Below are positions 1-64,000 of a stretch of DNA of 64,000 nucleotides, piece after piece; position 1 is the first letter of the stretch; each line of letters starts with the position of its first letter. A program made the position numbers and the translations under genes. The notes beneath the pieces are model-generated. The model was not told where the DNA came from, searched no databases, and saw only the letters and a list, made by a program, of their open reading frames with translations. Source of the stretch: Ignavibacteriota bacterium (GTDB lineage Bacteria; Bacteroidota; Ignavibacteria; Tepidaquicellales; Tepidaquicellaceae); the NCBI GenBank assembly GCA_026390735.1, contig JAPLFJ010000052.1:1-64000 (forward strand), written 5' to 3'.

Positions 1-183
1 TACAAAATCTGCATATTCTTTCCATTTAAAATACTTTTTAATTTTTGTATGGTAAAACCAAATGTCAAACCAATCAGCTGGCATATATATTTTCCACATA
101 TACATTTTTTTGTATGAAATAACCCCAAAGTTATATATCCCTGGTTTCATTTGAAGTTTATCTACGATAAGAAATGTTCTCAT
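1..183 (-). CDS. Hypothetical protein, 3' part missing (runs off the window)
   Basis: An open frame starts at the ATG whose complement is at 181-183 and stays open to the left edge, giving 61 residues with no stop. The peptide begins MRTFLIVDKLQMKPGIYNFG and is rich in Tyr, Trp and Lys. It has no signal peptide and no motif I recognise. It lies in the same direction as the two secreted-protein genes to its right, about 50 bp away, so it may be co-transcribed with them. The start is uncertain because no clear Shine-Dalgarno sequence is visible. Confidence 0.45.
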   Translation of the reverse strand, partial: MRTFLIVDKLQMKPGIYNFGVISYKKMYMWKIYMPADWFDIWFYHTKIKKYFKWKEYADFV

Positions 184-234
184 AATATTAAATATGGGTT
201 ATTGTAGTATGTAAAGGTAATCACTCTCATTTGT

Positions 235-546
235 CTAATACCTAAATATTCGTAGTTTTTGTTCTATGCCACCTTCCATGCAAACAGTAAAATCATTCCA
301 TCCCTTTTTAACGTTTAAGATTATCTGATGCCAACCCGTACTTTCGTAGAATTTTTGTGCTAACATAATCCATCCATGGCTGGGAGAAGAAGTCCAAACG
401 GTTACAGTCTCGCTTACTTCGAGTGTTTTTACTTTTATAACGGCATGATTGGAAGTTACAATATTAGTATCGAGTTGCACTTCTCGTTGAGCGTAAACAC
501 ACACTGAAGTGATTAGCAGTATTATTAAAACTAATATAGTTTTCAT
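235..546 (-). CDS. Small secreted hypothetical protein
   Basis: The 103-residue protein starts with a clear Sec signal peptide (basic MK, then hydrophobic residues 4-16, probable cleavage after the Ala at 19). The mature part of about 83 residues alternates hydrophobic and polar residues in a beta-rich pattern, with several Trp residues, like a small extracellular beta-sandwich. I do not recognise a family. It lies 16 bp downstream of the TPR protein gene on the same strand, so the two are probably one transcript and both act in the periplasm or outer envelope. Function is unknown. Confidence 0.6.
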   Translation of the reverse strand: MKTILVLIILLITSVCVYAQREVQLDTNIVTSNHAVIKVKTLEVSETVTVWTSSPSHGWIMLAQKFYESTGWHQIILNVKKGWNDFTVCMEGGIEQKLRIFRY

Positions 547-562
547 CTTTATCTATTTATTA

Positions 563-2026
563 TTATAATTTCGATTTAGCCAGTTTAATGGCAGGGGCCA
601 AACTCTCTTTTAACGAAGAATCGATTTCTGTTGCTTTCTCTAAATCTGAAAGAGCTTTGTCGAATTTTCCCTGTTTAATGTATATATAACCTCTGATAGT
701 AAACGCAGTTGAATTATGTGGGTATATAGTTAAGGCTTTATTAATCGTTTCAAGTGCTTTTTTTAAATTGTTTAATTCAAAATATGCACCGGCTAAATTT
801 GAATATATTATAGCTGTATTATAATCTTCATGTTCAAATTTACTTAGCGCTATATTATATTGATTAATTGCTCTATCATAATCCTTTAATTTATAATACG
901 CCCTTCCTTTCATTTTATAATAAGTAGTAATTGTTACATTATTTGTCTCAAATTGAGTTTGAACGATTTCATCAGGGTTTATTTCGTCTAATAAATGTAA
1001 ATAATAATTAGGTAACAATTCTACTAAATCACTATGCGTATATATTATTTCCTTAGCATATCCGTTTTCAATAGAATTATTTAAGAATTTATATTTGTAA
1101 TTAATTAAATCAAAGTATACTTGATAATATAATTCAGCACTGTTAAATTCTTTTACTTTTAAATAATCTCTAGCAATAATATTAATTAGCTCTATACAAA
1201 AGGGATTGTTTAAGTTTAATGATTTACCAGCATCTATAGCTTTTTGATAATATCCTTCGTTTTCAAATCTATGAATATCTTTAATGTCTGCACTAATATT
1301 GGAATTTTCCCCAGCACACTCATTTATTGAGAATGAATTTTCAATAAGATATCTTGAGGCTTCAGTATTTTGAAGTCTTAGTGCTCGTAAAAATGCATAA
1401 AAAGCTGTAGTGTATTGTTTTTTTTCCAAATAACATAATCCTGTTGCCATAAATACTTCGCCTTTCTTTAAATCATATGTCCTAAACCAATCATCGGCGT
1501 TACCTGTCAATTCCTTTAAATAATATAGCGCTTTATCATAGTTGTTCATTCGAAGGTAAGATAATGCTTTATAGTTGTTATATAGAGCATTATCTTCTGG
1601 TATATTTTCCAATACTTTATCGTAATTACCAGTATTATAGTAAGCTAAAAGAATATTTTCTAACAAATAATATTTCCTACCTCCTCCATAATCAAAACAT
1701 GGATTAGTATTAAGGTCATATTTCACATCCTCAAAACTACAAGTAGCGGTATTATAGTATCCAACCTTTGCCTCGTTAAAATTATTAAACATATTATCGT
1801 AATCCCCAATTTCAAAATATATCAAACCTCGAAAAACATAAAATTCTCTACTGGAAGGTGAGGCTATAATAGCTTTGTTAATATTTTCAATTGCACTTGA
1901 AAAGTTTTTTGAAAACATCTCGGTTTTTGCTTTTATAAAAAAGGAATATGAATCTTGAGCCAATATAGATTGAATATTGAGTGATAATAAGAATAAAACA
2001 ATTAATGTTAAGAATCGTTTTTTCAT
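563..2026 (-). CDS. Secreted tetratricopeptide-repeat protein
   Basis: The 487-residue protein has an N-terminal signal peptide (MKKRFL, then a hydrophobic stretch ending near residue 23). Helical TPR-like repeats follow. The first covers about residues 27-95 and more degenerate ones lie in the middle. Three well-formed repeats occupy about 365-480, with the usual small-residue and Tyr/Ala pattern such as YYKMKGRAYYKLKDYDRAIN. TPR proteins are protein-binding scaffolds, and the ligand here is unknown. The ATG is preceded by a GGAG about 8 bp upstream, which supports this start. The gene heads a leftward group of envelope proteins next to the mobile element; whether it is element cargo or chromosome is not clear. 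Confidence 0.75.
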   Translation of the reverse strand: MKKRFLTLIVLFLLSLNIQSILAQDSYSFFIKAKTEMFSKNFSSAIENINKAIIASPSSREFYVFRGLIYFEIGDYDNMFNNFNEAKVGYYNTATCSFEDVKYDLNTNPCFDYGGGRKYYLLENILLAYYNTGNYDKVLENIPEDNALYNNYKALSYLRMNNYDKALYYLKELTGNADDWFRTYDLKKGEVFMATGLCYLEKKQYTTAFYAFLRALRLQNTEASRYLIENSFSINECAGENSNISADIKDIHRFENEGYYQKAIDAGKSLNLNNPFCIELINIIARDYLKVKEFNSAELYYQVYFDLINYKYKFLNNSIENGYAKEIIYTHSDLVELLPNYYLHLLDEINPDEIVQTQFETNNVTITTYYKMKGRAYYKLKDYDRAINQYNIALSKFEHEDYNTAIIYSNLAGAYFELNNLKKALETINKALTIYPHNSTAFTIRGYIYIKQGKFDKALSDLEKATEIDSSLKESLAPAIKLAKSKL

Positions 2027-2080
2027 AATGTCTCCAATAATTATTAAATTTGTGATATAATATTAATAGAAAATAAAAAA

Positions 2081-2216
2081 GGAGCTGCAAACCTCAAAGC
2101 ATACTATAGTCCACTGGGGTGGCATCAAGACATGCGATGAGGCGCAGCTCCATTATTGGAGATGCAGCCCCATGCTATGTTCGTCTTGATTTAAAAACTC
2201 CCCAGTTTCTATAGAG
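2081..2216. repeat. Large folded palindrome with competing stems
   Basis: GGAGCTGC at 2081-2088 is matched by its exact complement at 2144-2151, and CCTC at 2092-2095 by GAGG at 2139-2142. A second pair of arms crosses these: ACTGGGG at 2113-2119 with CCCCAGT at 2200-2206, and ATCAAGAC at 2124-2131 with GTCTTGAT at 2183-2190. CTCC-GGAG (2148-2161) forms an inner hairpin. The two sets of stems interleave, so the segment would form either alternative folds or a pseudoknot. It may be a structured RNA, an origin or transfer structure, or a non-autonomous IS200/IS605-like end; no transposase is nearby. Confidence 0.55.
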
Positions 2217-2432
2217 AACAGTAGATGTTGCTACTTCTTAAAATCTTATGTAAAGAACGATAACCTCTTGTAATGAAAATGAGATTATTAATTTCCTGTA
2301 AAGTAATAAGTTTAGAGAAATATAAAAATGTAATTTATTTTAAGGTATAATAATTTTGAGGGTGGAGATACTCTTGGTTTTTTATTTGTGGAGGGGGAAG
2401 TTTTATTAGTTGGGTCAAAAACGCCCCGAATA

Positions 2433-2650
2433 AAAAGTCCAGTTAAGTGGACTTTTATTAATTAATTTTAGGACGTTAATTATAAAAGTCCAGTTAAATG
2501 GACGTATTATTAAAGGAATGTTTGATTTATAGTTCGTTTTAGCAGTTATTAAAAAACAATGATATCAACAATAGTGTAAGCGTAGAAAGTTGTCCGAAAA
2601 AGTGGACTTTCTGGAAGTTGTTGAAAACATAAGTCTACTTTTTTGGACTT
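2433..2650. repeat. Cluster of AAAGTCCA/TGGACTTT inverted repeats
   Basis: AAAAGTCCA-6 bp-TGGACTTTT forms a perfect inverted repeat at 2433-2456. A second copy with a nearly identical spacer follows 51 bp later at 2484-2503. Two looser copies built from GTCC/GGAC arms lie at 2585-2612 and 2631-2650. Repeated dyads of one sequence within 220 bp suggest binding sites for a dimeric regulator or initiator. No partner protein can be assigned from sequence. Confidence 0.55.
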
Positions 2651-3083
2651 TCCTGTTGTTTAAGTATTAGTTATTGATTATCAGTAAATTAGTAGATGTG
2701 AATGCCTCTATAATGGCTCTATTAGCTATTTAGAAGACCATGGCGGGCATTTAATAATCTGACCTATAGGAAGGATACCCCTTTTTTTGTAATTAACTAA
2801 AAAAGCTTAAAAACAGACTAGTTTTAGAACAAAATGAAAAATTAGTAAAAGTCTCCTTTTTAAAAAACTGAAATGGGAATATAGTAATGTAGAAAAAGGT
2901 AAAATCGTAAAATATTGCATTTACAGTCTTAAATAATCACTTTCTACTGTATACGGTACTTATGTTGTTTGTTAAGATAATTATTAATTTATTATAATAA
3001 GATATTAAATAAGAAATATAATAATAATAAAGTAATAAGATAAATAAGTAAAATAAATATGATAATATAAACAAATAGTACTA

Positions 3084-4442
3084 TTAAGCCACTTTTCGGT
3101 CGATCTTTACGTTAAACTCATTTTTTATAATATTCTGATATGCTGCCGACATAACGGTCTTTAATTCAGCTTCATGTACCCGGTCTATTATAAAGCTGTC
3201 ATGAATACATAAAATCATGATTCCTCTGTCTGTAAAGTGTTTAATCACCTTTTCAGCTATTTGAGAGTCCTTATACATTAAAGACAACCCAATATTAGTA
3301 CAAAGGTACTTACTGATAGGTTCATGTACTACAAGCCAATGGTCAAGCATCTTAGCAATATCACCATGAGGTATATCCCTTGGGTTATCTTCATCTTCTA
3401 ATAAATCATCCCTTAGTGCCCTAACCGTCCCATCTTCAGTTTTCGCATTAATCGACATCAATCCCAGACCTTTAAATAGTCCTCTTTCCCTGTATTTCAC
3501 GTCCTCATACGAAGTAGCAGCAATCGCGTACGGGTCATCCTGATAGTCAAGGTTCTCCATATTATAAAGCATCCTAATGTGCATAGCCTGGAAATCCAAT
3601 TCGACTGTAGGTGCGTTATTGATCTTAAAATAAGGCCTGTACTGTTTCTTTAATAAGGTTTCTGTAGTAGCCGAATATCTCCCGAACTTTTCAAATGTTT
3701 CTCTGAAAACCCTATACCCACCCTTAGGTCGCACAAATAAATGTACGTGGTCTTGCTCCATCTCTAAATTACAATAGTATTCAAGTCTCTCCCTTGACTT
3801 GTCTTGTTGATATACCTCAATCGGAGCATCAATAGTAATCAAAGTCTTATACCTGAGGGCATTCCATTCTTTAACAATCGCTCTCATAGCCTCCGTGTTT
3901 GAATTATCCTGGTAATCCAACATTACGTCAACCTCTCGTTCTGTTTCTTCTCCGGTCCTTTTATTCTTAACAATCACGATAGTAGTTTCTCGAAGTTGTA
4001 TTTCCTCAGGCGGTAATCGATTCTCAATAACCGACAAGTCAACATTCTTATAATAATCTAAGAGTTTTTGAGATGGGTGCATTTTTGTGGGATCTCTAAA
4101 GTTCAGCTTCATATCCCAAAAACCCTTAACTTGTTTAATGTATCCTTTCTCCAAAAGTGCATCAGCAACCTTTCTAACGAAATAATATGTCCGAAAGTAA
4201 TACCCATACCTAACCGGATGTTTATTATACCAATTGCTATTCCTTGAGTACCAAATTCCCTTTCCAGTCTTAGCTGATTCGAGTAAATTCATCAGTATAG
4301 TAATCAGGACTTCCTTCTTAGCTGATACTTTAAGTGTACCCAGTTCTAATTCATCATAAACAGTATCAACAAATGCTTTTATCTCAGCATTAGAACTTTT
4401 TTTGTACCACTTAATAAATTTAGGTTTTTTCTCAATTGACAT
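3084..4442 (-). CDS. Minimal family-A DNA polymerase (palm/fingers only)
   Basis: The C-terminal half of this 452-residue protein shows polymerase-I-type core motifs. Motif A is VELDFQAMHIRMLYN (280-294, metal-binding D283). A motif-B-like helix has R318 and K324. Motif C is LCIHDSFIID (411-420, H414-D415). The N-terminal 200 residues are not a recognisable 5' nuclease or 3'-5' exonuclease; residues 75-110 look like a winged helix. Full PolA is about 900 residues, so this is a stripped-down form of the kind seen on plasmids and phages. It probably copies the element from the adjacent repeats and Rep-like protein. The start ATG at 4440-4442 has no strong Shine-Dalgarno. Family assignment rests on motifs alone; activity and fidelity are unknown. 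Confidence 0.65.
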   Translation of the reverse strand: MSIEKKPKFIKWYKKSSNAEIKAFVDTVYDELELGTLKVSAKKEVLITILMNLLESAKTGKGIWYSRNSNWYNKHPVRYGYYFRTYYFVRKVADALLEKGYIKQVKGFWDMKLNFRDPTKMHPSQKLLDYYKNVDLSVIENRLPPEEIQLRETTIVIVKNKRTGEETEREVDVMLDYQDNSNTEAMRAIVKEWNALRYKTLITIDAPIEVYQQDKSRERLEYYCNLEMEQDHVHLFVRPKGGYRVFRETFEKFGRYSATTETLLKKQYRPYFKINNAPTVELDFQAMHIRMLYNMENLDYQDDPYAIAATSYEDVKYRERGLFKGLGLMSINAKTEDGTVRALRDDLLEDEDNPRDIPHGDIAKMLDHWLVVHEPISKYLCTNIGLSLMYKDSQIAEKVIKHFTDRGIMILCIHDSFIIDRVHEAELKTVMSAAYQNIIKNEFNVKIDRKVA

Positions 4443-4507
4443 ATATTTAAATTAATCGTTTACTAAACAAAGTTAAATGAAAGAGTTTTTGTATAAATTC
4501 CTTATTC

Positions 4508-4656
4508 AAGCTACTCCCAGGACATTCAAAAACGCGCCTACCCGTTTCTGTTAATATAAAGAGATTGTTTTAAGCAGTTATTTAAGCTACTCCCGGAATA
4601 TTCAAAAACGCGCCTACCCGTTTCTATTAATATAAAGAAATTGTTTTAAGCAGTTA
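4508..4656. repeat. 76-bp tandem direct repeat (two copies)
   Basis: Two copies with a period of exactly 76 bp (AAGCTACTCCC at 4508 and at 4584; AAGCAGTTA at 4572 and 4648) are nearly identical. Each begins with the AAGCTACTCCC core that recurs in the iteron array 300 bp away and contains a GC-rich ACGCGCCTACCCG segment. They lie just upstream of the polymerase start. Likely roles are extra Rep-binding sites or control of polymerase expression. Confidence 0.75.
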
Positions 4657-4766
4657 AACAAAAGCAACGTAGGTGGCGCGAACACCTAAAAGCGAAGAAC
4701 TAAAGAGCAACCCAAAATATCTCCTAAGCATGAAAAGAAAACAAATGAAAAAAGAACAAAAAACAC

Positions 4767-4783
4767 ACGCTTCGAAGAAGCGT
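4767..4783 (-). terminator. Hairpin terminator for the leftward rep operon
   Basis: ACGCTTC-GAA-GAAGCGT is a perfect 7-bp stem. Read on the minus strand it is followed by GTGTTTTTTG, as expected of an intrinsic terminator for genes 6763 to 5020. The iteron array would then lie in the 3' untranslated part of that transcript. Confidence 0.55.
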
Positions 4784-4893
4784 ATATTTATTATCTATTA
4801 TCTTTATATATGTTAAGATCTATTAGGAAAACTTCAAAGCGTCAAAACCCTTAACAGTATTGACTTTCGGCTAATTAGTACCTTCATATTTCT

Positions 4894-5017
4894 AAAGCTA
4901 CTCCCATATTATATTTAAGTAACTCCCATACTTTAGGCATTATTATTAAAGTAAGTCCCATATCATTTTTAAGTAGGTCCCATATACCCTCAAAATACAC
5001 TAAAGCTAGTCCCATGG
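4894..5017. repeat. Iteron array, five copies with 22/32/22/32-bp spacing
   Basis: Five imperfect copies of AAAGTANSTCCCATA occur in the same orientation. Their CCC cores are at 4903, 4925, 4957, 4979 and 5011. The spacings of 22, 32, 22 and 32 bp are near two and three helical turns and make a 54-bp higher-order unit. The array starts 3 bp after the end of the Rep-like gene. Iterons at such spacing are typical of plasmid origins and of copy control. That it is an origin is an inference; the repeats themselves are plain in the sequence. Confidence 0.75.
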
Positions 5018-5019
5018 TA

Positions 5020-5997
5020 TTAAGCTGCTTTTTTATAGTCCCAAAAGCTTTCAGGGTTATAATGTCTAGATTCCTTTCCATAATTCATTAAGTTATTTAA
5101 GATGTCAAATTCTTCAGGTGTTTGAGGAACTCCATCTCCTGCGCACCAACGTTTAGTCATAATTGATTTATACTTTTTACTGTAGTATATAATTGAAATA
5201 TCCTTCCCATCACGACATTTACCAAACCCAATAAAATAATCAGGCACTTTTTCAGTTTCGGATTGACTTGTAAGCGGCGGCTGAATAATTGGCTTGGTCT
5301 CAACCGGTAGGCAGACTTCTGGTTTTGTAAACCAATGTTTCTCAGGGTCGAATATTTCTTTGTTTATGGTAAATATCTTCCCCGGCTTAACTTTAATGTA
5401 ACCGGTATTATTTAAAACACTCAACAGAACCTTTAATACTTTATGGTCGCCACCCAATAATTTTACAAGGGATGTTTGAGTTAAACTGGATTCCAAAAGT
5501 GGCTCTTTAATGAGCAGGCAATGTCGATTACGTGCCATCAGGTAATAAAACACCTTCAGACACTTTATGATGAGTCTCTTATTTTTGCCAGTAGGAAGAA
5601 TCACCCTTTTTATTTGTAACAGTAAATCTTTATAGTCGTCTCTATACAATTGTATAAAGTCAGGATACTTTGTGGCTTCTTCAATATCAACTTTACGGAA
5701 CTTAGTTAAATATACACTCTCATCTACTAGTTGATACTTTCTTTTCTTCTTTATTAACAGCCCCGTTGTCTCCAATTCTTTTAATGCTTCATAAATTGTT
5801 ACTGGAGTGGTAGCATAATAATCGGCCATAGTGTTAACATCTACCGTAAATGTCTTATATGGCGCTTTGTCTAAATTGTAATTGTATTTAAGTTTTATTG
5901 AAACGTAAAGCCAGGGTGTATACCCTGATTTAAATACATCGTAATCATCGAAAAGGAATTCTGGTTTTATTTGAACGTGGTAATCGTCTTTTTTCAT
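5020..5997 (-). CDS. Winged-helix replication-initiator-like protein
   Basis: The 325-residue protein has a winged-helix-like segment at about residues 45-85 (MADYYATTPVTIYEALKELE followed by a basic wing) and a second at about 140-210 (LTQTSLVKLLGG then LNNTGYIKV). Two winged helices in tandem are the layout of iteron-binding plasmid initiators. The C-terminal 100 residues are Pro-rich, then hydrophilic. It has no nuclease or ATPase motif. The gene ends 3 bp before the iteron array and is followed by the polymerase, which strongly suggests replication. Alternatively it is a transcription regulator of the same fold. Sequence similarity to a named Rep family was not recognised. Confidence 0.5.
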   Translation of the reverse strand: MKKDDYHVQIKPEFLFDDYDVFKSGYTPWLYVSIKLKYNYNLDKAPYKTFTVDVNTMADYYATTPVTIYEALKELETTGLLIKKKRKYQLVDESVYLTKFRKVDIEEATKYPDFIQLYRDDYKDLLLQIKRVILPTGKNKRLIIKCLKVFYYLMARNRHCLLIKEPLLESSLTQTSLVKLLGGDHKVLKVLLSVLNNTGYIKVKPGKIFTINKEIFDPEKHWFTKPEVCLPVETKPIIQPPLTSQSETEKVPDYFIGFGKCRDGKDISIIYYSKKYKSIMTKRWCAGDGVPQTPEEFDILNNLMNYGKESRHYNPESFWDYKKAA

Positions 5998-6016
5998 AAT
6001 TGTAAGTTTTTAGTTA

Positions 6017-6553
6017 TTAGTTGTTATTTGGTTTATTGTAATAGTTAAAAGGTATTTCACTGGAATACACTACGTATCCAAGCTCCGGGTCGAATGAGTG
6101 TATGTAGTAATCGTTATAAACGAGTATTGGTTTAGTCATCTTATGTTCCGGTTTTACATATTCTGTTATCTCTATCATACGATACCTGACAAGCTCCCTG
6201 AAGGACTTTCTTAAAACTGATCTACATATTCCGGTTTCATAGTGCATCTTGTTCAAGTTAAAGTCTTGAGATAACGCTATCCTATAATAGTATGGCATTT
6301 CAGCCAAATCCATGAACCTGACTTTGCTCTTTAATATCAGGTAAAGGTAAAAGCTAAAGTAACATTTAAAGGGTATCTCATAAAGCACAGGAGAATACTC
6401 AATTTGGTATTTTTCATAAATAGCTTTGAGTTTAGCGTTGTTAAAATGACTCAAGCCTTTTTTCTTAAAGTGCTTTTGTTTCTTTCGAAGCCCTCTTCTG
6501 AGGGCCTCTTCAAGAATTTCTTTCTGTTCGATATTTAATGGGATATTCTGCAT
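6017..6553 (-). CDS. Hypothetical protein with winged-helix-like centre
   Basis: The protein has 178 residues, with a strongly basic N-terminus (RRGLRKKQKHFKKKGL at about 18-33). The segment YETGICRSVLRKSFRELVRYRMIEI at about 105-130 resembles a helix-turn-helix plus wing, like the neighbour at 5020-5997. The upstream stop TAA directly abuts its ATG, and 19 bp separate it from the downstream Rep-like gene, so the three genes form one leftward operon. An accessory DNA-binding factor for replication or its control is a reasonable guess. I do not recognise the family. Confidence 0.5.
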   Translation of the reverse strand: MQNIPLNIEQKEILEEALRRGLRKKQKHFKKKGLSHFNNAKLKAIYEKYQIEYSPVLYEIPFKCYFSFYLYLILKSKVRFMDLAEMPYYYRIALSQDFNLNKMHYETGICRSVLRKSFRELVRYRMIEITEYVKPEHKMTKPILVYNDYYIHSFDPELGYVVYSSEIPFNYYNKPNNN

Positions 6554-6763
6554 TTACATTAAGCCGTTATCTTCCCATTCTAAACATTTCTCGATGAATT
6601 CTAAAACTTCATCAAGTATTTTAAAATAGAAATGCGTTATGAAGTAAGGTCTATACTTATCAAGCACTACTTTAAGGTCTCTAAGGAAGCCAGTTCCCAT
6701 ATGGCGAATTTCATCGTCTGTCATCTCGGTTAAATCAACCGATTCTTGGTTTCTTCTAATCAT
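6554..6763 (-). CDS. Small acidic hypothetical protein
   Basis: The protein has 69 residues and is first in the leftward operon; its stop codon abuts the next start (TAAATG). It is acidic and helical, with an N-terminal VDLTEMTDDEIRHMG segment and a C-terminal helix ending EFIEKCLEWEDNG. There is no signal or known motif. The position suggests a replication or copy-control accessory, but function is unknown. Confidence 0.45.
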   Translation of the reverse strand: MIRRNQESVDLTEMTDDEIRHMGTGFLRDLKVVLDKYRPYFITHFYFKILDEVLEFIEKCLEWEDNGLM

Positions 6764-6977
6764 TGTTAAAAGGGTTTAGTATTTGTAAAAAGCGTTTATT
6801 ATTTGTAAATAAGATTTGAAACAAATGTATGCAAATGCATAAAAGCGTTTACTTTTCTTACTTACTTTAAATTAGCATTTGACAAACAAGTGGCAAAACG
6901 AAAATGAATTGTTAACCTGAGATTTCTTGTATTTAATTTAAACTGAATTATTGCGATATTAGAAAAAATAATAAACT
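6764..6977. promoter_or_regulatory. Divergent control region between replication and cargo genes
   Basis: This 214-bp gap serves two divergent transcription units. It contains the inverted repeat TATGCA-AA-TGCATA at 6828-6841. There are also two direct copies of AAAAGCGTTTA (about 6788 and 6842) and two of ATTTGTAAA (about 6781 and 6801). Such repeats are typical operators. The regulator could be the protein encoded at 6978 or one of the leftward winged-helix proteins. No clean sigma-70 boxes stand out. Confidence 0.45.
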
Positions 6978-7880
6978 ATGACAGAGAAACAGGAAGAATT
7001 CAAAACAGAAGAGGAATTTATTCAAGCCTTGAAAGAAGAAGTGCAAAAGTTAGACCCCGATGAAATCGAAAAGAAATATAGCGTTTTTGATACAAGTGTA
7101 GCAAATTATAATCTCTATGTAGAAAACGCTCAGTTTATTGTAAAATACAGATTAAATTTGGAAGCGAAGGATGACAATTATAAAGAATTAAATTTACTAA
7201 CTGAATTATCCTTTGAGTTAATTAGAGCAATTCGAGGTTGCTCCAAGGCTTTAATTAATCATATATCATTGACGAACTACATGTATAAACCTATGCATTT
7301 ACTTGGCCTTGAAAAGTATGATTATGATAAAGTGGCATCAGATAATTTAAGTGATAATATTAACGAAATGCTTGAAAACATTAAACCAATATTTAAATAT
7401 TTAAATAAGAAGGTCAAGACTCAATACAAGGATCTTGAAAACAAGGTGGAGGAATCCGAGTTTAAAGATAAGATAATTCGCAGAAAAAGTAGGGATTTAG
7501 ATAATTTTAAAACAACAGATGATAAACGAACTGACTACGCAGAAATATTTATAAAAGTATTAAGGGGTTCCAAAAGGATGCCTACAATGAAAGCTTTAGA
7601 AATAGCATCTCATGGAAAAATATCCAAAAGCACTTGGTCTAGAAAGATGCATCACACAGAAGTACTTGATAAGATTTGTACAAAATTAAATGCTATGATT
7701 AAAGAAGATTCAAGAATTAAAAATGATGACCGTATAGACTTCTATAATGCTATTTATGAAAAATTAAATGACAGGTATAATTTAATGGTTATTCCAAAAT
7801 TAGACATCGAAAAAGTGCGAGAAAAAGCACTTCAAATAAAATCTGGTTATATTTCAGGTAATTCCCAAAACGAAGATTAA
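6978..7880 (+). CDS. Hypothetical protein with possible C-terminal HTH
   Basis: The protein has 300 residues, is highly charged and mostly helical, and has no signal or membrane segment. The N-terminal 30 residues are Glu/Lys-rich. Residues about 195-230 (MKALEIASHGKISKSTWSRK) look like a helix-turn-helix. The family is not recognised. It is the first plus-strand gene, divergent from the replication operon across a repeat-rich control region, so a regulator of the element is plausible. Low GC matches the surrounding element. Confidence 0.45.
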   Translation: MTEKQEEFKTEEEFIQALKEEVQKLDPDEIEKKYSVFDTSVANYNLYVENAQFIVKYRLNLEAKDDNYKELNLLTELSFELIRAIRGCSKALINHISLTNYMYKPMHLLGLEKYDYDKVASDNLSDNINEMLENIKPIFKYLNKKVKTQYKDLENKVEESEFKDKIIRRKSRDLDNFKTTDDKRTDYAEIFIKVLRGSKRMPTMKALEIASHGKISKSTWSRKMHHTEVLDKICTKLNAMIKEDSRIKNDDRIDFYNAIYEKLNDRYNLMVIPKLDIEKVREKALQIKSGYISGNSQNED

Positions 7881-8137
7881 TTACACCTAAAATAGTTTAT
7901 TTTCTTTATCTACTATGAAGTAAATTAAATTACTTTCCTATAAACAATTCCAAATATTACATTTAAAACTCCGTATTTATTTCTACTACTGACATAACTT
8001 TGAAATAAAGCCCTTACTATATCTATATGTAAAATCAATATATTAACCTCGTATGGATTCTGTATTTATATCCATCGGTGCAATAAAATGATACCTCGAA
8101 GGACATTTTTGTCCATAAATTAATCTAAATAAAGATT
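7881..8137. promoter_or_regulatory. Upstream region of the sigma-54 activator gene
   Basis: This is a 257-bp AT-rich gap. It contains GGAC-ATTTTT-GTCC, an inverted repeat at 8101-8114, 23 bp before the activator ATG. Its arms are the same GTCC/GGAC core as in the dyads at 2433-2650. It could be an operator. I saw no -24/-12 element here. Confidence 0.3.
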
Positions 8138-9181
8138 ATGGAGATTTGTAAAAAAGAGGTTGAAGAGAAAAACAATTTAGCAAGGATTATAGAATTATGC
8201 AAGAACTATCCATCGTTCAAACTAGCATTAAATGTTGCTCGTATCGATAAGCTATCAGTTCTTCTAACCGGTGAGTCTGGAACAGGGAAAGAGATCCATG
8301 CTTATTATATCCACCAGAATTCTCCGAGAGCAAACAAACCGTTCAAGACAATAAATGCGTCTGCATTTCCAGAGAACTTACTTGAATCAGAATTATTCGG
8401 ACATGTAAAAGGTGCTTATACTGGCGCACATAACAAACGTGACGGTTTATTTAAAGAAGCCGATGGGGGCACAATATTTCTCGATGAAATAGGAGATATC
8501 TCCTTAACCACTCAAATCAAATTATTAAGAACTTTACAAAGTGGGGAAATAAAAGCAGTTGGAAGTGATAAAGTAGAATACGTTGATGTCAGGATTATTA
8601 CTGCAACAAATGTAAACTTATTCGAAAAAATATCCAGCGGAAAATTCAGAGAAGACTTCTATCATAGACTTCGTCAAACTGCAATAAATATTCCCCCATT
8701 TAGAGAGAAGTCAGAGGAAGAAAAAAGGAAATCGATTAATTTCATTTTACACAGTAAAGCAGAAGAGTTAAAATTAAATGAGATAAAACTTTCTGAACAT
8801 GTTTTGCAGGTAATTTTAAAACATAAATTTGAAGGGAACTACAGAGAGTTAGAAAATATAATTAATGAATTATACGTAAAAGTAGTAAATAATATTGAGA
8901 TTGATGATGTACTGGAAATAACTAACAATTACTATTCTCCATCGGGCACAGTAAGTAATTCACTTAAAAATTCAGACAAGACACATGACTACTTTATCCC
9001 TATGACATTAGACGAACATATAATGGCAGCTGTACATAATACTATTATTGAATGTGAAGGGAACAAGAATGCAGCTGCAAGAAAATTAATAATGGACATT
9101 AAGACGCTAAACAGATGGAATAAAAAATACATGAACAGGGTAAGCCTTATTAACACTATAGGAAAAAATACTATTGGATAG
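8138..9181 (+). CDS. Stand-alone sigma-54 activator (AAA+ ATPase with C-terminal HTH)
   Basis: The 347-residue protein is a bacterial enhancer-binding protein without a receiver or sensor domain, like PspF. Walker A is GESGTGKE (45-52). The sigma-54 contact loop is GAYTGA (92-97), a Tyr variant of GAFTGA. Walker B is GGTIFLDE (110-117), sensor I is ATN (156-158), arginine-finger residues lie in FREDFYHRL (170-178), and sensor II is GNYRELEN (233-240). A Fis-like helix-turn-helix lies at about 294-331. Such proteins hydrolyse ATP to remodel the sigma-54 holoenzyme at -24/-12 promoters. A -24/-12-like element sits just downstream, before the next gene. No regulatory input domain is present, so control may come from a partner protein or from expression level. 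Confidence 0.88.
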   Translation: MEICKKEVEEKNNLARIIELCKNYPSFKLALNVARIDKLSVLLTGESGTGKEIHAYYIHQNSPRANKPFKTINASAFPENLLESELFGHVKGAYTGAHNKRDGLFKEADGGTIFLDEIGDISLTTQIKLLRTLQSGEIKAVGSDKVEYVDVRIITATNVNLFEKISSGKFREDFYHRLRQTAINIPPFREKSEEEKRKSINFILHSKAEELKLNEIKLSEHVLQVILKHKFEGNYRELENIINELYVKVVNNIEIDDVLEITNNYYSPSGTVSNSLKNSDKTHDYFIPMTLDEHIMAAVHNTIIECEGNKNAAARKLIMDIKTLNRWNKKYMNRVSLINTIGKNTIG

Positions 9182-9203
9182 GAAAAAAGGGAGTAGGGGA
9201 AAA

Positions 9204-9359
9204 ATGAAAATGCATAAATTGATTTACAATTACAGATTTATTGTGGCACAAGAATTGACTGTATTAATAACAAAAATAGAAAAGGTAGATAACATATCTA
9301 CCAACTTTATTTATAAACTATCCTGGGCAGCCCCCAGGGGAAAGGAGTCAATAAAATGA
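9204..9359 (+). CDS. Possible 51-aa leader ORF, stop overlapping next start
   Basis: An ATG at 9204 preceded by GGGAG/GGGG opens a 51-residue frame beginning MKMHKLIYNYRF. It ends at a TGA that overlaps the next gene's start (ATGA), a classic translational-coupling arrangement. It covers the same DNA as the sigma-54-like element and two hairpins, so either the ORF or those regulatory elements may be chance. The peptide shows no motif. Confidence 0.25.
   Translation: MKMHKLIYNYRFIVAQELTVLITKIEKVDNISTNFIYKLSWAAPRGKESIK
9244..9258 (+). promoter_or_regulatory. Sigma-54-type -24/-12 promoter candidate
   Basis: TGGCAC at 9244-9249 and TTGA at 9255-9258 are separated by 5 bp. The GG and GA dinucleotides are 10 bp apart, the required -24/-12 geometry. 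The only departure from the consensus is GA in place of GC at -12. It lies 63 bp after the stop of a sigma-54 activator and about 100 bp before the ClpP-like gene. Transcription would start near 9270. Confidence 0.5.
9284..9338 (+). promoter_or_regulatory. Two leader hairpins before the ClpP-like gene
   Basis: GGTAGAT-AACAT-ATCTACC (9284-9302) is a perfect 7-bp stem. CCTGGG-CAGCC-CCCAGG (9322-9338) is a perfect 6-bp stem. The second ends 2 bp before the Shine-Dalgarno AAAGGAG (9341-9347) and could mask it or protect the 5' end of the mRNA. Confidence 0.5.
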
Positions 9360-9886
9360 CACCAACAAAAAATATTGATGTGAAAGACATCAACGCAGAT
9401 TCGGTATCTGAGATAAAAAAAGCCGAAGGGGAAGCTATAGCAAACGGTAGTAATACCGTTAGGTTGAACTTCCAAGCAGCGAAAGGAGAAATCCCGGTGG
9501 GGATATTCTTGTTGGATGATATGCATAAATCTCCGGTTGATTTCACCACACATGCAAGTGGTGAGCTAACTCTCGCATCAATACTTCTGTTAGCGGGCGG
9601 GAAATTTGGCGAAAGAAGCGCTGATGCATCAGCAACCTTCAATTTATTTGAAGACAGTAAAAAAGCTGAGAAAAAAAGAAAAACGTTAACAGCCAGCGAG
9701 AAGAATTCACTGGAAATTTTAGACAAACTTTCCTGCGGACGCAAGGCCAGAATTAAAGCTTTCATGCTTTCTGGTTCAAAAGCAACGGCCGCTGAAATGG
9801 TTTCTTTAGGACTGATCGATAAAACCGAAGGCGGATTTGTCGATAAATTTGCGCAGGCAAGAATTGATGCCAAAAAGAAAAAATAA
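9356..9886 (+). CDS. Degenerate ClpP/crotonase-like protein
   Basis: This is a 176-residue cytoplasmic protein. Residues 34-58 read like the first beta-alpha units of ClpP, ending FLLDDM. Residues 62-81 (VDFTTHASGELTLASILLLAG) align by eye with the ClpP segment around the catalytic Ser, but Thr72 or a neighbour replaces the Ser. The His of the usual MIHQ segment is absent (ATFNLFE, 93-99). The tail ATAAEMVSLGLIDK (143-156) matches the SAEEAxxxGLID signature of ClpP and crotonases. The likely reading is a non-proteolytic member of the fold that binds rather than cuts. The start is fixed by AAAGGAG 9 bp upstream. The fold call is mine and unverified. Confidence 0.45.
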   Translation: MTPTKNIDVKDINADSVSEIKKAEGEAIANGSNTVRLNFQAAKGEIPVGIFLLDDMHKSPVDFTTHASGELTLASILLLAGGKFGERSADASATFNLFEDSKKAEKKRKTLTASEKNSLEILDKLSCGRKARIKAFMLSGSKATAAEMVSLGLIDKTEGGFVDKFAQARIDAKKKK

Positions 9887-9899
9887 GAGGAGATGGATT

Positions 9900-9997
9900 G
9901 CAGAGCAGGTTTTTTACTGCTCTGCTTTCTTATTAATTATGAACAATCACAATCACATATTGACGAAGATTACAGAGTGGGTTAAACCCTGCTCTGT
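9900..9997 (+). terminator. Tandem hairpins between ClpP-like and Hsp90-like genes
   Basis: GCAGAGCAG-8 nt-CTGCTCTGC (9900-9925) is a perfect 9-bp stem followed by TTTCTT, a good intrinsic terminator. A related hairpin, ACAGAG..CTCTGT with an inner GGG/CCC, follows at 9972-9997 and is trailed by ATTCTT. The two copies look like a duplication. They may attenuate read-through and set the ratio of the two proteins. A 30-codon frame from ATG 9893 spans them, but its Shine-Dalgarno is too close. Confidence 0.55.
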
Positions 9998-10016
9998 ATT
10001 CTTAATAATAATACTT

Positions 10017-11843
10017 ATGGGAATACAATTTAATGTATCTCCAATGATTCTGAAATCTATTGCATCACTTTACAACACACCACCTAGAGTGATACATGAA
10101 AACGTCTCGAATTCATTCGATGCTGCGGAAATCTTTTTCGATGAAAAAAGCAATGGGTACACAAAGCCGATAGAGATAACGGTAACGATTGATGGTAAAT
10201 CGCATGACTACGCAAGAATTATTATACACGACAATGCAACAGGCATAAGCGACTTATCGCATTTGATTACGAGCATTGGACTCTCATCGAAATTGAATGA
10301 TGATAAATCTTCCGGCAGGTTTGCGGTTGGTATTTATAGCTTCATGGCCATCTGTGACAGACTTATTATTACTACACGTTTAAGTAATTCAAATGAAATA
10401 AAACGTTTAGAATTAAATTCTGACATGTTTGATGCCGGAAGTCCAGGCGTTCTGGAAGAGGTAACGAATATAAGCGGTTATACACTAGCGGAAAAAAGAG
10501 AAGATTGTTGGAGTAGATTTATACTTGATGGTTTTAGTAAGCAGTCATTTAAAGAACTAAATGCTAAAACCTTAAAATACGATATAGAGAAACATTTCGA
10601 ACTTATCTTGAATCGTAAAAACATTACTGTTAAAATAATAGACGATAACAAGAAAGAACACATCTGTAAGGCTTTCAACTACGACAGTATTGAAGGAGGT
10701 GAATTCAAACGTGAACTTACTCAGCTCTCAGTTACAAAGAGCAAGAAGTTCAAATCAAAAGAAATAATTCAAATTCCGAACAAAGTTGTAGTATACTTAA
10801 AAGTATCAAAAGGAAGAGTACTCGACAGAAAACCAGTCTTTATAGAAAAAGGCAGGAGAATTGTCGAGATATCAGATGTAAAAGCATTCAGGACTTATTC
10901 AAAGGGCTCTATATGGTCACATCCTAACGTAACTGGCTTTGTAGATGTTACGGGAGTGTTAGAGCCTAAGATATCACGGGATGACTTCAAACCGAGTGTG
11001 ATGGAGAAGGCTTTATTCCAAGCACTTGTAGAACTCGAACCGGAAATAAAAGAGTTCATAACCAGCCAACTTAGCCTGCCTTCATCAAGTGAATACAGTA
11101 ACCTGGAAAAATACTTAACCAAGACATTAAATAAATTAACTAAAAAAAGGAGGTTTCATGACTTAATTAAATTAGAAGCAGGTACTGATTTATTATCTGA
11201 CGAAAACAACGGTACCAAAGAAAGAAAAGAAGAGTTGACACTAAAGGCACCTAAAAGAGTAAAGAACTTGGATGGTGACACATTAGAAGCTCACCAAGGT
11301 CAACGTGGAGATAACACCGATAATACATCTGAAGAATCAGCGAAAGAAGACAACACATCTAAAACGGACACAAATGTACCACCAAATAACACAAATGTGG
11401 AAATAAAAGATGTAAAAGTTGAAATCATTCATCCGACAAAAGGTGATTCAGATGACACCACAGATAAAAACTCCAGGCAGGTAAAAAACAAGATGGAAGG
11501 TCTAAATATCCTAATCGAGAGCGAGAACGACCCTCCACTTGATAAAAACAACAACCCGCTGCGGTCGAACATGATTAACAGACAAATCATTATTTATAAG
11601 AATCATCCTCTGTTTGTTGAAAGAGTTCGCAGCAACGACCTCGGTGTACAAACAATAAGCAACGAACTGATATTCTACATAGCAATAGAAGTAATGACTC
11701 AAATAAAGACAATGGTCTACAATGAACTAAAAAAAGACTTACCTGACATTGGTTCGTTCTTCAACACCTTCGGAGAGAGCGTATATCTCTTCGCTAAAGA
11801 GCTGTCTGCACTCGAAGGTAAAAACTTAAATGAAATATCTTAA
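10017..11843 (+). CDS. Hsp90-type GHKL ATPase
   Basis: The N-terminal Bergerat fold is clear in this 608-residue protein. The N box is HENVSNSFDAA with E28, N32 and D35 spaced exactly as in Hsp90. The G1 box is HDNATGI (71-77). The G2 box is GRFAVGIYSFMAICD (100-114), close to the Hsp90 GFYS loop. A transducer-like middle domain follows to about 390. A hydrophilic Asp/Thr/Asn-rich linker lies at about 410-490, then a C-terminal helical domain. Hsp90, MutL, MORC and conflict-system ATPases share this core; the domain after it is not one I can name. The frame is open upstream to 9837, but that part crosses two hairpins, so the ATG at 10017 is preferred. ATG 9939 is the alternative. Confidence 0.8.
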   Translation: MGIQFNVSPMILKSIASLYNTPPRVIHENVSNSFDAAEIFFDEKSNGYTKPIEITVTIDGKSHDYARIIIHDNATGISDLSHLITSIGLSSKLNDDKSSGRFAVGIYSFMAICDRLIITTRLSNSNEIKRLELNSDMFDAGSPGVLEEVTNISGYTLAEKREDCWSRFILDGFSKQSFKELNAKTLKYDIEKHFELILNRKNITVKIIDDNKKEHICKAFNYDSIEGGEFKRELTQLSVTKSKKFKSKEIIQIPNKVVVYLKVSKGRVLDRKPVFIEKGRRIVEISDVKAFRTYSKGSIWSHPNVTGFVDVTGVLEPKISRDDFKPSVMEKALFQALVELEPEIKEFITSQLSLPSSSEYSNLEKYLTKTLNKLTKKRRFHDLIKLEAGTDLLSDENNGTKERKEELTLKAPKRVKNLDGDTLEAHQGQRGDNTDNTSEESAKEDNTSKTDTNVPPNNTNVEIKDVKVEIIHPTKGDSDDTTDKNSRQVKNKMEGLNILIESENDPPLDKNNNPLRSNMINRQIIIYKNHPLFVERVRSNDLGVQTISNELIFYIAIEVMTQIKTMVYNELKKDLPDIGSFFNTFGESVYLFAKELSALEGKNLNEIS

Positions 11844-11845
11844 AA

Positions 11846-11935
11846 ATGAAAAAAGCTACAATTGAAATAAGAAATAAAGATGTAACCAGCGAAGCGTTGG
11901 AAGTAGAATTTAAAAAATTAGATGAAAGGATATAA
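11846..11935 (+). CDS. Possible 29-aa micro-ORF
   Basis: ATG at 11846, 2 bp after the previous stop, opens a 29-codon frame (begins MKKATIEIRNKDVTSEALEV) with a regular amphipathic pattern and a stop at 11933-11935. Its position, packed between the ATPase and the methyltransferase, argues for translation. The length is too short for a family call. Confidence 0.35.
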   Translation: MKKATIEIRNKDVTSEALEVEFKKLDERI

Positions 11936-11953
11936 AATTATGAGGTTAAACAA

Positions 11954-12427
11954 GTGGGAAAAGCAATAGTAAAAAATAACGGTAACGATAAAATAATGAC
12001 TCCTCCGTATTTAGCGGAGAAGATTGTTAATCATTTCCGTCCAAATGGAAAAATTTTAGAGCCTTGTTGTGGAACAGGAGCATTTTTAAAGTACTTACCA
12101 AATGCTGATTACTGTGAAATAGACAAGGGTCTAGATTTTTTAAAGGTAACGGGTAAATGGGATTGGATAATAACAAACCCACCATATTCAAAGTATAGGG
12201 ACTTCTTAATAAAATCCCTGGAAGTAGCAGACAATGTTGTATTCTTACAGTTAATAAATGCAACATTCTATAAAGCACGTTTGCGTGATATTTCCACAAA
12301 CAATTTCGGCATTAAAGAAATGTACTTTATAGATACTCCTAAAGAATTTCCACAATTCGGTTTTCAACTGGGGTGTGTTTATTATAAAAGAGATTATAAA
12401 GGTAATATTAATCTTGCCTCAAGTTAA
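11954..12427 (+). CDS. DNA adenine methyltransferase (NPPY), solitary
   Basis: The 157-residue protein has SAM-binding motif I as EPCCGTGAF (36-44) and catalytic motif IV as NPPY (75-78), preceded by WDWIIT. It resembles phage-type N6-adenine methyltransferases with very little target-recognition sequence. No endonuclease gene is adjacent, so it is an orphan. It may protect the element or mark its origin. The GTG start is supported by GAGGT 6 bp upstream; the in-phase ATG at 11940 is in another frame and stops quickly. Confidence 0.8.
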   Translation: MGKAIVKNNGNDKIMTPPYLAEKIVNHFRPNGKILEPCCGTGAFLKYLPNADYCEIDKGLDFLKVTGKWDWIITNPPYSKYRDFLIKSLEVADNVVFLQLINATFYKARLRDISTNNFGIKEMYFIDTPKEFPQFGFQLGCVYYKRDYKGNINLASS

Positions 12428-12431
12428 AACT

Positions 12432-12507
12432 TTGACAGACGCAATCAGAAAATATAATCTCGTATCACTCCCCCAAAGCGAGGAGGTCTTAGTACCTCCT
12501 TACTTTG
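12432..12507 (+). promoter_or_regulatory. Promoter-like motif plus hairpin, copy 1
   Basis: TTGACA (12432) and TATAAT (12453) are separated by 15 bp, somewhat short for sigma-70. A strong hairpin follows: AGGAGGT-CTTAGT-ACCTCCT (12481-12500), extended by CAAAG/CTTTG. The same TTGACAGAC..AAAATATAA block followed by a GGAGG/CCTCC hairpin recurs at 13301. The hairpin contains an anti-Shine-Dalgarno-like arm. Confidence 0.45.
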
Positions 12508-12576
12508 AGGATATTGTACAAATGAATTTAATAAGAAAACATTAAACAACGTATTTAAAAAACTAAACGTAAAACA

Positions 12577-13287
12577 ATGAAAGAAGAAGAAAGAGAAGAG
12601 CTAAAAGACTGGCTAGACAAAATTGAAATGCCAGAAGAGTTACGGACGCTCTACATAAAGGATGTTACATTTAGAAAGTTATCCCACAGTGGGAATAAGA
12701 CAGTACATTTATTCGATAAGGTTAATGAAGTTATTCCTCATTTTTATATGAAATCAGGTGAATTAGCTTTTACTACCATAGGCTCTATAGAGCATTGCTA
12801 CAAATTAATGTGGGAATTTCCGAAAGGAAGTTTCAAGCTTGAACTCGGAAGGGATAATAAGTACGATGTCGCTGTAATAACATTTAAGCGCGGTTTTAAA
12901 AACTCGATACAACTCCCCATTCTTTTCAATAAGATTCATCCTGAGGATAAAACATCAGAAACATCTTTATTTCCAATTATACAAGGAAAAGGTTCTCAGT
13001 TACGCCTTATTGATAATGAAATCTGGGACCAAGAGAAAACATCAATTTATAGTGATGATTATAACACTGTTGACACATTCTTAACAAAATATGAGCAGAT
13101 GTATCCAGGACAATTAATAACATTTGGTATAAAGGATGAAGAGGCTGATAATTTGGTGTCATATGATAAAACAACCCATGAATATGAAGCTTTTGCAGGA
13201 TTCGATAAAGACGGAAGAATAGTATATCTGTTGATAAAAAGTTACAGTGAGAATTACAGACGTGAGAGAACAATTAACTTGAAATAG
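12577..13287 (+). CDS. Hypothetical protein in mobile element
   Basis: The protein has 236 residues, with an acidic N-terminus (MKEEEREELKDWLDKIEMPE), and is otherwise a mixed alpha/beta sequence with many aromatic residues. It has no signal, membrane segment or catalytic motif that I recognise. It is flanked on both sides by matching promoter-plus-hairpin blocks, so it may be an independently expressed cassette gene. Function unknown. Confidence 0.5.
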   Translation: MKEEEREELKDWLDKIEMPEELRTLYIKDVTFRKLSHSGNKTVHLFDKVNEVIPHFYMKSGELAFTTIGSIEHCYKLMWEFPKGSFKLELGRDNKYDVAVITFKRGFKNSIQLPILFNKIHPEDKTSETSLFPIIQGKGSQLRLIDNEIWDQEKTSIYSDDYNTVDTFLTKYEQMYPGQLITFGIKDEEADNLVSYDKTTHEYEAFAGFDKDGRIVYLLIKSYSENYRRERTINLK

Positions 13288-13300
13288 TGGCATAATATCA

Positions 13301-13379
13301 TTGACAGACACAACCTCAAAATATAACACCATTAACACCCAGCCTCCTGCGGAAACACCTTCGCGGGAGGAAGAGTGTT
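13301..13379 (+). promoter_or_regulatory. Promoter-like motif plus hairpin, copy 2
   Basis: TTGACA (13301) and TATAAC (13322), again 15 bp apart, repeat the block at 12432. A hairpin with CCTCC (13343-13347) and GGAGG (13366-13370) arms, flanked by AACAC/GTGTT (13325-13329, 13375-13379), follows. It lies upstream of the excisionase-integrase pair. TGGCATAATAT occurs just before it (13288) and again at 13437. Confidence 0.45.
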
Positions 13380-13473
13380 ATTGTAAATACGAAATCCTCA
13401 CATGTGAACTTGCAGGTAAACATTCAGCTAAAATAATGGCATAATATACTTGAATAAGAAAAAGGAAAATATT

Positions 13474-13830
13474 ATGCAAACTTCAAGCATCTCTGTAGGC
13501 TCTAATAGTTCAGAGGGCATTAGATTATTACAACCACAGAGCTTTCTTCACAGTGAAGGTTACGGTGAATTAGCTTTGCTTTCAAAAAGGAAAGCAAGAA
13601 CCGAACTTAGAATTGGAAATGACAGTTTAAACGAACTCATCAAGAAAGGAGAAATAAAAACCACGCGAATTAACAAGAGAGACAAAATCCCTTATGTAAG
13701 TATTCAGGAATACATTAACAAAGTCAGTTCGGAAAGAGTACCTGAATTTGATAAATATGAAAATGATAACGAAGATGATTCTATTGCTATGGCAAACAAA
13801 ATCATTCAAGATATCTTAAAAGGAGGTTAA
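13474..13830 (+). CDS. Excisionase-like HTH protein
   Basis: The 118-residue protein (from ATG 13474) has a MerR/Xis-type winged helix at about residues 36-85: LLSKRKARTELRIGNDSLNE, then LIKKGEIKTTRI and IPYVSIQEYIN. These are the helix, wing and second helix of the HTH_17 fold. The gene ends 1 bp before the integrase start, and the integrase Shine-Dalgarno lies within its last codons, so the pair is translationally linked. In this position it is probably a recombination directionality factor. A TTG at 13450 could also start it, but AAAGGAAAA sits better for 13474. Confidence 0.7.
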   Translation: MQTSSISVGSNSSEGIRLLQPQSFLHSEGYGELALLSKRKARTELRIGNDSLNELIKKGEIKTTRINKRDKIPYVSIQEYINKVSSERVPEFDKYENDNEDDSIAMANKIIQDILKGG

Positions 13831-13831
13831 A

Positions 13832-14974
13832 TTGCCACCAAATCTTATGAAAGTTAAAGGATGGATATACATCCAATACCGTGATGGACAAGTTAGAAGA
13901 ACAGTAAGCACAAAGCTTCGTGCAACTGAGGAAAACCTCAAAAAAGCAGAGGCTATGAAAAACGAGATTGCTAAAAAAGTTGAGATAAAGAAATCAGATT
14001 TAAAGTACAGAGATTTAATGAAGACAGTTGAGAGTAAAAATAGTATAAAAGATATCACTATCGAAAGGGCGGTTGAAATTTATAAACATAAACTGGCTTT
14101 AACATCTCATAGCTATCGCTACAGATTTGGTGTCGCCATGAATCACTTCTACAAAATTGTACCAGCGAATCAAAAAGTGAGTAAAGTGACATATGAACAT
14201 TCTTTACGTTTCGTTAAGTATTTAATCGATAGAAAATTAAGTAACGCTTCAATAAGAACATACTATGAACATGTAAAAGTGCTGTTCCTGTTTTTAGTAA
14301 AGCATAAACATTTATTAAGTTCGCCGTTGAACACAGAGGTATTGCCTAGAAAGACAAAGAAGACTATTATGCCTTTTGAGAAAAGTATGCGTGATGATAT
14401 TCTAATGGCGGCAAAAGAAGCGGATGTTACGTTTTTTAATATACTTGTGTTACTGCTTCTAACCGGATTAAGACCGATAGATTTACTGAAAATAAAAGTA
14501 AGAGATCTTAATTTTGCTCAGAAAATAATGTTCATTAAAATTTCCAAAACAGGTAAAGAGGCTTACAATCCAATGTCCAATCTTTTAATTAACTTTATGT
14601 CTAAAGAAATGAAATATATCATGGATTTAGATGGTGACCAATTAATATTTGAAGGTTATACAGTTCCAAGATTAGGTAGAAGATTTAGAAGACTTAAAAG
14701 TAGGCTAGGGATTAAAGAAAGATATGTCTGGACCCTGAAAACATTTAGAAAGTCCATCGGAACACATTACGCAGGATTCTTACCCATACAAGATGTTGCA
14801 TTACTTTTGAACCATGACGAAGTTGAGACTACCAGAGCATATTACGCCGCAACGTATATAGATAATGTAAGAAATAAAATGAATGAACTTGATGAGAGAA
14901 GTGATGATCCAAATTCTATCAGCATAACTTTAGCTAAACTCGACAATCTCGGAAACAAAAACCCCAATAAATAG
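13832..14974 (+). CDS. Tyrosine recombinase (integrase)
   Basis: The 380-residue phage-type integrase has an N-terminal arm-binding part (1-60), a SAM-like core-binding domain (about 75-170) and a catalytic domain. Catalytic residues visible are R214 in TGLRPIDLL, K239 or K242, R306, H328 in LLNHDEVETTRAYY, and nucleophile Y337. The usual HxxR motif reads K303-T-F-R306, a change seen in a minority of the family. The start is TTG with AGGAGG 5 bp upstream, an unusually good ribosome site for this region. It ends in a terminator and lies next to a tRNA fragment, as expected at the end of an integrated element. Confidence 0.9.
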   Translation: MPPNLMKVKGWIYIQYRDGQVRRTVSTKLRATEENLKKAEAMKNEIAKKVEIKKSDLKYRDLMKTVESKNSIKDITIERAVEIYKHKLALTSHSYRYRFGVAMNHFYKIVPANQKVSKVTYEHSLRFVKYLIDRKLSNASIRTYYEHVKVLFLFLVKHKHLLSSPLNTEVLPRKTKKTIMPFEKSMRDDILMAAKEADVTFFNILVLLLLTGLRPIDLLKIKVRDLNFAQKIMFIKISKTGKEAYNPMSNLLINFMSKEMKYIMDLDGDQLIFEGYTVPRLGRRFRRLKSRLGIKERYVWTLKTFRKSIGTHYAGFLPIQDVALLLNHDEVETTRAYYAATYIDNVRNKMNELDERSDDPNSISITLAKLDNLGNKNPNK

Positions 14975-14991
14975 CTGTATTTATTGGGGTT
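14960..14991 (+). terminator. Strong terminator overlapping the integrase stop
   Basis: AACCCCAATAAAT-AGCTGT-ATTTATTGGGGTT is a perfect 13-bp stem whose left arm contains the last integrase codons. It is followed by TATTTAATA. It marks the end of the plus-strand element genes. Confidence 0.8.
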
Positions 14992-15019
14992 TATTTAATA
15001 GTAAAAATTCTATGTTTAA

Positions 15020-15061
15020 TCGTCCCGAACGAAGCGCGCTACCGGACTGTGCTACATCCCG
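15020..15061 (-). pseudogene. 5' half of a proline tRNA (likely attachment-site remnant)
   Basis: On the minus strand the 42 nt begin CGGGATGTAGCACAGTCC. They continue with the D-loop GGTAGCGCG, the anticodon stem CTTCG and a loop with a CGG anticodon (tRNA-Pro), then break off after CGA. The T arm and acceptor 3' strand are absent. It sits 46 bp beyond the integrase stop, the classic place for an att site in a tRNA gene. The other half was not found to the left in this window. Confidence 0.55.
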
Positions 15062-15149
15062 ATATAAATATTTTCGTATAATGCCGGAATGCCCTACTCC
15101 GCCGTGGCGGACTACATCCCGTATTACACAATTAATGTAATATAATGCC
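15052..15149. repeat. Imperfect direct repeat downstream of integrase
   Basis: CTACATCCCG occurs at 15052-15061 and 15112-15121, each followed about 25 bp later by TATAATGCC (15077-15085 and 15141-15149). The second unit carries a TCCGCCGTGGCGGA palindrome (about 15098-15111) in place of the tRNA D arm. It may be a duplicated and decayed tRNA-gene edge left by repeated integrations. Confidence 0.45.
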
Positions 15150-15309
15150 TAAAAATCAAACTTTTTAGTCAGATATTTATATATTCTATCCTCTGCTCAA
15201 AAATTAAAACACGCTGAAAAACGGTCTAAATTGACCTGAATGAACCTGGATTAGCAAAAAATTAGCAAAAAAATTGTTGCCTTACCCTTCGCTCTGTCCA
15301 CCCAAATCT

Positions 15310-15486
15310 TCACTTCTTAATATAAGCATTCAGCCCAATTGTCACAGGTTTCCCATCAACGATGCATTCCGTAACTACATTACCGTGAGTGGTTGCCACT
15401 ACCAACGTTTTCCCTGATGCACTGGGAGTTGGCTCTTGTAAATCAATAACGATAGTTAACTTTCCGTTTTCTATTTTGGCGTCCAT
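15310..15486 (-). CDS. Small conserved-looking hypothetical protein, 58 aa
   Basis: The ATG complement at 15484-15486 opens a 58-codon frame ending in TGA at 15310-15312. The peptide begins MDAKIENGKLTIVIDLQEP and continues with a SGKTLVVATTHGN segment and a final GKPVTIGLNAYIKK. It is a compact beta-rich sequence without a signal peptide, with coding-like composition. I have an impression of similar small proteins in related genomes but cannot name a family. There is no Shine-Dalgarno, as is common in this lineage. Confidence 0.6.
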   Translation of the reverse strand: MDAKIENGKLTIVIDLQEPTPSASGKTLVVATTHGNVVTECIVDGKPVTIGLNAYIKK

Positions 15487-15570
15487 TGTTTTCTATTGTT
15501 TTAGTTGATGTAAGGTGAAATATACGATTAAAATAATCAAGCTATTATTATGAACCCAAAATTATTACTC

Positions 15571-15651
15571 GCCACCAGCAAATAAACTACTAATAAACTT
15601 CCTTCTCTTTTCCCGGCTCACCTTTGAGTTTTACTAAACTGGTGATAGTAA
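15571..15651 (-). pseudogene. Decayed copy of a small VKLKGEPGK peptide gene
   Basis: Read on the minus strand this segment encodes SLVKLKGEPGKEKEVY followed by two stop codons and then FICWWR. It is clearly related to the intact 27-codon frame at 17837-17920 (SIVKLKGDPGKVQEMYWEFI). The stop codons at the two positions where the other has W-E mark it as broken. Confidence 0.4.
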
Positions 15652-15690
15652 CATATCCCGACCGTTTCGCGGGAAATTTCAAATAGTCAA

Positions 15691-16356
15691 TTAATCCCTG
15701 ACGCAACGCACAGAAAGCCCTTCGCCCTTATTGGTGACGAAGAGGTGCACGTTTGAACTGCCGTAAACCATTCTGCGAAGCCATGAGCTGTCGGTATAGT
15801 ACTTCGACGACGACCAGAACCAACCGCTCTCGCCAATGGTATTGAAACTCCCAACGAAGTCGCGGAGACCACCAGGAAACGCCGTAAAGCCGCTGCTATT
15901 TATTGCTTCTGTGTTTGGACTTGTCCATAACGTAGTTGCTTTCAGTTTACCGCCGGCTGCTTTATACCCCCCCAGATAGTCTGTAAGTTGTGTCCACTCA
16001 GCATCGCTTGGTATGTGCCATCCCTCAGGAGCGAGACCACAATAATCATTTACAGCATACCAATTATAAAGTTTGCCGTAAGTTTTTCCGTTTGATGTTT
16101 TATTTTCATAATAACACCACGCACCTGTTTTTAAGTCTGCCCAATCCTCATTACTTTGGACCTGCGGAATAACATCGCCATTTCTGTAATGTTCAACATT
16201 TAAGTTTTCAGCCATCCATTCCAGGTTGCCGATTACAACGGTTTTATATTTGTTGCCGTCATAATCAGTTACCTGTGAGATAGATTGACTCACGCCGAAA
16301 GAAGTAATCATTGCAATCATTAGAACCGCAAGCAGTGCTGTGTTTGATTTCTTCAT
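15691..16356 (-). CDS. Secreted FISUMP-domain protein
   Basis: The 221-residue protein has an N-terminal signal peptide (hydrophobic residues 7-22). Nearly all the mature part is a Fibrobacter succinogenes major paralogous (FISUMP) domain. Diagnostic pieces are DYDGNKYKTVVIGNLEWMAE, APEGWHIPSDAEW, SGFTAFPGGLRD, GWFWSSS and the C-terminal LSVRCVRD. The domain is related to sulfatase-modifying/formylglycine-generating folds and is widespread in secreted proteins of FCB bacteria; its function is unknown. There is no T9SS tail. A small GC-rich hairpin (15656-15674) follows the stop and may end the transcript. Confidence 0.88.
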   Translation of the reverse strand: MKKSNTALLAVLMIAMITSFGVSQSISQVTDYDGNKYKTVVIGNLEWMAENLNVEHYRNGDVIPQVQSNEDWADLKTGAWCYYENKTSNGKTYGKLYNWYAVNDYCGLAPEGWHIPSDAEWTQLTDYLGGYKAAGGKLKATTLWTSPNTEAINSSGFTAFPGGLRDFVGSFNTIGESGWFWSSSKYYTDSSWLRRMVYGSSNVHLFVTNKGEGLSVRCVRD

Positions 16357-16405
16357 TTTAGCTTTCCTAATGTTTTATGAATGCAATTTAAATATTTCTT
16401 TGACA

Positions 16406-17623
16406 TTATAAATTATTAATATAATTAAATATTGCAGGTGCCTGCACAGGTGTAACCAGGTGCATATGGTCAATATATAATTGAGAGGATGGGAAAGGTA
16501 AATTTACGCCAAGCCCATCATAAAATAATGCTGATGTTACGTTTACTAACCCGTCATTTGGTCCAAAAGGTTTTAACAGTTTCCAGCCTAAACACACAAT
16601 TCCATCCATAATGTCCTTGTAATAAGTTTCATTCCAGACCCAACGAACAGGAAGAGGTAAATATTGTATGTGCCCGCCCATTTCGCCGGCAATACAATAG
16701 TATTTATTTCTGTTTTGCAAATCTAATGTGTTTGTGTACATATTTTGTATAAAACTGCCTGAAGTGTTCATATCCTGAGGACCGGGAGTATTCAATGAAG
16801 GCGCTACAAACAGGAGTTTTACTAATTCCGTACCGCGATGCGGTGTGCCGAGTGTAATAAGTTTCGTAATCTGTCCGCCGTTTGCAATATAAGCACGTGA
16901 CACTAATCCGCCCATAGAATGAGCTACAATAATCGGATTAACCAATCCCTTTGCAGTTATAGAGTCTTTTAATATTCTGCCATTTATCATTATTGAATCC
17001 TGCCAGTTATATTGATAGGAATATACGTTGTGTATGCTTTTAAAATTTGCATCAAGAGAATTCAGCAGGCTGTTCCATTCCCCGATGGTTGCGCCCATAC
17101 CGTGCACAAAGACAACAGGCGGACCTGTTGGATTAGGGGTTGAATAAATAGTTTTAAACATATACGGGTTTGGCGGCGGGGTAGCACCAAAATTAAATAT
17201 AGATTTACCCGCTGATAACAAAGTTACATCGAGCGTGTCGGAAACAGGATTTTTAAAAATAAATTTACCTGCGATGATATTATCTGTTTTTGTACCTATA
17301 AACTCAAAATTATATTTAACAGCAGTGAAAACCGCGTTTAATATTATTTGATTCCCATCTCTTGTACCTGTCAAGACACCTGTGTTTCTTGACAAGGAAT
17401 CGATTAATTCCACCGAACCTGTTACGTCTCTGTATTTCAATGAGATTACAAGACCGTAATAATGTGTAAGCGAGGAGTCGTTTCCAATAGATTTGCCGTA
17501 ATCATAAATTGGAAGTTCCCAGTATGGACCAAAATCATCTGAGTAAACAGGACCTAAAGAATCGTTCTGGCATCCGGAAAGTAATAAAAAATATAATGCA
17601 AATGACAAAATAACTTTTTTCAT
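16406..17623 (-). CDS. Lipoprotein alpha/beta hydrolase (PGAP1/lipase-like)
   Basis: The 405-residue protein has a lipobox signal (LLLSGC, lipidated Cys at 18). The first 150 residues are beta-rich with no known motif. The hydrolase core shows the oxyanion-hole motif VVFVHGMGATIGEW at about 170-183. The nucleophile elbow is VAHSMGG at about 235-241. A late His (DHMHL) lies near the C-terminus. This is the pattern of secreted triacylglycerol lipases and PGAP1-like esterases. It is anchored in the envelope and probably cleaves lipid or ester substrates outside the cytoplasm. Substrate unknown. Confidence 0.8.
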   Translation of the reverse strand: MKKVILSFALYFLLLSGCQNDSLGPVYSDDFGPYWELPIYDYGKSIGNDSSLTHYYGLVISLKYRDVTGSVELIDSLSRNTGVLTGTRDGNQIILNAVFTAVKYNFEFIGTKTDNIIAGKFIFKNPVSDTLDVTLLSAGKSIFNFGATPPPNPYMFKTIYSTPNPTGPPVVFVHGMGATIGEWNSLLNSLDANFKSIHNVYSYQYNWQDSIMINGRILKDSITAKGLVNPIIVAHSMGGLVSRAYIANGGQITKLITLGTPHRGTELVKLLFVAPSLNTPGPQDMNTSGSFIQNMYTNTLDLQNRNKYYCIAGEMGGHIQYLPLPVRWVWNETYYKDIMDGIVCLGWKLLKPFGPNDGLVNVTSALFYDGLGVNLPFPSSQLYIDHMHLVTPVQAPAIFNYINNL

Positions 17624-18194
17624 GTGTCTTTAAATTTTATGTTTTTAAACGAATATATTTGTTCTGTTGTATTCTTATTTTAGATATTTTAAAATCAGAT
17701 AACTTAAACCGTAACATTTTACAAAAGCCTCAATTCATAGTGAGGGAAATTATGTGTATAGCAGAGGGAAACGAAGCACATAACCGTTTAATGGAAAATA
17801 TTATCATTCTTTGTAATTATCAAGTTATTATTTCCCTCACCTCCACTCCCTGCTAATAAACTCCCAGTACATTTCCTGCACTTTTCCCGGGTCTCCTTTT
17901 AGTTTTACAATGCTGTACATTATTATATGTTTGTTTAGTTGTCTTTTTTGCGGCTAATTGATATTGTGGCAGCACAAAATGCTAATAATAAAAGATTTCT
18001 TGTCATTTTTTACTTTAATTTGATTCACAAGGTCTGTCCAATATTGCAGACAACTCGTTTATAGGTCTGATAAAAGGAGGCGTATACACATAAAATTGTG
18101 TGTATAGTTCTGAGCAGTCTGACTTTATATTTTAAAAAATGTTTTATTACTTTACAACAATCTTTCTTACACCATTATACATTTTTCGTTGACT
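17624..18194. other. 570-bp intergenic region with gene remnants
   Basis: The region holds the small ORF at 17837-17920. It also holds a minus-strand segment near 17970-18006 encoding a signal-peptide-like start (MTRNLLLLAFCAATIS) that stops after 23 codons. In phase with the gene at 18195, downstream of its stop, the frame reads KMYNGVRKIVVK and then stops, which looks like the end of a type IX secretion tail. These look like debris of small secreted-protein genes. Confidence 0.4.
17837..17920 (-). CDS. Possible 27-aa peptide, repeated family
   Basis: The ATG complement at 17918-17920 opens 27 codons, MYSIVKLKGDPGKVQEMYWE followed by FISREWR, ending in TGA at 17837-17839. A second, broken copy lies at 15571-15651. 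Two related segments 2.3 kb apart suggest the sequence is, or was, under selection, or is part of a small dispersed repeat. It might also be the tail of a larger decayed gene. Confidence 0.3.
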   Translation of the reverse strand: MYSIVKLKGDPGKVQEMYWEFISREWR

Positions 18195-18581
18195 CTATAA
18201 CATCTGTGTAGCGTTTTCAACAGTGATTTCCAGCACTCTGGTAAGAAACGAGAACTTCTTTTTCATAAAATCGTATTCATCACCCGAGCTGATATATTTT
18301 GCCGTTCCATTTACGAGAAACCCTGTACCCTGATAATCATTATTCCCTAAAACGTCTTTGCTGCCAAGTGTTAATTTCACTTTGTTATTTACATCTACAT
18401 TCTTCTCAGTCTTTCTGAAACCATACGCAGGAATCAGGATGCGTTCATCATCTGTAACTACGAGATACGAATTCCAGGTATTAGCAACGTGAGTTTCTAT
18501 ACCCCACGATACAATTGATACAACGCCTTCGTGTTGTAAGACTTCTAAGAACTTTTCGGATAATTTTTTCTCTTCGCTCAT
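18195..18581 (-). CDS. Pyridoxamine 5'-phosphate oxidase-fold (FMN-binding) protein
   Basis: The 128-residue protein matches the split-barrel flavin-binding fold. Features are an N-terminal helix (KKLSEKFLEVLQHEGVVSIV), then HVANTWNSYLVV, a strand DERILIPAYGFRKTEKN, and VKLTLGSKDV, followed by GTGFLVNGTAKYI and a C-terminal helix. These are the conserved blocks of PNPOx-like proteins of this size. Members bind FMN, F420 or haem; the ligand here is not predictable. The gene stands alone between repeat-rich intergenic regions. Confidence 0.75.
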   Translation of the reverse strand: MSEEKKLSEKFLEVLQHEGVVSIVSWGIETHVANTWNSYLVVTDDERILIPAYGFRKTEKNVDVNNKVKLTLGSKDVLGNNDYQGTGFLVNGTAKYISSGDEYDFMKKKFSFLTRVLEITVENATQML

Positions 18582-18631
18582 TTTCGGTTTTTTGATTTTA
18601 AATAAAAGCAGCAGGGTATCTTACTAATAAA

Positions 18632-18759
18632 TATGTCGTCCCTCCGGGACTTTGAAATTTATAAATGTTCTTTGCTATTGTTATGTCGTCCCTTCGGGAC
18701 TTTGTATGTGTATAACAATACAAGATTTCGAAGCACGCTGCGGGTGATTAAACCCGCAG
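18632..18759. repeat. REP-like palindromes
   Basis: ATGTCGTCCCTCCGGGACTT at 18632 and a one-base variant at 18682, 50 bp apart, each contain a GTCCC/GGGAC palindrome. A third palindrome, CTGCGGGT-GATTA-AACCCGCAG, is at 18738-18759. They look like intergenic REP-type elements and may act as terminators or transcript stabilisers. Confidence 0.65.
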
Positions 18760-18791
18760 TGACTAAAGTCAAACGGATAACCTGAACAATC

Positions 18792-19145
18792 CTACTCGCA
18801 ACGGATTATCTGCGAGGCTTCCTTAAGCACGATTTGAGGTTTCTCTTTATACATTTCAATCTTTCCGTAGAGTACGATGCTTGTGCATTTGTTTAAGGCT
18901 GTAAAGTCAAATGCATCTTTGAAATCCTTGAATATAACTGCGGAAAAAATATTGTCGGGATATTTGGCGTCAAGGTTAATGTAAGTCATTCCGCTCTTAG
19001 TTGTTGTTACTGCCGCCACCAGCCCTTTAACGTATTTAAACTCACCGACAAAATCCTTTGCCTGGCTTGTGGTTATTGTGTCCTGTGCAAAAGTTAAGTT
19101 TAATGCTACAACACAAAATGCTAATGCTAATAATATATTTTTCAT
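18792..19145 (-). CDS. Periplasmic OB-fold protein
   Basis: The 117-residue protein has a signal peptide (MKNILLALAFCVVALNLTFA). The mature domain carries the pattern of small OB-fold nucleic-acid-binding-like proteins: SQAKDFVGEFKYVKGLVAAV, then a GMTYINLDAKYP strand, FSAVIFKDFKDAF, and the final CTSIVLYGKIEMYKEKPQIV. The domain may bind a protein or ligand rather than DNA. A truncated copy of gene and leader lies at 27039-27251, on the other side of the signalling operon. Confidence 0.7.
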   Translation of the reverse strand: MKNILLALAFCVVALNLTFAQDTITTSQAKDFVGEFKYVKGLVAAVTTTKSGMTYINLDAKYPDNIFSAVIFKDFKDAFDFTALNKCTSIVLYGKIEMYKEKPQIVLKEASQIIRCE

Positions 19146-19659
19146 ATTAATAATTTATTTGATTTAAAAATAACTGAAACTGATAAGAAAAGATAATGAT
19201 AAAAGAATCAACGCTGGTTAATTATTATATTTAGCGTGAGTTTTGTTATTTGAATATTGCCCCCGATAGTTTAAATAATATGTATTTTCTTTTTATTATT
19301 TTCTATATATTTATAAAGCTGAAGTTGCCCTGCTTCCTGCTATTTCACAATTAGTAAGGTACTATATTTACAGCTTTATTTCTTTTTTAGGGAAACAGGA
19401 AATAAAGAACAAGAAAGTAAACTTAATAATAAATGAAAGTATTGAAACGGTTTCACCCTTTGACCTCAATTACCCACAGACATTTCTATGCCATAAAAAT
19501 TAAATTAACAATTACTGATTATACTATTTACTATAAAGGATTAATTTTGGAAACGGTATAAACGATTTGGAGACGTCAAAGGAAATAAGAGAAGTTAAAA
19601 GAAAAAATATATGAAATGGTACAATATTCAGTTATTAACAAAAATCATAATATCAATAA
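19146..19659. other. 514-bp AT-rich divergent intergenic region
   Basis: It lies between the leftward OB-fold gene and the rightward kinase gene. The first 60 bp are repeated at 27252-27310, upstream of the truncated OB-fold copy. I see no RNA gene or clear operator in the rest. Confidence 0.5.
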
Positions 19660-22600
19660 ATGATGAACAATACTAATATGAAAGAAAAAGAAGTTGCTAT
19701 TCCGAAAAAGATGTTATTTGTTTTTGCTTTCTCGGCAATATTGATTGTAGTCCTTGGGGCTGTGTATTATTACGTTGATAAATCCATCTCAGAAACAGAC
19801 GTGAGGAATCAGATAACATCAATCGGAAAATTAAAAACCGATGAAATAGTAAGGTGGAAGAACGAAAGAATTGGTGATGTGTACGTAATAGCTATGAATA
19901 AGGATTTCACTGGAATATTCAACGATTATATAAATAAGAAAAACACAGAGAAGAATGAATTAATAATCAGTGAACGAATGGCTTCTCTTGGTTATTATAA
20001 GCAATACGAGAATATGATTCTCATTGATGATAATAACAGCGTTAAATATTCATCCAAACCTTTAAAAAGTAATTTGACCAATAAGGAGCTTGAATTCATT
20101 TCTGATGTCAGAAAGAAAAAAGAAATACTGTTATCTGATTTTTATTTGAACGAAGAAGATAAGGGGGTATATTTAGACATTGCCGCACCATTGTTCTTAG
20201 AAGATAAATATTTAGGCTGTTTATTGTTAAGGATTGATCCCGATAATTATTTGTATTCAATGATTCAGACCTGGCCGTATGAAACAGAAACAGGCGAGAA
20301 TTTATTATTCAAAATTGAAAATAATGAAATAATATACCTGAATGAAATCAGGTTCAAAAAACATACAGCTCTCACTTTTAAAATCCCAGTCATTAAGGAC
20401 AATGATAATATACTTTCAGTGCAGGCTGCAAAAGGTGTCACGGGGTTATCTGAAGGTATAGATTATTTAAAAAACAACGTAATCGGATATATTTCCAGGA
20501 TTGAAAATACTAACTGGATACTCATAACGAAAATTAATACTGCTGAAGCATTCGCAAAGTCGAAACAAAAAAGCCTTTATACTATAATGCTTTTGATATT
20601 GCTTATATTTATTATGAGTATAAGTTTCTATTGGTTCTGGAAAGAGAAAATGAGGCAAAACCTGAAAATATTAAGACAGAACGAGACGCAGGATTGGCTA
20701 AAAACAGGTCTGGCAAAGTTAAACGACGTAATGAGGGGTAATATCTCATTAAATAATTTTGCTTTGAATGTAATATCAGAATTGTCTGAATACATGGGCG
20801 AAAAGATAGGAGCTTTTTATGTCAACAAAAACATTAACGAAAATAATGAATTTCTTCTGTTGGGAAGTTATGCGTACACAAAAGGAATAAATATTTCTAC
20901 CTCATTCAAAACAGGTGAAGGACTGGTTGGACAAGCAGCACTTGAAAAAAAGCAATTAATATTAAGTAACATACCTGAGGATTATATTAAGATAAAATCT
21001 GGTTTAGGTGAGACACTTCCAAAGTTTATCTGTCTGACCCCAATAATGTTTGAAGGAAACGTTACGGGTGTCCTTGAGTTTGGTTTCCTTAATGAAATAA
21101 GCGAAATACAGTCGCAATATCTTTCTGAAGCTGTCAGATTAATATCTTTATCAATGGCAACGGTTTTCGCAAGAGATAATCTTAATAAAGAATTAGAACG
21201 TTCACAGAATCTTGCAGAAGAATTACAGCGTCAGCAGGTAGAATTAAAGGCATCCAACGAAGAACTTGAAGAACAGACTCAGTTGCTGAAACAATCAGAA
21301 GAAAAATTAAAAGCTCAGCAGGAAGAACTTCAGGTATCGAATGAAGAACTGGAAGCACGGAATGAGGCATTGGAAATTCAGAAGGGGGCAATCGATACTG
21401 CAAGGCTTGACATAAAGATAAAAGCAGAAGAACTTGCACTTGCGAGTAAGTATAAGTCTGAATTCCTTGCTAATATGTCTCACGAATTACGAACACCGCT
21501 AAACAGTTTACTTATACTTTCTAAATTGTTGAGCGACAACAAGGAAGGCAATCTGAATAAAGACCAGACAGAATCAGCAGAAATTATATACAATAGCGGA
21601 AACGATTTATTGCATTTAATAAATGAAATATTAGACCTTTCGAAAATCGAAGCGGGTATGATGAATATACACAACGAGGAAGTATTAGTGACAGAACTGA
21701 TAGAGCATTTGAGGGATAATTTCAGATTTATCGCAGAAGAGAAAGGGCTTGATTTAAAGATTGAAGCAGACGCCGGGATTCCTGCTTTTATAGTCAGCGA
21801 CAGAAAAAGAATAGAGCAGATTCTGAAGAATCTAGTGTCAAATGCAGTAAAGTTTACTAAAGAAGGTGAAGTGAAAATAAGTTTCGATAAACCATCCCCC
21901 GATATTAAGTTTCGGAATCCTTTACTTGACGTAAAATATTGTTTAAGCATTAACGTAAAAGATACAGGAATAGGCATCTCGGACGATAAGCAGAAACTAA
22001 TATTTGAAGCATTCCAGCAGGAAGAGGGTGGAACATCTAGAGAATACGGCGGTACAGGACTCGGCCTCTCCATATCAAAAGAACTGGCGGCATTATTAGG
22101 CGGCGAAGTTCAATTGAAAAGTTTAAAGGGAAAAGGCTCAACGTTCACTCTTTATCTGCCGTTCGTACCCAATGTTTTTATAAAACAGAATGAGACAGCC
22201 GGAGGGAACAGAATAATAGAGAAAGTGAAAATAAATGCAAGCGCAAATAATATTTCGGAAAAAGTAGATGATGACAGGAATAAAATAATCAACGAAGATA
22301 AGTTAATTCTTATAATTGAAGATAATGCAAGTTTTGCAAAATTACTTTTTGATGAATGCGCGAAAAAAGGTTTCAAAGGACTTGTCGCTTTAACGGGCGA
22401 AGAAGGTCTGGAATTAGCCGATAAATACAAACCTACTGCAATAATACTCGACATTAAACTTCCGGGGATTGATGGTTTTAAAGTGCTTGACTCTTTAAAA
22501 GAAAATCCAAAGTTAAGGCATATACCTGTTCACATTGTGTCAGTTGAAGACTCAACACTGGAAGCACTTAAAAAAGGCGCTATAGGATTTCTTATTAAAC

Positions 22601-23466
22601 CTCCTCAGAAAGAAGATCTTGATGATGCTTTCAGAAGAATTATTGATTATACTAATAAGCATTTCAAGAATCTTCTGATAGCAGAAGACGATGAGAACCT
22701 TAGAAAAAGTATAATAAAACTTATTGGCAATGGAGATGTTAAAATAAAAGCAGTGTCCAGCGGTAAAGAAGTTATTCAAGAACTTCAAACAAATATTTAC
22801 GATTGCATGATTATGGATTTAGGACTATCCGATACTACGGGTTTTGAACTTCTGAAAGAACTGGAGATAAGAAAAATTAAGATACCGCCGATTATTGTGT
22901 ATACAGGCAAGGAACTTACAAGGGATGAAGAAACTGAATTAAGAAAGTATTCTGATTCAATTATAATCAAAGGGGTAAGGTCTGAAGAAAGACTGCTTGA
23001 CGAGGCATCACTATTCCTGCACAGAGTTGTGGAGAATATGCCTTCACAAAAACGGAAGATGATAATTGATTTATACGAAACTGACGAAATGTTTAAAAAT
23101 AAAAGACTTCTGCTGGTTGACGATGATATGAGGAATATGTATGCGTTGTCGAAAGTATTGATCCAGAAAGGATTTACACTCTTTAAAGCAGAGAACGGTA
23201 TAAAAGCACTTAATGTACTTAAAGCAGAACCGAATGTCGATTTAGTACTGATGGATATAATGATGCCAGAAATGGACGGGTATGAAACAATGAGGCGAAT
23301 AAGAAAGCACGATAAATATTCTAATACGCCAATTATCGCATTAACGGCAAAAGCTATGAAGAAAGATTACGAGAATTGCATAGCAGCAGGGGCCAGCGAT
23401 TATTTGCCAAAACCTGTTGATTTAGAAAGATTGCTCTCAATGCTGAGAGTCTGGCTATATAGGTAA
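19660..23466 (+). CDS. Hybrid sensor kinase: Cache-GAF-HK with three receivers
   Basis: This is a 1268-residue inner-membrane kinase. TM1 is at about 14-36, a Cache-type periplasmic sensor at 40-300, and TM2 at about 305-327. A GAF domain follows at about 350-500, then a long coiled coil rich in Glu/Gln (505-600). HisKA has the phospho-His in FLANMSHELRTPLNSLL, near 615. HATPase has NAVKF, DTGIGI and GTGLGLSIS (about 715-840). Receivers cover about 885-1000 (D in IILDIKLP), 1005-1120 (IMDLGLSD) and 1145-1268 (LMDIMMPEMDGYE). The layout suits a multi-step phosphorelay. The downstream CheR, CheB and second kinase are in the same direction and likely belong to one chemosensory-like pathway. Confidence 0.92.
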   Translation: MMNNTNMKEKEVAIPKKMLFVFAFSAILIVVLGAVYYYVDKSISETDVRNQITSIGKLKTDEIVRWKNERIGDVYVIAMNKDFTGIFNDYINKKNTEKNELIISERMASLGYYKQYENMILIDDNNSVKYSSKPLKSNLTNKELEFISDVRKKKEILLSDFYLNEEDKGVYLDIAAPLFLEDKYLGCLLLRIDPDNYLYSMIQTWPYETETGENLLFKIENNEIIYLNEIRFKKHTALTFKIPVIKDNDNILSVQAAKGVTGLSEGIDYLKNNVIGYISRIENTNWILITKINTAEAFAKSKQKSLYTIMLLILLIFIMSISFYWFWKEKMRQNLKILRQNETQDWLKTGLAKLNDVMRGNISLNNFALNVISELSEYMGEKIGAFYVNKNINENNEFLLLGSYAYTKGINISTSFKTGEGLVGQAALEKKQLILSNIPEDYIKIKSGLGETLPKFICLTPIMFEGNVTGVLEFGFLNEISEIQSQYLSEAVRLISLSMATVFARDNLNKELERSQNLAEELQRQQVELKASNEELEEQTQLLKQSEEKLKAQQEELQVSNEELEARNEALEIQKGAIDTARLDIKIKAEELALASKYKSEFLANMSHELRTPLNSLLILSKLLSDNKEGNLNKDQTESAEIIYNSGNDLLHLINEILDLSKIEAGMMNIHNEEVLVTELIEHLRDNFRFIAEEKGLDLKIEADAGIPAFIVSDRKRIEQILKNLVSNAVKFTKEGEVKISFDKPSPDIKFRNPLLDVKYCLSINVKDTGIGISDDKQKLIFEAFQQEEGGTSREYGGTGLGLSISKELAALLGGEVQLKSLKGKGSTFTLYLPFVPNVFIKQNETAGGNRIIEKVKINASANNISEKVDDDRNKIINEDKLILIIEDNASFAKLLFDECAKKGFKGLVALTGEEGLELADKYKPTAIILDIKLPGIDGFKVLDSLKENPKLRHIPVHIVSVEDSTLEALKKGAIGFLIKPPQKEDLDDAFRRIIDYTNKHFKNLLIAEDDENLRKSIIKLIGNGDVKIKAVSSGKEVIQELQTNIYDCMIMDLGLSDTTGFELLKELEIRKIKIPPIIVYTGKELTRDEETELRKYSDSIIIKGVRSEERLLDEASLFLHRVVENMPSQKRKMIIDLYETDEMFKNKRLLLVDDDMRNMYALSKVLIQKGFTLFKAENGIKALNVLKAEPNVDLVLMDIMMPEMDGYETMRRIRKHDKYSNTPIIALTAKAMKKDYENCIAAGASDYLPKPVDLERLLSMLRVWLYR

Positions 23467-23468
23467 TT

Positions 23469-23510
23469 CGTTGATAGTTGTCCGTTGATGGTTGTCCGTT
23501 GATAGTTGGT
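23469..23510. repeat. 14-bp tandem repeat, three copies
   Basis: CGTTGATAGTTGTC at 23469, CGTTGATGGTTGTC at 23483 and CGTTGATAGTTGGT at 23497 follow one another without a gap, just after the kinase stop. It is a short variable-number type repeat; no role is evident. Confidence 0.75.
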
Positions 23511-23601
23511 AGCCATTAAATAATGGTATTAAATTGGAATAAAATAAACAAAGGAATATTAGTGTGAGAGAATAAATAATTCAGAACTTGAAAATATAGA
23601 A

Positions 23602-24405
23602 ATGAAACTATTGCTTAAAGCTGTCTATGACAGGTACGGATATGATTTCCGTGATTATGCAAGGGCATCTTTAGAAAGAAGAGCACGAATGTTTTCAAAA
23701 AAAATCGGACGGGAGTATTTGTCCGAATTAATTCCGCTGATACTAAGAGATGAGTTATTGTTTCAGCGGCTTGTAAAAGAATTTTCGATAACGGTTACAG
23801 AATTATTCAGAGACCCTTCTTCATACAAGAAGATAAAGGAAATAGTCTTTCCCGTTTTAAAGACATATCCATTTGTAAAGATATGGCATGCTGGTTGCGC
23901 AACGGGTGAGGAAGTTTATTCTCTTGCAATATTACTAAAAGAAGAAGGCCTGTATGAAAAGACAACGATATATGCTACTGCTTTTAATGACGAAGCGCTT
24001 GAGACCGCTAAAAACGGTATTTACTCAATAGAGAACATGAAACAGTGTACGGCTAATTACATAGCAGCAGGAGGCAGCGACGTATTATCAGGATATTACT
24101 TTGCGAAGCATGATTCTGTCATATTCGACAAATCACTGACTAAGAACATACTGTTTGCAAATCACAATCTTGTAGCTGATAAAGTTTTCGGTGAAATGAA
24201 TATGATTATGTGCAGAAATGTACTGATATATTTTAACAAAGAATTGCAGAATAAAGTATTAAACCTGTTCTTCGAAAGCCTGGTGCACGGCGGATTTCTG
24301 TGTCTGAGTAATAAAGAAAGTTTATTGTTTTCTGAAGTAGAAAATATATTTGGCATTACAGATATGAAAGAGAAGATTTACAAAAAATTAATTGTTAATG
24401 AATAA
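23602..24405 (+). CDS. CheR-type protein-glutamate methyltransferase
   Basis: The protein has 267 residues. The N-terminal helical domain (1-75) is followed by the SAM domain, with motif I WHAGCATGEEVYS (about 95-107), an acidic strand ATAFNDEA, and IMCRNVLIYF (about 198-207), all hallmarks of CheR. It transfers methyl groups from SAM to glutamates of chemoreceptors or, in operons like this, of other sensor partners. No chemoreceptor is visible in the window, so the target is probably the neighbouring kinases or an unlinked receptor. It is followed with overlap by a CheB catalytic domain. Confidence 0.9.
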   Translation: MKLLLKAVYDRYGYDFRDYARASLERRARMFSKKIGREYLSELIPLILRDELLFQRLVKEFSITVTELFRDPSSYKKIKEIVFPVLKTYPFVKIWHAGCATGEEVYSLAILLKEEGLYEKTTIYATAFNDEALETAKNGIYSIENMKQCTANYIAAGGSDVLSGYYFAKHDSVIFDKSLTKNILFANHNLVADKVFGEMNMIMCRNVLIYFNKELQNKVLNLFFESLVHGGFLCLSNKESLLFSEVENIFGITDMKEKIYKKLIVNE

Positions 24406-24967
24406 ATATAGTTCAATAGTGATTGGAATGTCGGCAGAAGGTTTGGATGTCCTGATGCAGTTATTCGTTAATTTAAAAGACAGTTTTCCGATGCCTGTGA
24501 TTTTGGTACAGCACTTGCACTCTAATGCTGAAAGTGAATTGTCCGATATATTAAGAAGATATACGGGAATGAAAGTGAAAGAATGTACTGCAAACGTTAA
24601 AATTGATTCAGGTACTATTTATACGGCTCCTGCTAATTATCATATTTTAATAAAGAGGAATAAAACAATATCTCTCTCGTATGAAGAAAAAGTAAATTAT
24701 TCACGTCCGTCTATTGATATGCTTTTTGAAAGCGCTGCTTATGTGTGGACAGGTGAATTAATCGGATTATTATTAACAGGGGCGAAGAACGACGGCGCGA
24801 TGAGAATGGGAAAAATTAAGGAACTTGGGGGACTGACTATGGCAGAAAACCCTCAAACCGCTGAATATCCTACGATGCCAAAAAGGGCGATAGATAAGGG
24901 ATGGGTGGATTTAATATTAAACATAGAAGAAACAAAAAGCTATTTAGAAAATCTTTCAATAATATAA
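24398..24967 (+). CDS. CheB-type methylesterase, catalytic domain only
   Basis: The protein has 189 residues from ATG 24398, overlapping the CheR stop region by 8 bp; a TTG at 24392 is also in frame. It has the CheB_methylest fold: nucleophile Ser in VIGMSAEGLDVL, catalytic His in VQHLHSNAE and catalytic Asp in LLTGAKNDGAM. These are recognisable though each motif departs from the usual GASxGG and GMGxDGA. The receiver domain of classic CheB is absent; a receiver at the start of the next protein could supply it in trans. It should reverse CheR methylation. Confidence 0.85.
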   Translation: MNKYSSIVIGMSAEGLDVLMQLFVNLKDSFPMPVILVQHLHSNAESELSDILRRYTGMKVKECTANVKIDSGTIYTAPANYHILIKRNKTISLSYEEKVNYSRPSIDMLFESAAYVWTGELIGLLLTGAKNDGAMRMGKIKELGGLTMAENPQTAEYPTMPKRAIDKGWVDLILNIEETKSYLENLSII

Positions 24968-24980
24968 TTAACACATTATT

Positions 24981-26951
24981 ATGAGTGCAAAGCATAAAAT
25001 ATTAATCGTAGATGACAAAGAACAAAATTTAGTAGCTCTGGAAAAGGTTCTAACAGAATGTGATGCCGAAGTAGTAAAGGCAACATCAGGAAATGAAGCA
25101 TTGACAGTTTCGTTGTCGGAAGATTTTGCTCTGGCAATACTTGACGTTAATATGCCCGACATGAACGGTTATGAACTTGCAGGATATTTAGCAGGAGCGG
25201 AAAAGACCAAAAATTTACCTATTATTTTTCTCTCTGCAGAATACTCAGACGATATGCATATTTTAAAAGCATATGAATCCGGCGGGATTGACTTTGTGGC
25301 AAAACCTTTTAACCCATATTATTTACTGAGCAAAGTTAATGTATTCCTGAAACTCGACAGACAGAAGAATGAACTCCTTGATAAAATAGAAATAGAAAAG
25401 TCAAAGAATTATCTGGAAAGTATATTAATGTCTGTTAACGATTTTATAATTGTAATATCGCTTGACGGAAGTATAAATGTAATTAACAATGTTACGTTAA
25501 CCAGACTGGATTATTCTTTCAGAGATTTGTATGGAAAGAAAATCATTAACCTGTTTACAGAAGAAATCAAAAATCAAATAGAAGACACTTTAAAGGAATA
25601 TGATAAGCCTGACGATGTTAATAATTTAAAACACTTTAAGACTGAAACAATATTAAGAAAAAAGAACAACGTGGAAATGCCTATTATTCTTTCTATGACT
25701 CCTTTAATATCGGACTTTGGAACTGTTCACGGAGCAGTATTAGTTGGAACTGATATAACGGAAAGAATCATAATCGAAGAAGAGTTAAGAATAGCAAAGG
25801 AAAAAGCCGAAGAAGTAAGCAAAATCAAATCTAATTTTCTAGCAAATATGAGTCACGAGTTAAGAACACCAATGGTTGGTATTCTTGGCTTTTCGGAATT
25901 ACTATCAAACACTATCGCAGACGAAGAGCAAAGGCATTTCGCTGAGATAATTCATAAAGGCGGAACAAGATTAATGGAAACTTTGAACCTTATACTCGAC
26001 ATTTCTTTAATAGAATCTAATAAGCTTAATTTGACAACACAGGAATTCAACCTCATTTCTTTGGCTGAAGAAGCGATTAAGTTGTTTGAAAAGGTTGCAT
26101 TAAAGAAGGGCTTGTGCCTGAAAATTGATTCTGATAAAAAAGATTTTATTATTAAGCAGGATATTGGATTGGTAAGGCAAATTTTAAACAACTTAATTAA
26201 CAATGCAGTCAAATTCACGGAAAAAGGTGGAGCCACAATTATTCTCCGGAAAGAAATATACGCAAACAAAGAATATGCTGCTATAAAAGTTAAAGATACG
26301 GGTATTGGGATTCCTGATGATAAATTAAATTTAATCTGGGAAGAATTCAGACAGGTAAGCGAAGGCCTTGGCAGATCTTTCGAAGGTACGGGGTTGGGTT
26401 TGAGTTTAACTAAAAAATTTACAGAAAAACTGGGTGGACAAATAACTATTGAGGATAGTGAACTCGGGAAAGGGACAACTTTCAAAGTATTACTGCCTGT
26501 AGAATTAAATAATATAAACGAGCCACAAGTAAGCGACACAGGCACAAATAGTTCATACATTGATGTAACAATTCCAGGCTCAGAGAAACCAAATATATTG
26601 TATGTTGAAGATGATCTTGATGCGGCATTATTAGTAAAGACAAACGCAAAAAATATGTGTAACATAGATATTATTTCTACAGGAGAAGAGGCTGTAGAGG
26701 TTGTGAAAAACAAAAAATATACTGCTGTCCTTATGGACATTAATCTGGGCACCGGAATGAATGGGATTAATACTGCGGATGAGATCAGAAAAATTACAGG
26801 TTATGAAAATGTTCCGATTGTAGCAATAACTGCGTTTGCAATGGTTGGCGACAAAGAAGAATTTATGGAAAAAGGGTTTACCTCTTATCTGTCAAAACCT
26901 TTTGTTCGGGCAGAACTTCTTAGTTTTATTAAAGATATATTAACGAAATAG
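24981..26951 (+). CDS. REC-PAS-histidine kinase-REC hybrid protein
   Basis: The 656-residue soluble protein has an N-terminal receiver (1-125, phospho-Asp in ILDVNMPDMNGYE) and PAS (about 145-265). HisKA has FLANMSHELRTPMVGI at about 290; HATPase covers about 390-510 with NAVKF, DTGIGI and GTGLGLSLT. A C-terminal receiver (535-656) has Asp in LMDINLG. It lies 13 bp after the CheB stop, so it is in the same operon. The front receiver may be phosphorylated by the big kinase at 19660. Its HisKA-to-REC half closely resembles that of the six-PAS kinase at 46311. Confidence 0.92.
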   Translation: MSAKHKILIVDDKEQNLVALEKVLTECDAEVVKATSGNEALTVSLSEDFALAILDVNMPDMNGYELAGYLAGAEKTKNLPIIFLSAEYSDDMHILKAYESGGIDFVAKPFNPYYLLSKVNVFLKLDRQKNELLDKIEIEKSKNYLESILMSVNDFIIVISLDGSINVINNVTLTRLDYSFRDLYGKKIINLFTEEIKNQIEDTLKEYDKPDDVNNLKHFKTETILRKKNNVEMPIILSMTPLISDFGTVHGAVLVGTDITERIIIEEELRIAKEKAEEVSKIKSNFLANMSHELRTPMVGILGFSELLSNTIADEEQRHFAEIIHKGGTRLMETLNLILDISLIESNKLNLTTQEFNLISLAEEAIKLFEKVALKKGLCLKIDSDKKDFIIKQDIGLVRQILNNLINNAVKFTEKGGATIILRKEIYANKEYAAIKVKDTGIGIPDDKLNLIWEEFRQVSEGLGRSFEGTGLGLSLTKKFTEKLGGQITIEDSELGKGTTFKVLLPVELNNINEPQVSDTGTNSSYIDVTIPGSEKPNILYVEDDLDAALLVKTNAKNMCNIDIISTGEEAVEVVKNKKYTAVLMDINLGTGMNGINTADEIRKITGYENVPIVAITAFAMVGDKEEFMEKGFTSYLSKPFVRAELLSFIKDILTK

Positions 26952-27038
26952 TAATATTGTAAATTTGAATTCATTGTTGTTCTAAAAGAGTGGTGTTTGC
27001 ATAAAAGTAGTTTAGAAATAAGATTAGAGAAAAGATTT

Positions 27039-27251
27039 TTAAAGAGAGACCTTTAATCCTTTCTGATTTATCAAAGATTTTTCTCTATCTGTCCTCCCGC
27101 TTTTAATAGTTGAAACTTCTGCTACCACACCTTTAACGAATTTGAATTCTCCGGCAAAATCCTTTGCCTGACTTGTAGTTATTGTGTCCTGTCCAAAAGA
27201 TAAGTTTAATACTATAACACAAAATATTAGTGCTAATAATATATTTTTCAT
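27039..27251 (-). pseudogene. Truncated duplicate of the OB-fold gene
   Basis: The first 52 residues repeat the OB-fold protein at 18792-19145 almost exactly (signal peptide, SQAKDFAGEFKFVKGVVAEV, then TIKSG). The frame then runs into an unrelated 18-residue tail and stops. The 60 bp upstream of both genes also match. The copy lacks half the OB barrel and is probably non-functional. Confidence 0.75.
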
Positions 27252-27470
27252 ATTAATGATTTATTTGTTATAGAAATAACAGAAACCGATAAGAAAAGAT
27301 AATGATAAATAAATCCGAATGTATATAAGCAGTAAACCTCTTGTATAAAATGAGCCTTCCCGCCACAGCTGATTTTCGACCACAGACTTTGTATTTATCA
27401 TACACTAAAAGTTTTAAGTGAGTATTGGTATCTATGTGTTTTGAAGTTATGAAAATTGCTATTTTTATGA

Positions 27471-28586
27471 ATGCTGGTAAACGGAAAAAAATACATGACT
27501 ATCTGGACTGATAAGCACAACAAGGATGTTGTTTGTGCTATTAACCAGAACAAATTGCCTTTCGGGTTTGAGATTGTAAAACTGAAATCGTCGGGAGACG
27601 TGATTGACGCGATTAAGAATATGGTGGTGAGGGGCGCGCCATTGATTGGGGCTGCAGGAGCGTACAGTGTTTATCTGGCACTGCTTGAGGCAAAGAGAAA
27701 ATATAAGGGTGCTTTTGATTTAAACGAATATTTATCTGAAAAGTGCGAACTGATTACTTCCGCAAGACCTACGGCGGTGAACCTGAGATGGGCTGTGGAT
27801 TTAATTCTTGAGAAAGTTACGAAACAGAAAACTTTACAGGGAAAGATTGATGCTGCTTTGAAAATGGCGGAGAAGATTTGCGATGATGATGTCCGTGCGT
27901 GCAGGAATATTGGAATGTACGGAAGGGATGTGATTAAGAAAATTTCTGCGAAGAAGAAGGACGGAGTTGTGAACGTATTAACTCACTGCAATGCGGGATG
28001 GCTTGCGGTGATAGATTATGGGACTGCTCTTGCCCCTGTTTATCTTGCAAAAGAAGCAGGGCTGAAGGTTCACGTGTGGGTGGAAGAGACTCGTCCGAGA
28101 AATCAGGGTGCACGGCTGACGGCGTGGGAACTTGAACAGAACGGAATAGACTACAGCATCATCACTGATAATGCCGGCGGATATGTTATGCAGAATGGAA
28201 TGGTTGATATGGTGATTACGGGTTCAGACAGGACAACGCTGACGGGAGATGTTTGCAATAAGATTGGGACTTATAAAACTGCGCTTGCTGCTTACGATAA
28301 CAAAATACCTTTTTATGCGTCAGTGCCGATGTCCTCTTTTGACCTGAGCATAAGGGACGGCGTGAAAGAAATACCTATTGAGGAAAGAAGTACTGATGAG
28401 ATTATGTATTCAGAATATTATGACGGAAGGGATATTAAGAAGGGCTTGATAACTTTTAAGACGGCGAAGATAAGGAACTTTGGTTTTGATGTGACACCTG
28501 CTAAATACGTTACGGGAATAATAACCGAAAAAGGAATTATCAAACCGAACGAGAGAAGCATAAGAAAACTTTTCAGGAACGGATGA
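27471..28586 (+). CDS. mtnA: S-methyl-5-thioribose-1-phosphate isomerase
   Basis: The 371-residue protein matches MtnA of the eIF2B-like family. It has VVRGAPLIGAAGAY near residue 53, catalytic Cys in VLTHCNAGWLA near 168, and catalytic Asp with the signature TGSDRTTLTGDVCNKIGTY near 246-265. It interconverts methylthioribose-1-phosphate and methylthioribulose-1-phosphate in methionine salvage. The next gene, 1 bp downstream, is a class II aldolase family member that could take the MtnB step. Related members act on ribose-1,5-bisphosphate or as eIF2B-like proteins, but the Cys-Asp pair favours MtnA. Confidence 0.88.
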   Translation: MLVNGKKYMTIWTDKHNKDVVCAINQNKLPFGFEIVKLKSSGDVIDAIKNMVVRGAPLIGAAGAYSVYLALLEAKRKYKGAFDLNEYLSEKCELITSARPTAVNLRWAVDLILEKVTKQKTLQGKIDAALKMAEKICDDDVRACRNIGMYGRDVIKKISAKKKDGVVNVLTHCNAGWLAVIDYGTALAPVYLAKEAGLKVHVWVEETRPRNQGARLTAWELEQNGIDYSIITDNAGGYVMQNGMVDMVITGSDRTTLTGDVCNKIGTYKTALAAYDNKIPFYASVPMSSFDLSIRDGVKEIPIEERSTDEIMYSEYYDGRDIKKGLITFKTAKIRNFGFDVTPAKYVTGIITEKGIIKPNERSIRKLFRNG

Positions 28587-28587
28587 T

Positions 28588-29184
28588 ATGAAAGAAGGCG
28601 TAATAAAATTTAATTATGACTGGAAGAAGAAAGCGCTGCCTGCAAGCCTGGATATTGGTGAACTTGTAAGATATCGTAACAAACTTTTCAGTTATGGATT
28701 AATAGGCGCAGATGAAAACGGCATTGGTTTCGGAAACATAAGTGTGCGGTATATGTCTTCAGGTAAGTTTAATATATCGGCTTCGAATACGGGAAAGATA
28801 AAGAGGGCGGGCAAATATCATTTCACAATGGTTAATTCAGTGGACGTTAAGAAGAACTTTGTTTCCTGCACGGGAATGATGGTTGCTTCTTCAGAATCGA
28901 TGACTCACGATATTATTTATAATCTTTCTTCGGGAATAAAATGTGTTATACACGTGCACAATCTGAGGCTCTGGAAAAAGTTTCTGAATAAAGTACCGAC
29001 AACTTCGAAAACTATTTCATACGGAACGCCTGAGATGGCAAACGATATAAGGCGGCTGTGGGTTAAATCGGATTTAAAGGAAAAGAGAATTCTTGCTATG
29101 GCAGGACACGAAGGCGGACTTGTGGTCTTTGGGGAGAGTTTAGAGGAGGCGTATAGTCTGATAATGAAATATTTTAACGGATGA
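28588..29184 (+). CDS. Class II aldolase/adducin-family protein (possible MtnB role)
   Basis: The 198-residue protein fits the class II aldolase fold: GNISVRY near 52, SASNTGKI near 66, metal-binding histidines in VIHVHNLRLW near 118-122, and a late AMAGHEGGLVVFG near 170-178. It is 1 bp after mtnA, so translation is coupled. The family includes fuculose-phosphate aldolase and methylthioribulose-1-phosphate dehydratase. Context suggests the latter, but the sequence is divergent, and a salvage shunt aldolase acting on the MtnA product is equally possible. Confidence 0.7.
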   Translation: MKEGVIKFNYDWKKKALPASLDIGELVRYRNKLFSYGLIGADENGIGFGNISVRYMSSGKFNISASNTGKIKRAGKYHFTMVNSVDVKKNFVSCTGMMVASSESMTHDIIYNLSSGIKCVIHVHNLRLWKKFLNKVPTTSKTISYGTPEMANDIRRLWVKSDLKEKRILAMAGHEGGLVVFGESLEEAYSLIMKYFNG

Positions 29185-29205
29185 GTGATGCTTTTTTAAT
29201 AAGAA

Positions 29206-29318
29206 ACCGTTGAAACGGTTAATAACTATTGTTGTATATTTTCCCACGACTAAAGTCGTTGGCTGAAATTAAAAGATTTTAAATGAATGAACCTCCCCGC
29301 AGTAAACAGCGAGGAGGT
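29206..29318. terminator. Palindromes and terminator between aldolase and dehydrogenase
   Basis: AACCGTT-GA-AACGGTT (29206-29221), ACGACT-AA-AGTCGT (about 29248-29261) and ACCTCCCCGC-8 nt-GCGAGGAGGT (29291-29318, one mismatch) lie in a row between convergent genes. The last can act as a terminator in both directions; the first two resemble dispersed intergenic palindromes. Confidence 0.55.
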
Positions 29319-29384
29319 CATTTCTGTTAATTTGTTAAATTATGCTATCTCAAGCAAGATGCTTGAGTTACTCTCTGGTTTATA

Positions 29385-30428
29385 TTATAGTGTTGCCAGG
29401 TCTATCACAAATCTGTAACGGACGTCGCTCTTTAGCATTCTTTCGTATGCTTTATTTATGTCTTTGATGTCTATTAATTCGATTTCAGAAACGATGTTGT
29501 GCTCAGCACAGAAGTCGAGCATTTCCTGAGTTTCGGGAATGCCGCCTATCAATGAACCTGCGAGACTTTTTCTTCCCATTATAAGACTGAAGGAAAATAT
29601 TTCCGAAGGTGTAGGAGGTGCGCCGACACAGATGTGAACTCCGTTTGTTGCGAGAAGTGTCATATACTGGCTGTAGTTATGTTCGGCTGAGACAGTGTCG
29701 AGTATAAAGTCGAAAGAACCTGCTGCTGCCTGAAACTGCTCTTTGTCTGAGGTTACTAAGAATTTATGTGCACCTAATTTAAGTGCGTCTTCTTTCTTCG
29801 ATGGAGATGAACTTAAGACTGTAACTTCTGCTCCGAATGCCACGCCGAATTTTACTGCCATGTGTCCGAGTCCGCCGAGTCCGAGTACTCCGAGTTTGTG
29901 TCCTTTGCCGACTTTCCAGTGTCTTAATGGCGAATAGGTTGTTATGCCTGCGCAGAGTAATGGTGCGACTGCTGCAAGGTTTAATTTTTCAGAAACACGA
30001 AGAACAAAATCTTCGTTAACGACTGTTGCGTTTGAATAACCGCCGTAAGTAAGAGTTTTTTTGTCGCGCTCGTATCCGTTGTAGGTCATTGTACAGCCTT
30101 CTGCGCAAAACTGTTCGAGACCTTCTTTACAATTGTTGCAGGTACGGCAGGAATCTACCATACATCCGACACCAATGAGGTCGCCTGCTTTATGTTTTGT
30201 TACGTGTTCACCGACTTTTGTTACTCTGCCGACAAGTTCGTGTCCGGGAACCATTGGGAATATTGAACCGCCCCATTCGTTCCTTACCTGATGAAGGTCT
30301 GAGTGACATACACCGCAGAATAAAATATCAAACTGTACATCGTGAGGTCCCACTTCACGTCTTTCAAAACTCCAGGGAGTTAAATCATCTTTTGCATTTT
30401 GTGCTGCGTATCCTTTTGCTTTTGTCAT
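29385..30428 (-). CDS. Zinc-dependent NAD(P) alcohol dehydrogenase (CAD/YahK type)
   Basis: The 347-residue medium-chain dehydrogenase has its catalytic zinc site in FCGVCHSDLHQ and GHELVGRV. The structural zinc lobe has four cysteines in the CMVDSCRTCNNC region and a following QFC. The coenzyme-binding GLGGLGHMAVKFG lies near 177-190. The pattern SLIGGIPETQEMLDFCAEHN near 290 is typical of the cinnamyl-alcohol/YahK aldehyde reductase branch. It probably reduces aldehydes with NADPH. It is a single gene, convergent with the aldolase. Confidence 0.88.
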   Translation of the reverse strand: MTKAKGYAAQNAKDDLTPWSFERREVGPHDVQFDILFCGVCHSDLHQVRNEWGGSIFPMVPGHELVGRVTKVGEHVTKHKAGDLIGVGCMVDSCRTCNNCKEGLEQFCAEGCTMTYNGYERDKKTLTYGGYSNATVVNEDFVLRVSEKLNLAAVAPLLCAGITTYSPLRHWKVGKGHKLGVLGLGGLGHMAVKFGVAFGAEVTVLSSSPSKKEDALKLGAHKFLVTSDKEQFQAAAGSFDFILDTVSAEHNYSQYMTLLATNGVHICVGAPPTPSEIFSFSLIMGRKSLAGSLIGGIPETQEMLDFCAEHNIVSEIELIDIKDINKAYERMLKSDVRYRFVIDLATL

Positions 30429-30686
30429 ATATATATAAAGTTAATTTGATTAGATGAATAATATCTTTAAAACTGTTTTTACAGGTTATTAGTTCAAAGG
30501 AAGAGAAAAGCTATTCACGAATTTCACTAATTTAGCGAATTACACAAATTATTGAACAGATTAAAGAAATTGGCAACTTTGGGACTATAAATCATATAAT
30601 TCAAGACTTTTAATTATAACCTTGAAAAAATACAGGCTTTTTACTATATTATGTGTTATATAAGTTAAAGAAATTTAAAGATAAAT

Positions 30687-30917
30687 ATGAAAACTGGAAT
30701 ACATCCAAAATATTATAAATGCAATGTGATTTGCAATTGTGGTGAAAATAGAGGAGTTCTATTCACAACCCGTTCTACCGTTCCTGAAATCAAGGTGGAA
30801 ATATGTTCTTTATGCCATCCGTTCTTTACAGGTACACAGAAGATTGTTGATACCGCAGGACGCGTTGAGAAGTTCTACAAGAAATTCGGCAAAGGCAAAA
30901 AAGAGACAGAAGCATAA
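30687..30917 (+). CDS. rpmE: 50S ribosomal protein L31, zinc-binding type
   Basis: The 76-residue protein begins [10 protein letters not shown]. It carries zinc-ligand cysteines at CNVICNCG and [10 protein letters not shown], then the conserved TGRVEKF-like [14 protein letters not shown] end. It is the metal-containing (C+) form of L31, a late-assembling large-subunit protein. A clear terminator follows at 30937-30978. Confidence 0.95.
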
Positions 30918-30936
30918 TTTAGTTTTTACTTTTTAT

Positions 30937-30978
30937 AAGCCGGTCCTATTATTTTCATAATATTAGTCCGGCTTTTTT
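30937..30978 (+). terminator. Terminator after rpmE
   Basis: AAGCCGG (30937-30943) pairs with CCGGCTT (30968-30974) around a 24-nt AT-rich loop and is followed by TTTT. Confidence 0.7.
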
Positions 30979-31005
30979 ATTCTTAAAAATTTAATTGTGG
31001 AAGCT

Positions 31006-32244
31006 ATGAAATACGTAATATTCGAAGATAATAAATATACTAACCTTTATCCTTTAAACCTGCTTCGCGCTTCTTTTGACCTTAAGGCAGGAGTCTTTTC
31101 AATGAAAGAAAGAATTGAAAGATATTTACCCGTGGGCGAATCTGTAACTTTATTCGTAAGGGATGAACTCGCAAAGTTAACCAGGACAAACAATACAAAT
31201 CCCGTTAATCAGATTCCCGATGAAGATGCTGTATTCCTTAACGGAAGGGTTGTGTATTCACAAAGGTTCCTGAACTGGATAATGAATGATATGTCTGTGA
31301 ACAGTGTACTTTTTTCCGATGATAATGTTATTGTATCAAAGATTTCTGCTGATGAGATAAACAAAAGACGTGAGAATTTGAAGTACTGCATGGAGAAACC
31401 TTTCTTCGACGGATTAAAGAATATCAACAATACTAATTATAACTTTGAGAATATATTTGAGATAATTAATTATCCGTGGGACATTATAAAGTCACTGGAT
31501 ATTAATCTAGGATTTGATTTGAGCTTCCTGATTGACAGTGTTAAAGGTCAGGCGAGGAATGAAGAGGTGTCACAGGAAAATGATAACAATTACGTAAGTC
31601 CTACTGCGAAGGTATATCCGGGTGTTATTCTTGATACAGTAGGCGGAGAAATATTCATTGATGATAATTCAGTAGTAGAGCCGCTTGTTTATATTAAAGG
31701 ACCTGTTTATATCGGCAGAAATGCTCTTGTTAAATCTGGTTCAAGACTTTACGGTCCGTGCTCTATTGGACATTCTTCAAAAGTATCGGGTGAAATATCG
31801 GGTTCGGTATTTCATAGTTGCGTAAACAAGCAGCACGACGGATTTATAGGTAACACGTATGCGAGTCCTTTTGTAAATTTCGGGGCAGACACAGTTACGA
31901 GCAATCTGAAAAACAATTATTCTAAGGTAAGAGCAGTACTCGCAGGAAAATCATTCGATACAGGGCTGCAGTTTCTCGGAAGTATTGTCGGTGACCACGC
32001 AAAGTTCGGAATAAACACAATGCTCAATACGGGTACAGTCTGCGGAATATTTTCAAACGTTGCAGGAGGCGGATTCCCCGATAAGTCAATTGATTCTTTT
32101 GAATGGAATATACTCGGCAAGGAAAAATCGTTGTACAGGCTTGACGAAGCTCTGGAAACAGCAAAGACAGTGATGAAAAGACGCGGGTTTGAATTGACAG
32201 ATGAATACAGAGAACTTGTAAAGTTTATATACGAGAAGAAATAA
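31006..32244 (+). CDS. GlmU-like sugar-nucleotide transferase-related protein
   Basis: The 412-residue protein (from ATG 31006; an in-frame GTG at 30997 is the alternative) has two parts. The N-terminal half (FEDNKYTNLYPLNLLRASFDL) is like a nucleotidyltransferase that has lost the canonical GTR..K loop. The C-terminal half is a left-handed beta-helix of hexapeptide repeats (about 200-370), with GPVYIGRNALVKSGSRLYGP and NFGADTVTSNLKNNY, the latter close to GlmU. Proteins of this design are annotated as GlmU-family in Bacteroidota. Acetyl- or uridyl-transfer activity is unproven; an envelope sugar role is likely. Confidence 0.8.
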   Translation: MKYVIFEDNKYTNLYPLNLLRASFDLKAGVFSMKERIERYLPVGESVTLFVRDELAKLTRTNNTNPVNQIPDEDAVFLNGRVVYSQRFLNWIMNDMSVNSVLFSDDNVIVSKISADEINKRRENLKYCMEKPFFDGLKNINNTNYNFENIFEIINYPWDIIKSLDINLGFDLSFLIDSVKGQARNEEVSQENDNNYVSPTAKVYPGVILDTVGGEIFIDDNSVVEPLVYIKGPVYIGRNALVKSGSRLYGPCSIGHSSKVSGEISGSVFHSCVNKQHDGFIGNTYASPFVNFGADTVTSNLKNNYSKVRAVLAGKSFDTGLQFLGSIVGDHAKFGINTMLNTGTVCGIFSNVAGGGFPDKSIDSFEWNILGKEKSLYRLDEALETAKTVMKRRGFELTDEYRELVKFIYEKK

Positions 32245-32268
32245 CAGTATAAAAGTTTAATTACAATA

Positions 32269-32295
32269 AATGACCACTCCTGAAGAGTGGTCATT
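32269..32295. terminator. Bidirectional terminator between convergent genes
   Basis: AATGACCACTC-CTGAA-GAGTGGTCATT is a perfect 11-bp stem located between the GlmU-like stop (32244) and the livH stop (32301). Short T or A tracts on both sides suit termination in both directions. Confidence 0.8.
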
Positions 32296-32300
32296 TTCAT

Positions 32301-33212
32301 TTATACCTTTTCAATTTCCTTTTTACCTAGAAGACCTGTCGGTCTGAAGAGAAGAATTATTATCAGTATTCCGAATGCGATTGCATCCCTGTAAGTTGAT
32401 GACAGATATCCCGACACAAATGTTTCAACAAGACCGAGTATCAATCCGCCAAGTGCCGCACCAAGAATATTGCCGATGCCTCCAAGTACAGCCGCAACGA
32501 ATGCTTTTAAGCCGTATATAATTCCGATAAGCGGGTCAACTTTCGGATAGTTTAATCCAAAGAGAATACCTGCTGCTGCTGCAAGGGATGAGCCAAGAAT
32601 AAACGTAAAGCTTATTACCCTGTTTATGTTTATACCCATAAGACTTGCAACGTTATGGTTGAAAGACACTGCGCGCATAGCCGTTCCCATCTTTGTGTTC
32701 ATAACGATTATTCTTAAGAGAATCATCAGTACAAGCGACACTATAATTACAACAACCGAGTTTGAAAACACTGCTGCACCACCAACGTTAAAAAGTTCTT
32801 TGTTTTCCAGTAATGTTGGAAATGATTTCGGGTCTGCTCCGAATACGAGCTGTCCGCCGTATTCAAGAAAGAGTGAGACTCCGATTGCAGTAATAAGTAT
32901 TGTGAGTTTCGGTGAATTCCTTAGCGGCTTATACGCAAGTTTTTCAAGAGTGAAGCCTAGTATTGAACAGACTACCATAGAGCCGAGAAGAATTACGATT
33001 GCCATAGCAACAGATGCTCCGCCTGTAAAGGTAGAAAAGCTGAACAGGAAAGCAAGGTAGTAGCCTGAGAATGCTCCAATCATAAATACATCACCATGTG
33101 CAAAATTTATGAAACGGAGTATTCCGTAAATCATTGTATAGCCCAATGCTATCAGAGCATAAATGCTGCCAAGAGATAAACCGTTTATGAACTGCTGAAT
33201 AAATTCTATCAT
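32301..33212 (-). CDS. livH: Branched-chain amino-acid ABC transporter permease LivH
   Basis: The 303-residue integral membrane protein has the LivH family start (IQQFINGLSLGSIYALIALG and TMIYGILRFINFAHGD). There are about eight hydrophobic segments, the cytoplasmic loop MRAVSFNHNVASLMGININR that contacts the ATPase, and the end LLFRPTGLLGKKEIEKV. It overlaps the substrate-binding gene by 4 bp. The partner permease LivM and ATPases LivG/LivF are not adjacent, so they must be elsewhere or missing. Confidence 0.9.
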   Translation of the reverse strand: MIEFIQQFINGLSLGSIYALIALGYTMIYGILRFINFAHGDVFMIGAFSGYYLAFLFSFSTFTGGASVAMAIVILLGSMVVCSILGFTLEKLAYKPLRNSPKLTILITAIGVSLFLEYGGQLVFGADPKSFPTLLENKELFNVGGAAVFSNSVVVIIVSLVLMILLRIIVMNTKMGTAMRAVSFNHNVASLMGININRVISFTFILGSSLAAAAGILFGLNYPKVDPLIGIIYGLKAFVAAVLGGIGNILGAALGGLILGLVETFVSGYLSSTYRDAIAFGILIIILLFRPTGLLGKKEIEKV

Positions 33213-34351
33213 GGTGCGATAGTTTCTTTATACTTAAACTTACCGCCCTTTATTTCAAGAACGACTGCAGGCTTAATCGCATTTCTCTGATCGTTTATTG
33301 TAATATTCCCTGTTACGCCTTTAAAGTCTTTTGTCTTTGCAAGTTCAATTCTGATTTTATCACCCTCTGTAGAACCTGCTCTTTTGATAGCATCAGCCAT
33401 TAACATCATAGCATCATAACCGAGGAAAGAATAAGCATCCGGTTCAATCTTATATTTATCCCTGTACTTTTTAATGAAATTCTGAATTAAAGGATTCGGG
33501 TCTTCTGTAGAAATATGAGTAGAGAAGAAACATCCTTCAAGTGCATCTTTTGCTTTTCCTTCTGTAAGTTTATCAGATTCCCATCCGTCACCGCCGAATA
33601 AAGGAACCGACATGCCGATTTCCCTTAACTGTATTGCGATAAGACCAACGTCTGTATAATATCCGGGAACGAATATTGCTTCGGGGTTTTTATATTTAAT
33701 TGCTGTTAGTTGTGCTTTAAAATCTTTATCACCTGAAGAATACTTTTGTTCTTCTACAATCTCTCCACCCATTTCAACAAATGTCTTTCTGAAATTATCC
33801 GCAAGACCTGTTGAATAAGCATTACGCTGGTCAATCAATAGTGCAACCTTTTTAACCTTCATTGAATTTAATGCAAACTTGCTCATAACCGTTGCCTGAA
33901 ACGGGTCTATGAAACAAACTCTGAAAACATAATCGCCGATTGCGGTAACTTCAGGGTTGGTTGATGCCTGTGATATCATAGGGATTTTATTCTGCTGGCA
34001 GATCGGTGCTGCGGCTTTACTTCTTGAAGAAGCAACCTCACCGATAATACCGATAACTTTATCGCGGTTTATTAATTTCTGAACCACGGTCTGTGTTTCA
34101 TTAGGTTTGCCCTGATTATCTTCGGTTACCAGCTGTATTTGTTTTCCAAGTACGCCGCCTGAACTGTTGATTTCTTCGACGGCAAGTTTAATACCATTAT
34201 CCGAACTTATTCCAAACGTTGCTTCACTTCCGGTTAAGGAAGCAAACTGACCTATTTTAATAACGTTATCCTGGCTCTTATTACAAGAAGAAAACATAAC
34301 AGATAACAATAAAACGGACAGAGTAATAACTACTGTAGCTTTACTTTTCAT
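33209..34351 (-). CDS. livK: Branched-chain amino-acid-type substrate-binding lipoprotein
   Basis: The 380-residue protein has a lipobox signal (VMFSSC, Cys at 23). The Leu/Ile/Val-binding type I periplasmic fold follows: IKIGQFASLTGSEATFG, then GIKLAVEEINSSGGVLGKQI, LINRDKVIGIIGEVASS, and FVPGYYTDVGLIAIQLREIG. It catches the ligand in the periplasm and hands it to LivH, with whose gene it overlaps (ATGA). In other bacteria this family also binds amides, urea or aromatic acids, so the substrate is not certain. Confidence 0.88.
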   Translation of the reverse strand: MKSKATVVITLSVLLLSVMFSSCNKSQDNVIKIGQFASLTGSEATFGISSDNGIKLAVEEINSSGGVLGKQIQLVTEDNQGKPNETQTVVQKLINRDKVIGIIGEVASSRSKAAAPICQQNKIPMISQASTNPEVTAIGDYVFRVCFIDPFQATVMSKFALNSMKVKKVALLIDQRNAYSTGLADNFRKTFVEMGGEIVEEQKYSSGDKDFKAQLTAIKYKNPEAIFVPGYYTDVGLIAIQLREIGMSVPLFGGDGWESDKLTEGKAKDALEGCFFSTHISTEDPNPLIQNFIKKYRDKYKIEPDAYSFLGYDAMMLMADAIKRAGSTEGDKIRIELAKTKDFKGVTGNITINDQRNAIKPAVVLEIKGGKFKYKETIAP

Positions 34352-34519
34352 AACAATAAATTAATTTATGAAATTGTGATAATTAGTATTAAAATAATTT
34401 AATTACGCTTAAAAAACAATTTTAATAGAATGGCGAAATATATACATCATAAAACAAGAATTAATAACAGTCAAAAGAAATATCGGGAAAAAAAATTAAA
34501 ATATTATGTGCTCTTTAAG

Positions 34520-35167
34520 TTAAACAGAATACACATAAGGCGATAATGGAAAATTATTTTTCTTTTTAACGTTTATAAAATGTTCTCTTTTCTCTCTTGG
34601 TTTAATTGAGTTGTACGAAACTTCAAACGTCTTAAATTCAAAATACGGAAGGAATAAATCTTCATATTCCTTAACGCTTCCGCCGAATGGGGGGCCGTCC
34701 TTTTCAAATTCGTGATTAAACAATACTCCCACGAGTTTTCCGTTGTCTTTTAAAAGCGAATGCATTTTCTTAACATAATTTGCGCGGTCATCGGGACTGA
34801 TTGCACAGAAGAATGTCTGTTCGATGATTAAATCATACGTGTCGTTATGGCTAAAAAAATCCTGATTTAATAACTGTTTCTCTGAAAAATCCGGGAATCT
34901 TTGTTTAAAACTTTCAATTGCGATTGTCGAAATATCGAGGACAAAAACATTAATGAATCCTTTCAGAAATAAATATTCTGCTTCGTAAGCATTGCCAGCG
35001 CCGGGAATTAAAATCTTCATGGATTTATCGTTTATCTGATCTATATATTCCTTTAGGGGTGGTGAAACTGAACCTATATCCCAGTTTGTAGAATTCTCAG
35101 AATATTTTGTATCCCAGTAGGCTTTTATATCTATAGAGGTTCCCGAAAGAATATTATTTTTTGTCAT
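34520..35167 (-). CDS. TPMT-type SAM-dependent methyltransferase
   Basis: The 215-residue protein has the thiopurine-methyltransferase layout: AYWDTKYSENSTNWDIG at the N-terminus, motif I ILIPGAGNAYEAEYLFLKG near 54-72, VFVLDIS, and the post-motif IIEQTFFCAISPDDRANYV, then GVLFNHEFEKDGPPFGGS. All are strongly typical of the TPMT/thiocyanate-methyltransferase family. Likely substrates are thiols, selenium/tellurium oxyanions or halides, with a detoxification role. It stands alone upstream of livK. Confidence 0.8.
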   Translation of the reverse strand: MTKNNILSGTSIDIKAYWDTKYSENSTNWDIGSVSPPLKEYIDQINDKSMKILIPGAGNAYEAEYLFLKGFINVFVLDISTIAIESFKQRFPDFSEKQLLNQDFFSHNDTYDLIIEQTFFCAISPDDRANYVKKMHSLLKDNGKLVGVLFNHEFEKDGPPFGGSVKEYEDLFLPYFEFKTFEVSYNSIKPREKREHFINVKKKNNFPLSPYVYSV

Positions 35168-35333
35168 ACTTATTTATTGCTTTTTTTTGAAAAAATCTTT
35201 TACTATTTTGAAATATCTGGTTTTTTTATCGTACATATAATGAAACAAGATAAATGCTAATTGAGTTTAATTCTACGTAATTAAATTAATTTAGTGTTGT
35301 TCCAAAATTTTTATAAACCTTTATAATGATGTT

Positions 35334-35615
35334 ATGGCTGAAAATTATTATTATGAAAACAGGGAAGAGATCAGGAAAAAGGTGCGTGAGAAATACAGAA
35401 AAGACAAAGAATACAGGGAAAAGTTGAAAAAGTACTACAGGGAAAAGTATCACAGTGACCCTGAGTACAAAAAAATGACTCTTGAAAATGCGCGCAACAG
35501 GTATTACAATGATCCTGAATACCGTGAACGCACGATTCAAAGAGCAAAGGACAGAGCTTTAAGACTCAAGAACGAAAAAACCAAGATTAAAAAAACCGTT
35601 AAGAAAAAGAGTTAA
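35334..35615 (+). CDS. Small highly charged protein with Y-x-D-P-E-Y repeats
   Basis: The 93-residue protein is almost entirely Lys, Arg, Glu and Tyr. An 18-20-residue unit recurs: KDKEYREKLKKYYREKY, then SDPEYKKMTLENARNRYY, then NDPEYRERTIQRAKDRAL, followed by a Lys-rich tail. It is predicted to be helical or coiled-coil with net positive charge. That suggests nucleic-acid or ribosome binding. There is no known family in my reading. It is the only plus-strand gene in an otherwise leftward stretch. Confidence 0.5.
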   Translation: MAENYYYENREEIRKKVREKYRKDKEYREKLKKYYREKYHSDPEYKKMTLENARNRYYNDPEYRERTIQRAKDRALRLKNEKTKIKKTVKKKS

Positions 35616-35960
35616 TCGAGCCGTGATCTGAGTTAAAAGAATTGGGTCTTTTAATTCACGCTTAAGATTCTGTGGCCTGCAATTAATAATAAACCATTTA
35701 TTGGTTAAGTATTCTAAAGATTGATTGGGAAATATTTTTAAAATACGTAAAAATTTTGATTGCAAAATTAGGAAAGGTTAGACAAAAAATTTCAAAGTAA
35801 TCTTGTATGCGGTTTATTATCCGTTAAGAGGTTAAAAAAGTGTGTTGGTTGAATAAATGTACGGAACTTCATCGATATGGCTTTTTTACTTTCCTTATCA
35901 TTATCAGGCAGTTTATTAATTGCAGGCATAGAATTTACCGGTTTACTTATAACTGAATCT
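35616..35960. other. 345-bp intergenic region
   Basis: There is no clear gene. A minus-strand frame of 45 codons (35792-35929, begins MPAINKLPDNDKESKKAISM) follows the thioredoxin-like gene, but composition and starts are weak. A short dyad (AAAAGA/TCTTTT) near 35637-35659 could end the plus-strand 93-aa gene. Confidence 0.35.
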
Positions 35961-36476
35961 TCATACGTTAGTCTTTAACAATTCTAATATTTCCCTTTGT
36001 GTTGAAATTGTTTTGTCGTTTAAATACCACATCTGTACATTTCTTTTAAGTTCTTCAATCTCGCAGGATTCTCTCTTCTTAAATTCTATTACCTCTTTTT
36101 GTAATTCCGCTGGCCGCGGTCCCCAGGTAAACAATTCGGTATATTGTTCGTCGAGCACTATGAGTATCGGAATAGACTTTGCGCCGTTAGTAAGATATTC
36201 ATTCATTACTTCGGGGTGTTCATCTCTGATAATTATATGCAGTTCAATATTGTTTGACAGTTCACTCATTTTGGCAATTACGGGTACACTGTTTGCGGCA
36301 TCCCCACACCATCCTTCAGATATCAATACCCAGCTCTGCTTATTATTAACAAATCCATTCATTTCCTCGTTTATCACAGTTGTTTTATAAATCCTGTTCA
36401 TACGTGCAACGTTCAACCTTGTAATGTCAATCATGGCAGGATCCTGGTTATTTCCTGTTGCCCTGTTTTCTGACAA
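35961..36476 (-). CDS. Thioredoxin-fold protein with single active-site Cys
   Basis: The protein has 171 residues from the first usable start (TTG at 36474-36476). The core ISEGWCGDAANSVPVIAKMS near 53-72 is the thioredoxin motif of a Bacteroidota family. It has WCGDA, so only one Cys and no CxxC, followed by IRDEHPEVMNEYL and the cis-Pro segment GAKSIPILIVLD. The open frame continues upstream to 36566, with a family-like stretch (FLSNSLSYKDYRNIVDALL). No ATG, GTG or TTG occurs there; only ATT at 36561-36563 is available. The true start, or a start-codon mutation, is therefore open. Role probably redox or chaperone-like, not a classic thioredoxin. Confidence 0.75.
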   Translation of the reverse strand: MSENRATGNNQDPAMIDITRLNVARMNRIYKTTVINEEMNGFVNNKQSWVLISEGWCGDAANSVPVIAKMSELSNNIELHIIIRDEHPEVMNEYLTNGAKSIPILIVLDEQYTELFTWGPRPAELQKEVIEFKKRESCEIEELKRNVQMWYLNDKTISTQREILELLKTNV

Positions 36477-36622
36477 TAATGCGTCGACAATATTTCTATA
36501 ATCTTTATAGGATAATGAGTTGCTTAAGAACTCTTTCGTAAATTTGTATGCAATGCTCTGAATTAATTAAATTAAAAGGGAAACCAAATCCGGCTACCCC
36601 TGTTAGGCCTGATAATATACTT

Positions 36623-37285
36623 TTACTTTGCTACGATAGTCAAATTCAGATTAAATTTGTCATTTATTACTTTGTCTCCGAGGTTATCAAAAAACTTACC
36701 CGAACCGTATTTAATGTTCCAGTCTGTTCTGTCTATATCAAAATCTGCTTTAACGGTTAACACGCCATTTTCAATTTTAATCTCTGCCGGAAATGTAACG
36801 CTCTTTGTGACATCTTTCATAGTAAGATTTCCCGTTACTGTTGAGTTTACATTAGGTTTTGTGGCATCGTTCAATGATTCAACTTTTGTGATTTCAATCT
36901 TTGCAGTTGGAAATTTAGCAACATCAAAAAAGTCGGGTGAATATAAATGACCTTCAAGTTTCTTCTTTGACTCTTCATCTTTCTGGTCTTCGTTAACAAT
37001 TGTTTTCATATCAATCTCAACCTTGCCGCCCGTTACTTTGCCGTTATCAACAAGTATTTCACCGTTTGATACTTTGATAGAACCGTTATGCTGTCCTGTT
37101 ACTTTTTTGCCCAGCCAGTTTAGTTTACTGTCGGCAACGCTTACAGTAAGCGGCTTGCCTGATTTGTTTCCTGCATTTTGTTTGTCGCTGACTTTAACTT
37201 CTTTATCGGATTTTCCGCAACCGCTGACTAAAAATGCTGTTGCAGTTAATACGATTAATGCCCTCGAGAAAAGACCTCTTTTCAT
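36623..37285 (-). CDS. YceI-family lipoprotein
   Basis: The 220-residue protein has a lipobox (FLVSGC, Cys at 23), a short linker, then the YceI lipocalin-like barrel. Blocks are SKLNWLGKKVTGQHNGSIKV, a GKVEIDMKTI strand, HLYSPDFFDVAKFPTAKIEI, VTGNLTMKDVTKSVTFPAEI and the end FDIDRTDWNIKYGSGKFFDN. The fold binds polyisoprenoids or other hydrophobic ligands in the periplasm. A MarR-type regulator gene lies 27 bp upstream in the same direction, a frequent pairing in Bacteroidota. Confidence 0.9.
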   Translation of the reverse strand: MKRGLFSRALIVLTATAFLVSGCGKSDKEVKVSDKQNAGNKSGKPLTVSVADSKLNWLGKKVTGQHNGSIKVSNGEILVDNGKVTGGKVEIDMKTIVNEDQKDEESKKKLEGHLYSPDFFDVAKFPTAKIEITKVESLNDATKPNVNSTVTGNLTMKDVTKSVTFPAEIKIENGVLTVKADFDIDRTDWNIKYGSGKFFDNLGDKVINDKFNLNLTIVAK

Positions 37286-37312
37286 TTTTGTATCCTGTTT
37301 GTTTAATTAATA

Positions 37313-37780
37313 TTAAAAACTGTAAATATCGCTGTCCCTTAATTTGTCAAGCAGATCGCTTACTTTTGCCGCCTGTATCGGAGTTAAAGTTTTAAACCTT
37401 TCTTCCCATTCGGGGGTTTTCTTGTCTATTTCCGCGAGTAAATCTTTTCCCTTCTGAGTAATAACAACATCAACCGCTCTCTTGTCTTTTTCACAGACTT
37501 TTCTGTCTACATATTTCTTAAGAACAAGTTTGTCTACAATGCGCGAAGCATTGGAAGATTTATCGAGCATCCTGTCAATGATATCATTAATTGTTGTTGG
37601 GTTTGGAAATTGTCCGCGTAAAATTCTTAAGACGTTAAATTGCGGTAACGTTAAACCGTATGCCTTTAAATAGTTGGACTCAATTAAGTTCAACCAGCTG
37701 CCCGTGTAAAGTATGTTAACCATTAACTTCTGGTACGGGTTTGCAAATGCTTTCTGTTTTATTTCTTCTTCTAGTCTCAT
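37313..37780 (-). CDS. MarR-family transcriptional regulator
   Basis: The 155-residue protein (ATG 37778-37780, with AAAGGAATT upstream; an in-frame ATG at 37825 would add 15 residues) has the MarR winged helix. QFNVLRILRGQFPNPTTINDI holds the first helices, DRMLDKSSNASRIVDKLVLK the recognition helix, and YVDRKVCEKDKRAVDVVIT the wing. A C-terminal dimerisation helix follows. It precedes the YceI lipoprotein and is probably its regulator, responding to a small hydrophobic or aromatic ligand. Confidence 0.88.
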   Translation of the reverse strand: MRLEEEIKQKAFANPYQKLMVNILYTGSWLNLIESNYLKAYGLTLPQFNVLRILRGQFPNPTTINDIIDRMLDKSSNASRIVDKLVLKKYVDRKVCEKDKRAVDVVITQKGKDLLAEIDKKTPEWEERFKTLTPIQAAKVSDLLDKLRDSDIYSF

Positions 37781-37937
37781 AATGTTAATTCCTTTATTTA
37801 TATGTAGATACACGAAAATCACCATTAAAGTTTCATTATAATTGAAATATAATTTACTGAATTATCAATATATCATATAAGCATATGGGAATATGATACT
37901 TACAAAACAAGAAATATTTATGCCATATACAGAAAAC

Positions 37938-37960
37938 GCCGCAACCTGTTTAGTTACGGC
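37938..37960 (-). terminator. Terminator region downstream of alanine aminotransferase
   Basis: GCCGCAAC (37938-37945) pairs with GTTACGGC (37953-37960) with one G-U pair; on the minus strand GTTTTC follows. It separates the aminotransferase from the MarR-YceI unit. Confidence 0.6.
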
Positions 37961-37990
37961 TTTATGAATAATCTTTAAATTTAATTTAAA

Positions 37991-39415
37991 CTATGAGATT
38001 TTCTTAATGTAAGAGATGTGGAATTTTTCCATTTTATCTACGAGTGTCAGAATATCTTCTTTTAACGGCAGGAAGGTTGTTCTGAAATGCATTGTCTTTG
38101 GAAGCTGGCCGAATCCAGAGCCGGGAACAACACAGATGCCTGTTTCTTCAAGAAGGGACATGCAGTATTCTGAGTCTCTTTTTGAATCATAAGCAAATCT
38201 TTCGGATTCTGATAACTTTGCAACATCAATATCTTTACTGTGAGGTAATTCAAATTTTACGAATGCATACATTGCACCCTGCGGAATTTCACAGGACATT
38301 CCATCGATTTTATTCAGACCTTTACCGAGTATTTCCGCTTTCTCTTTTAAGTTGGTCAATATTCCGTCGCGTTCCTTAACGTATAAATCATAACTCGCAT
38401 CTCCCGGGAAGGGCAGAGCAACCATTAAATATGTGACGATTTGTCCGTCTACGTTTGAGCACAAACCTATTGACTGAAGCTTTACTAACTGGGCGTAGAC
38501 ATCTTCCGGAATGTTTCTGACTTCAAAGTACCCGCCGCGATGTCCGCATTCACCAAGAAACCCTTTTGAGACAGAATGAAAACTAAACAGCGTTACATCT
38601 TTCTCGTTCATCTCGTGTAATACTTTGGCGAAGGAATAAAACTTAAGTCCTTTCAGGTATACGTTTTCCTGATAAACTTCATCAGCAAGCAGTGTTAAAT
38701 TATGTTTCTTTGCAAAACGGATAATCATTTCTATGTTTTCTTTCGAAAGTACAGCGCCAGTCGGATTACCAGGATTAATTACTGCGAGTGCAACGGTGTT
38801 AACACCTTCGCTCTTTGCCTTCTCGTAACTCTTTGTAAGCTCACTTTCATTCAGCTGCCAGCCGTTATTTTCATCAAGATAATAACCGATTTGTTTGGCA
38901 CCATAAAGAGCTATAGTAGCGCTGTACAAGGGATACTGCGGTGTTGGAATCATTATACCGTCGTTTGAATTTTTCAGTACGAGTGTTAATGCTGCCTGAA
39001 CACCTTTGCTTGCGCCATCGGTTAACATAATTTTGTCTTTATCGGCAGGAATGCCGTCGCGTTTATTTATAAACTCAGCAACTGCTTCTCTGATAAACGG
39101 AACACCTGTACTCTGAGTGTATGCGCCTGTGCCCGTAGGGTTTTTCTCCATTATAAGTTTAGCTCTTTCAATAACATCAGCAGGAAATATCTTTTCTGCA
39201 TCTTTCATGCCGAGCATATCGGGATATTCAAGAAGGGAAAGCACTTGCCTTATGAAGGTTAATGGTTTTTGTTTTAGCGCTTGAGGATTTCCGATGTTGC
39301 AATAGATAATTTTCTTTCCCTGTTCTTCGAGTTCCTGAGCTCTGATAACGATTTTCCCTCTTACCGCATATTGTGCTTCGATGAGGTTCGGGTTAACATC
39401 TTTTATAGTAATCAT
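37991..39415 (-). CDS. Alanine aminotransferase (ALT-type, class I/II PLP enzyme)
   Basis: The 474-residue protein has the long N-terminal form of eukaryote-like alanine aminotransferases: NPNLIEAQYAVRGKIVIRAQ, then IIYCNIGNPQALKQKPLTFI. PLP-binding features are NPGNPTG near 215, DEVYQENVY near 243, and the Schiff-base Lys in SFHSVSKGFLGECGHRGG near 288. It should interconvert alanine and 2-oxoglutarate with pyruvate and glutamate in the cytoplasm. The ALT subtype is inferred from length and the FLGECGHRGG block; other substrates are possible. Confidence 0.87.
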   Translation of the reverse strand: MITIKDVNPNLIEAQYAVRGKIVIRAQELEEQGKKIIYCNIGNPQALKQKPLTFIRQVLSLLEYPDMLGMKDAEKIFPADVIERAKLIMEKNPTGTGAYTQSTGVPFIREAVAEFINKRDGIPADKDKIMLTDGASKGVQAALTLVLKNSNDGIMIPTPQYPLYSATIALYGAKQIGYYLDENNGWQLNESELTKSYEKAKSEGVNTVALAVINPGNPTGAVLSKENIEMIIRFAKKHNLTLLADEVYQENVYLKGLKFYSFAKVLHEMNEKDVTLFSFHSVSKGFLGECGHRGGYFEVRNIPEDVYAQLVKLQSIGLCSNVDGQIVTYLMVALPFPGDASYDLYVKERDGILTNLKEKAEILGKGLNKIDGMSCEIPQGAMYAFVKFELPHSKDIDVAKLSESERFAYDSKRDSEYCMSLLEETGICVVPGSGFGQLPKTMHFRTTFLPLKEDILTLVDKMEKFHISYIKKIS

Positions 39416-39491
39416 AAAATTGGATTAAATTGTACACAAAAATAGCAGAACTAATATTCTTTAAAAAGGATATTTAAAAGTCAGTATATAC

Positions 39492-40991
39492 TTAATCTGC
39501 ATACATTTCTCCGAGAACACCCTCGCTCTTTGCAACAGTAACAGCAGTGAAAGAGTCAGAAACAATATTCGGTACAGTTCGCGCCATATCGAGAACTCTG
39601 TCAACACCGAGGATTAAGGCAATTCCCTCTTCGGGTATGCCGACAGACCTAAGTACTATAATCAGCATAATTAAACCGACACCCGGAACAGGTGCCGTGC
39701 CAATTGAAGCAAGAACAGACGTAACAACAATGGTTATCTGTTTCGTTATATCCATTTCAATACCATAGACCTGAGCGATAAACATTGCTGCAACTGCCTG
39801 GTACAAAGCAGTGCCATCCATATTAACAGTAGCGCCGAGAGGAAGTACAAAGCTTGCAATATTATTAGGTACACCGAGTTTCTTTTCTGCAACTTCAATC
39901 TCAAGAGGAAGCGTGGCAGCAGATGAACTTGTTGAGAAGGCAACTATCATAACCTGTCTTAATGCTTTATAGAAAGGAATAACTTTTTGCCGTGCAACAA
40001 CCTTCAACAAAGTCGGATACATAAAAACCATTAATATAAGAAGACCAGACACAACGGTTACCACATACATAAGAAGAGTCTGCAGTATATTAAAACCAAA
40101 CTCAGCGACTGTGGCAGAAATTAAAGCAAATACGGCATACGGAGCGAGGAGCATGACTTTTTCTACCAGTAAAATCATAGCACTGCTAAGGCCATCAAAG
40201 AAATTTATTATAGTTTTAGATTTATCTTTTGGTACCTGAGTGAGAAACACACCTGTAAGAATTGCAAAAAATACAACCTGAAGAAAATCGCCGTCTGCAA
40301 TTGCCTTAAAAGGATTTTTCGGAACCAGGTTCACGAAGAAGTCAACCATATTCATAGAAACATCCTGCTGGATTTTAGAGGATGCTTCGTCACTGTATGT
40401 TTGCAGGAGCATAGTCTTTGTTTCAGGCGGCATGAAATGACCGGGCTGGATTAAGTTAGCCATCACAAGACCTATTACGATTGCCATAACAGTTGTAAAC
40501 ATAAAGATAGTAATCGTTTTACCGCCAACTCTCGCAACGTGCCTTAAGTCAGAAAGAGATGCTGCACCTACAAGCAAGGAAGCAAAGACGAGGGGAACAG
40601 CAATCATATTCAAGAGTCTGATAAAGATATCCCCAACGGGTTTTATCATTGCCCCAACTGATTTTACCTTGGTGATTTCAATAAGATTGGTAAAGTATTT
40701 TTCTTCGCCGTTCTTAAGTGTAACCTTAAGTTTTACGAGGTCTTTTGTTTTTTTATCTGTAATTGTTTTCAGGTATCTGATGATGGAAAGCTGGGCGTTT
40801 GAATCATAAGACATTAATGTGGAGTCGCCTTTGAAGAATTTTACTTCTGTGAAGTCGGTAATCTTTTCTTTACCTGACTTAGATACCACTTCTATTTCAT
40901 TTGCGCTCATATGAAACACAGAACCGAATATTGCCCCAAGAATCAAACCGATTAAAATCTTTGTGTGAATCTGAATCTTAAACTTTTTCAT
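39492..40991 (-). CDS. Dicarboxylate/glutamate:cation symporter (DAACS) with N-terminal insertion
   Basis: The 499-residue membrane protein has the SLC1/GltP fold. The tip motif SSSAATLP (hairpin HP1) is near 358, NMDGTALYQ in TM7 near 393, and APVPGVGLIM in HP2 near 435. Typical bacterial members have about 410-440 residues. Here an extra hydrophilic stretch of about 75 residues lies between TM1 and TM2 (about 28-105), predicted periplasmic and rich in Lys and Ser. It should import glutamate, aspartate or C4-dicarboxylates with H+ or Na+. It lies 76 bp upstream of the aminotransferase in the same direction, which suggests amino-acid use. Confidence 0.88.
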   Translation of the reverse strand: MKKFKIQIHTKILIGLILGAIFGSVFHMSANEIEVVSKSGKEKITDFTEVKFFKGDSTLMSYDSNAQLSIIRYLKTITDKKTKDLVKLKVTLKNGEEKYFTNLIEITKVKSVGAMIKPVGDIFIRLLNMIAVPLVFASLLVGAASLSDLRHVARVGGKTITIFMFTTVMAIVIGLVMANLIQPGHFMPPETKTMLLQTYSDEASSKIQQDVSMNMVDFFVNLVPKNPFKAIADGDFLQVVFFAILTGVFLTQVPKDKSKTIINFFDGLSSAMILLVEKVMLLAPYAVFALISATVAEFGFNILQTLLMYVVTVVSGLLILMVFMYPTLLKVVARQKVIPFYKALRQVMIVAFSTSSSAATLPLEIEVAEKKLGVPNNIASFVLPLGATVNMDGTALYQAVAAMFIAQVYGIEMDITKQITIVVTSVLASIGTAPVPGVGLIMLIIVLRSVGIPEEGIALILGVDRVLDMARTVPNIVSDSFTAVTVAKSEGVLGEMYAD

Positions 40992-41072
40992 ATGGCAAAT
41001 TTAATCTTATAAGATATTTAAAATAAACAATCGTATAAGAATTAAAAATGAATAATTGAGGTTGGCTGTATA

Positions 41073-41507
41073 TTAAAGGTTGAAGACACTTTCGTAATAA
41101 TATTCCGAACCACCCGAGGTCCAGTTAATCTTCGCTTTCCAGTATCCTTTTACGAGACGGTCTACACTAACCAACTGTGTTTTAGAAGTATCTGTGAGTA
41201 TGGGAATCTTAACATCCTTAGAGTCATCAGAAGGTCTGTAAAGGGAAATAAAATCTTTGGTCTGGTTCTTATCGGGTAAGTTAGGGAATTTAATAATTAA
41301 TTCTTTGCCTGTGTTTGTAATTTCAACAGATTCCTTCAGCGCCCTTGTTCTTGTAACTTTATCAATCTGTTCCTGGTATTTTAATTCTTTTTCATAATAG
41401 TTCTCGGTAACTATATCAACTTTTTGATTCATCAGATAAACAGTTACACCCGTTGTTATAAGAACAAACGTTCCAAAGAAAACCGCTATTTTATATCCCC
41501 AGTTCAT
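41073..41507 (-). CDS. fixH: FixH family protein
   Basis: The 144-residue protein has one N-terminal membrane helix (about 5-26), then a periplasmic part starting VDIVTENYYEKELKYQEQID. This is the FixH/CcoH signature, including YYEKELKYQ. A beta-sandwich tail follows, ending YYYESVFNL. FixH supports cbb3 oxidase assembly. It begins 9 bp after ccoG ends, in the same direction. The copper exporter CcoI and CcoS usual in such clusters are not next to it. Confidence 0.85.
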   Translation of the reverse strand: MNWGYKIAVFFGTFVLITTGVTVYLMNQKVDIVTENYYEKELKYQEQIDKVTRTRALKESVEITNTGKELIIKFPNLPDKNQTKDFISLYRPSDDSKDVKIPILTDTSKTQLVSVDRLVKGYWKAKINWTSGGSEYYYESVFNL

Positions 41508-41516
41508 TATACTCCT

Positions 41517-42902
41517 TTAGTTTTTTGGCGGACCAATAAATGTGGTCTTAATATCGTTAACAATTTTTCCGTTTGCGTAAATCTGAATGTTTAACTGCAT
41601 AACGGTACTTTTTATTTTATCCTTACTGAACAATATCATAAACTCAGCATCGCGAACGTCAAGAGACGGAAGCGATATATCCTTTCCGATAAGTTTAAAC
41701 TCAGCATCCGGATTGTTTATTTTAACTTCAACAGGAATATCCCCGAAAGTATTGTTAACAAGTTTAACATGGTATAAGTTGCTAATTTTGCCTTCGGGCA
41801 TTTCCTGAAATAATTTTCCCGGGGCCCTGAGTACGTTGACTTTAACGTCCTCTCTTGAAAGAAGAAGAGTGGTAAAAATAGACAGAAGAATTACGAGAAG
41901 CACACTGTAAAGAATAATTCTTGGAGTGACCTTAAACTTAACCTTATCCTTAATTCCCTTCATAGAGGCGTAACGAATAAGTCCCCTTGGTTTTTCAACT
42001 TTATCCATTATTGAATCACAGGCATCAATACATGAAGTACAATTAACACATTCAAGTTGCGTGCCGTTTCTGATATCGATACCTGTCGGACATACTGCTA
42101 CACAAAGGTGACAATCAATACAGTCACCGTTTTTCTCCGGTGTGGCTTTTTCTGTTCTGCCTCTTGGTTCGCCGCGAACATTATCATAAGCAACAACAAC
42201 GGTATTAGGGTCAAGCAATACACCCTGAAGCCTTCCGTACGGACAGACTATAGTACAGGCCTGTTCCCTGAACTTGGAAAACACAAAATAGAATATAAGT
42301 GAAAATACAATGACTGAAACAAATCCCGTTAAATGATCTGTAGGGGGGAAAGAAACCATATGCAGTGTTTCATCTATTCCTACAATATAAGCCATAAAAG
42401 TGTTACCAATAAGTAAGGCTATCCCAAAGAATATAAAGTGTTTTAAACCTTTTTTTAATAACTTGGAACTATCGAAAGGTGCTTTATCCAGGAATCTCTG
42501 CTGAGCAGCATCGCCTTCAATAAAGTATTCTATTTTTCTGAAAACCATTTCCATAAACACTGTCTGAGGACAAGCCCAACCGCAGAATATTCTGCCGAAA
42601 ACAGCAGTGAACAGAACAACGAAAACGACGAGAGTAACAAAACCAAGTGCGAATATATAAAAATCCTGAGGCCCGAATGCAAGTCCGAGGACGATGAATT
42701 TTCTTTCAAATACATTGAAAAGCATAAACGGATGACTATCTATTTTTATCCATGGAGTCAGGAATAAAAATGCAAGCAGAAAAAAGCTAAAAACAGTTCT
42801 TGCTGTATAAAATCTTCCTTTTTGTCTTTTGGGATAAACCCAGATTCTTTTACCTTCCTGGGTAACGGTTGAGAGATGGTCTCTGAACGATTCGTGTTCC
42901 AT
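41517..42902 (-). CDS. ccoG: cbb3 oxidase accessory protein CcoG (RdxA/FixG), ferredoxin-type
   Basis: The 461-residue membrane protein has about five TM helices and a cytoplasmic 2x[4Fe-4S] module (CIDCHLCVAVCPTGIDIRNG and CVNCTSCIDACDSIMDKV, about 258-295). There is also an N-terminal FCGWACPQTVFMEMVFRK motif and ACTIVCPYGRLQG. A C-terminal immunoglobulin-like domain follows TM5. CcoG reduces copper for cbb3 biogenesis. It is separated from ccoP by a 13-bp-stem hairpin, and followed directly by fixH. Confidence 0.93.
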   Translation of the reverse strand: MEHESFRDHLSTVTQEGKRIWVYPKRQKGRFYTARTVFSFFLLAFLFLTPWIKIDSHPFMLFNVFERKFIVLGLAFGPQDFYIFALGFVTLVVFVVLFTAVFGRIFCGWACPQTVFMEMVFRKIEYFIEGDAAQQRFLDKAPFDSSKLLKKGLKHFIFFGIALLIGNTFMAYIVGIDETLHMVSFPPTDHLTGFVSVIVFSLIFYFVFSKFREQACTIVCPYGRLQGVLLDPNTVVVAYDNVRGEPRGRTEKATPEKNGDCIDCHLCVAVCPTGIDIRNGTQLECVNCTSCIDACDSIMDKVEKPRGLIRYASMKGIKDKVKFKVTPRIILYSVLLVILLSIFTTLLLSREDVKVNVLRAPGKLFQEMPEGKISNLYHVKLVNNTFGDIPVEVKINNPDAEFKLIGKDISLPSLDVRDAEFMILFSKDKIKSTVMQLNIQIYANGKIVNDIKTTFIGPPKN

Positions 42903-42953
42903 AATTTCTATATAAAAGTGAAACTTTTAGGTCAAAAATATTACTGTTACATA

Positions 42954-42985
42954 ATCCGCTGATTAACATTCATTAATCAGCGGAT
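42954..42985 (-). terminator. Strong hairpin between ccoP and ccoG
   Basis: ATCCGCTGATTAA-CATTCA-TTAATCAGCGGAT is a perfect 13-bp stem in the 98-bp gap between ccoP and ccoG. No good T tract follows on the minus strand, so it is either a weak terminator or an mRNA processing/stabilising element that sets structural genes above assembly genes. Confidence 0.6.
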
Positions 42986-43000
42986 GAACAATCATAAAGT

Positions 43001-43825
43001 CTATTTCTTCAGTGTATCCTGTTTAATTGTGACTGAATCCTTATTGTTTGCAGTAGAATCTACCCAGATGTTTCCTTCGGGAGCTTTAGGTACTGCAGGA
43101 GTTTTGCCATCTAAAGTTAAAATATAACTTGCCACCTGATTTATTTGTTTCGGGCTTAACTGATTCTGCCAAGTTATCATACCTTTTGCAGGTACACCAT
43201 ATTTTATTGTAGTAAAGATATTTTTTATACCGCCGCCGTGAATCCAGTATTTATCTGTTAAGTTTGGACCTACTCCACCACCACCATCGGCATTGTGGCA
43301 CTGAACGCAGTTAACAGCAAAGACTTCTTTGCCTTTTTCAATATCTGCTGCATCGGTAAGTACTTTAACATTATTCTCATTTATTAATGCACCGGTTCTG
43401 ATGAGTTCGTCTTTTTGCTGTTGTGCAATTGTTACTTCCTGTACATATTCATCTAATGAGGAATTTTGTTTTCCTATCAAATGATAATTTACCATATAAA
43501 TTATTGCAAAGACTATAGTAATGTAGAATAAGAACTGAAACCATGCAGGGGCAGGATTATCAAGTTCCTGAATTCCGTCATATTCATGATCTTCAATAAC
43601 GGGTGCGCTGGCATATTCTTTAACCTTTGCGGTTTTAACTTTTCTTTCTCCTGCTTCAAATATCATTAATGAAGCAAACAGCACCGCAAGAGTGAAAAGA
43701 AGAGCTGACAGAATCAGATACACATAAGTATCGCTATGAGGCTCCTTAGTTGCAGTCTGTGCAAAAAGAGGTACGCTGTATGTTGCTAACGCCAATAAAA
43801 TTAATGTAAAAACTTTTTTATTCAT
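43001..43825 (-). CDS. ccoP: cbb3 cytochrome c oxidase subunit III, mono-haem CcoP
   Basis: The 274-residue protein has a signal/TM at 1-22, TM helices near 28-52 and 95-113, then a periplasmic cytochrome c domain. It has one CxxCH motif, CVQCHNADGGGGVGP near 173, and a later axial Met in KGMITWQNQLSP. Classic CcoP carries two haems. Only one binding motif is present here, which is a variant found in several FCB bacteria. It passes electrons to CcoO/CcoN. Confidence 0.88.
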   Translation of the reverse strand: MNKKVFTLILLALATYSVPLFAQTATKEPHSDTYVYLILSALLFTLAVLFASLMIFEAGERKVKTAKVKEYASAPVIEDHEYDGIQELDNPAPAWFQFLFYITIVFAIIYMVNYHLIGKQNSSLDEYVQEVTIAQQQKDELIRTGALINENNVKVLTDAADIEKGKEVFAVNCVQCHNADGGGGVGPNLTDKYWIHGGGIKNIFTTIKYGVPAKGMITWQNQLSPKQINQVASYILTLDGKTPAVPKAPEGNIWVDSTANNKDSVTIKQDTLKK

Positions 43826-43836
43826 ATTAAAATTAT

Positions 43837-43995
43837 TTAATCTTTTAACGGTATATTTCTTTGTTCTTCAATAAAGTTCTTATCGATACTGTTAACCCAT
43901 ATAACCATAATTACAAACGAAACAAAGAATAAAATCATAGTGGCAATAGCAAAAATCTCAAGCCATTCAATATTTACAAAAAATTTACTAAACAT
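43837..43995 (-). CDS. ccoQ: cbb3 oxidase small subunit CcoQ
   Basis: The 52-residue protein begins MFSKFFVNIEWLEIFAIATM, has a single membrane helix (about 13-34) and a charged tail ending RNIPLKD. Its ATG lies 1 bp after the ccoNO stop, and it ends 11 bp before ccoP starts. Size, topology and position are those of CcoQ, which stabilises the oxidase. Confidence 0.85.
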   Translation of the reverse strand: MFSKFFVNIEWLEIFAIATMILFFVSFVIMVIWVNSIDKNFIEEQRNIPLKD

Positions 43996-43996
43996 A

Positions 43997-46171
43997 TTAT
44001 TTTGTTATTTGAGTTTTAGGGTCAATGTTTTTAATATCAGTACCCAGTCTTTGGAGATAAGCAATAAGTGCAATTATCTCTTTATCGGCTGTAATATCGA
44101 TACCCTGTTTTTGTAAATCCTTTGCCAGCAAATCAGCCTGCTTCTGCAATTCAACATTCGCTGTTTTTTCAAACCCTGCTTCGTAAGGAACGCCGAGTGT
44201 TCTCATAGCATTAATCTTACTTTCTGTGTTTGAAATATTTAATTCCTGTTCCTTAAGCCAGGAGAATCTTGGCATAAGAGAACCCGGAGAAACACTTGTC
44301 GGGTCATCCATATGCAGGTAGTGCCATAAGTTTGGATACTTCAAACCTTCCCTTAATAAATCAGGACCAGTTCTTTTTGAACCCCAGAGGAACGGATGAT
44401 CATAAACAAACTCACCTGCTTTGGCATATTCACCATAACGTTCCGTTTCAGAACGGAAAGGTCTTACCAGTTGAGAGTGACAAGATACGCATCCTTCTCT
44501 TATGTATAAATCCCTTCCCTGCAATTCAAGCGGAGTGTAAGGCTTGACGCTTGCAATGGTAGGTATGTTGGATTTAATTAAATATGTAGGAATAATTTCA
44601 ATCAGTCCTCCGATAGCAACGGCAATAACCGCGAGAATTATAAACTGTACCGGACGTCTTTCAATCAATCTGTGTTTCTTAAATAATGAATAACCTTTTA
44701 TTGGTTCGAACTGAACTGTTTTGTCGATAGCAGGTGCCTCTGCAGATTCTTCTGCTATAAAGCTTCCCTGTTTAATAGTCTTTATTAAGTTATACAGCAT
44801 TGCAATAAACCCTGCATAATAGAACAAACCACCCGTAATCCTGATCATATGCATAGTTTTAATCTGAAGCAGAGTCTCAAGAAAATTAGGATACTGAAGA
44901 ACGCCATCAGGTGTAAACTGTTTCCACATTAACGCCTGGGTTAAACCCGACCAGTACATCGGAATTGCATAGAATAAAATTCCGACAAACCCAATCCAGA
45001 AATGGAAGTTGGCGATTTTCTTAGAATATAACTGTGTGTTGAACATTTTCGGAATAAGCCAGTACATAATTCCAAAAGTCAGGAATCCGTTCCAGCCAAG
45101 TGCGCCGATATGTACGTGTGCTACAATCCAGTCCGTAAAGTGTGCGATTGCATTAACATTTTTCAGAGAAAGCATCGGGCCTTCGAATGTTGCCATACCA
45201 TATGCGGTAACCGCAACTACCATAAACTTCAATATAACATTGTCTCTGACTTTATCCCATGAGCCCCTGAGTGTGAGTAATCCGTTTATCATACCACCCC
45301 AGGAAGGAGCAATAAGCATAATGGAAAACACAGTACCGAGTGACTGAGCCCAGTCAGGAAGTGCGCTGTACAATAAATGGTGAGGACCAGCCCAGATATA
45401 AAGAAATATCAAAGTCCAGAAATGGATGATTGACAGTTTATAAGAATAGACAGGTCTTTCCGCTGCTTTTGGCAGGAAGTAATACATCAAACCTAAATAG
45501 GGAGTTGTAAGGAAAAATGCCACAGCATTATGACCATACCACCATTGCACTAATGCATCCTGAACACCGGCATACATTGAGTAACTCTTTATTAAACTTA
45601 TCGGAAGCTCGAAAGAATTAAAAATGTGAAGTACGGCAACAGTAATAACTGTTGCTATGTAGAACCATATAGCAACGTACATATGCCTTTCGCGTCTTTT
45701 GATAATTGTTCCGAACATATTGATTGCAAAGACGACCCATATAAGTGCGATAAGAATATCAATAGGCCATTCAAGTTCTGCATACTCTTTGCTTGAAGTA
45801 ATACCAAGCGGGAGAGTAACTGCGGCAAGGACAATAATAGTCTGCCAGCCCCAGAAATGAACCTTTGAAAGCAGATCACTGAACATCCTTGCTTTACAAA
45901 GTCTTTGTAATGAATAATACAGACCCATAAAAATAGCATTACCAACAAACGCAAATATAACCGCATTTGTGTGCAGGGGTCTGATCCTTCCGAACGTTGT
46001 GTATTGCAGGTTAAAGTTGAGACTTGGAATAATTATTTGTGCGGCAATAAGCAAACCGACAAGCATTCCAACTGCTCCCCATAACATAACAGCATACGCA
46101 AAATTTCTGACAATAGTATTGTCATAGCTGAATCTATCCAGCGAAGTGTTAGTAGATGTTAGGTCAGACAT
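43997..46171 (-). CDS. ccoNO: Fused cbb3 oxidase subunits I and II (CcoN-CcoO)
   Basis: The protein has 724 residues. Residues 1-475 are the 12-TM haem-copper subunit CcoN. Haem/CuB histidines are visible in RIRPLHTNAVIFAFVGN, YGHNAVAFFLTTPYLG, AGPHHLLYSALPDW and DWIVAHVHIGALGWNG. Residues about 500-724 are CcoO: a TM helix, then REGCVSCHSQLVRPFRSETE with one CxxCH. The two are separate genes in proteobacteria and fused in many FCB bacteria. The fused protein is the catalytic core of a high-affinity terminal oxidase that pumps protons under low oxygen. It heads the operon ccoNO-ccoQ-ccoP. No FNR box was recognised upstream. Confidence 0.93.
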   Translation of the reverse strand: MSDLTSTNTSLDRFSYDNTIVRNFAYAVMLWGAVGMLVGLLIAAQIIIPSLNFNLQYTTFGRIRPLHTNAVIFAFVGNAIFMGLYYSLQRLCKARMFSDLLSKVHFWGWQTIIVLAAVTLPLGITSSKEYAELEWPIDILIALIWVVFAINMFGTIIKRRERHMYVAIWFYIATVITVAVLHIFNSFELPISLIKSYSMYAGVQDALVQWWYGHNAVAFFLTTPYLGLMYYFLPKAAERPVYSYKLSIIHFWTLIFLYIWAGPHHLLYSALPDWAQSLGTVFSIMLIAPSWGGMINGLLTLRGSWDKVRDNVILKFMVVAVTAYGMATFEGPMLSLKNVNAIAHFTDWIVAHVHIGALGWNGFLTFGIMYWLIPKMFNTQLYSKKIANFHFWIGFVGILFYAIPMYWSGLTQALMWKQFTPDGVLQYPNFLETLLQIKTMHMIRITGGLFYYAGFIAMLYNLIKTIKQGSFIAEESAEAPAIDKTVQFEPIKGYSLFKKHRLIERRPVQFIILAVIAVAIGGLIEIIPTYLIKSNIPTIASVKPYTPLELQGRDLYIREGCVSCHSQLVRPFRSETERYGEYAKAGEFVYDHPFLWGSKRTGPDLLREGLKYPNLWHYLHMDDPTSVSPGSLMPRFSWLKEQELNISNTESKINAMRTLGVPYEAGFEKTANVELQKQADLLAKDLQKQGIDITADKEIIALIAYLQRLGTDIKNIDPKTQITK

Positions 46172-46310
46172 AGTAAATAATTTTTCGTAATTATTATTTA
46201 TATTAACAATGGCATAATTTAAAACAATTTTTTAAAACATAAAACTCTAATATTAAGGGTTTAAAAGAGATTTATTAATCCGAAATAAAAACATTTGAAC
46301 TTCTCTGTTT

Positions 46311-49300
46311 TCATACTTTTCCCTGGGCTAGAACCTGAGAAAGAAGCGGAATGAATTCTTCCTTTAAAAACGGCTTTGATATATAATGCGTACATCCTTT
46401 TGCGAGGAATTTTTCTCGGTCGTACTTCATGGCCAGAGCGGTAACTGCAATAACAGGAGTCTTTTCATATCCCCTTATAGTCCTTATAAGTTCAGTTGTT
46501 TCAAGCCCGTCTATATCTTTTCCAAGGTTGATATCCATAAGTATTAAATCATATTTTTTGGATTTCGCTTTCTCTACCGCTTCGGCACCCGTTGAGACAG
46601 AATCAAGTTTACAAATTGATTTCACAAGAACTTTAACAAGGTCTATAGACATAGAGTCGTCATCAACATACAAAACAGACGGGAGTATATCGTTTGTGTT
46701 TTTTAATGTTACGGACTTTGGGGTTTCAATGTCGGAAACACTCTGTTCATTACTGACTTCATTAACAGGAATCAGAACCGTAAACGTAGTGCCGACTCCG
46801 GGCTGGCTTTCTTGCAGAAATATTTCACCACCAATTATATCAATATATTTCTTCGTGATGGAAAGCCCCAACCCTGTGCCTTCAAAGCCTCTGCTTAAAC
46901 CTTCACTTACCTGCCTGAATGTTTCCCAGATTAATTCCTGTTTATCTTTAGGAATGCCAATACCCGTATCTTTTATCTTTATTGAGACAAAAAGTTTTTT
47001 GCTTTTAATGACCTCTTCAACATCTACCAGGATAGAGCCGGTAGAAGTATATTTCACAGCATTGTTCACAATATTACTTAATATCTGACCTAATATCTTT
47101 TTATCTGTATTAATAATTTTTTTATCATAAGGTGATTTATAACTCAGGGAAAGATTTTTTTGAATTGCCGTCGGTTCAAAAAACTCAATGACATCTTTAA
47201 TTTCGGATAACAGGTCAAAATCTTCGTTAATTACTTTAATGTTATCGGATTCAATTGCTGAAATGTTAAGAATCAGGTTTAGTGTATCCATAAGACGCGT
47301 ACCACCTTTATGAATAACTTCCGCATAGTGCTTTAATTCTTCATCTTCCAGAGAATTCTTTAAAACCTCAGAGAAACCGAGTATGCCTACCATAGGGGTT
47401 CTGAGTTCGTGACTCATATTGGCCAGGAAGTTTGATTTGATTTTGCTTAATTCTTCGGCCTTTTCTTTGGCATTAATCAGTTCCTCGTCCATTTTTTTCC
47501 TTGTCGTTATATCCCTGCAAACGCCTTCGTGCAGGATAGTGTTTCCGTTTTCATCTTTTCTGTATCTGCAGAAATCTTCAATCCATATTTCTGAACCGTC
47601 CTTAGCTTTTAGTCTGTATAGTTCAGAAACAGGGTTAAACTCCTCTCTCTGAGGTGCATTTACATTCCTGTCATCTATTTTAAAATACAGGGCATCAGCA
47701 ATATCAACGCTCATTAATTCTTCTTTACTGTCATAACCAAGCATTGTGGCAAATGCAGGGTTCACGTATAAGAACCTTCCTTCGGGAAGACTCCTGTAAT
47801 AACCTTCAGGCATAGTTTCCACAAGATTTCTGAAGTTTTCTTCGCTTACCCTTAATTCTTCTTCGGCAAGTTTACGGTCTGAAATATCCATATGCGTACC
47901 GGACATCTTCAGGGGGTTGCCTTTTGCATCATACTCGACTACTTTACCGACAGAGCGCAGCCAGATCCAGTCACCTGATTTTGTTTTCCGCCTGTATTCC
48001 ATTGAACTCGACTCTCCTGACTCAATACATTTTTTAAACTTTAATTTAATACTCCCTATATCATCAGGATGTAAATTTACCAACCAGTTATTTAATGTTG
48101 AATTAAATTCGCCGGGTTCGTATCCTAAAATTTCAGAATAGCTATCACTGACTAATATTTCACCTGTCTGAATATTTAATTCAAACCATCCCTGTTTGGT
48201 TGCCTGCATTGCAAGTCTGAGTTTTTCTTCACTTTTCTCCAATGCCGCAAGGGACATCTTACGATCAGATATATCACGAACGATATTCATAACCGCAATT
48301 CTATTATTGTAGATTATTGTAGTGATGGTTATTTCAACGTCAACCCAATTTCCATTTTTGTGTTTTATTCTGGTTTCAGTATTAACGACCTTATTAGTCA
48401 TTAAGGCCTTCTTTCTTTCCAAAAAGACTTCCTCAGAAACTTCTTCGCCCAGGTCAATAATTGACAATTGCCTGTATTCGTCTTTTGTGTAACCCAGCAT
48501 TTTAGTGGCTGCATCGTTTACGTCAACAAAGTTACTTGCTGTTCCATCCGGGTTAGGATAGAAAATTGATATGCCGTCATTATTTGCTTCGAAAAGAGCG
48601 CGGTATTTTTCTTCGCTTGATTTTATTGCCTCCTCTGCATTTCTACGGATAGTAATGTCTCGTATATAACCACCAATACCTGTTTTGCCGTTAGCAAGTT
48701 TGACGGGGAACTTTGTCGTTTCATAATATTTATCATCAACGATTTCAACGTTGACTACAGAAGTGCCTTTTTCAATTGCCTGCTTATCCCCCGCTTTACA
48801 GTGTACTGCAATGTTTTCCGGCATTAATTCTGAATCATCTTTTCCAAGGATAGCGGACTCTTCTCTGTTTAAAAATTTATTGTTAGCCTCGTTGCTTACA
48901 ACATATTTCAAGTTATCATCTTTCAGGAAAATAATATCCTTTGTGGAATTGATAAATGTTTTGTATCTCTCTTCGCTTATTCTTAATGCATCCTCTGCCT
49001 GAGACCTTTCAAGCTCTCCAGAGGCACGTATTGCAACAAGTTTTAATATACTTTCAGCAAGATGAGGGTTTTCAAGCGGCTTCCTTCCTACGATTGCAAT
49101 TAATCCGATTTTATTCCCTTTTGAGTCTAACAATGTTGTACCGACATAACTTTCGGCTGCCATACCTTGAAGCACCAAATCATTTGGAAATAATTTCCTA
49201 ACGTTTTTTTCAAAGACGCATATTCTTTTTTCCACAACATCTCCGCAAGGAGTATCTTTTAAAGCATAGGTTATGTTTTCATCAAACTTTCCGTCAGCAT

Positions 49301-51218
49301 AGTTTGCGAGTGTTCTTGCCATTCCGTCAGGTTCCAATACATCAATGCAAACATATTCCGTCTTTATGCTTTCTGCAAGGTGTATTGCCAGTGACTCAAA
49401 GAAGTTTTCACCCTGATTACCGCATTGAATTAAGAACGCCTGAGTTTCTTCGAGTTTTTTTCTTTCGGAAATATCTATATCAATACAGTAAAATTCCGGT
49501 TCGCGTCCTTTTGTTTTTAGAATAACGTGGCTTGAAAACACATCTACTCTGGAACCGTCCTTTTTCATTAGGTTAAGTTCCGAAGCAGGAATTGCAATGC
49601 CTGTTTCATGCATTTGTTTTATTGCGGCTTTCACGCCTTCGCGCATCTCCGGTGGTATGATAGTGTCAAGTAAGCTTATACCCAAAGCTTCCTCTGCGGT
49701 ATAGCCATAAATCTTTTCAGAGGCTTTGTTCCAGTAATTTGTTATACCATTCATATCATAGCCCTGAATTGAAATACTCATAACATCATTTAGCAAAGTT
49801 CTGAAACGCGACTCACTTTCCTTTAGTTTTTCATCTGCTGCTTTCTTTTCGGTAACGTCCTGTAATGAACCTTGCAGTTTAACCACTCTACCATTTTCTT
49901 TAAATGGTTCACCAATTGTTCTAACCCATTTATGGTTTCCTTTGGCTGTAACCATTTCAAGTTCGAGGTCATAAGGAATTCCTTTTTCAATTGCATCAGT
50001 GAGGGCATTTTCAATTTTCTCTTTTGAATCATTTACATAAAAACTAATTCCTATATCCGCATTTGTTACAGCCGCGGGATCTACTTCGTGAATAATGGCA
50101 ACTTCCTTTGTCCATGAACCCATTTTTGTTGTAACATCAAACTCCCATCCGCCGATTTTTGCAACACTTCCCATTACTGCGAGCAACTCCTGGCTCTTTA
50201 CAAGTTCTTCATCTTTCGTAACAAGGCTTTGAAGTATGAATCTTTGTCTGGAGTTGTAAACATAGGCGGCAAGTGTAGAAGTAAACAAAACCATTAAAAC
50301 AACAATACTGCTTATAAAATAAGCTCTGTACTTAAGTTCGACAAATACTTCGTCCTTATCAATTTTCGAAGTCATATACCAGTTCGTTCCTTTTAATTGT
50401 GTAACATAAGCAAGAACTTTATTGCCACGATAATCTGTGCCATCAACTATACCTCTTTCACCGTTGATTGCTTTAACTGCGGGAAGATCAACATTGCTCA
50501 GAGGAATTCTCAATTTTAAAGCTGAATTTGGCTGATGACGCAATTCATTTATGAATAAAACTTCATTACCATTTTTTTCAAACAATACTGTTTCTGCGGT
50601 TTCGCTTTCAGTAGGCCATTTTTGAATTAAAGGGTATAAGTACTCTGACGGATCGATGGCAAAAACAAGAAAACCAAGAAGTACATTTTTGCTGTTAATG
50701 TTTGGAGAAATAACGAGGAGATGAATCTTGTTGTGGATGTTACAAAACCTGAAATCGCTGAACATAGCAACACGTTTTTCACCTGCAAGTCTTATATCTT
50801 TTAAAAAGGAAGTGTCAATTTTATTATCATTATCGTTAGCCGCAAGAATGACTTTTCCAGCGGGGGTAGTAAGATAAATATTTTCATACTGAAAACTATT
50901 AACACGGTATTTCAAACGGTTTATTATGACATCTTTTAATCCGGGCTCACCCGTACCGTTTATTAAGTCGTCAATCTCTTTCAGCGAATAAGGGTTTTTC
51001 GAAACGTTATCAGCATTCTGAACATTCTCCTCCATCCATTTCCTAATCTGTTCAATTTTAAGTTCAGCGATTGCTTCTAAGTTTTGCTTCTGATTGTTAA
51101 CGATTACTTTTTCTTCATATCTGTAATAGAAGAAACCTGCAAGAATTGCAGTAAGAATAACCAGAAAAGAAATAAAAGCTAAATATCTCTTTCTATATTT
51201 CGGGGTAGATGCTGCCAT
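46311..51218 (-). CDS. Very large hybrid sensor kinase: Cache, six PAS, GAF, HK, REC
   Basis: This is a 1635-residue membrane kinase. TM1 is near 15-35, Cache-like periplasmic domain to about 295, TM2 near 300-322. PAS domains are at about 340-460, 465-590, 750-865, 870-990, 995-1120 and 1125-1250, with a GAF domain at about 595-740. HisKA has FLANMSHELRTPMVGILGF near 1275; HATPase has NAVKY, DTGIGI and GTGLGLSIT; the C-terminal receiver has LMDINLG. Start: GGGAG sits 8 bp before ATG 51216-51218; upstream in-frame starts at 51224 and 51233 are poorer. It lies just upstream of the cbb3 operon, so sensing of redox or oxygen is possible, but no haem or FAD motif was verified. Confidence 0.9.
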   Translation of the reverse strand: MAASTPKYRKRYLAFISFLVILTAILAGFFYYRYEEKVIVNNQKQNLEAIAELKIEQIRKWMEENVQNADNVSKNPYSLKEIDDLINGTGEPGLKDVIINRLKYRVNSFQYENIYLTTPAGKVILAANDNDNKIDTSFLKDIRLAGEKRVAMFSDFRFCNIHNKIHLLVISPNINSKNVLLGFLVFAIDPSEYLYPLIQKWPTESETAETVLFEKNGNEVLFINELRHQPNSALKLRIPLSNVDLPAVKAINGERGIVDGTDYRGNKVLAYVTQLKGTNWYMTSKIDKDEVFVELKYRAYFISSIVVLMVLFTSTLAAYVYNSRQRFILQSLVTKDEELVKSQELLAVMGSVAKIGGWEFDVTTKMGSWTKEVAIIHEVDPAAVTNADIGISFYVNDSKEKIENALTDAIEKGIPYDLELEMVTAKGNHKWVRTIGEPFKENGRVVKLQGSLQDVTEKKAADEKLKESESRFRTLLNDVMSISIQGYDMNGITNYWNKASEKIYGYTAEEALGISLLDTIIPPEMREGVKAAIKQMHETGIAIPASELNLMKKDGSRVDVFSSHVILKTKGREPEFYCIDIDISERKKLEETQAFLIQCGNQGENFFESLAIHLAESIKTEYVCIDVLEPDGMARTLANYADGKFDENITYALKDTPCGDVVEKRICVFEKNVRKLFPNDLVLQGMAAESYVGTTLLDSKGNKIGLIAIVGRKPLENPHLAESILKLVAIRASGELERSQAEDALRISEERYKTFINSTKDIIFLKDDNLKYVVSNEANNKFLNREESAILGKDDSELMPENIAVHCKAGDKQAIEKGTSVVNVEIVDDKYYETTKFPVKLANGKTGIGGYIRDITIRRNAEEAIKSSEEKYRALFEANNDGISIFYPNPDGTASNFVDVNDAATKMLGYTKDEYRQLSIIDLGEEVSEEVFLERKKALMTNKVVNTETRIKHKNGNWVDVEITITTIIYNNRIAVMNIVRDISDRKMSLAALEKSEEKLRLAMQATKQGWFELNIQTGEILVSDSYSEILGYEPGEFNSTLNNWLVNLHPDDIGSIKLKFKKCIESGESSSMEYRRKTKSGDWIWLRSVGKVVEYDAKGNPLKMSGTHMDISDRKLAEEELRVSEENFRNLVETMPEGYYRSLPEGRFLYVNPAFATMLGYDSKEELMSVDIADALYFKIDDRNVNAPQREEFNPVSELYRLKAKDGSEIWIEDFCRYRKDENGNTILHEGVCRDITTRKKMDEELINAKEKAEELSKIKSNFLANMSHELRTPMVGILGFSEVLKNSLEDEELKHYAEVIHKGGTRLMDTLNLILNISAIESDNIKVINEDFDLLSEIKDVIEFFEPTAIQKNLSLSYKSPYDKKIINTDKKILGQILSNIVNNAVKYTSTGSILVDVEEVIKSKKLFVSIKIKDTGIGIPKDKQELIWETFRQVSEGLSRGFEGTGLGLSITKKYIDIIGGEIFLQESQPGVGTTFTVLIPVNEVSNEQSVSDIETPKSVTLKNTNDILPSVLYVDDDSMSIDLVKVLVKSICKLDSVSTGAEAVEKAKSKKYDLILMDINLGKDIDGLETTELIRTIRGYEKTPVIAVTALAMKYDREKFLAKGCTHYISKPFLKEEFIPLLSQVLAQGKV

Positions 51219-51356
51219 ACTCATAACTCCCAAAAGATTTAGTTGGCGAAAATTCGTTTTTTAGGGCTAAATACATAAAATAATGTAAACTGCTTTTTTT
51301 TACAAGTGCTAATTTAGTTCTACGTTAAAGAAAAATAACAGGAATGAATATAACCA

Positions 51357-52169
51357 TCAGCGCAGCCTAAGTTCGCTGTATTTGCCTTTGGGCTCTTTTA
51401 GTTTTTTCTGACGCTCATCAAACCTTTTTTGTATCATTTCATCGTGAAGCAGGTCAAGTTCGGCACCTTTATACAGATAACTCGTGGACTGAGTCCACAT
51501 TCTTTTTCCAGAAACAGAATCAAAGACAAGCGAAAGGTATACACGTACTCTTCTATAGTCGTCTATGATTTTAAAGGAGCCCTTGTATTGTTTAGACTTA
51601 ATTTTGGCAGATTTCCCTGCCGTGAAATCACGGTCTTCGATTTCAGTTTCAAAAGTCAAATATGAATTATGGTCAAGAACTTTTTGTCCTTTACGTTTTG
51701 ACGAAGGTGAATTAAGGTAAATAATAACAACTGCTATGCAAGGATGATTAAAATGTAAAAGAAGTTCTTCGGTCGGCAAAAACTTTATGGTGAAATAATC
51801 CTCTTTTGGTACAAAGTCAAGAATTTCCATGTTTATTCCATTTGGCACTATCGTTGCGGATTTATCCATAAAATCGGAATGAGAATTACAGTAGTTAAAA
51901 CTGTGAATCTTATTGAAAGCATTACCACCTTTGATATTTCTAAAGGGCCGCCAGATACCCCTTAGGAAAATAGAATCGTTAACAGCGGCAGCAAACTTAA
52001 CAATTGTTGCGAACCTGTTATTGTGAGAAATTGCAAGGGGTGTATCGGGTTTCTTTCTTTCGGTGTTAAGCGGATAAACAGTGCTTTCGCCTGATTTTTT
52101 CGCCCTATAGACGAGGTTTCCGACTTTTCCCCGTGCAGTGCCTGTAATTTGATTAGTTACGCGTCCCAT
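51357..52169 (-). CDS. Hypothetical protein, basic N-terminus, DUF6266-like design
   Basis: The protein has 270 residues and no signal. The start, MGRVTNQITGTARGKVGNLV followed by YRAKKSGESTVYPL, resembles small Bacteroidota proteins that begin with a GKVGNVV-type segment, some classed as DUF6266. NNRFATIVKFAAAVNDSIF follows. The rest is beta-rich with many Lys/Arg and ends in a charged helix (MIQKRFDERQKKLKEPKGKY). Function unknown. It could be a phage- or secretion-related structural protein. The family link is a weak impression. Confidence 0.5.
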   Translation of the reverse strand: MGRVTNQITGTARGKVGNLVYRAKKSGESTVYPLNTERKKPDTPLAISHNNRFATIVKFAAAVNDSIFLRGIWRPFRNIKGGNAFNKIHSFNYCNSHSDFMDKSATIVPNGINMEILDFVPKEDYFTIKFLPTEELLLHFNHPCIAVVIIYLNSPSSKRKGQKVLDHNSYLTFETEIEDRDFTAGKSAKIKSKQYKGSFKIIDDYRRVRVYLSLVFDSVSGKRMWTQSTSYLYKGAELDLLHDEMIQKRFDERQKKLKEPKGKYSELRLR

Positions 52170-52576
52170 TAGTCATATTATTAGATGTATGTATGTTTTA
52201 TAAGTTGTATTAGTTGTTGTGAGCCTGTTAAAGCGAGGCTGAAGCCCATCTGCGGCGAAGTTATCTGGCACTTTGAAGGCATGTTGAAGGCAATTTAAAG
52301 GCATATTGAAGGCATAGTGTGATTAAACGGCTAATATAACAATACTTTGCCCGGCGTTTCTTTTTTGTAGATATATTTTAAATTCAAAAAAACTCATAGG
52401 GATGTAAGTTAATTTAATTATATAAAGTTACAAAAAATGAATTTAATCGGCAATAGAAATTATAAGTGCCACAGAAAAGAAGTATTATAATTAAGTCAGG
52501 CGGGTTTAGTGATACAATTATCTTTATATATTTTTAAGTTTGATTTGCATAATTTTAAGCTAAATAAAAAGCATCT
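52170..52576. other. 407-bp divergent intergenic region with phased repeats
   Basis: It contains four GAAGGCA-type repeats at exact 11-bp intervals (52275, 52286, 52297, 52308), then AT-rich DNA before crcB. I looked for a fluoride riboswitch ahead of crcB and did not see its conserved blocks. Confidence 0.5.
52275..52314. repeat. 11-bp phased repeat, four copies
   Basis: GAAGGCATGTT, GAAGGCAATTT, AAAGGCATATT and GAAGGCATAGT follow each other at exactly 11-bp steps, one helical turn each. All copies therefore face the same side of the DNA. It may be a protein-binding array or a recent slippage repeat. Confidence 0.7.
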
Positions 52577-52957
52577 TTGTTCAACATAAAAATTTTACTG
52601 CTAATAGGTTCGGGTGGATTTGTAGGAAGTATTTTCAGATACTTATTATCGCAAACTGTTCAGAATAAATTTCTATCTTCGTTTCCGTACGGAACGATGT
52701 CTGTAAACATTATCGGTTCGCTTTTAATCGGAGTTGTTTACGGGCTGGTCGAAAAGGGAAACCTTTCTCCCGAGGCAAGACTTTTTCTTGCAACGGGAAT
52801 ACTCGGCGGGTTCACAACGTTCTCGGCATTCACGCTTGACGCGCTGAAACTTTTGCAGGAAGGGCTCTGGCTCGAAAGCATTTCGTACATATTGTTATCG
52901 GTAGTGCTTGGTGTGGTAGCGGCTTTTCTTGGAATATTTATAATTAAATTAATTTGA
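52577..52957 (+). CDS. crcB: Fluoride channel CrcB/Fluc
   Basis: The 126-residue protein has four TM helices. Signatures are GSGGFVGSIFRYLLS near 11-25, YGTMSVNIIGSLLIG near 38-52 with the conserved Asn, and the Phe-box GGFTTFSAFTLDAL near 76-89. It exports fluoride as a dual-topology dimer. The start codon is TTG at 52577; no ATG is available. The DUF190 gene begins 1 bp after its stop, a very common pairing. Confidence 0.92.
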   Translation: MFNIKILLLIGSGGFVGSIFRYLLSQTVQNKFLSSFPYGTMSVNIIGSLLIGVVYGLVEKGNLSPEARLFLATGILGGFTTFSAFTLDALKLLQEGLWLESISYILLSVVLGVVAAFLGIFIIKLI

Positions 52958-52958
52958 A

Positions 52959-53318
52959 ATGGAAAGAAAAGAGAATTTAAAGCTTGTAAGAATTTTCATA
53001 GGTGAATCGGATAAGTATAAACACAATGCGCTTTATGAAGAAATAGTATTTCTTGCAAAGAGGTCTGAACTTGCGGGTGCAACTGTAACGCGGGGCATTA
53101 TGGGCTTTGGCGCGCACAGCATTGTGCACAAGTCGAAGATGATAGAACTTTCGAATGACTTACCTGTTATAGTTGAAATTGTTGACGCAGATGATAAAAT
53201 CAGAAAGTTTATCGCCGAAGTAGAAAACTTGTTTGAGGAAAGCAGAAACGGCGGACTGATTACGATTGAAGATGCAGAAGTGATACTTTACAAACCCGGA
53301 GAAAAAAGAGAAGCATGA
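52959..53318 (+). CDS. DUF190 (PII-like) protein
   Basis: The 119-residue protein matches DUF190: LVRIFIGESDKYKHNALYEE, LAKRSELAGATVTRGIMGFG, DLPVIVEIVDADDKIRKFI and GLITIEDAEVILY. The fold is a small ferredoxin-like PII relative that may bind nucleotides and regulate a neighbour, here most likely the fluoride channel CrcB. It overlaps the lplA start by 4 bp (ATGA). Confidence 0.9.
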   Translation: MERKENLKLVRIFIGESDKYKHNALYEEIVFLAKRSELAGATVTRGIMGFGAHSIVHKSKMIELSNDLPVIVEIVDADDKIRKFIAEVENLFEESRNGGLITIEDAEVILYKPGEKREA

Positions 53319-54307
53319 AATTAATAAGTAACACAAGCAACGACCCTACTATAAACCTGGCACTCGAAGAATACTGCGTAAGGAATCTGAATGTTGAGAA
53401 TGAAATGTACTTGCTGTTTTACATTAATCAGCCATCTATAATAATAGGCAAGCATCAGAACACGATAGAAGAGATTAACAAAGAGTATGTTGACGCAAAG
53501 GGAATAAAAGTTGTAAGAAGGATTTCGGGAGGCGGTGCTGTTTATCACGATTTCGGAAACCTTAACTTTAGTTTCATAACAAAGTATTCACCTGAATTCT
53601 TTCATAATTTTGAAAAATTTACAAAGCCCGTGGTTGAAACACTCAGGGAAATGGGTGTAAACGCTGAACTTGGCGGACGTAACGATATTACAGTTGATGG
53701 AAGAAAGATTTCGGGCAATGCACAGTTCACGAATTTAAAATCGATGTTCTCGCACGGAACACTGCTTTTGAATTCACACATTGAAGACGTGGTTCAGGCG
53801 TTGAACGTGAAGCTTGATAAGATTGAGAGCAAGGGAATTAAATCGGTAAGAAGCAGAGTTGCGAACATTTCAGAATTTCTGAAAGAGGAATTGAGCGTAG
53901 AAGAGTTCAGAGAGAAAATCATAAAGAATGTTTTTAAAGAATATGAAACTGTTCCGACTTATGAATTAAGTGATACAGAATGGGAAACCGTGAATAAACT
54001 TTCGGAGATGAAGTATAAAACGTGGGAATGGAATTTTGGACGTTCGCCCGAGTACAACATGCAAAAGGTGAACAGGTTTGACTTTGGACAGGTAGATGCA
54101 CGAATTTTTGTGAAGGAAGGAAAGATTAAAAATATTAAATTCTTCGGGGACTTCCTCGGGTATGGCGACTCAGCCGACGTGGAGAAGAAACTTGAAGAAG
54201 TTATTTATAAGGAAGAAGAAGTTTCTAATGCTTTAAAGGATACAGACCTGAAATATTATTTCGGGAACGTAGAACTAACAGAGTTTGTAAAATTTATTTG
54301 TTTGTAA
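53315..54307 (+). CDS. lplA: Lipoate-protein ligase A
   Basis: The 330-residue protein has the BPL/LplA catalytic core: PSIIIGKHQNTIEEIN, then the lipoate-binding RRISGGGAVYHDFGNLNFSF near 69-88, GRNDITVDGRKISGNAQF with the catalytic Lys, and HGTLLLNSHIEDV. A C-terminal accessory domain (about 240-330) is present, as in E. coli LplA. It activates free lipoate with ATP and attaches it to E2 or GcvH lysines. It is translationally coupled to DUF190 upstream. Confidence 0.92.
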   Translation: MKLISNTSNDPTINLALEEYCVRNLNVENEMYLLFYINQPSIIIGKHQNTIEEINKEYVDAKGIKVVRRISGGGAVYHDFGNLNFSFITKYSPEFFHNFEKFTKPVVETLREMGVNAELGGRNDITVDGRKISGNAQFTNLKSMFSHGTLLLNSHIEDVVQALNVKLDKIESKGIKSVRSRVANISEFLKEELSVEEFREKIIKNVFKEYETVPTYELSDTEWETVNKLSEMKYKTWEWNFGRSPEYNMQKVNRFDFGQVDARIFVKEGKIKNIKFFGDFLGYGDSADVEKKLEEVIYKEEEVSNALKDTDLKYYFGNVELTEFVKFICL

Positions 54308-54311
54308 TATT

Positions 54312-55382
54312 ATGAGAAAAGAGAGTAAGGAATTTTTAGAGAGGTACCTGAACATAGCGTCACCGACGGGTTTCGAATACCCGGGACAAAAGATTTGGCT
54401 GGACTATATGAAGCCGTACATCGACGATTATATGAGCGACACGTATGGAACGGTTGTGGGCGTGATAAATCCGAAGGCAGAATACAAAGTTGTGATTGAA
54501 GCACATGCAGACGAAATCTCATGGTTTGTTAGTTATATAACGGACGACGGATACATTTACCTAAAAAGGAACGGCGGTTCTGACCATCAGATAGCGCCAT
54601 CGAAGAGAGTGAACATACACACGAAGAAGGGCACGGTGAAAGCAGTGTTCGGCTGGCCCGCTATACACATAAGAAATGCGGCGAAAGAAGAAACACCTAC
54701 GATGAAGAACATATTTCTCGACTGCGGATGCACGTCGAAGAAGGAAGTGGAAAAACTCGGAGTACACGTCGGATGCGTTGCAACATTTGAAGATGAACTG
54801 ATTATGCTGAATGACAAGTTTTATGTTGGAAGAGCACTGGACAATAAGATGGGCGGGTTTGTGATTGCAGAAGTTGCGAGAATGCTGAAAGAGAAAAAGA
54901 ATAAATTGCAGTATGGATTATATGTGGTAAACTCAGTTCAGGAAGAGATTGGTTTGCGCGGGGCGGAAATGATTTCAAGAAGAATAAATCCAAACCTTGC
55001 AATAGTAACTGACGTAACGCACGACACACACGCTCCGATGTATGATAAGAAATCACAGGGCGACACAAAGACAGACGGCGGACCTGTGCTGACTTACGGG
55101 CCTGCGGTACATAACAACGTACTGCAAATGCTGATTGACGTTGCAACAAAGAAGAAGATTAAATTCCAGAGGGACACAGTATCACGTTCGACAGGAACTG
55201 ACACTGATGCGTTTGCATATTCAGGAATGGGTGTTGCATCAGCTTTGATATCGATACCATTGAAGTATATGCACACAACAGTTGAGATGGTACACAAGAA
55301 TGACATAGAGAACACCATTAAACTGATGTATGAGTTTCTGCTGCATTTAAAGGCGGGGACAGATTTCAGGTATATAAAGTGA
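54312..55382 (+). CDS. M42-family aminopeptidase (glutamyl aminopeptidase/endoglucanase-like)
   Basis: The 356-residue protein has all dinuclear metal ligands of M42: H65 with D67 in VVIEAHADEISW, D in GRALDNKMGG near 178, EE in SVQEEIGLRG near 210, D in VTDVTHDTHAP near 234, and the final H in YMHTTVEMV near 329. A PDZ-like insert lies at about 70-165. These form tetrahedral dodecamers that trim peptides in the cytoplasm. It starts 4 bp after lplA. Confidence 0.92.
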   Translation: MRKESKEFLERYLNIASPTGFEYPGQKIWLDYMKPYIDDYMSDTYGTVVGVINPKAEYKVVIEAHADEISWFVSYITDDGYIYLKRNGGSDHQIAPSKRVNIHTKKGTVKAVFGWPAIHIRNAAKEETPTMKNIFLDCGCTSKKEVEKLGVHVGCVATFEDELIMLNDKFYVGRALDNKMGGFVIAEVARMLKEKKNKLQYGLYVVNSVQEEIGLRGAEMISRRINPNLAIVTDVTHDTHAPMYDKKSQGDTKTDGGPVLTYGPAVHNNVLQMLIDVATKKKIKFQRDTVSRSTGTDTDAFAYSGMGVASALISIPLKYMHTTVEMVHKNDIENTIKLMYEFLLHLKAGTDFRYIK

Positions 55383-55384
55383 GA

Positions 55385-55600
55385 ATAAACCTGTGGTAGA
55401 ATCACAGAGACCACAGAGGAGGCACAGAGACCACAGAGAAGAGATTTTTAAGGATAGAGATTCAAATATTAATTGTAAATTGCATTTGTAGAGATGGCCC
55501 AGAGGGTACCCCCTGCTAAGAAACGCTTCGCGTATCTGCTTCGCGAGTAGGAATGACAAGATGGGAATGGGTTTGCAGGATTGACAGTGGGGACTAATTT
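55385..55600. repeat. Dispersed-repeat-like intergenic DNA
   Basis: Four CACAGAGA-type units are seen (55396-55440: CACAGAGACCACAGAGGAGG then a near copy). Downstream a GC-rich AACGCTTCGCG/CTGCTTCGCGAG pair is at about 55523-55549. No gene is visible. These look like intergenic repeat elements of this genome. Confidence 0.5.
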
Positions 55601-55618
55601 TAAATTTAAGGAAGTACA

Positions 55619-56260
55619 TTGAAATATTTAGACATAGAAAACTGGAAGAGAAAGAAACACTTTGAATTTTTCAAGAAGTTTGAGTATCCGCATTTTAATA
55701 TCTGCACGAATATAGACATTACAAACACATTCCGATATTCGCAGAAGAATAAAATGTCTTTGTTCAGGACTGTGCTTTACAGCGTGATGAAGTGCTGCAA
55801 TGAAATGGAAGAGTTCAGGTACAGAATAAAGGACGATAAAATAATAATTCATGACGTTGTTAATCCCGGCGTAGCAAGTATTGCAGAAGAAGATGTTTAC
55901 ACAAACTTCATTATTCCGTATAAACCCTCACTATTAGAATTTCTGACAGAATACGAAAAGGCGGCAGAGCAGGCAAAGGGAGAAATTGTAGTTGGTGAAA
56001 AGCAAAAGGGTAAAGATGACCTGATATTTATTTCCTCGCTGCCGTGGGTATCGTTTACGAGTGTTACAAATCCGATGAGAAGCGGATATGAAGACACAAC
56101 TCCGAGAATTATCTACGGAAAGCAATTTAAACAGAACGGAAAAATAATGATGCCGTTTTCGGTGCAGGTGAATCACTGCCTGATGGACGGTATACACGTA
56201 TCAAAATATTTTTACAAACTTACAGAAGTACTGAGCAATCCCGAAAAATACTTTAATTAA
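55619..56260 (+). CDS. Chloramphenicol acetyltransferase-family acyltransferase
   Basis: The 213-residue protein resembles CAT type A: NWKRKKHFEFFKKFEYPHFN at the N-terminus, FSVTVTxx-type central strands, ISSLPWVSFTSVTNPM, and the catalytic signature VNHCLMDGIHVSKYFYKL near 185-202, with the active-site His and structural Asp. In this family it may be a true resistance enzyme or a housekeeping O-acyltransferase; the sequence does not decide. Start is TTG at 55619 with AAGGAAG upstream. Confidence 0.85.
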   Translation: MKYLDIENWKRKKHFEFFKKFEYPHFNICTNIDITNTFRYSQKNKMSLFRTVLYSVMKCCNEMEEFRYRIKDDKIIIHDVVNPGVASIAEEDVYTNFIIPYKPSLLEFLTEYEKAAEQAKGEIVVGEKQKGKDDLIFISSLPWVSFTSVTNPMRSGYEDTTPRIIYGKQFKQNGKIMMPFSVQVNHCLMDGIHVSKYFYKLTEVLSNPEKYFN

Positions 56261-56270
56261 AACATTTAGT

Positions 56271-58337
56271 ATGAAAAGATTCTTACCGTTAAATAGTATA
56301 ATAATATTATTGTTACTTTTAGTTACAGGCATTGCAAATTCACAGAACTCAAATCAGGAATTAAAGATAACTGACTATGTAATACCGTATCCGCGTCAAC
56401 TTGAAAAGTCAGGAGATGAATTACTTTATTTCGTCGCAGACCTGAATGTTAAGTACACGGGAAAAACATCGGAGAGGCTTTCTGAATATGCAGCAAGAAC
56501 AAACCAAAGAATAAAAACAGCATTTGATATTTATAAAACTGAGACAGAAAAACAAGGCGGAAAGAATCTGCAGCTTGAAATAAACTGTCAGAGTGCTGAC
56601 ACAATAAGTGTTTCGACTGACGAAAGTTATTCGCTTGAAGTAACGGAGGAAAAGGTTATACTAAACTCCAATACCGACATTGGTGCAATGCACGGACTCG
56701 AAACAATTCTACAACTTATACAAACCGAAAAGGGAATGACCTGTCTGCCCGTGTTAAAGATAGAAGACTCCCCGCGTTTTCAATGGCGAGGTTTGATGAT
56801 AGACGTATGCAGACATTTTATTCCGAAGAACGTAATACTCAGGAACCTTGATGCAATGGCGATGGCAAAGATGAATGTGTTTCACTGGCATTTATCGGAA
56901 GACCAGGGATTCAGGATTGAATGCAAAACATTTCCGAAGCTGCACGAGATGGGTTCAGACGGAAAATACTTTACGCACGAAGATGTGAAGGAAATAATTA
57001 AGTATGCGAATGACAGAGGAATCCGTGTAGTGCCTGAGTTTGATATACCGGGACATTCATCTGCATGGTTTGTAGGATACCCTGAATATGCAAGCCTTCC
57101 CGGTAAATATGAAATCGAAAGACATTACGGAGTGTTTGACCCAACGTTTGACCCGACAAAAGAAGAGACTTACGAATTCTTCGATAAATTCTTCAGGGAA
57201 ATGTCCGGTTTGTTTAACGATGAATATATGCACATTGGCGGCGATGAAAACAACGGCAAGCAATGGGATTCAAGCAAAGCAATACAGGAATTTAAGAAGG
57301 CAAATAATTTAAAATCGAATCACGAACTTCAGGCTTACTTTAACAAAAGATTACAGAAAATACTTGAGAAGTACGGAAAAAAAATGATTGGGTGGGACGA
57401 GATACTAAGCAACGAACTTCCGAAGAGCACGATGATACATTCGTGGCAGGGAAAAGAAGGAATGGTGACAGCGGCAAAGAACGGATACTATTCAATTTTA
57501 TCGAACGGGTATTACATAGACCTTTGCCAGAGTATGGTTGACCATTACTATAACGACCCGCTGCCGGAGAATATCAACTTAACGAATGAAGAGAAGAAGT
57601 ATATACTTGGCGGAGAAGCGACTATGTGGGCAGAGCTTGTGAACGAAGACAACGTCGACACAAGAATCTGGCCAAGGACTGCGGCGATTGCAGAAGTTTT
57701 ATGGTCGGGAAGAAAAGCATTTGGGCAGGATTCTTTGTATAATAATGAAATGATGTTTATGCGGTTTAATAATTTTGCGAATAATACTTTGATTGCAACG
57801 GGTGTAAAGATTTCAGAAAGCAAGCTGAATATGTTTATGAATCTGAAGTTTAAAGATGATTCTTTTAAGATATTTGCTTTGCCGGAGTTTTGCGAACCTG
57901 TTAAGTATTACAACAGGCACAGATACACAAAGTATTCTCAATCAACTCCTTTGAACCGTGTGGTTGATATTGCAACGCCTGATGCCCCTGCATCGGTATA
58001 CATGAATAATTTAATAGGGAAAAAACTCAGAGGCGAGAATGTGCCGATTCCTAAAAACGACGACTCATTCTTAACATTAGAAGAAAAGACATTATTAAAC
58101 TACCAAAGTGACCCGACAGCAAAAGAACTGATTCCTTTGTTCAGGAGCCTGAACAGGTCGATGAAAATACTGGAAGAACTTCTTTTAATTGAGAAAGGTG
58201 CCTCAATAAGCGATGCCAAATACAATGAATTCAAAACCGAACTTACAGAGCTTAAGAAACCTGTTGCAGAGCTTGAAATTCCATACATAGACAACCTTTT
58301 AAAATTATTGGAATACCTGAAGGCAAATTCAAAGTGA
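56271..58337 (+). CDS. Secreted beta-N-acetylhexosaminidase, GH20
   Basis: The 688-residue protein has a signal peptide (to about 25), a GH20b domain (about 30-165), then the catalytic barrel. FQWRGLMIDVCRHFIPKNVI starts the barrel near 170. FHWHLSEDQGFRIE and VPEFDIPGHSSAW follow. The catalytic Asp-Glu pair is in YMHIGGDENNGKQW near 323. IGWDEIL and EATMWAELV come later. It removes terminal N-acetylglucosamine or galactosamine from chitin fragments or glycans, using the substrate acetamido group. It overlaps the next gene by 4 bp (GTGA), so both glycosidases are co-expressed. Confidence 0.93.
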   Translation: MKRFLPLNSIIILLLLLVTGIANSQNSNQELKITDYVIPYPRQLEKSGDELLYFVADLNVKYTGKTSERLSEYAARTNQRIKTAFDIYKTETEKQGGKNLQLEINCQSADTISVSTDESYSLEVTEEKVILNSNTDIGAMHGLETILQLIQTEKGMTCLPVLKIEDSPRFQWRGLMIDVCRHFIPKNVILRNLDAMAMAKMNVFHWHLSEDQGFRIECKTFPKLHEMGSDGKYFTHEDVKEIIKYANDRGIRVVPEFDIPGHSSAWFVGYPEYASLPGKYEIERHYGVFDPTFDPTKEETYEFFDKFFREMSGLFNDEYMHIGGDENNGKQWDSSKAIQEFKKANNLKSNHELQAYFNKRLQKILEKYGKKMIGWDEILSNELPKSTMIHSWQGKEGMVTAAKNGYYSILSNGYYIDLCQSMVDHYYNDPLPENINLTNEEKKYILGGEATMWAELVNEDNVDTRIWPRTAAIAEVLWSGRKAFGQDSLYNNEMMFMRFNNFANNTLIATGVKISESKLNMFMNLKFKDDSFKIFALPEFCEPVKYYNRHRYTKYSQSTPLNRVVDIATPDAPASVYMNNLIGKKLRGENVPIPKNDDSFLTLEEKTLLNYQSDPTAKELIPLFRSLNRSMKILEELLLIEKGASISDAKYNEFKTELTELKKPVAELEIPYIDNLLKLLEYLKANSK

Positions 58338-60568
58338 AGAACAAAACAAGAATATTATTCTTTATAGTTTTACTTTTAATCAGTAACTGTTTGTTTGCAC
58401 AGGTAACGAAAGTAAAGTTTGACAAATGGAGTTTTAAGAATGTAAAAGACACAAAGTACTTGCCTGCCACAGTGCCGGGGACGGTACACACTGATTTACT
58501 TGCAAACGGAATCATCGAAGACCCGTTTTACAGGGACAACGAAAAGAAAGTACAATGGATAGAAAAGGAAGACTGGATTTACAGAACAGAATTCACAGTT
58601 GAGAATTTAGAAGAGAAAAGAGATTTAGTGTTTGAGGGATTGGATACATATGCTAATGTATTTATTAATGGAAAGAAAGTTCTTTATGCAGAGAATATGT
58701 TTCGTGGCTACAGAGTAAAAGATATAAACAAATATTTAAATAAGGGAAACAATGTACTTGAAATAATATTTCGTTCACCAATTGCGATAGAAGACAGTCT
58801 TGCAAAAGCTTTTTACAAGAACACTGGTTTAAAGAAATTACCTGAGACGGGAAGAATATTTACTCGTAAAGCTGCATATCATTACGGATGGGACTGGTCG
58901 CCACGGCTAGTTACCTGCGGTATATGGCGGAATGTGTATCTGGAGGTATATGAAAACAATAAAATTGAAAATGTTTTAATAAGCCAGGCTTTTAACGATG
59001 ATTACACAAAGGCATTTCTATATTTCAATATTGATTTGATTTCAGAGACAAAAAGCCAATACGAAATTAGTATAGTCAACAAATCTGACAATACAGTTCA
59101 AACCTATCCTTACTCAAAAAGTCTTTCAGTAATAATAGAAAATCCAAAACTCTGGTGGAGCAATGGACTTGGGGAACCGTACTTATACGATTTTGATGTT
59201 GTTCTTAAAAGAGATGGGGGTACATTAGATACAAGAAGTATTAGAACGGGAATAAGAAAAATCGAACTCATTCAGGATAAGGATTCTGCGGGAATGTCTT
59301 TCTACTTTAAACTTAACAGTGTTCCTGTATTTATGAAAGGGGCAAACTATATACCTGCGGATAATTTTTTGCCGAGGGTTACAAAGGAGAAGTACAGAGA
59401 ACTAATAAAGACAGCAAAAGAAATGAATATGAATATGCTTCGTGTATGGGGCGGCGGAGTTTATGAGGATGACGAGTTTTACAATCAGTGCGATGAAAAC
59501 GGAATACTTGTATGGCAGGATTTTATGTTTGCCTGTGCGATGTATCCGTTTAGTGATAACTTTATCGACAATGTTAAAGAAGAGGCAGTATACAACATAA
59601 AGAGATTAAGGAATCATCCATCGATTGCGCTCTGGTGCGGCAACAACGAAATATACGAAGGATGGATAAACTGGGGGTGGAACAAGGACTTTAGACAAGC
59701 ACAAAGAGAGTTGATAGAAAACGGTTACAATAAATTATTCAAGGAATTGCTGCCGTCATTAGTATACGAATACACACCTGAGATTAAATATGTTCATACA
59801 TCTCCTGAAATTGGATGGGGGCATAAGGAAAGCATGACACAGGGAGATTCGCATTATTGGGGGGTCTGGTGGGGTTTGGAAAAGTTTGACACACTTGAGA
59901 AGAAAGTGCCAAGGTTCATGAGTGAATACGGGTTTCAAGGATTTCCTGATACATCAACTATAAACAGGTTTACGGATATTAAAGACAGGTATTTATTTTC
60001 TGATGTATTGAAAACTCATCAGAAACATCCGACAGGGTATGAAACGCTGACAAAGTACATGGAGATGTACGGTCTTAAAACCAGTGACTATAATGAGTTT
60101 ATGAAGAACACACAAACACTACAGATACTTTGTCTAAAGACAGCAATAGAAGCACAGAGAAGAGCTATGCCATATTGCATGGGTACTTTGCTGTGGCAGT
60201 TCAACGATTGCAATCCTGTAGTATCGTGGTCTTTGATTGATTATTACGGAATGCCAAAGCCGTCTCTTGAAGTTGTGAAAAGGCTTTATGATGACATACT
60301 TATAATACCGGTTGAGGAGAATGGGGTTATAAAAGTATATGTGGTAAACGATAGGAATGAAACAGTGAGCGGAAAATTAACTTTACAGAACAGGAAAAAT
60401 AAAGATGAGACAATAATGTTTATTAAAGGAATAGACGTATCACCAAACTCATCAAAAGTATATTTTAAAAGGACAGCGAAGGAGTTATTTCAAAAGAGTT
60501 TACTTGAGTGTGAATTTGTTACTAAGGACAGGAAGAAATATAATAACGAGATAAAGATACGCCAATAA
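58334..60568 (+). CDS. Secreted beta-mannosidase, GH2
   Basis: The 744-residue protein has a GTG start overlapping the GH20 stop and a signal peptide to about 23. A GH2 sugar-binding domain (PATVPGTVHTDLLANGIIED, then YGWDWSPRLVTCGIWRNVYL) is followed by an Ig-like domain and the TIM barrel. The acid/base is E in WCGNNEIYEG near 435. The nucleophile is E in RFMSEYGFQGFP near 532. Family members usually run 820-860 residues; the C-terminal beta domains are shortened here. With the GH20 it suits trimming of N-glycan or mannan-chitobiose structures. Confidence 0.92.
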   Translation: MKNKTRILFFIVLLLISNCLFAQVTKVKFDKWSFKNVKDTKYLPATVPGTVHTDLLANGIIEDPFYRDNEKKVQWIEKEDWIYRTEFTVENLEEKRDLVFEGLDTYANVFINGKKVLYAENMFRGYRVKDINKYLNKGNNVLEIIFRSPIAIEDSLAKAFYKNTGLKKLPETGRIFTRKAAYHYGWDWSPRLVTCGIWRNVYLEVYENNKIENVLISQAFNDDYTKAFLYFNIDLISETKSQYEISIVNKSDNTVQTYPYSKSLSVIIENPKLWWSNGLGEPYLYDFDVVLKRDGGTLDTRSIRTGIRKIELIQDKDSAGMSFYFKLNSVPVFMKGANYIPADNFLPRVTKEKYRELIKTAKEMNMNMLRVWGGGVYEDDEFYNQCDENGILVWQDFMFACAMYPFSDNFIDNVKEEAVYNIKRLRNHPSIALWCGNNEIYEGWINWGWNKDFRQAQRELIENGYNKLFKELLPSLVYEYTPEIKYVHTSPEIGWGHKESMTQGDSHYWGVWWGLEKFDTLEKKVPRFMSEYGFQGFPDTSTINRFTDIKDRYLFSDVLKTHQKHPTGYETLTKYMEMYGLKTSDYNEFMKNTQTLQILCLKTAIEAQRRAMPYCMGTLLWQFNDCNPVVSWSLIDYYGMPKPSLEVVKRLYDDILIIPVEENGVIKVYVVNDRNETVSGKLTLQNRKNKDETIMFIKGIDVSPNSSKVYFKRTAKELFQKSLLECEFVTKDRKKYNNEIKIRQ

Positions 60569-60632
60569 TAACCGCTTCATTTATCATTTTCTCTTTTATT
60601 AAGACTGTGTAAATTTACAGAAATAAAGAAAT

Positions 60633-61004
60633 ATGGAAATTACAGAGAATAAGCTGAAAAATTTAATAATCGTTGGGGACAGGGTTCTTATAAAACCGAA
60701 ATCGCTGTCAGACAAGACAAAGACCGGACTTTATCTGCCGCCGGGTGTACAGGAAAAAGAAATTGTGCAATCGGGATACATAATGAAGGTAGGCCCGGGT
60801 TATCCGCTTGCACAGGCATCGGAAGACATTGAAGAGTCTTGGAAGGCGACGGACGAGAAGGTAAAATACATTCCTTTGCAGGTGAAGGAAGGAGACCTTG
60901 CGGTATTTCTTCAGAAGGGTTCTATAGAAGTGGTTTATAAGGATGAAAAATACTTCATCGTACCTCAGAACCAGATATTAATGATAGAGAGAGAAGAGTT
61001 TTAA
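60633..61004 (+). CDS. GroES-like (Cpn10-fold) protein
   Basis: The 123-residue protein follows the Cpn10 pattern: LIIVGDRVLIKPKSLSDKTK, TGLYLPPGVQEKEIVQSGYI, MKVGPGYPLA, then KEGDLAVFLQKGSIEVVYKD and YFIVPQNQILMI. About 25 extra residues (SEDIEESWKATDEKVKYIPL) interrupt the barrel compared with the 95-residue GroES. No groEL is adjacent. It may be an alternative co-chaperonin or a specialised relative. Confidence 0.82.
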   Translation: MEITENKLKNLIIVGDRVLIKPKSLSDKTKTGLYLPPGVQEKEIVQSGYIMKVGPGYPLAQASEDIEESWKATDEKVKYIPLQVKEGDLAVFLQKGSIEVVYKDEKYFIVPQNQILMIEREEF

Positions 61005-61073
61005 GACATTCAGAAGAGTTTTGAATTACAATTTTATATTATAAATCTTATATTTAATGAACTAATAACATAG

Positions 61074-61577
61074 ATGAACATCGAAACGATAATATTTCTT
61101 GTGTTTGGAATAACGGCTGTTGTATCCGCGGTATTAATGGTAACCAGAAAGAATCCGATTATCAGCGCAATATTTCTGATACTTAATTTTTTCACAGTAG
61201 CGGTTATCTATTTACTATTAAAAGCACAATTCATAGCCATCATACAGGTACTTGTTTATATGGGTGCAATTATGGTGCTGTTCCTTTTTGTCATTATGTT
61301 ATTGAACTTAAAAGAGAATAAAAAGCCCTCAGAATATTCTTTTAAGAAAATCACCGCAATACTAATCTCCATTCTATTAGCATTATTATTAGGGACTTCC
61401 GTCTATTTCGGATTTCAGGGAAAACAAATGAACGAAGTTGCAGAGAAGATTGGAACCGCAGAAAGTTTAGGCAGAACACTGTTTACTACTTACTCATTCC
61501 ATGTACTGGCAGCGGGCATGTTATTACTGGCAGCAATAGTAGGTGCGGTAATGCTTGCCAAAAAGAAATTTGAATAA
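61074..61577 (+). CDS. nuoJ: NADH-quinone oxidoreductase subunit J
   Basis: The 167-residue protein has five TM helices. The Complex I ND6/NuoJ signature is IQVLVYMGAIMVLFLFVIML near 58-77, preceded by NPIISAIFLILNFFTVAVIY. It is part of the membrane arm and helps couple quinone reduction to proton movement. It stands alone here; no other nuo gene is in the window, so the rest of Complex I is elsewhere. Confidence 0.9.
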   Translation: MNIETIIFLVFGITAVVSAVLMVTRKNPIISAIFLILNFFTVAVIYLLLKAQFIAIIQVLVYMGAIMVLFLFVIMLLNLKENKKPSEYSFKKITAILISILLALLLGTSVYFGFQGKQMNEVAEKIGTAESLGRTLFTTYSFHVLAAGMLLLAAIVGAVMLAKKKFE

Positions 61578-61606
61578 CCGTTTTTATAAATTAAAATATT
61601 AATGTT

Positions 61607-62269
61607 ATGAGAAAATTTACACTATTTGTAGCGGCGTTCGTACTTTCCTCAATTCTGTATTCGTGCGGCTCTCTGACTTACATTACCGATACCTGGGAAA
61701 AACAAGGGTTCACGGGGAAAAAATTCAACAAGTTAGTTGTTTTAGCGATAGCAAAAGATAATATGGTTGGAAGACGAATGGTAGAAGATGCAACAGTTAA
61801 AGAATTAAAGGCAAACGGAATAAACGCTGTTGTTTCGTATGGCCTGTTACCTTACGGGGATTTTGATAAAGACAGTGACGGCAAGGTAGACAACCCTAAA
61901 GAAGCGGAAGAATCGATTAAAGCAAAGATGAAAGAACTTAATGCAGACGGCGTTTTAGTTTTAAAACTTAAGGATGTAAAGAGTGAGCAAAAATATGTGC
62001 CGGGATCACCTGCGTACATTCCTACGAATTATTATACTCCTTATTACAACTATTACTTTATGAGTTATGATATGGTATACACACCGGGGTATTATGTAAC
62101 GAATACTGATGTATACATTGAAAGCAGTATTTACGATTTACAGAAGAACGAGATGGTTTATTCGCTTCTGTCAGAAACGGTTAACCCGACTTCCGTAGGA
62201 GACTTCACAAAATCATTTTCAAAATCTTTGGCAAAAACTCTTGTTGACCAGCAAGTGTTTTTAAAATAA
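61607..62269 (+). CDS. Envelope lipoprotein, function unknown
   Basis: The 220-residue protein has a lipobox (SSILYSC, Cys at 20). The mature part begins with a FNKLVVLAIAKDNMVGRRMV strand-helix. It contains an acidic DKDSDGKVDNPKEAEE loop that looks like a calcium-binding dockerin/EF-type turn (near 85-100). A Tyr/Pro-rich segment covers about 130-165. The region ILVLKLKDVKSEQ-like with IYDLQKNEMVYSLLSETVNP resembles DUF4136-type outer-membrane lipoproteins; that link is tentative. Confidence 0.6.
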   Translation: MRKFTLFVAAFVLSSILYSCGSLTYITDTWEKQGFTGKKFNKLVVLAIAKDNMVGRRMVEDATVKELKANGINAVVSYGLLPYGDFDKDSDGKVDNPKEAEESIKAKMKELNADGVLVLKLKDVKSEQKYVPGSPAYIPTNYYTPYYNYYFMSYDMVYTPGYYVTNTDVYIESSIYDLQKNEMVYSLLSETVNPTSVGDFTKSFSKSLAKTLVDQQVFLK

Positions 62270-62286
62270 GAGGTTTTAGTAAAGCA

Positions 62287-62321
62287 AAAAAGCTGTTGCA
62301 GATATTATGCAACAGCTTTTT
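62287..62321. terminator. Bidirectional terminator between lipoprotein gene and serS
   Basis: AAAAAGCTGTTGCA-GATATTA-TGCAACAGCTTTTT is a perfect 14-bp stem with A and T tracts built in, midway between convergent stops at 62269 and 62342. It is a textbook two-way intrinsic terminator. Confidence 0.88.
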
Positions 62322-62341
62322 CTGTTTATAAATACTCGCAA

Positions 62342-63616
62342 TTATATAATGTCGAACCCTGTGTATTTTCTTAATACTTCGGGAACAACAATGTTACCTT
62401 CTTTTGTCTGGTTCGCTTCGAGCATTGCCACCATAAGCCTTGAAGTAGCAAGTCCGGAGCCGTTTAGTATGTGAAGTAACTCAGTTTTAGTTTTACCGTT
62501 TTCAAGAACTTTCTTATACCTTATTTTTGCACGCCTGCTCTGGAAATCTGTGCAGTTGCTGACAGAGGAAGCCTCAAGCCACTTATCTTCGGCATAAGAC
62601 CATACCTCGATATCGTAGCATTTACTCGCAGAGAATCCCATATCACCCGTACAAAGTTCTATAACCCTGTAATGTACATTCAGTGCTTCGAGGATTGCAC
62701 AGGCATCCAAAAGCATTTTCTCCATCTCCACATAAGAAGACTCAGGCGTACAGAAATTAATCAATTCAACTTTGTTAAACTGATGAACCCTTAAAAAACC
62801 TTTAGTGTCCTTGCCGTAACTTCCTGCTTCTCTTCTGAAACAATTAGTGAATCCGCAATACTTAACGGGAAGTTCTTCTTCCTTTAAAATCTCATCACGA
62901 TGAATGTTGATGATAGGAACTTCCGCTGTCGGGATTGCAAAAAGGTCATCTTCGTTCATATGGTACATATCTTCTTCAAACTTTGGAACCTTCTCCGCCG
63001 CTTCCATAGATGCACGATTAACGAGTATCGGCGGCATAACTTCCCTGTATCCTTTTGTGATGTGTGTGTCTAGCATAAAGTTTATGAGTGAACGCTCAAG
63101 TGTTGCACCCTTACCTTTATACAAAGGAAACCCGCTGCCTGATATTTTAGTACCTCTTTCAAAATCAAGGATATCAAGTTTCTTTGTAAGTTCAATATGG
63201 TCTTTAACCTTAAAATCAAAATTCTTTTTATCGCCCCATACTTTAACTTCAACATTTTCCTCGGCTGACTTGCCATAAGGAATACCCTCGGCGGGCAACG
63301 CAGGTATATAGTATAAGTGGTTTTCTATTTCTGTTTCTACGTTACGAAGTTCAACATCAAGTTCTTTTATTTCATCGGATACTTTTTTCATTTCGGCAAT
63401 TTTTTCTGATGCGTCTTCCTTATTCTTCTTCATCAGACCGATTTCATCAGAAACTTTATTCCTGATTTCTTTAAGCGTTTCAGCTTTCTTAATAATCTCA
63501 AGTCTTTTGGAATCGGTTTCCTGAATCTTCAGTATAACAGCGGTATCTTCATTTCTCAGCTGAAGTTTTTCTTTTACATAGTCAGGGTTTTCTCTAATAA
63601 GTTTTATATCAAGCAT
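62342..63616 (-). CDS. serS: Seryl-tRNA synthetase
   Basis: The 424-residue protein is a class II synthetase. It has the N-terminal tRNA-binding coiled coil (about 1-110, begins MLDIKLIRENPDYVKEKLQL). Motif 1 is in RSLINFMLDTHITKGYREVM. Motif 2 is FRREAGSYGKDTKGFLRVHQ near 268-287. Motif 3 is NGSGLATSRLMVAMLEANQ near 390-408. It charges tRNA-Ser (and tRNA-Sec if present) in the cytoplasm. The rmlD-like gene upstream ends 11 bp away on the same strand. Confidence 0.96.
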   Translation of the reverse strand: MLDIKLIRENPDYVKEKLQLRNEDTAVILKIQETDSKRLEIIKKAETLKEIRNKVSDEIGLMKKNKEDASEKIAEMKKVSDEIKELDVELRNVETEIENHLYYIPALPAEGIPYGKSAEENVEVKVWGDKKNFDFKVKDHIELTKKLDILDFERGTKISGSGFPLYKGKGATLERSLINFMLDTHITKGYREVMPPILVNRASMEAAEKVPKFEEDMYHMNEDDLFAIPTAEVPIINIHRDEILKEEELPVKYCGFTNCFRREAGSYGKDTKGFLRVHQFNKVELINFCTPESSYVEMEKMLLDACAILEALNVHYRVIELCTGDMGFSASKCYDIEVWSYAEDKWLEASSVSNCTDFQSRRAKIRYKKVLENGKTKTELLHILNGSGLATSRLMVAMLEANQTKEGNIVVPEVLRKYTGFDII

Positions 63617-63627
63617 AGTAGTATGTT

Positions 63628-64000
63628 TTAATGTCCTAATTGAAATTTCAAAAGTTGTAATGCTTCCATTGTATCAAACGGTTTAAACTGTAATTCTGAC
63701 TGAACCTTAAGTGTTACAAGCCCTGAATTCAAAGGGCGCGGAGCAGGCTGATTAAGTGAGGCCGTTTTGATTGTGTTTATTAATCCTTTATCGTAGCCAA
63801 ACACTTCGCAGAGTTTATTGGTAAACTCAAGTCTTGACTCAATATCTTTTCCAGCAATGTTAAAAATGCCTGATCTTTCTGACTCGATTACCTTTAATAT
63901 TCCGAAAGCAAGATTGTCGACTATAGTGCTGTTACCAATCTGATCGTCGACGATGTTAATCTTTTCTTTTGCGGATAATTTATTTATCAGCCAGATGGCA
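63628..64000 (-). CDS. dTDP-4-dehydrorhamnose reductase-like protein, C-terminal part
   Basis: The last 124 codons are in the window and the gene runs off the right edge. The end of an extended-SDR RmlD-type reductase is seen: INIVDDQIGNSTIVDNLAFG, the GIFNIAGKD strand, SRLEFTNKLCEVFGYDKGLI, and the C-terminal QPAPRPLNSGLVTLK, where APRPxNSGL is the RmlD substrate-domain signature. RmlD makes dTDP-L-rhamnose for surface polysaccharides. Without the N-terminus the exact substrate (rhamnose or another deoxysugar) is uncertain. Confidence 0.82.
   Translation of the reverse strand, partial: AIWLINKLSAKEKINIVDDQIGNSTIVDNLAFGILKVIESERSGIFNIAGKDIESRLEFTNKLCEVFGYDKGLINTIKTASLNQPAPRPLNSGLVTLKVQSELQFKPFDTMEALQLLKFQLGH

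Follow-up and report, generated by a model that had tools for sequence, protein, structure and literature searches.

Polymerase-bearing elements and related families

Mobile elements that supply their own polymerase are already known, including pipolins and the SCCmec elements with CcPol-MP, and TV-Pol was proposed as a polymerase of this kind in 2008. The first-pass annotation, which called this arrangement unusual for a small integrated element, was therefore half right, since the arrangement has precedents.

TV-Pol was predicted to be a prim-pol of mobile elements (Iyer, Abhiman and Aravind 2008, PMC2579912). Its members resemble our polymerase (P0001) in size (400–600 aa), in having no nuclease, and in their hairpin Arg, two-Asp palm and fingers with an Asp and RxxxK. 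Their context is also alike: bacterial mobile elements, including those of Rhodobacterales and Bacteroidetes, with a lambda-type integrase or resolvase (PMC2579912). However, the TV-Pol N-terminal domain was predicted to be all-helical, whereas that of P0001 models as a winged helix (wH), and the TV-Pol thumb is a two-helix antiparallel coiled-coil, which was not recognised in P0001 (PMC2579912). A D5-like helicase is one of two published TV-Pol contexts and is not obligatory (PMC2579912).

divPolA2 is an additional polymerase of phages; its role is unknown but may lie in repair or RNA synthesis (Yutin et al. 2024, PMC11348598). As characterised in that paper's passages on the group, it shares with P0001 and its relatives a palm without an exonuclease, an unusual N-terminal domain and the presence of several copies per genome. 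Those passages describe it from tailed phages only, whereas the chromosomal sequences found here mostly lie apart in the tree and near an integrase at tRNA genes. The paper cites TV-Pol, and its passages on divPolA2 draw no link between the two.

CcPol of SCCmec, also counted as a TV-Pol, primes DNA in complex with MP and has a PolA-type palm (PMC7581432). Apart from this enzyme, counted among TV-Pols by Iyer et al., we found no TV-Pol biochemistry in the literature. The CcPol-MP/PolA-SSB systems and our locus each combine a family-A polymerase without working proofreading, an integrated element, a small partner protein and putative-origin repeats (PMC7581432, PMC10061031). The differences are that the PolA-SSB palm is close to housekeeping Pol I while P0001 lies beyond PF00476 (Bebel 2020, PMC7581432; Rice 2023, PMC10061031), that the PolA-SSB partner is an OB fold while the small protein here looks wH-like, and that PolA-SSB elements belong to Bacillota and encode a helicase (D5/COG3378 or DUF927) and, for the most part, serine recombinases, whereas a tyrosine integrase is found here (PMC7581432, PMC10061031).

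Pipolins have only their polymerase and att sites in common (Flament-Simon 2020, PMC7385651). They match our locus in plan, with tRNA-gene integration, att repeats, a tyrosine recombinase and variable cargo, but their polymerase, piPolB, is a primer-independent family-B enzyme, whereas the palm of P0001 is family A (PMC7385651). PolA1, PolA2 and PolA3, the three major bacterial groups, share the family-A palm (Timinskas 2026, PMC12926913). As described there, they have a 3'-5' exonuclease domain, active or inactivated, which P0001 lacks, and the passages on these groups mention no wH-palm protein of the P0001 kind.

Our favoured reading, which we hold at slightly better than even, is that P0001 is the element's low-fidelity primase-polymerase, acting after excision with a Rep-like protein at iterons.

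The polymerase gene and its motifs

The window (the whole 64,000-nucleotide stretch analysed, on contig C29) contains the following polymerase features:

3084..4442, minus strand: TV-Pol/divPolA2-type minimal family-A polymerase P0001, 452 aa (phrog_4756 match, model and conserved residues)
4020..4394, minus strand: N-terminal winged-helix-like domain, residues 17-141 (model of residues 1-240; weak fold matches)
3672..3716, minus strand: beta-hairpin 'GGRFY', residues 243-257, motif T equivalent (R255 in 90/92 relatives, R244 in 88/92)
3564..3602, minus strand: motif A, E281-x-D283 ... H288, residues 281-293 (D283 in 92/92, H288 in 90/92)
3447..3485, minus strand: motif B / fingers helix R320xxxK324...N332 (R320 in 91/92, K324 in 92/92, N332 in 90/92)
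3189..3206, minus strand: motif C, I-H414-D415-S416-F-I (D415 in 92/92, H414 in 91/92, S416 in 91/92)

P0001 has a match to phrog_4756 (E=1.5e-55), a family of phage proteins with no assigned function. It has no Pfam match, no PDB sequence match and nothing near the cut-off in NCBIfam, where matches to XopZ and a lysine-tRNA ligase were disregarded as far below it. Searching the host genome with PF00476 finds canonical Pol I only, and none of these three sequence searches (Pfam, NCBIfam, PDB) finds an exonuclease domain in P0001.

Residue conservation was counted over 92 non-redundant relatives. D283, D415 and K324 are present in all of them, which points to an active site under selection, and the fingers Asp D303 is kept in 86. 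When aligned by hhalign with a profile of the host Pol I and its relatives, the GGRFY hairpin pairs with TGRLSS and D283 with the motif-A Asp, a weak match (E=0.009) that is in register; hhalign runs that used T7 RNA polymerase or T7 DNA polymerase as a lone sequence were uninformative. An in-frame stop was seen in one relative (G010:C6); in L122 (9306-10619) an in-frame TAA interrupts a relative's polymerase gene, likely a decayed copy.

By motif spacing, the position of the PolA steric-gate Glu would be taken by His288 and that of Tyr766/Tyr639 by Asn332. The PolA residues replaced in this way set sugar choice, and the HDS of motif C is as in T7-type RNA polymerases. This combination (HDS, His288 and Asn332), read against established motif knowledge, suggests that P0001 is neither a typical DNA polymerase nor a typical RNA polymerase.

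The divPolA2 exemplar AUR84708, which has FDE in place of HDS, is homologous to P0001 from end to end (BLASTP E=3e-8; hhalign 99.6% over 357 columns). For TV-Pol, a profile search of the record of Ma-LMM01, a listed TV-Pol source, found nothing. One frame in it, a candidate for the published TV-Pol (L182:4750-6294), aligns with P0001 motif for motif (D+5=H, K+8=N, HD), though at E=0.012 this is suggestive only. P0001 shows most of the features that define TV-Pol, and it probably belongs to, or is closest to, that family. It is likely that divPolA2 and TV-Pol are one family.

Predicted structure

The AlphaFold2 model of P0001 has a mean pLDDT of 91.9 and a pTM of 0.90 (55 aligned sequences). 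Family-A DNA polymerases are the top VIA-align matches, led by the apicoplast DNA polymerase (Z 14.4, 254 residues, 4.0 Å) and followed by the Bst fragment (Z 13.6), T7 DNA polymerase (11.9) and Klenow (11.6). Foldseek agrees (apicoplast polymerase, E=5e-7). The model therefore indicates a family-A palm with its two conserved Asp residues, in motifs A and C, so that a missing palm, which the annotation gave as grounds for rejection, is not what is seen. The annotation's account of a 452-aa protein at 3084-4442 with motifs A, B and C and no exonuclease domain is borne out: the gene lies on the minus strand, and D283, R320/K324 and H414-D415 are where it had placed them and nearly invariant among the 92 relatives.

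N-terminal of the palm, the model has only a wH-like domain and a linker. Residues 1-240 folded separately give a pLDDT of 86 and no significant Foldseek match, and the best VIA rows for residues 17-141 are mostly wH proteins at weak scores (Z 5-6.3), so we assign this domain as a winged helix with moderate, not firm, confidence. The hairpin strands (243-247/249-257) are preceded by helices at 181-198, 208-212 and 217-223. A thumb was not recognised; its expected place is residues 145-240, a part of the model barely tested by fold searches. Without a recognisable thumb, processive synthesis is doubtful.

If the winged helix itself found the origin and the PolA palm started DNA without a primer, one protein would be initiator, primase and polymerase at once, and these would be widespread self-copying integrative elements, a family-A counterpart of pipolins. 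We regard this bolder version as rather unlikely.

A small single-subunit RNA polymerase, which would transcribe element or phage genes or make RNA primers only, seems distinctly unlikely. HDS and the absence of the PolA steric-gate Glu fit such an enzyme, mitochondrial RNA polymerases align at Z 11-12 (some over 365-385 residues, at 5.7-7 Å), and Yutin et al. (PMC11348598), in discussing divPolA2, leave RNA synthesis open. However, the palm scores higher with DNA polymerases (Z 14.4 vs 11.8), and two T7-type features are missing, i.e., by motif spacing H288 and N332 stand where motif A D-G-S and the motif B Tyr639 would be.

The host element

Downstream of the polymerase region, the element continues with the following features:

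9356..9886, plus strand: ClpP/SDH-protease-like protein (of the kind of cluster c6; by eye)
9837..11843, plus strand: GHKL-ATPase-domain protein c4 (PF13589, E=2.5e-6; recurs in related elements)
11954..12427, plus strand: DNA methyltransferase (phrog_799, E=2.5e-33)
13450..13830, plus strand: excisionase-like small protein c3 (weak TIGR01764 match)
13832..14974, plus strand: tyrosine integrase c1 (PF00589, E=2.6e-17)
15020..15061, minus strand: tRNA-Pro 5' half beside the integrase (presumed att site, right element end)
Other tRNA-Pro copies in this genome (G000): C30:47484-47506, C25:49630-49652, C14:99-121

Eleven elements carry a c3 member, in most cases immediately ahead of the integrase. 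Also inside the element (8138-9181) is a sigma-54-activator AAA protein without the usual sensor domain, which PADLOC places near RtcR-type CARF regulators.

The genome holds three copies of the polymerase: that of the window (C29), one on C30 (46% identical) and one on C25 (25% identical). Each is accompanied by an integrase and a tRNA-Pro copy at a distance of about 8-11 kb. The tRNA-Pro(CGG) at C25 is intact, whereas C29, C30 and C14 keep the 5' half only, cut in the anticodon loop; C14 is a fourth tRNA-Pro site, with an integrase and no polymerase. These four element ends may represent several elements stacked at one tRNA gene. Relatives from the same taxonomic family and order carry varying subsets of c10/c7, c5, c9, polymerase, c4, c3 and c1.

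In the window, the tRNA-Pro half is found at one end of the element only. Bases 1-60 match the final 60 bases of C30 in reverse complement, and bases 1-546 are 91% identical to C30, i.e., the assembly breaks in a repeat common to the start of C29 and the end of C30. Because C29 starts inside this repeat, the left end of the element was not placed; it lies beyond the contig, and the genes listed are the portion within it. The stretches 1900-3090 and 14900-15720 share no exact direct repeat of more than 11 nt, and Rfam found nothing in 1-16500.

Iterons and adjoining genes

The polymerase gene is flanked upstream by repeats and by a small gene cluster on the same strand:

4489..4640, no strand: 76-bp repeat in two tandem copies, on the upstream side of the gene
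4892..5020, no strand: iteron cluster of 21-nt repeats, spacing alternating at about 22/32
5020..5997, minus strand: Rep-like protein c9 (HTH match at residues 55-93; weak DnaD/Rep-like matches)
6017..6553, minus strand: small wH protein c5 (in several relatives, the next gene upstream of the polymerase)
6554..6763, minus strand: small conserved protein c10, same gene cluster

Six copies of the 21-nt repeat (core AAGTAxCTCCCATA) lie at 4505-5020, and a stretch of 90 bp (4895-4984) holds four of these. At up to two mismatches, the window holds five matches where 1.5 are expected, a count reached by one in 100 shuffles. The iterons that the annotation reported beside the polymerase gene are thus real. 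Its label for the neighbouring gene stands less securely: c9 does have HTH and DnaD/Rep-like matches, but those matches are weak and the sole basis of "Rep-like", and sequence searches gave c9 no PDB and no plasmid relative. Clear iteron arrays upstream of the polymerase gene were absent from nine relatives other than C25, so iterons are not a general feature. Downstream of the polymerase gene, palindrome-like repeats (AAGTCCAGTTAAGTGGACTT) occur at 2415-2525 and 2626-2651.

c5, which is adjacent to the polymerase in several relatives, shares its wH domain with c9 (hhalign 94%). An OB-fold partner of the CcPol kind was not identified, and c5 looks wH-like.

Exchange of the polymerase cassette

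The DNA flanking the polymerase gene is similar between C29 and C25, with 75% identity at 2350-2854 and 89-90% at 4470-5032 (counterparts in the C25 element: L116 8883-9345 and 11003-11489). The Rep-like proteins are 62% identical in amino acids, whereas the polymerases are 25% identical and have no nucleotide match. Similar flanks around dissimilar polymerases indicate that the polymerase gene was replaced in place between two elements of one genome.

The conserved part includes the iterons, while the polymerase was swapped, which favours the Rep-like protein as the putative iteron binder: judging from this one pair (C29/C25), it is probably the Rep-like protein that the iterons serve. The polymerase itself was considered as the binder, a possibility weakened by iterons that stay while the polymerase changes.

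Distribution

Relatives were found at 53 loci in viral contigs (profile A1; scanning with the single protein found nothing) and at 38 loci in bacterial genomes (profile A2, which is narrower). The latter are chiefly in Rhodobacterales and SAR116 Alphaproteobacteria, with others in Bacteroidota, Desulfovibrio, Desulfuromonas, Dehalococcoidia, Marinimicrobia and one gammaproteobacterium. There were also 118 phage records, mostly of Vibrio and Aeromonas phages, and the genes among the matches listed are annotated as hypothetical. In a tree of the 92 relatives, 40 of the 42 cellular sequences fall within one branch of 44 (SH-aLRT 86), though long branches leave the details of this tree unsure. One viral contig (L051) has three polymerase copies of equal score and length (1849-3117, 6508-7776 and 9855-11123), each with an integrase fragment, which is either a tandem repeat or an assembly artefact.

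Delimited integrase-polymerase elements

At 22 of the 35 loci in genomes, a c1-type integrase is no more than 10 kb from the polymerase, and at 16 no more than 5 kb; for comparison, integrase matches number 14 in the 4.0 Mb of the host genome, a density that may differ in other hosts. Using ARAGORN and a direct-repeat search, we delimited eleven elements (5-15 kb) with tRNA-derived direct repeats (18-77 bp) at their ends, each enclosing an integrase and a polymerase:

L091: 4.98 kb, 41 bp repeat, tRNA-Arg (smallest, four genes)
L083: 8.6 kb, 77 bp repeat, tRNA-Gly
L104: 8.4 kb, 18 bp repeat, tRNA-Ser
L078: 9.1 kb, 22 bp repeat, tRNA-Gln
L079: 9.9 kb, 72 bp repeat, tRNA-Gln
L099: 8.5 kb, 18 bp repeat, tRNA-Gln
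L088: 12.1 kb, 73 bp repeat, tRNA-Val
L089: 11.4 kb, 67 bp repeat, tRNA-Val
L090: 12.0 kb, 57 bp repeat, tRNA-Val
L085: 15.1 kb, 45 bp repeat, tRNA-Val
L105: 12.0 kb, 47 bp repeat, tRNA-Thr

The weakest cases are those with 18-bp repeats (L104 and L099). Among the 25 commonest families listed for 107 neighbour proteins, the integrase was the only clear recurrent one. Pfam found no helicase, primase or initiator in ten scanned proteins, nine of them from L091, L083 and L104, and a D5-like helicase was seen neither among the proteins scanned from these three elements nor among the recurrent neighbours listed. The scanned proteins include a resolvase, an OLD/AbiEii-like ATPase, a methylase (L079) and surface-protein domains. 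Among the proteins compared, the eleven elements appear to have only the integrase and the polymerase in common. The annotation's interpretation thus holds in part: the minimal family-A palm keeps its catalytic residues in the motif register, and the association with integrase-bearing integrated elements is clear, while a replicative role for the polymerase is the favoured reading.

An accessory repair, gap-filling or translesion polymerase, which would help the element or phage and leave the start of replication to others, is also an improbable account. It would suit a protein with no proofreading domain and no recognised thumb. In large phages, moreover, the relatives are extra, sometimes duplicated genes in variable places and neighbourhoods, beside a regular replicase, which fits a repair or other accessory role and counts against a primase-polymerase. 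However, the integrase-polymerase pair keeps recurring, even in an element of four genes, and an optional repair gene should often have dropped out there.

Proposed function

The primase-polymerase reading builds on the palm fold, the conserved catalytic residues, the divPolA2 homology, the linkage to integrase and tRNA repeats, and the absence of a helicase, primase or initiator from the proteins scanned in L091, L083 and L104. For it we also count three precedents: priming by CcPol-MP, the pipolin plan and the TV-Pol prediction. Counted against it, besides the phage copies, are the unrecognised thumb, the lack of an identified OB-fold partner, the His288/Asn332 substitutions, the RNA-polymerase-like HDS and the part of the window element that lies beyond the contig. 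The element would most likely follow a pipolin-like plan built on a PolA palm. The integrase and excisionase would release it as a circle, and the Rep-like protein (5020-5997) would bind the iterons at 4892-5020 and open the DNA. The polymerase would then start and extend DNA on the exposed single strand, host enzymes would finish replication, and the element would re-integrate.

A defence or counter-defence enzyme, e.g., one making untemplated DNA like the AbiA/AbiK reverse transcriptases, is very unlikely. Its patchy presence (11 of 395 genomes of the host phylum), the quick diversification and cassette-like swapping of the polymerase, and the defence-like cargo of several elements are what one might expect of such an enzyme, but PADLOC gives no match for P0001, two marks of template-dependent family-A polymerases, the hairpin Arg and the RxxxK of the fingers, are conserved, and phages themselves carry the polymerase. 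A non-enzymatic winged-helix DNA-binding regulator with a retained palm fold, for which the in-frame stop at G010:C6 and the FDE of AUR84708 could be cited, is highly improbable given that both D283 and D415 are kept in 92/92 relatives.

Significance

The family was already known. What is new is the probable winged helix, the tRNA-bounded integrase-polymerase elements, the exchange of polymerase cassettes and the likely unity of divPolA2 and TV-Pol, and also the setting of the polymerase, an element with a tyrosine integrase that ends at half a tRNA-Pro and occurs three times in the genome. The results suggest that a phage group named in 2024 and a family proposed in 2008 are one, and a polymerase gene has been seen replaced in situ between related elements within one genome. 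With delimited elements down to 4.98 kb and four genes, the 2008 prediction that TV-Pol is a prim-pol becomes directly testable.
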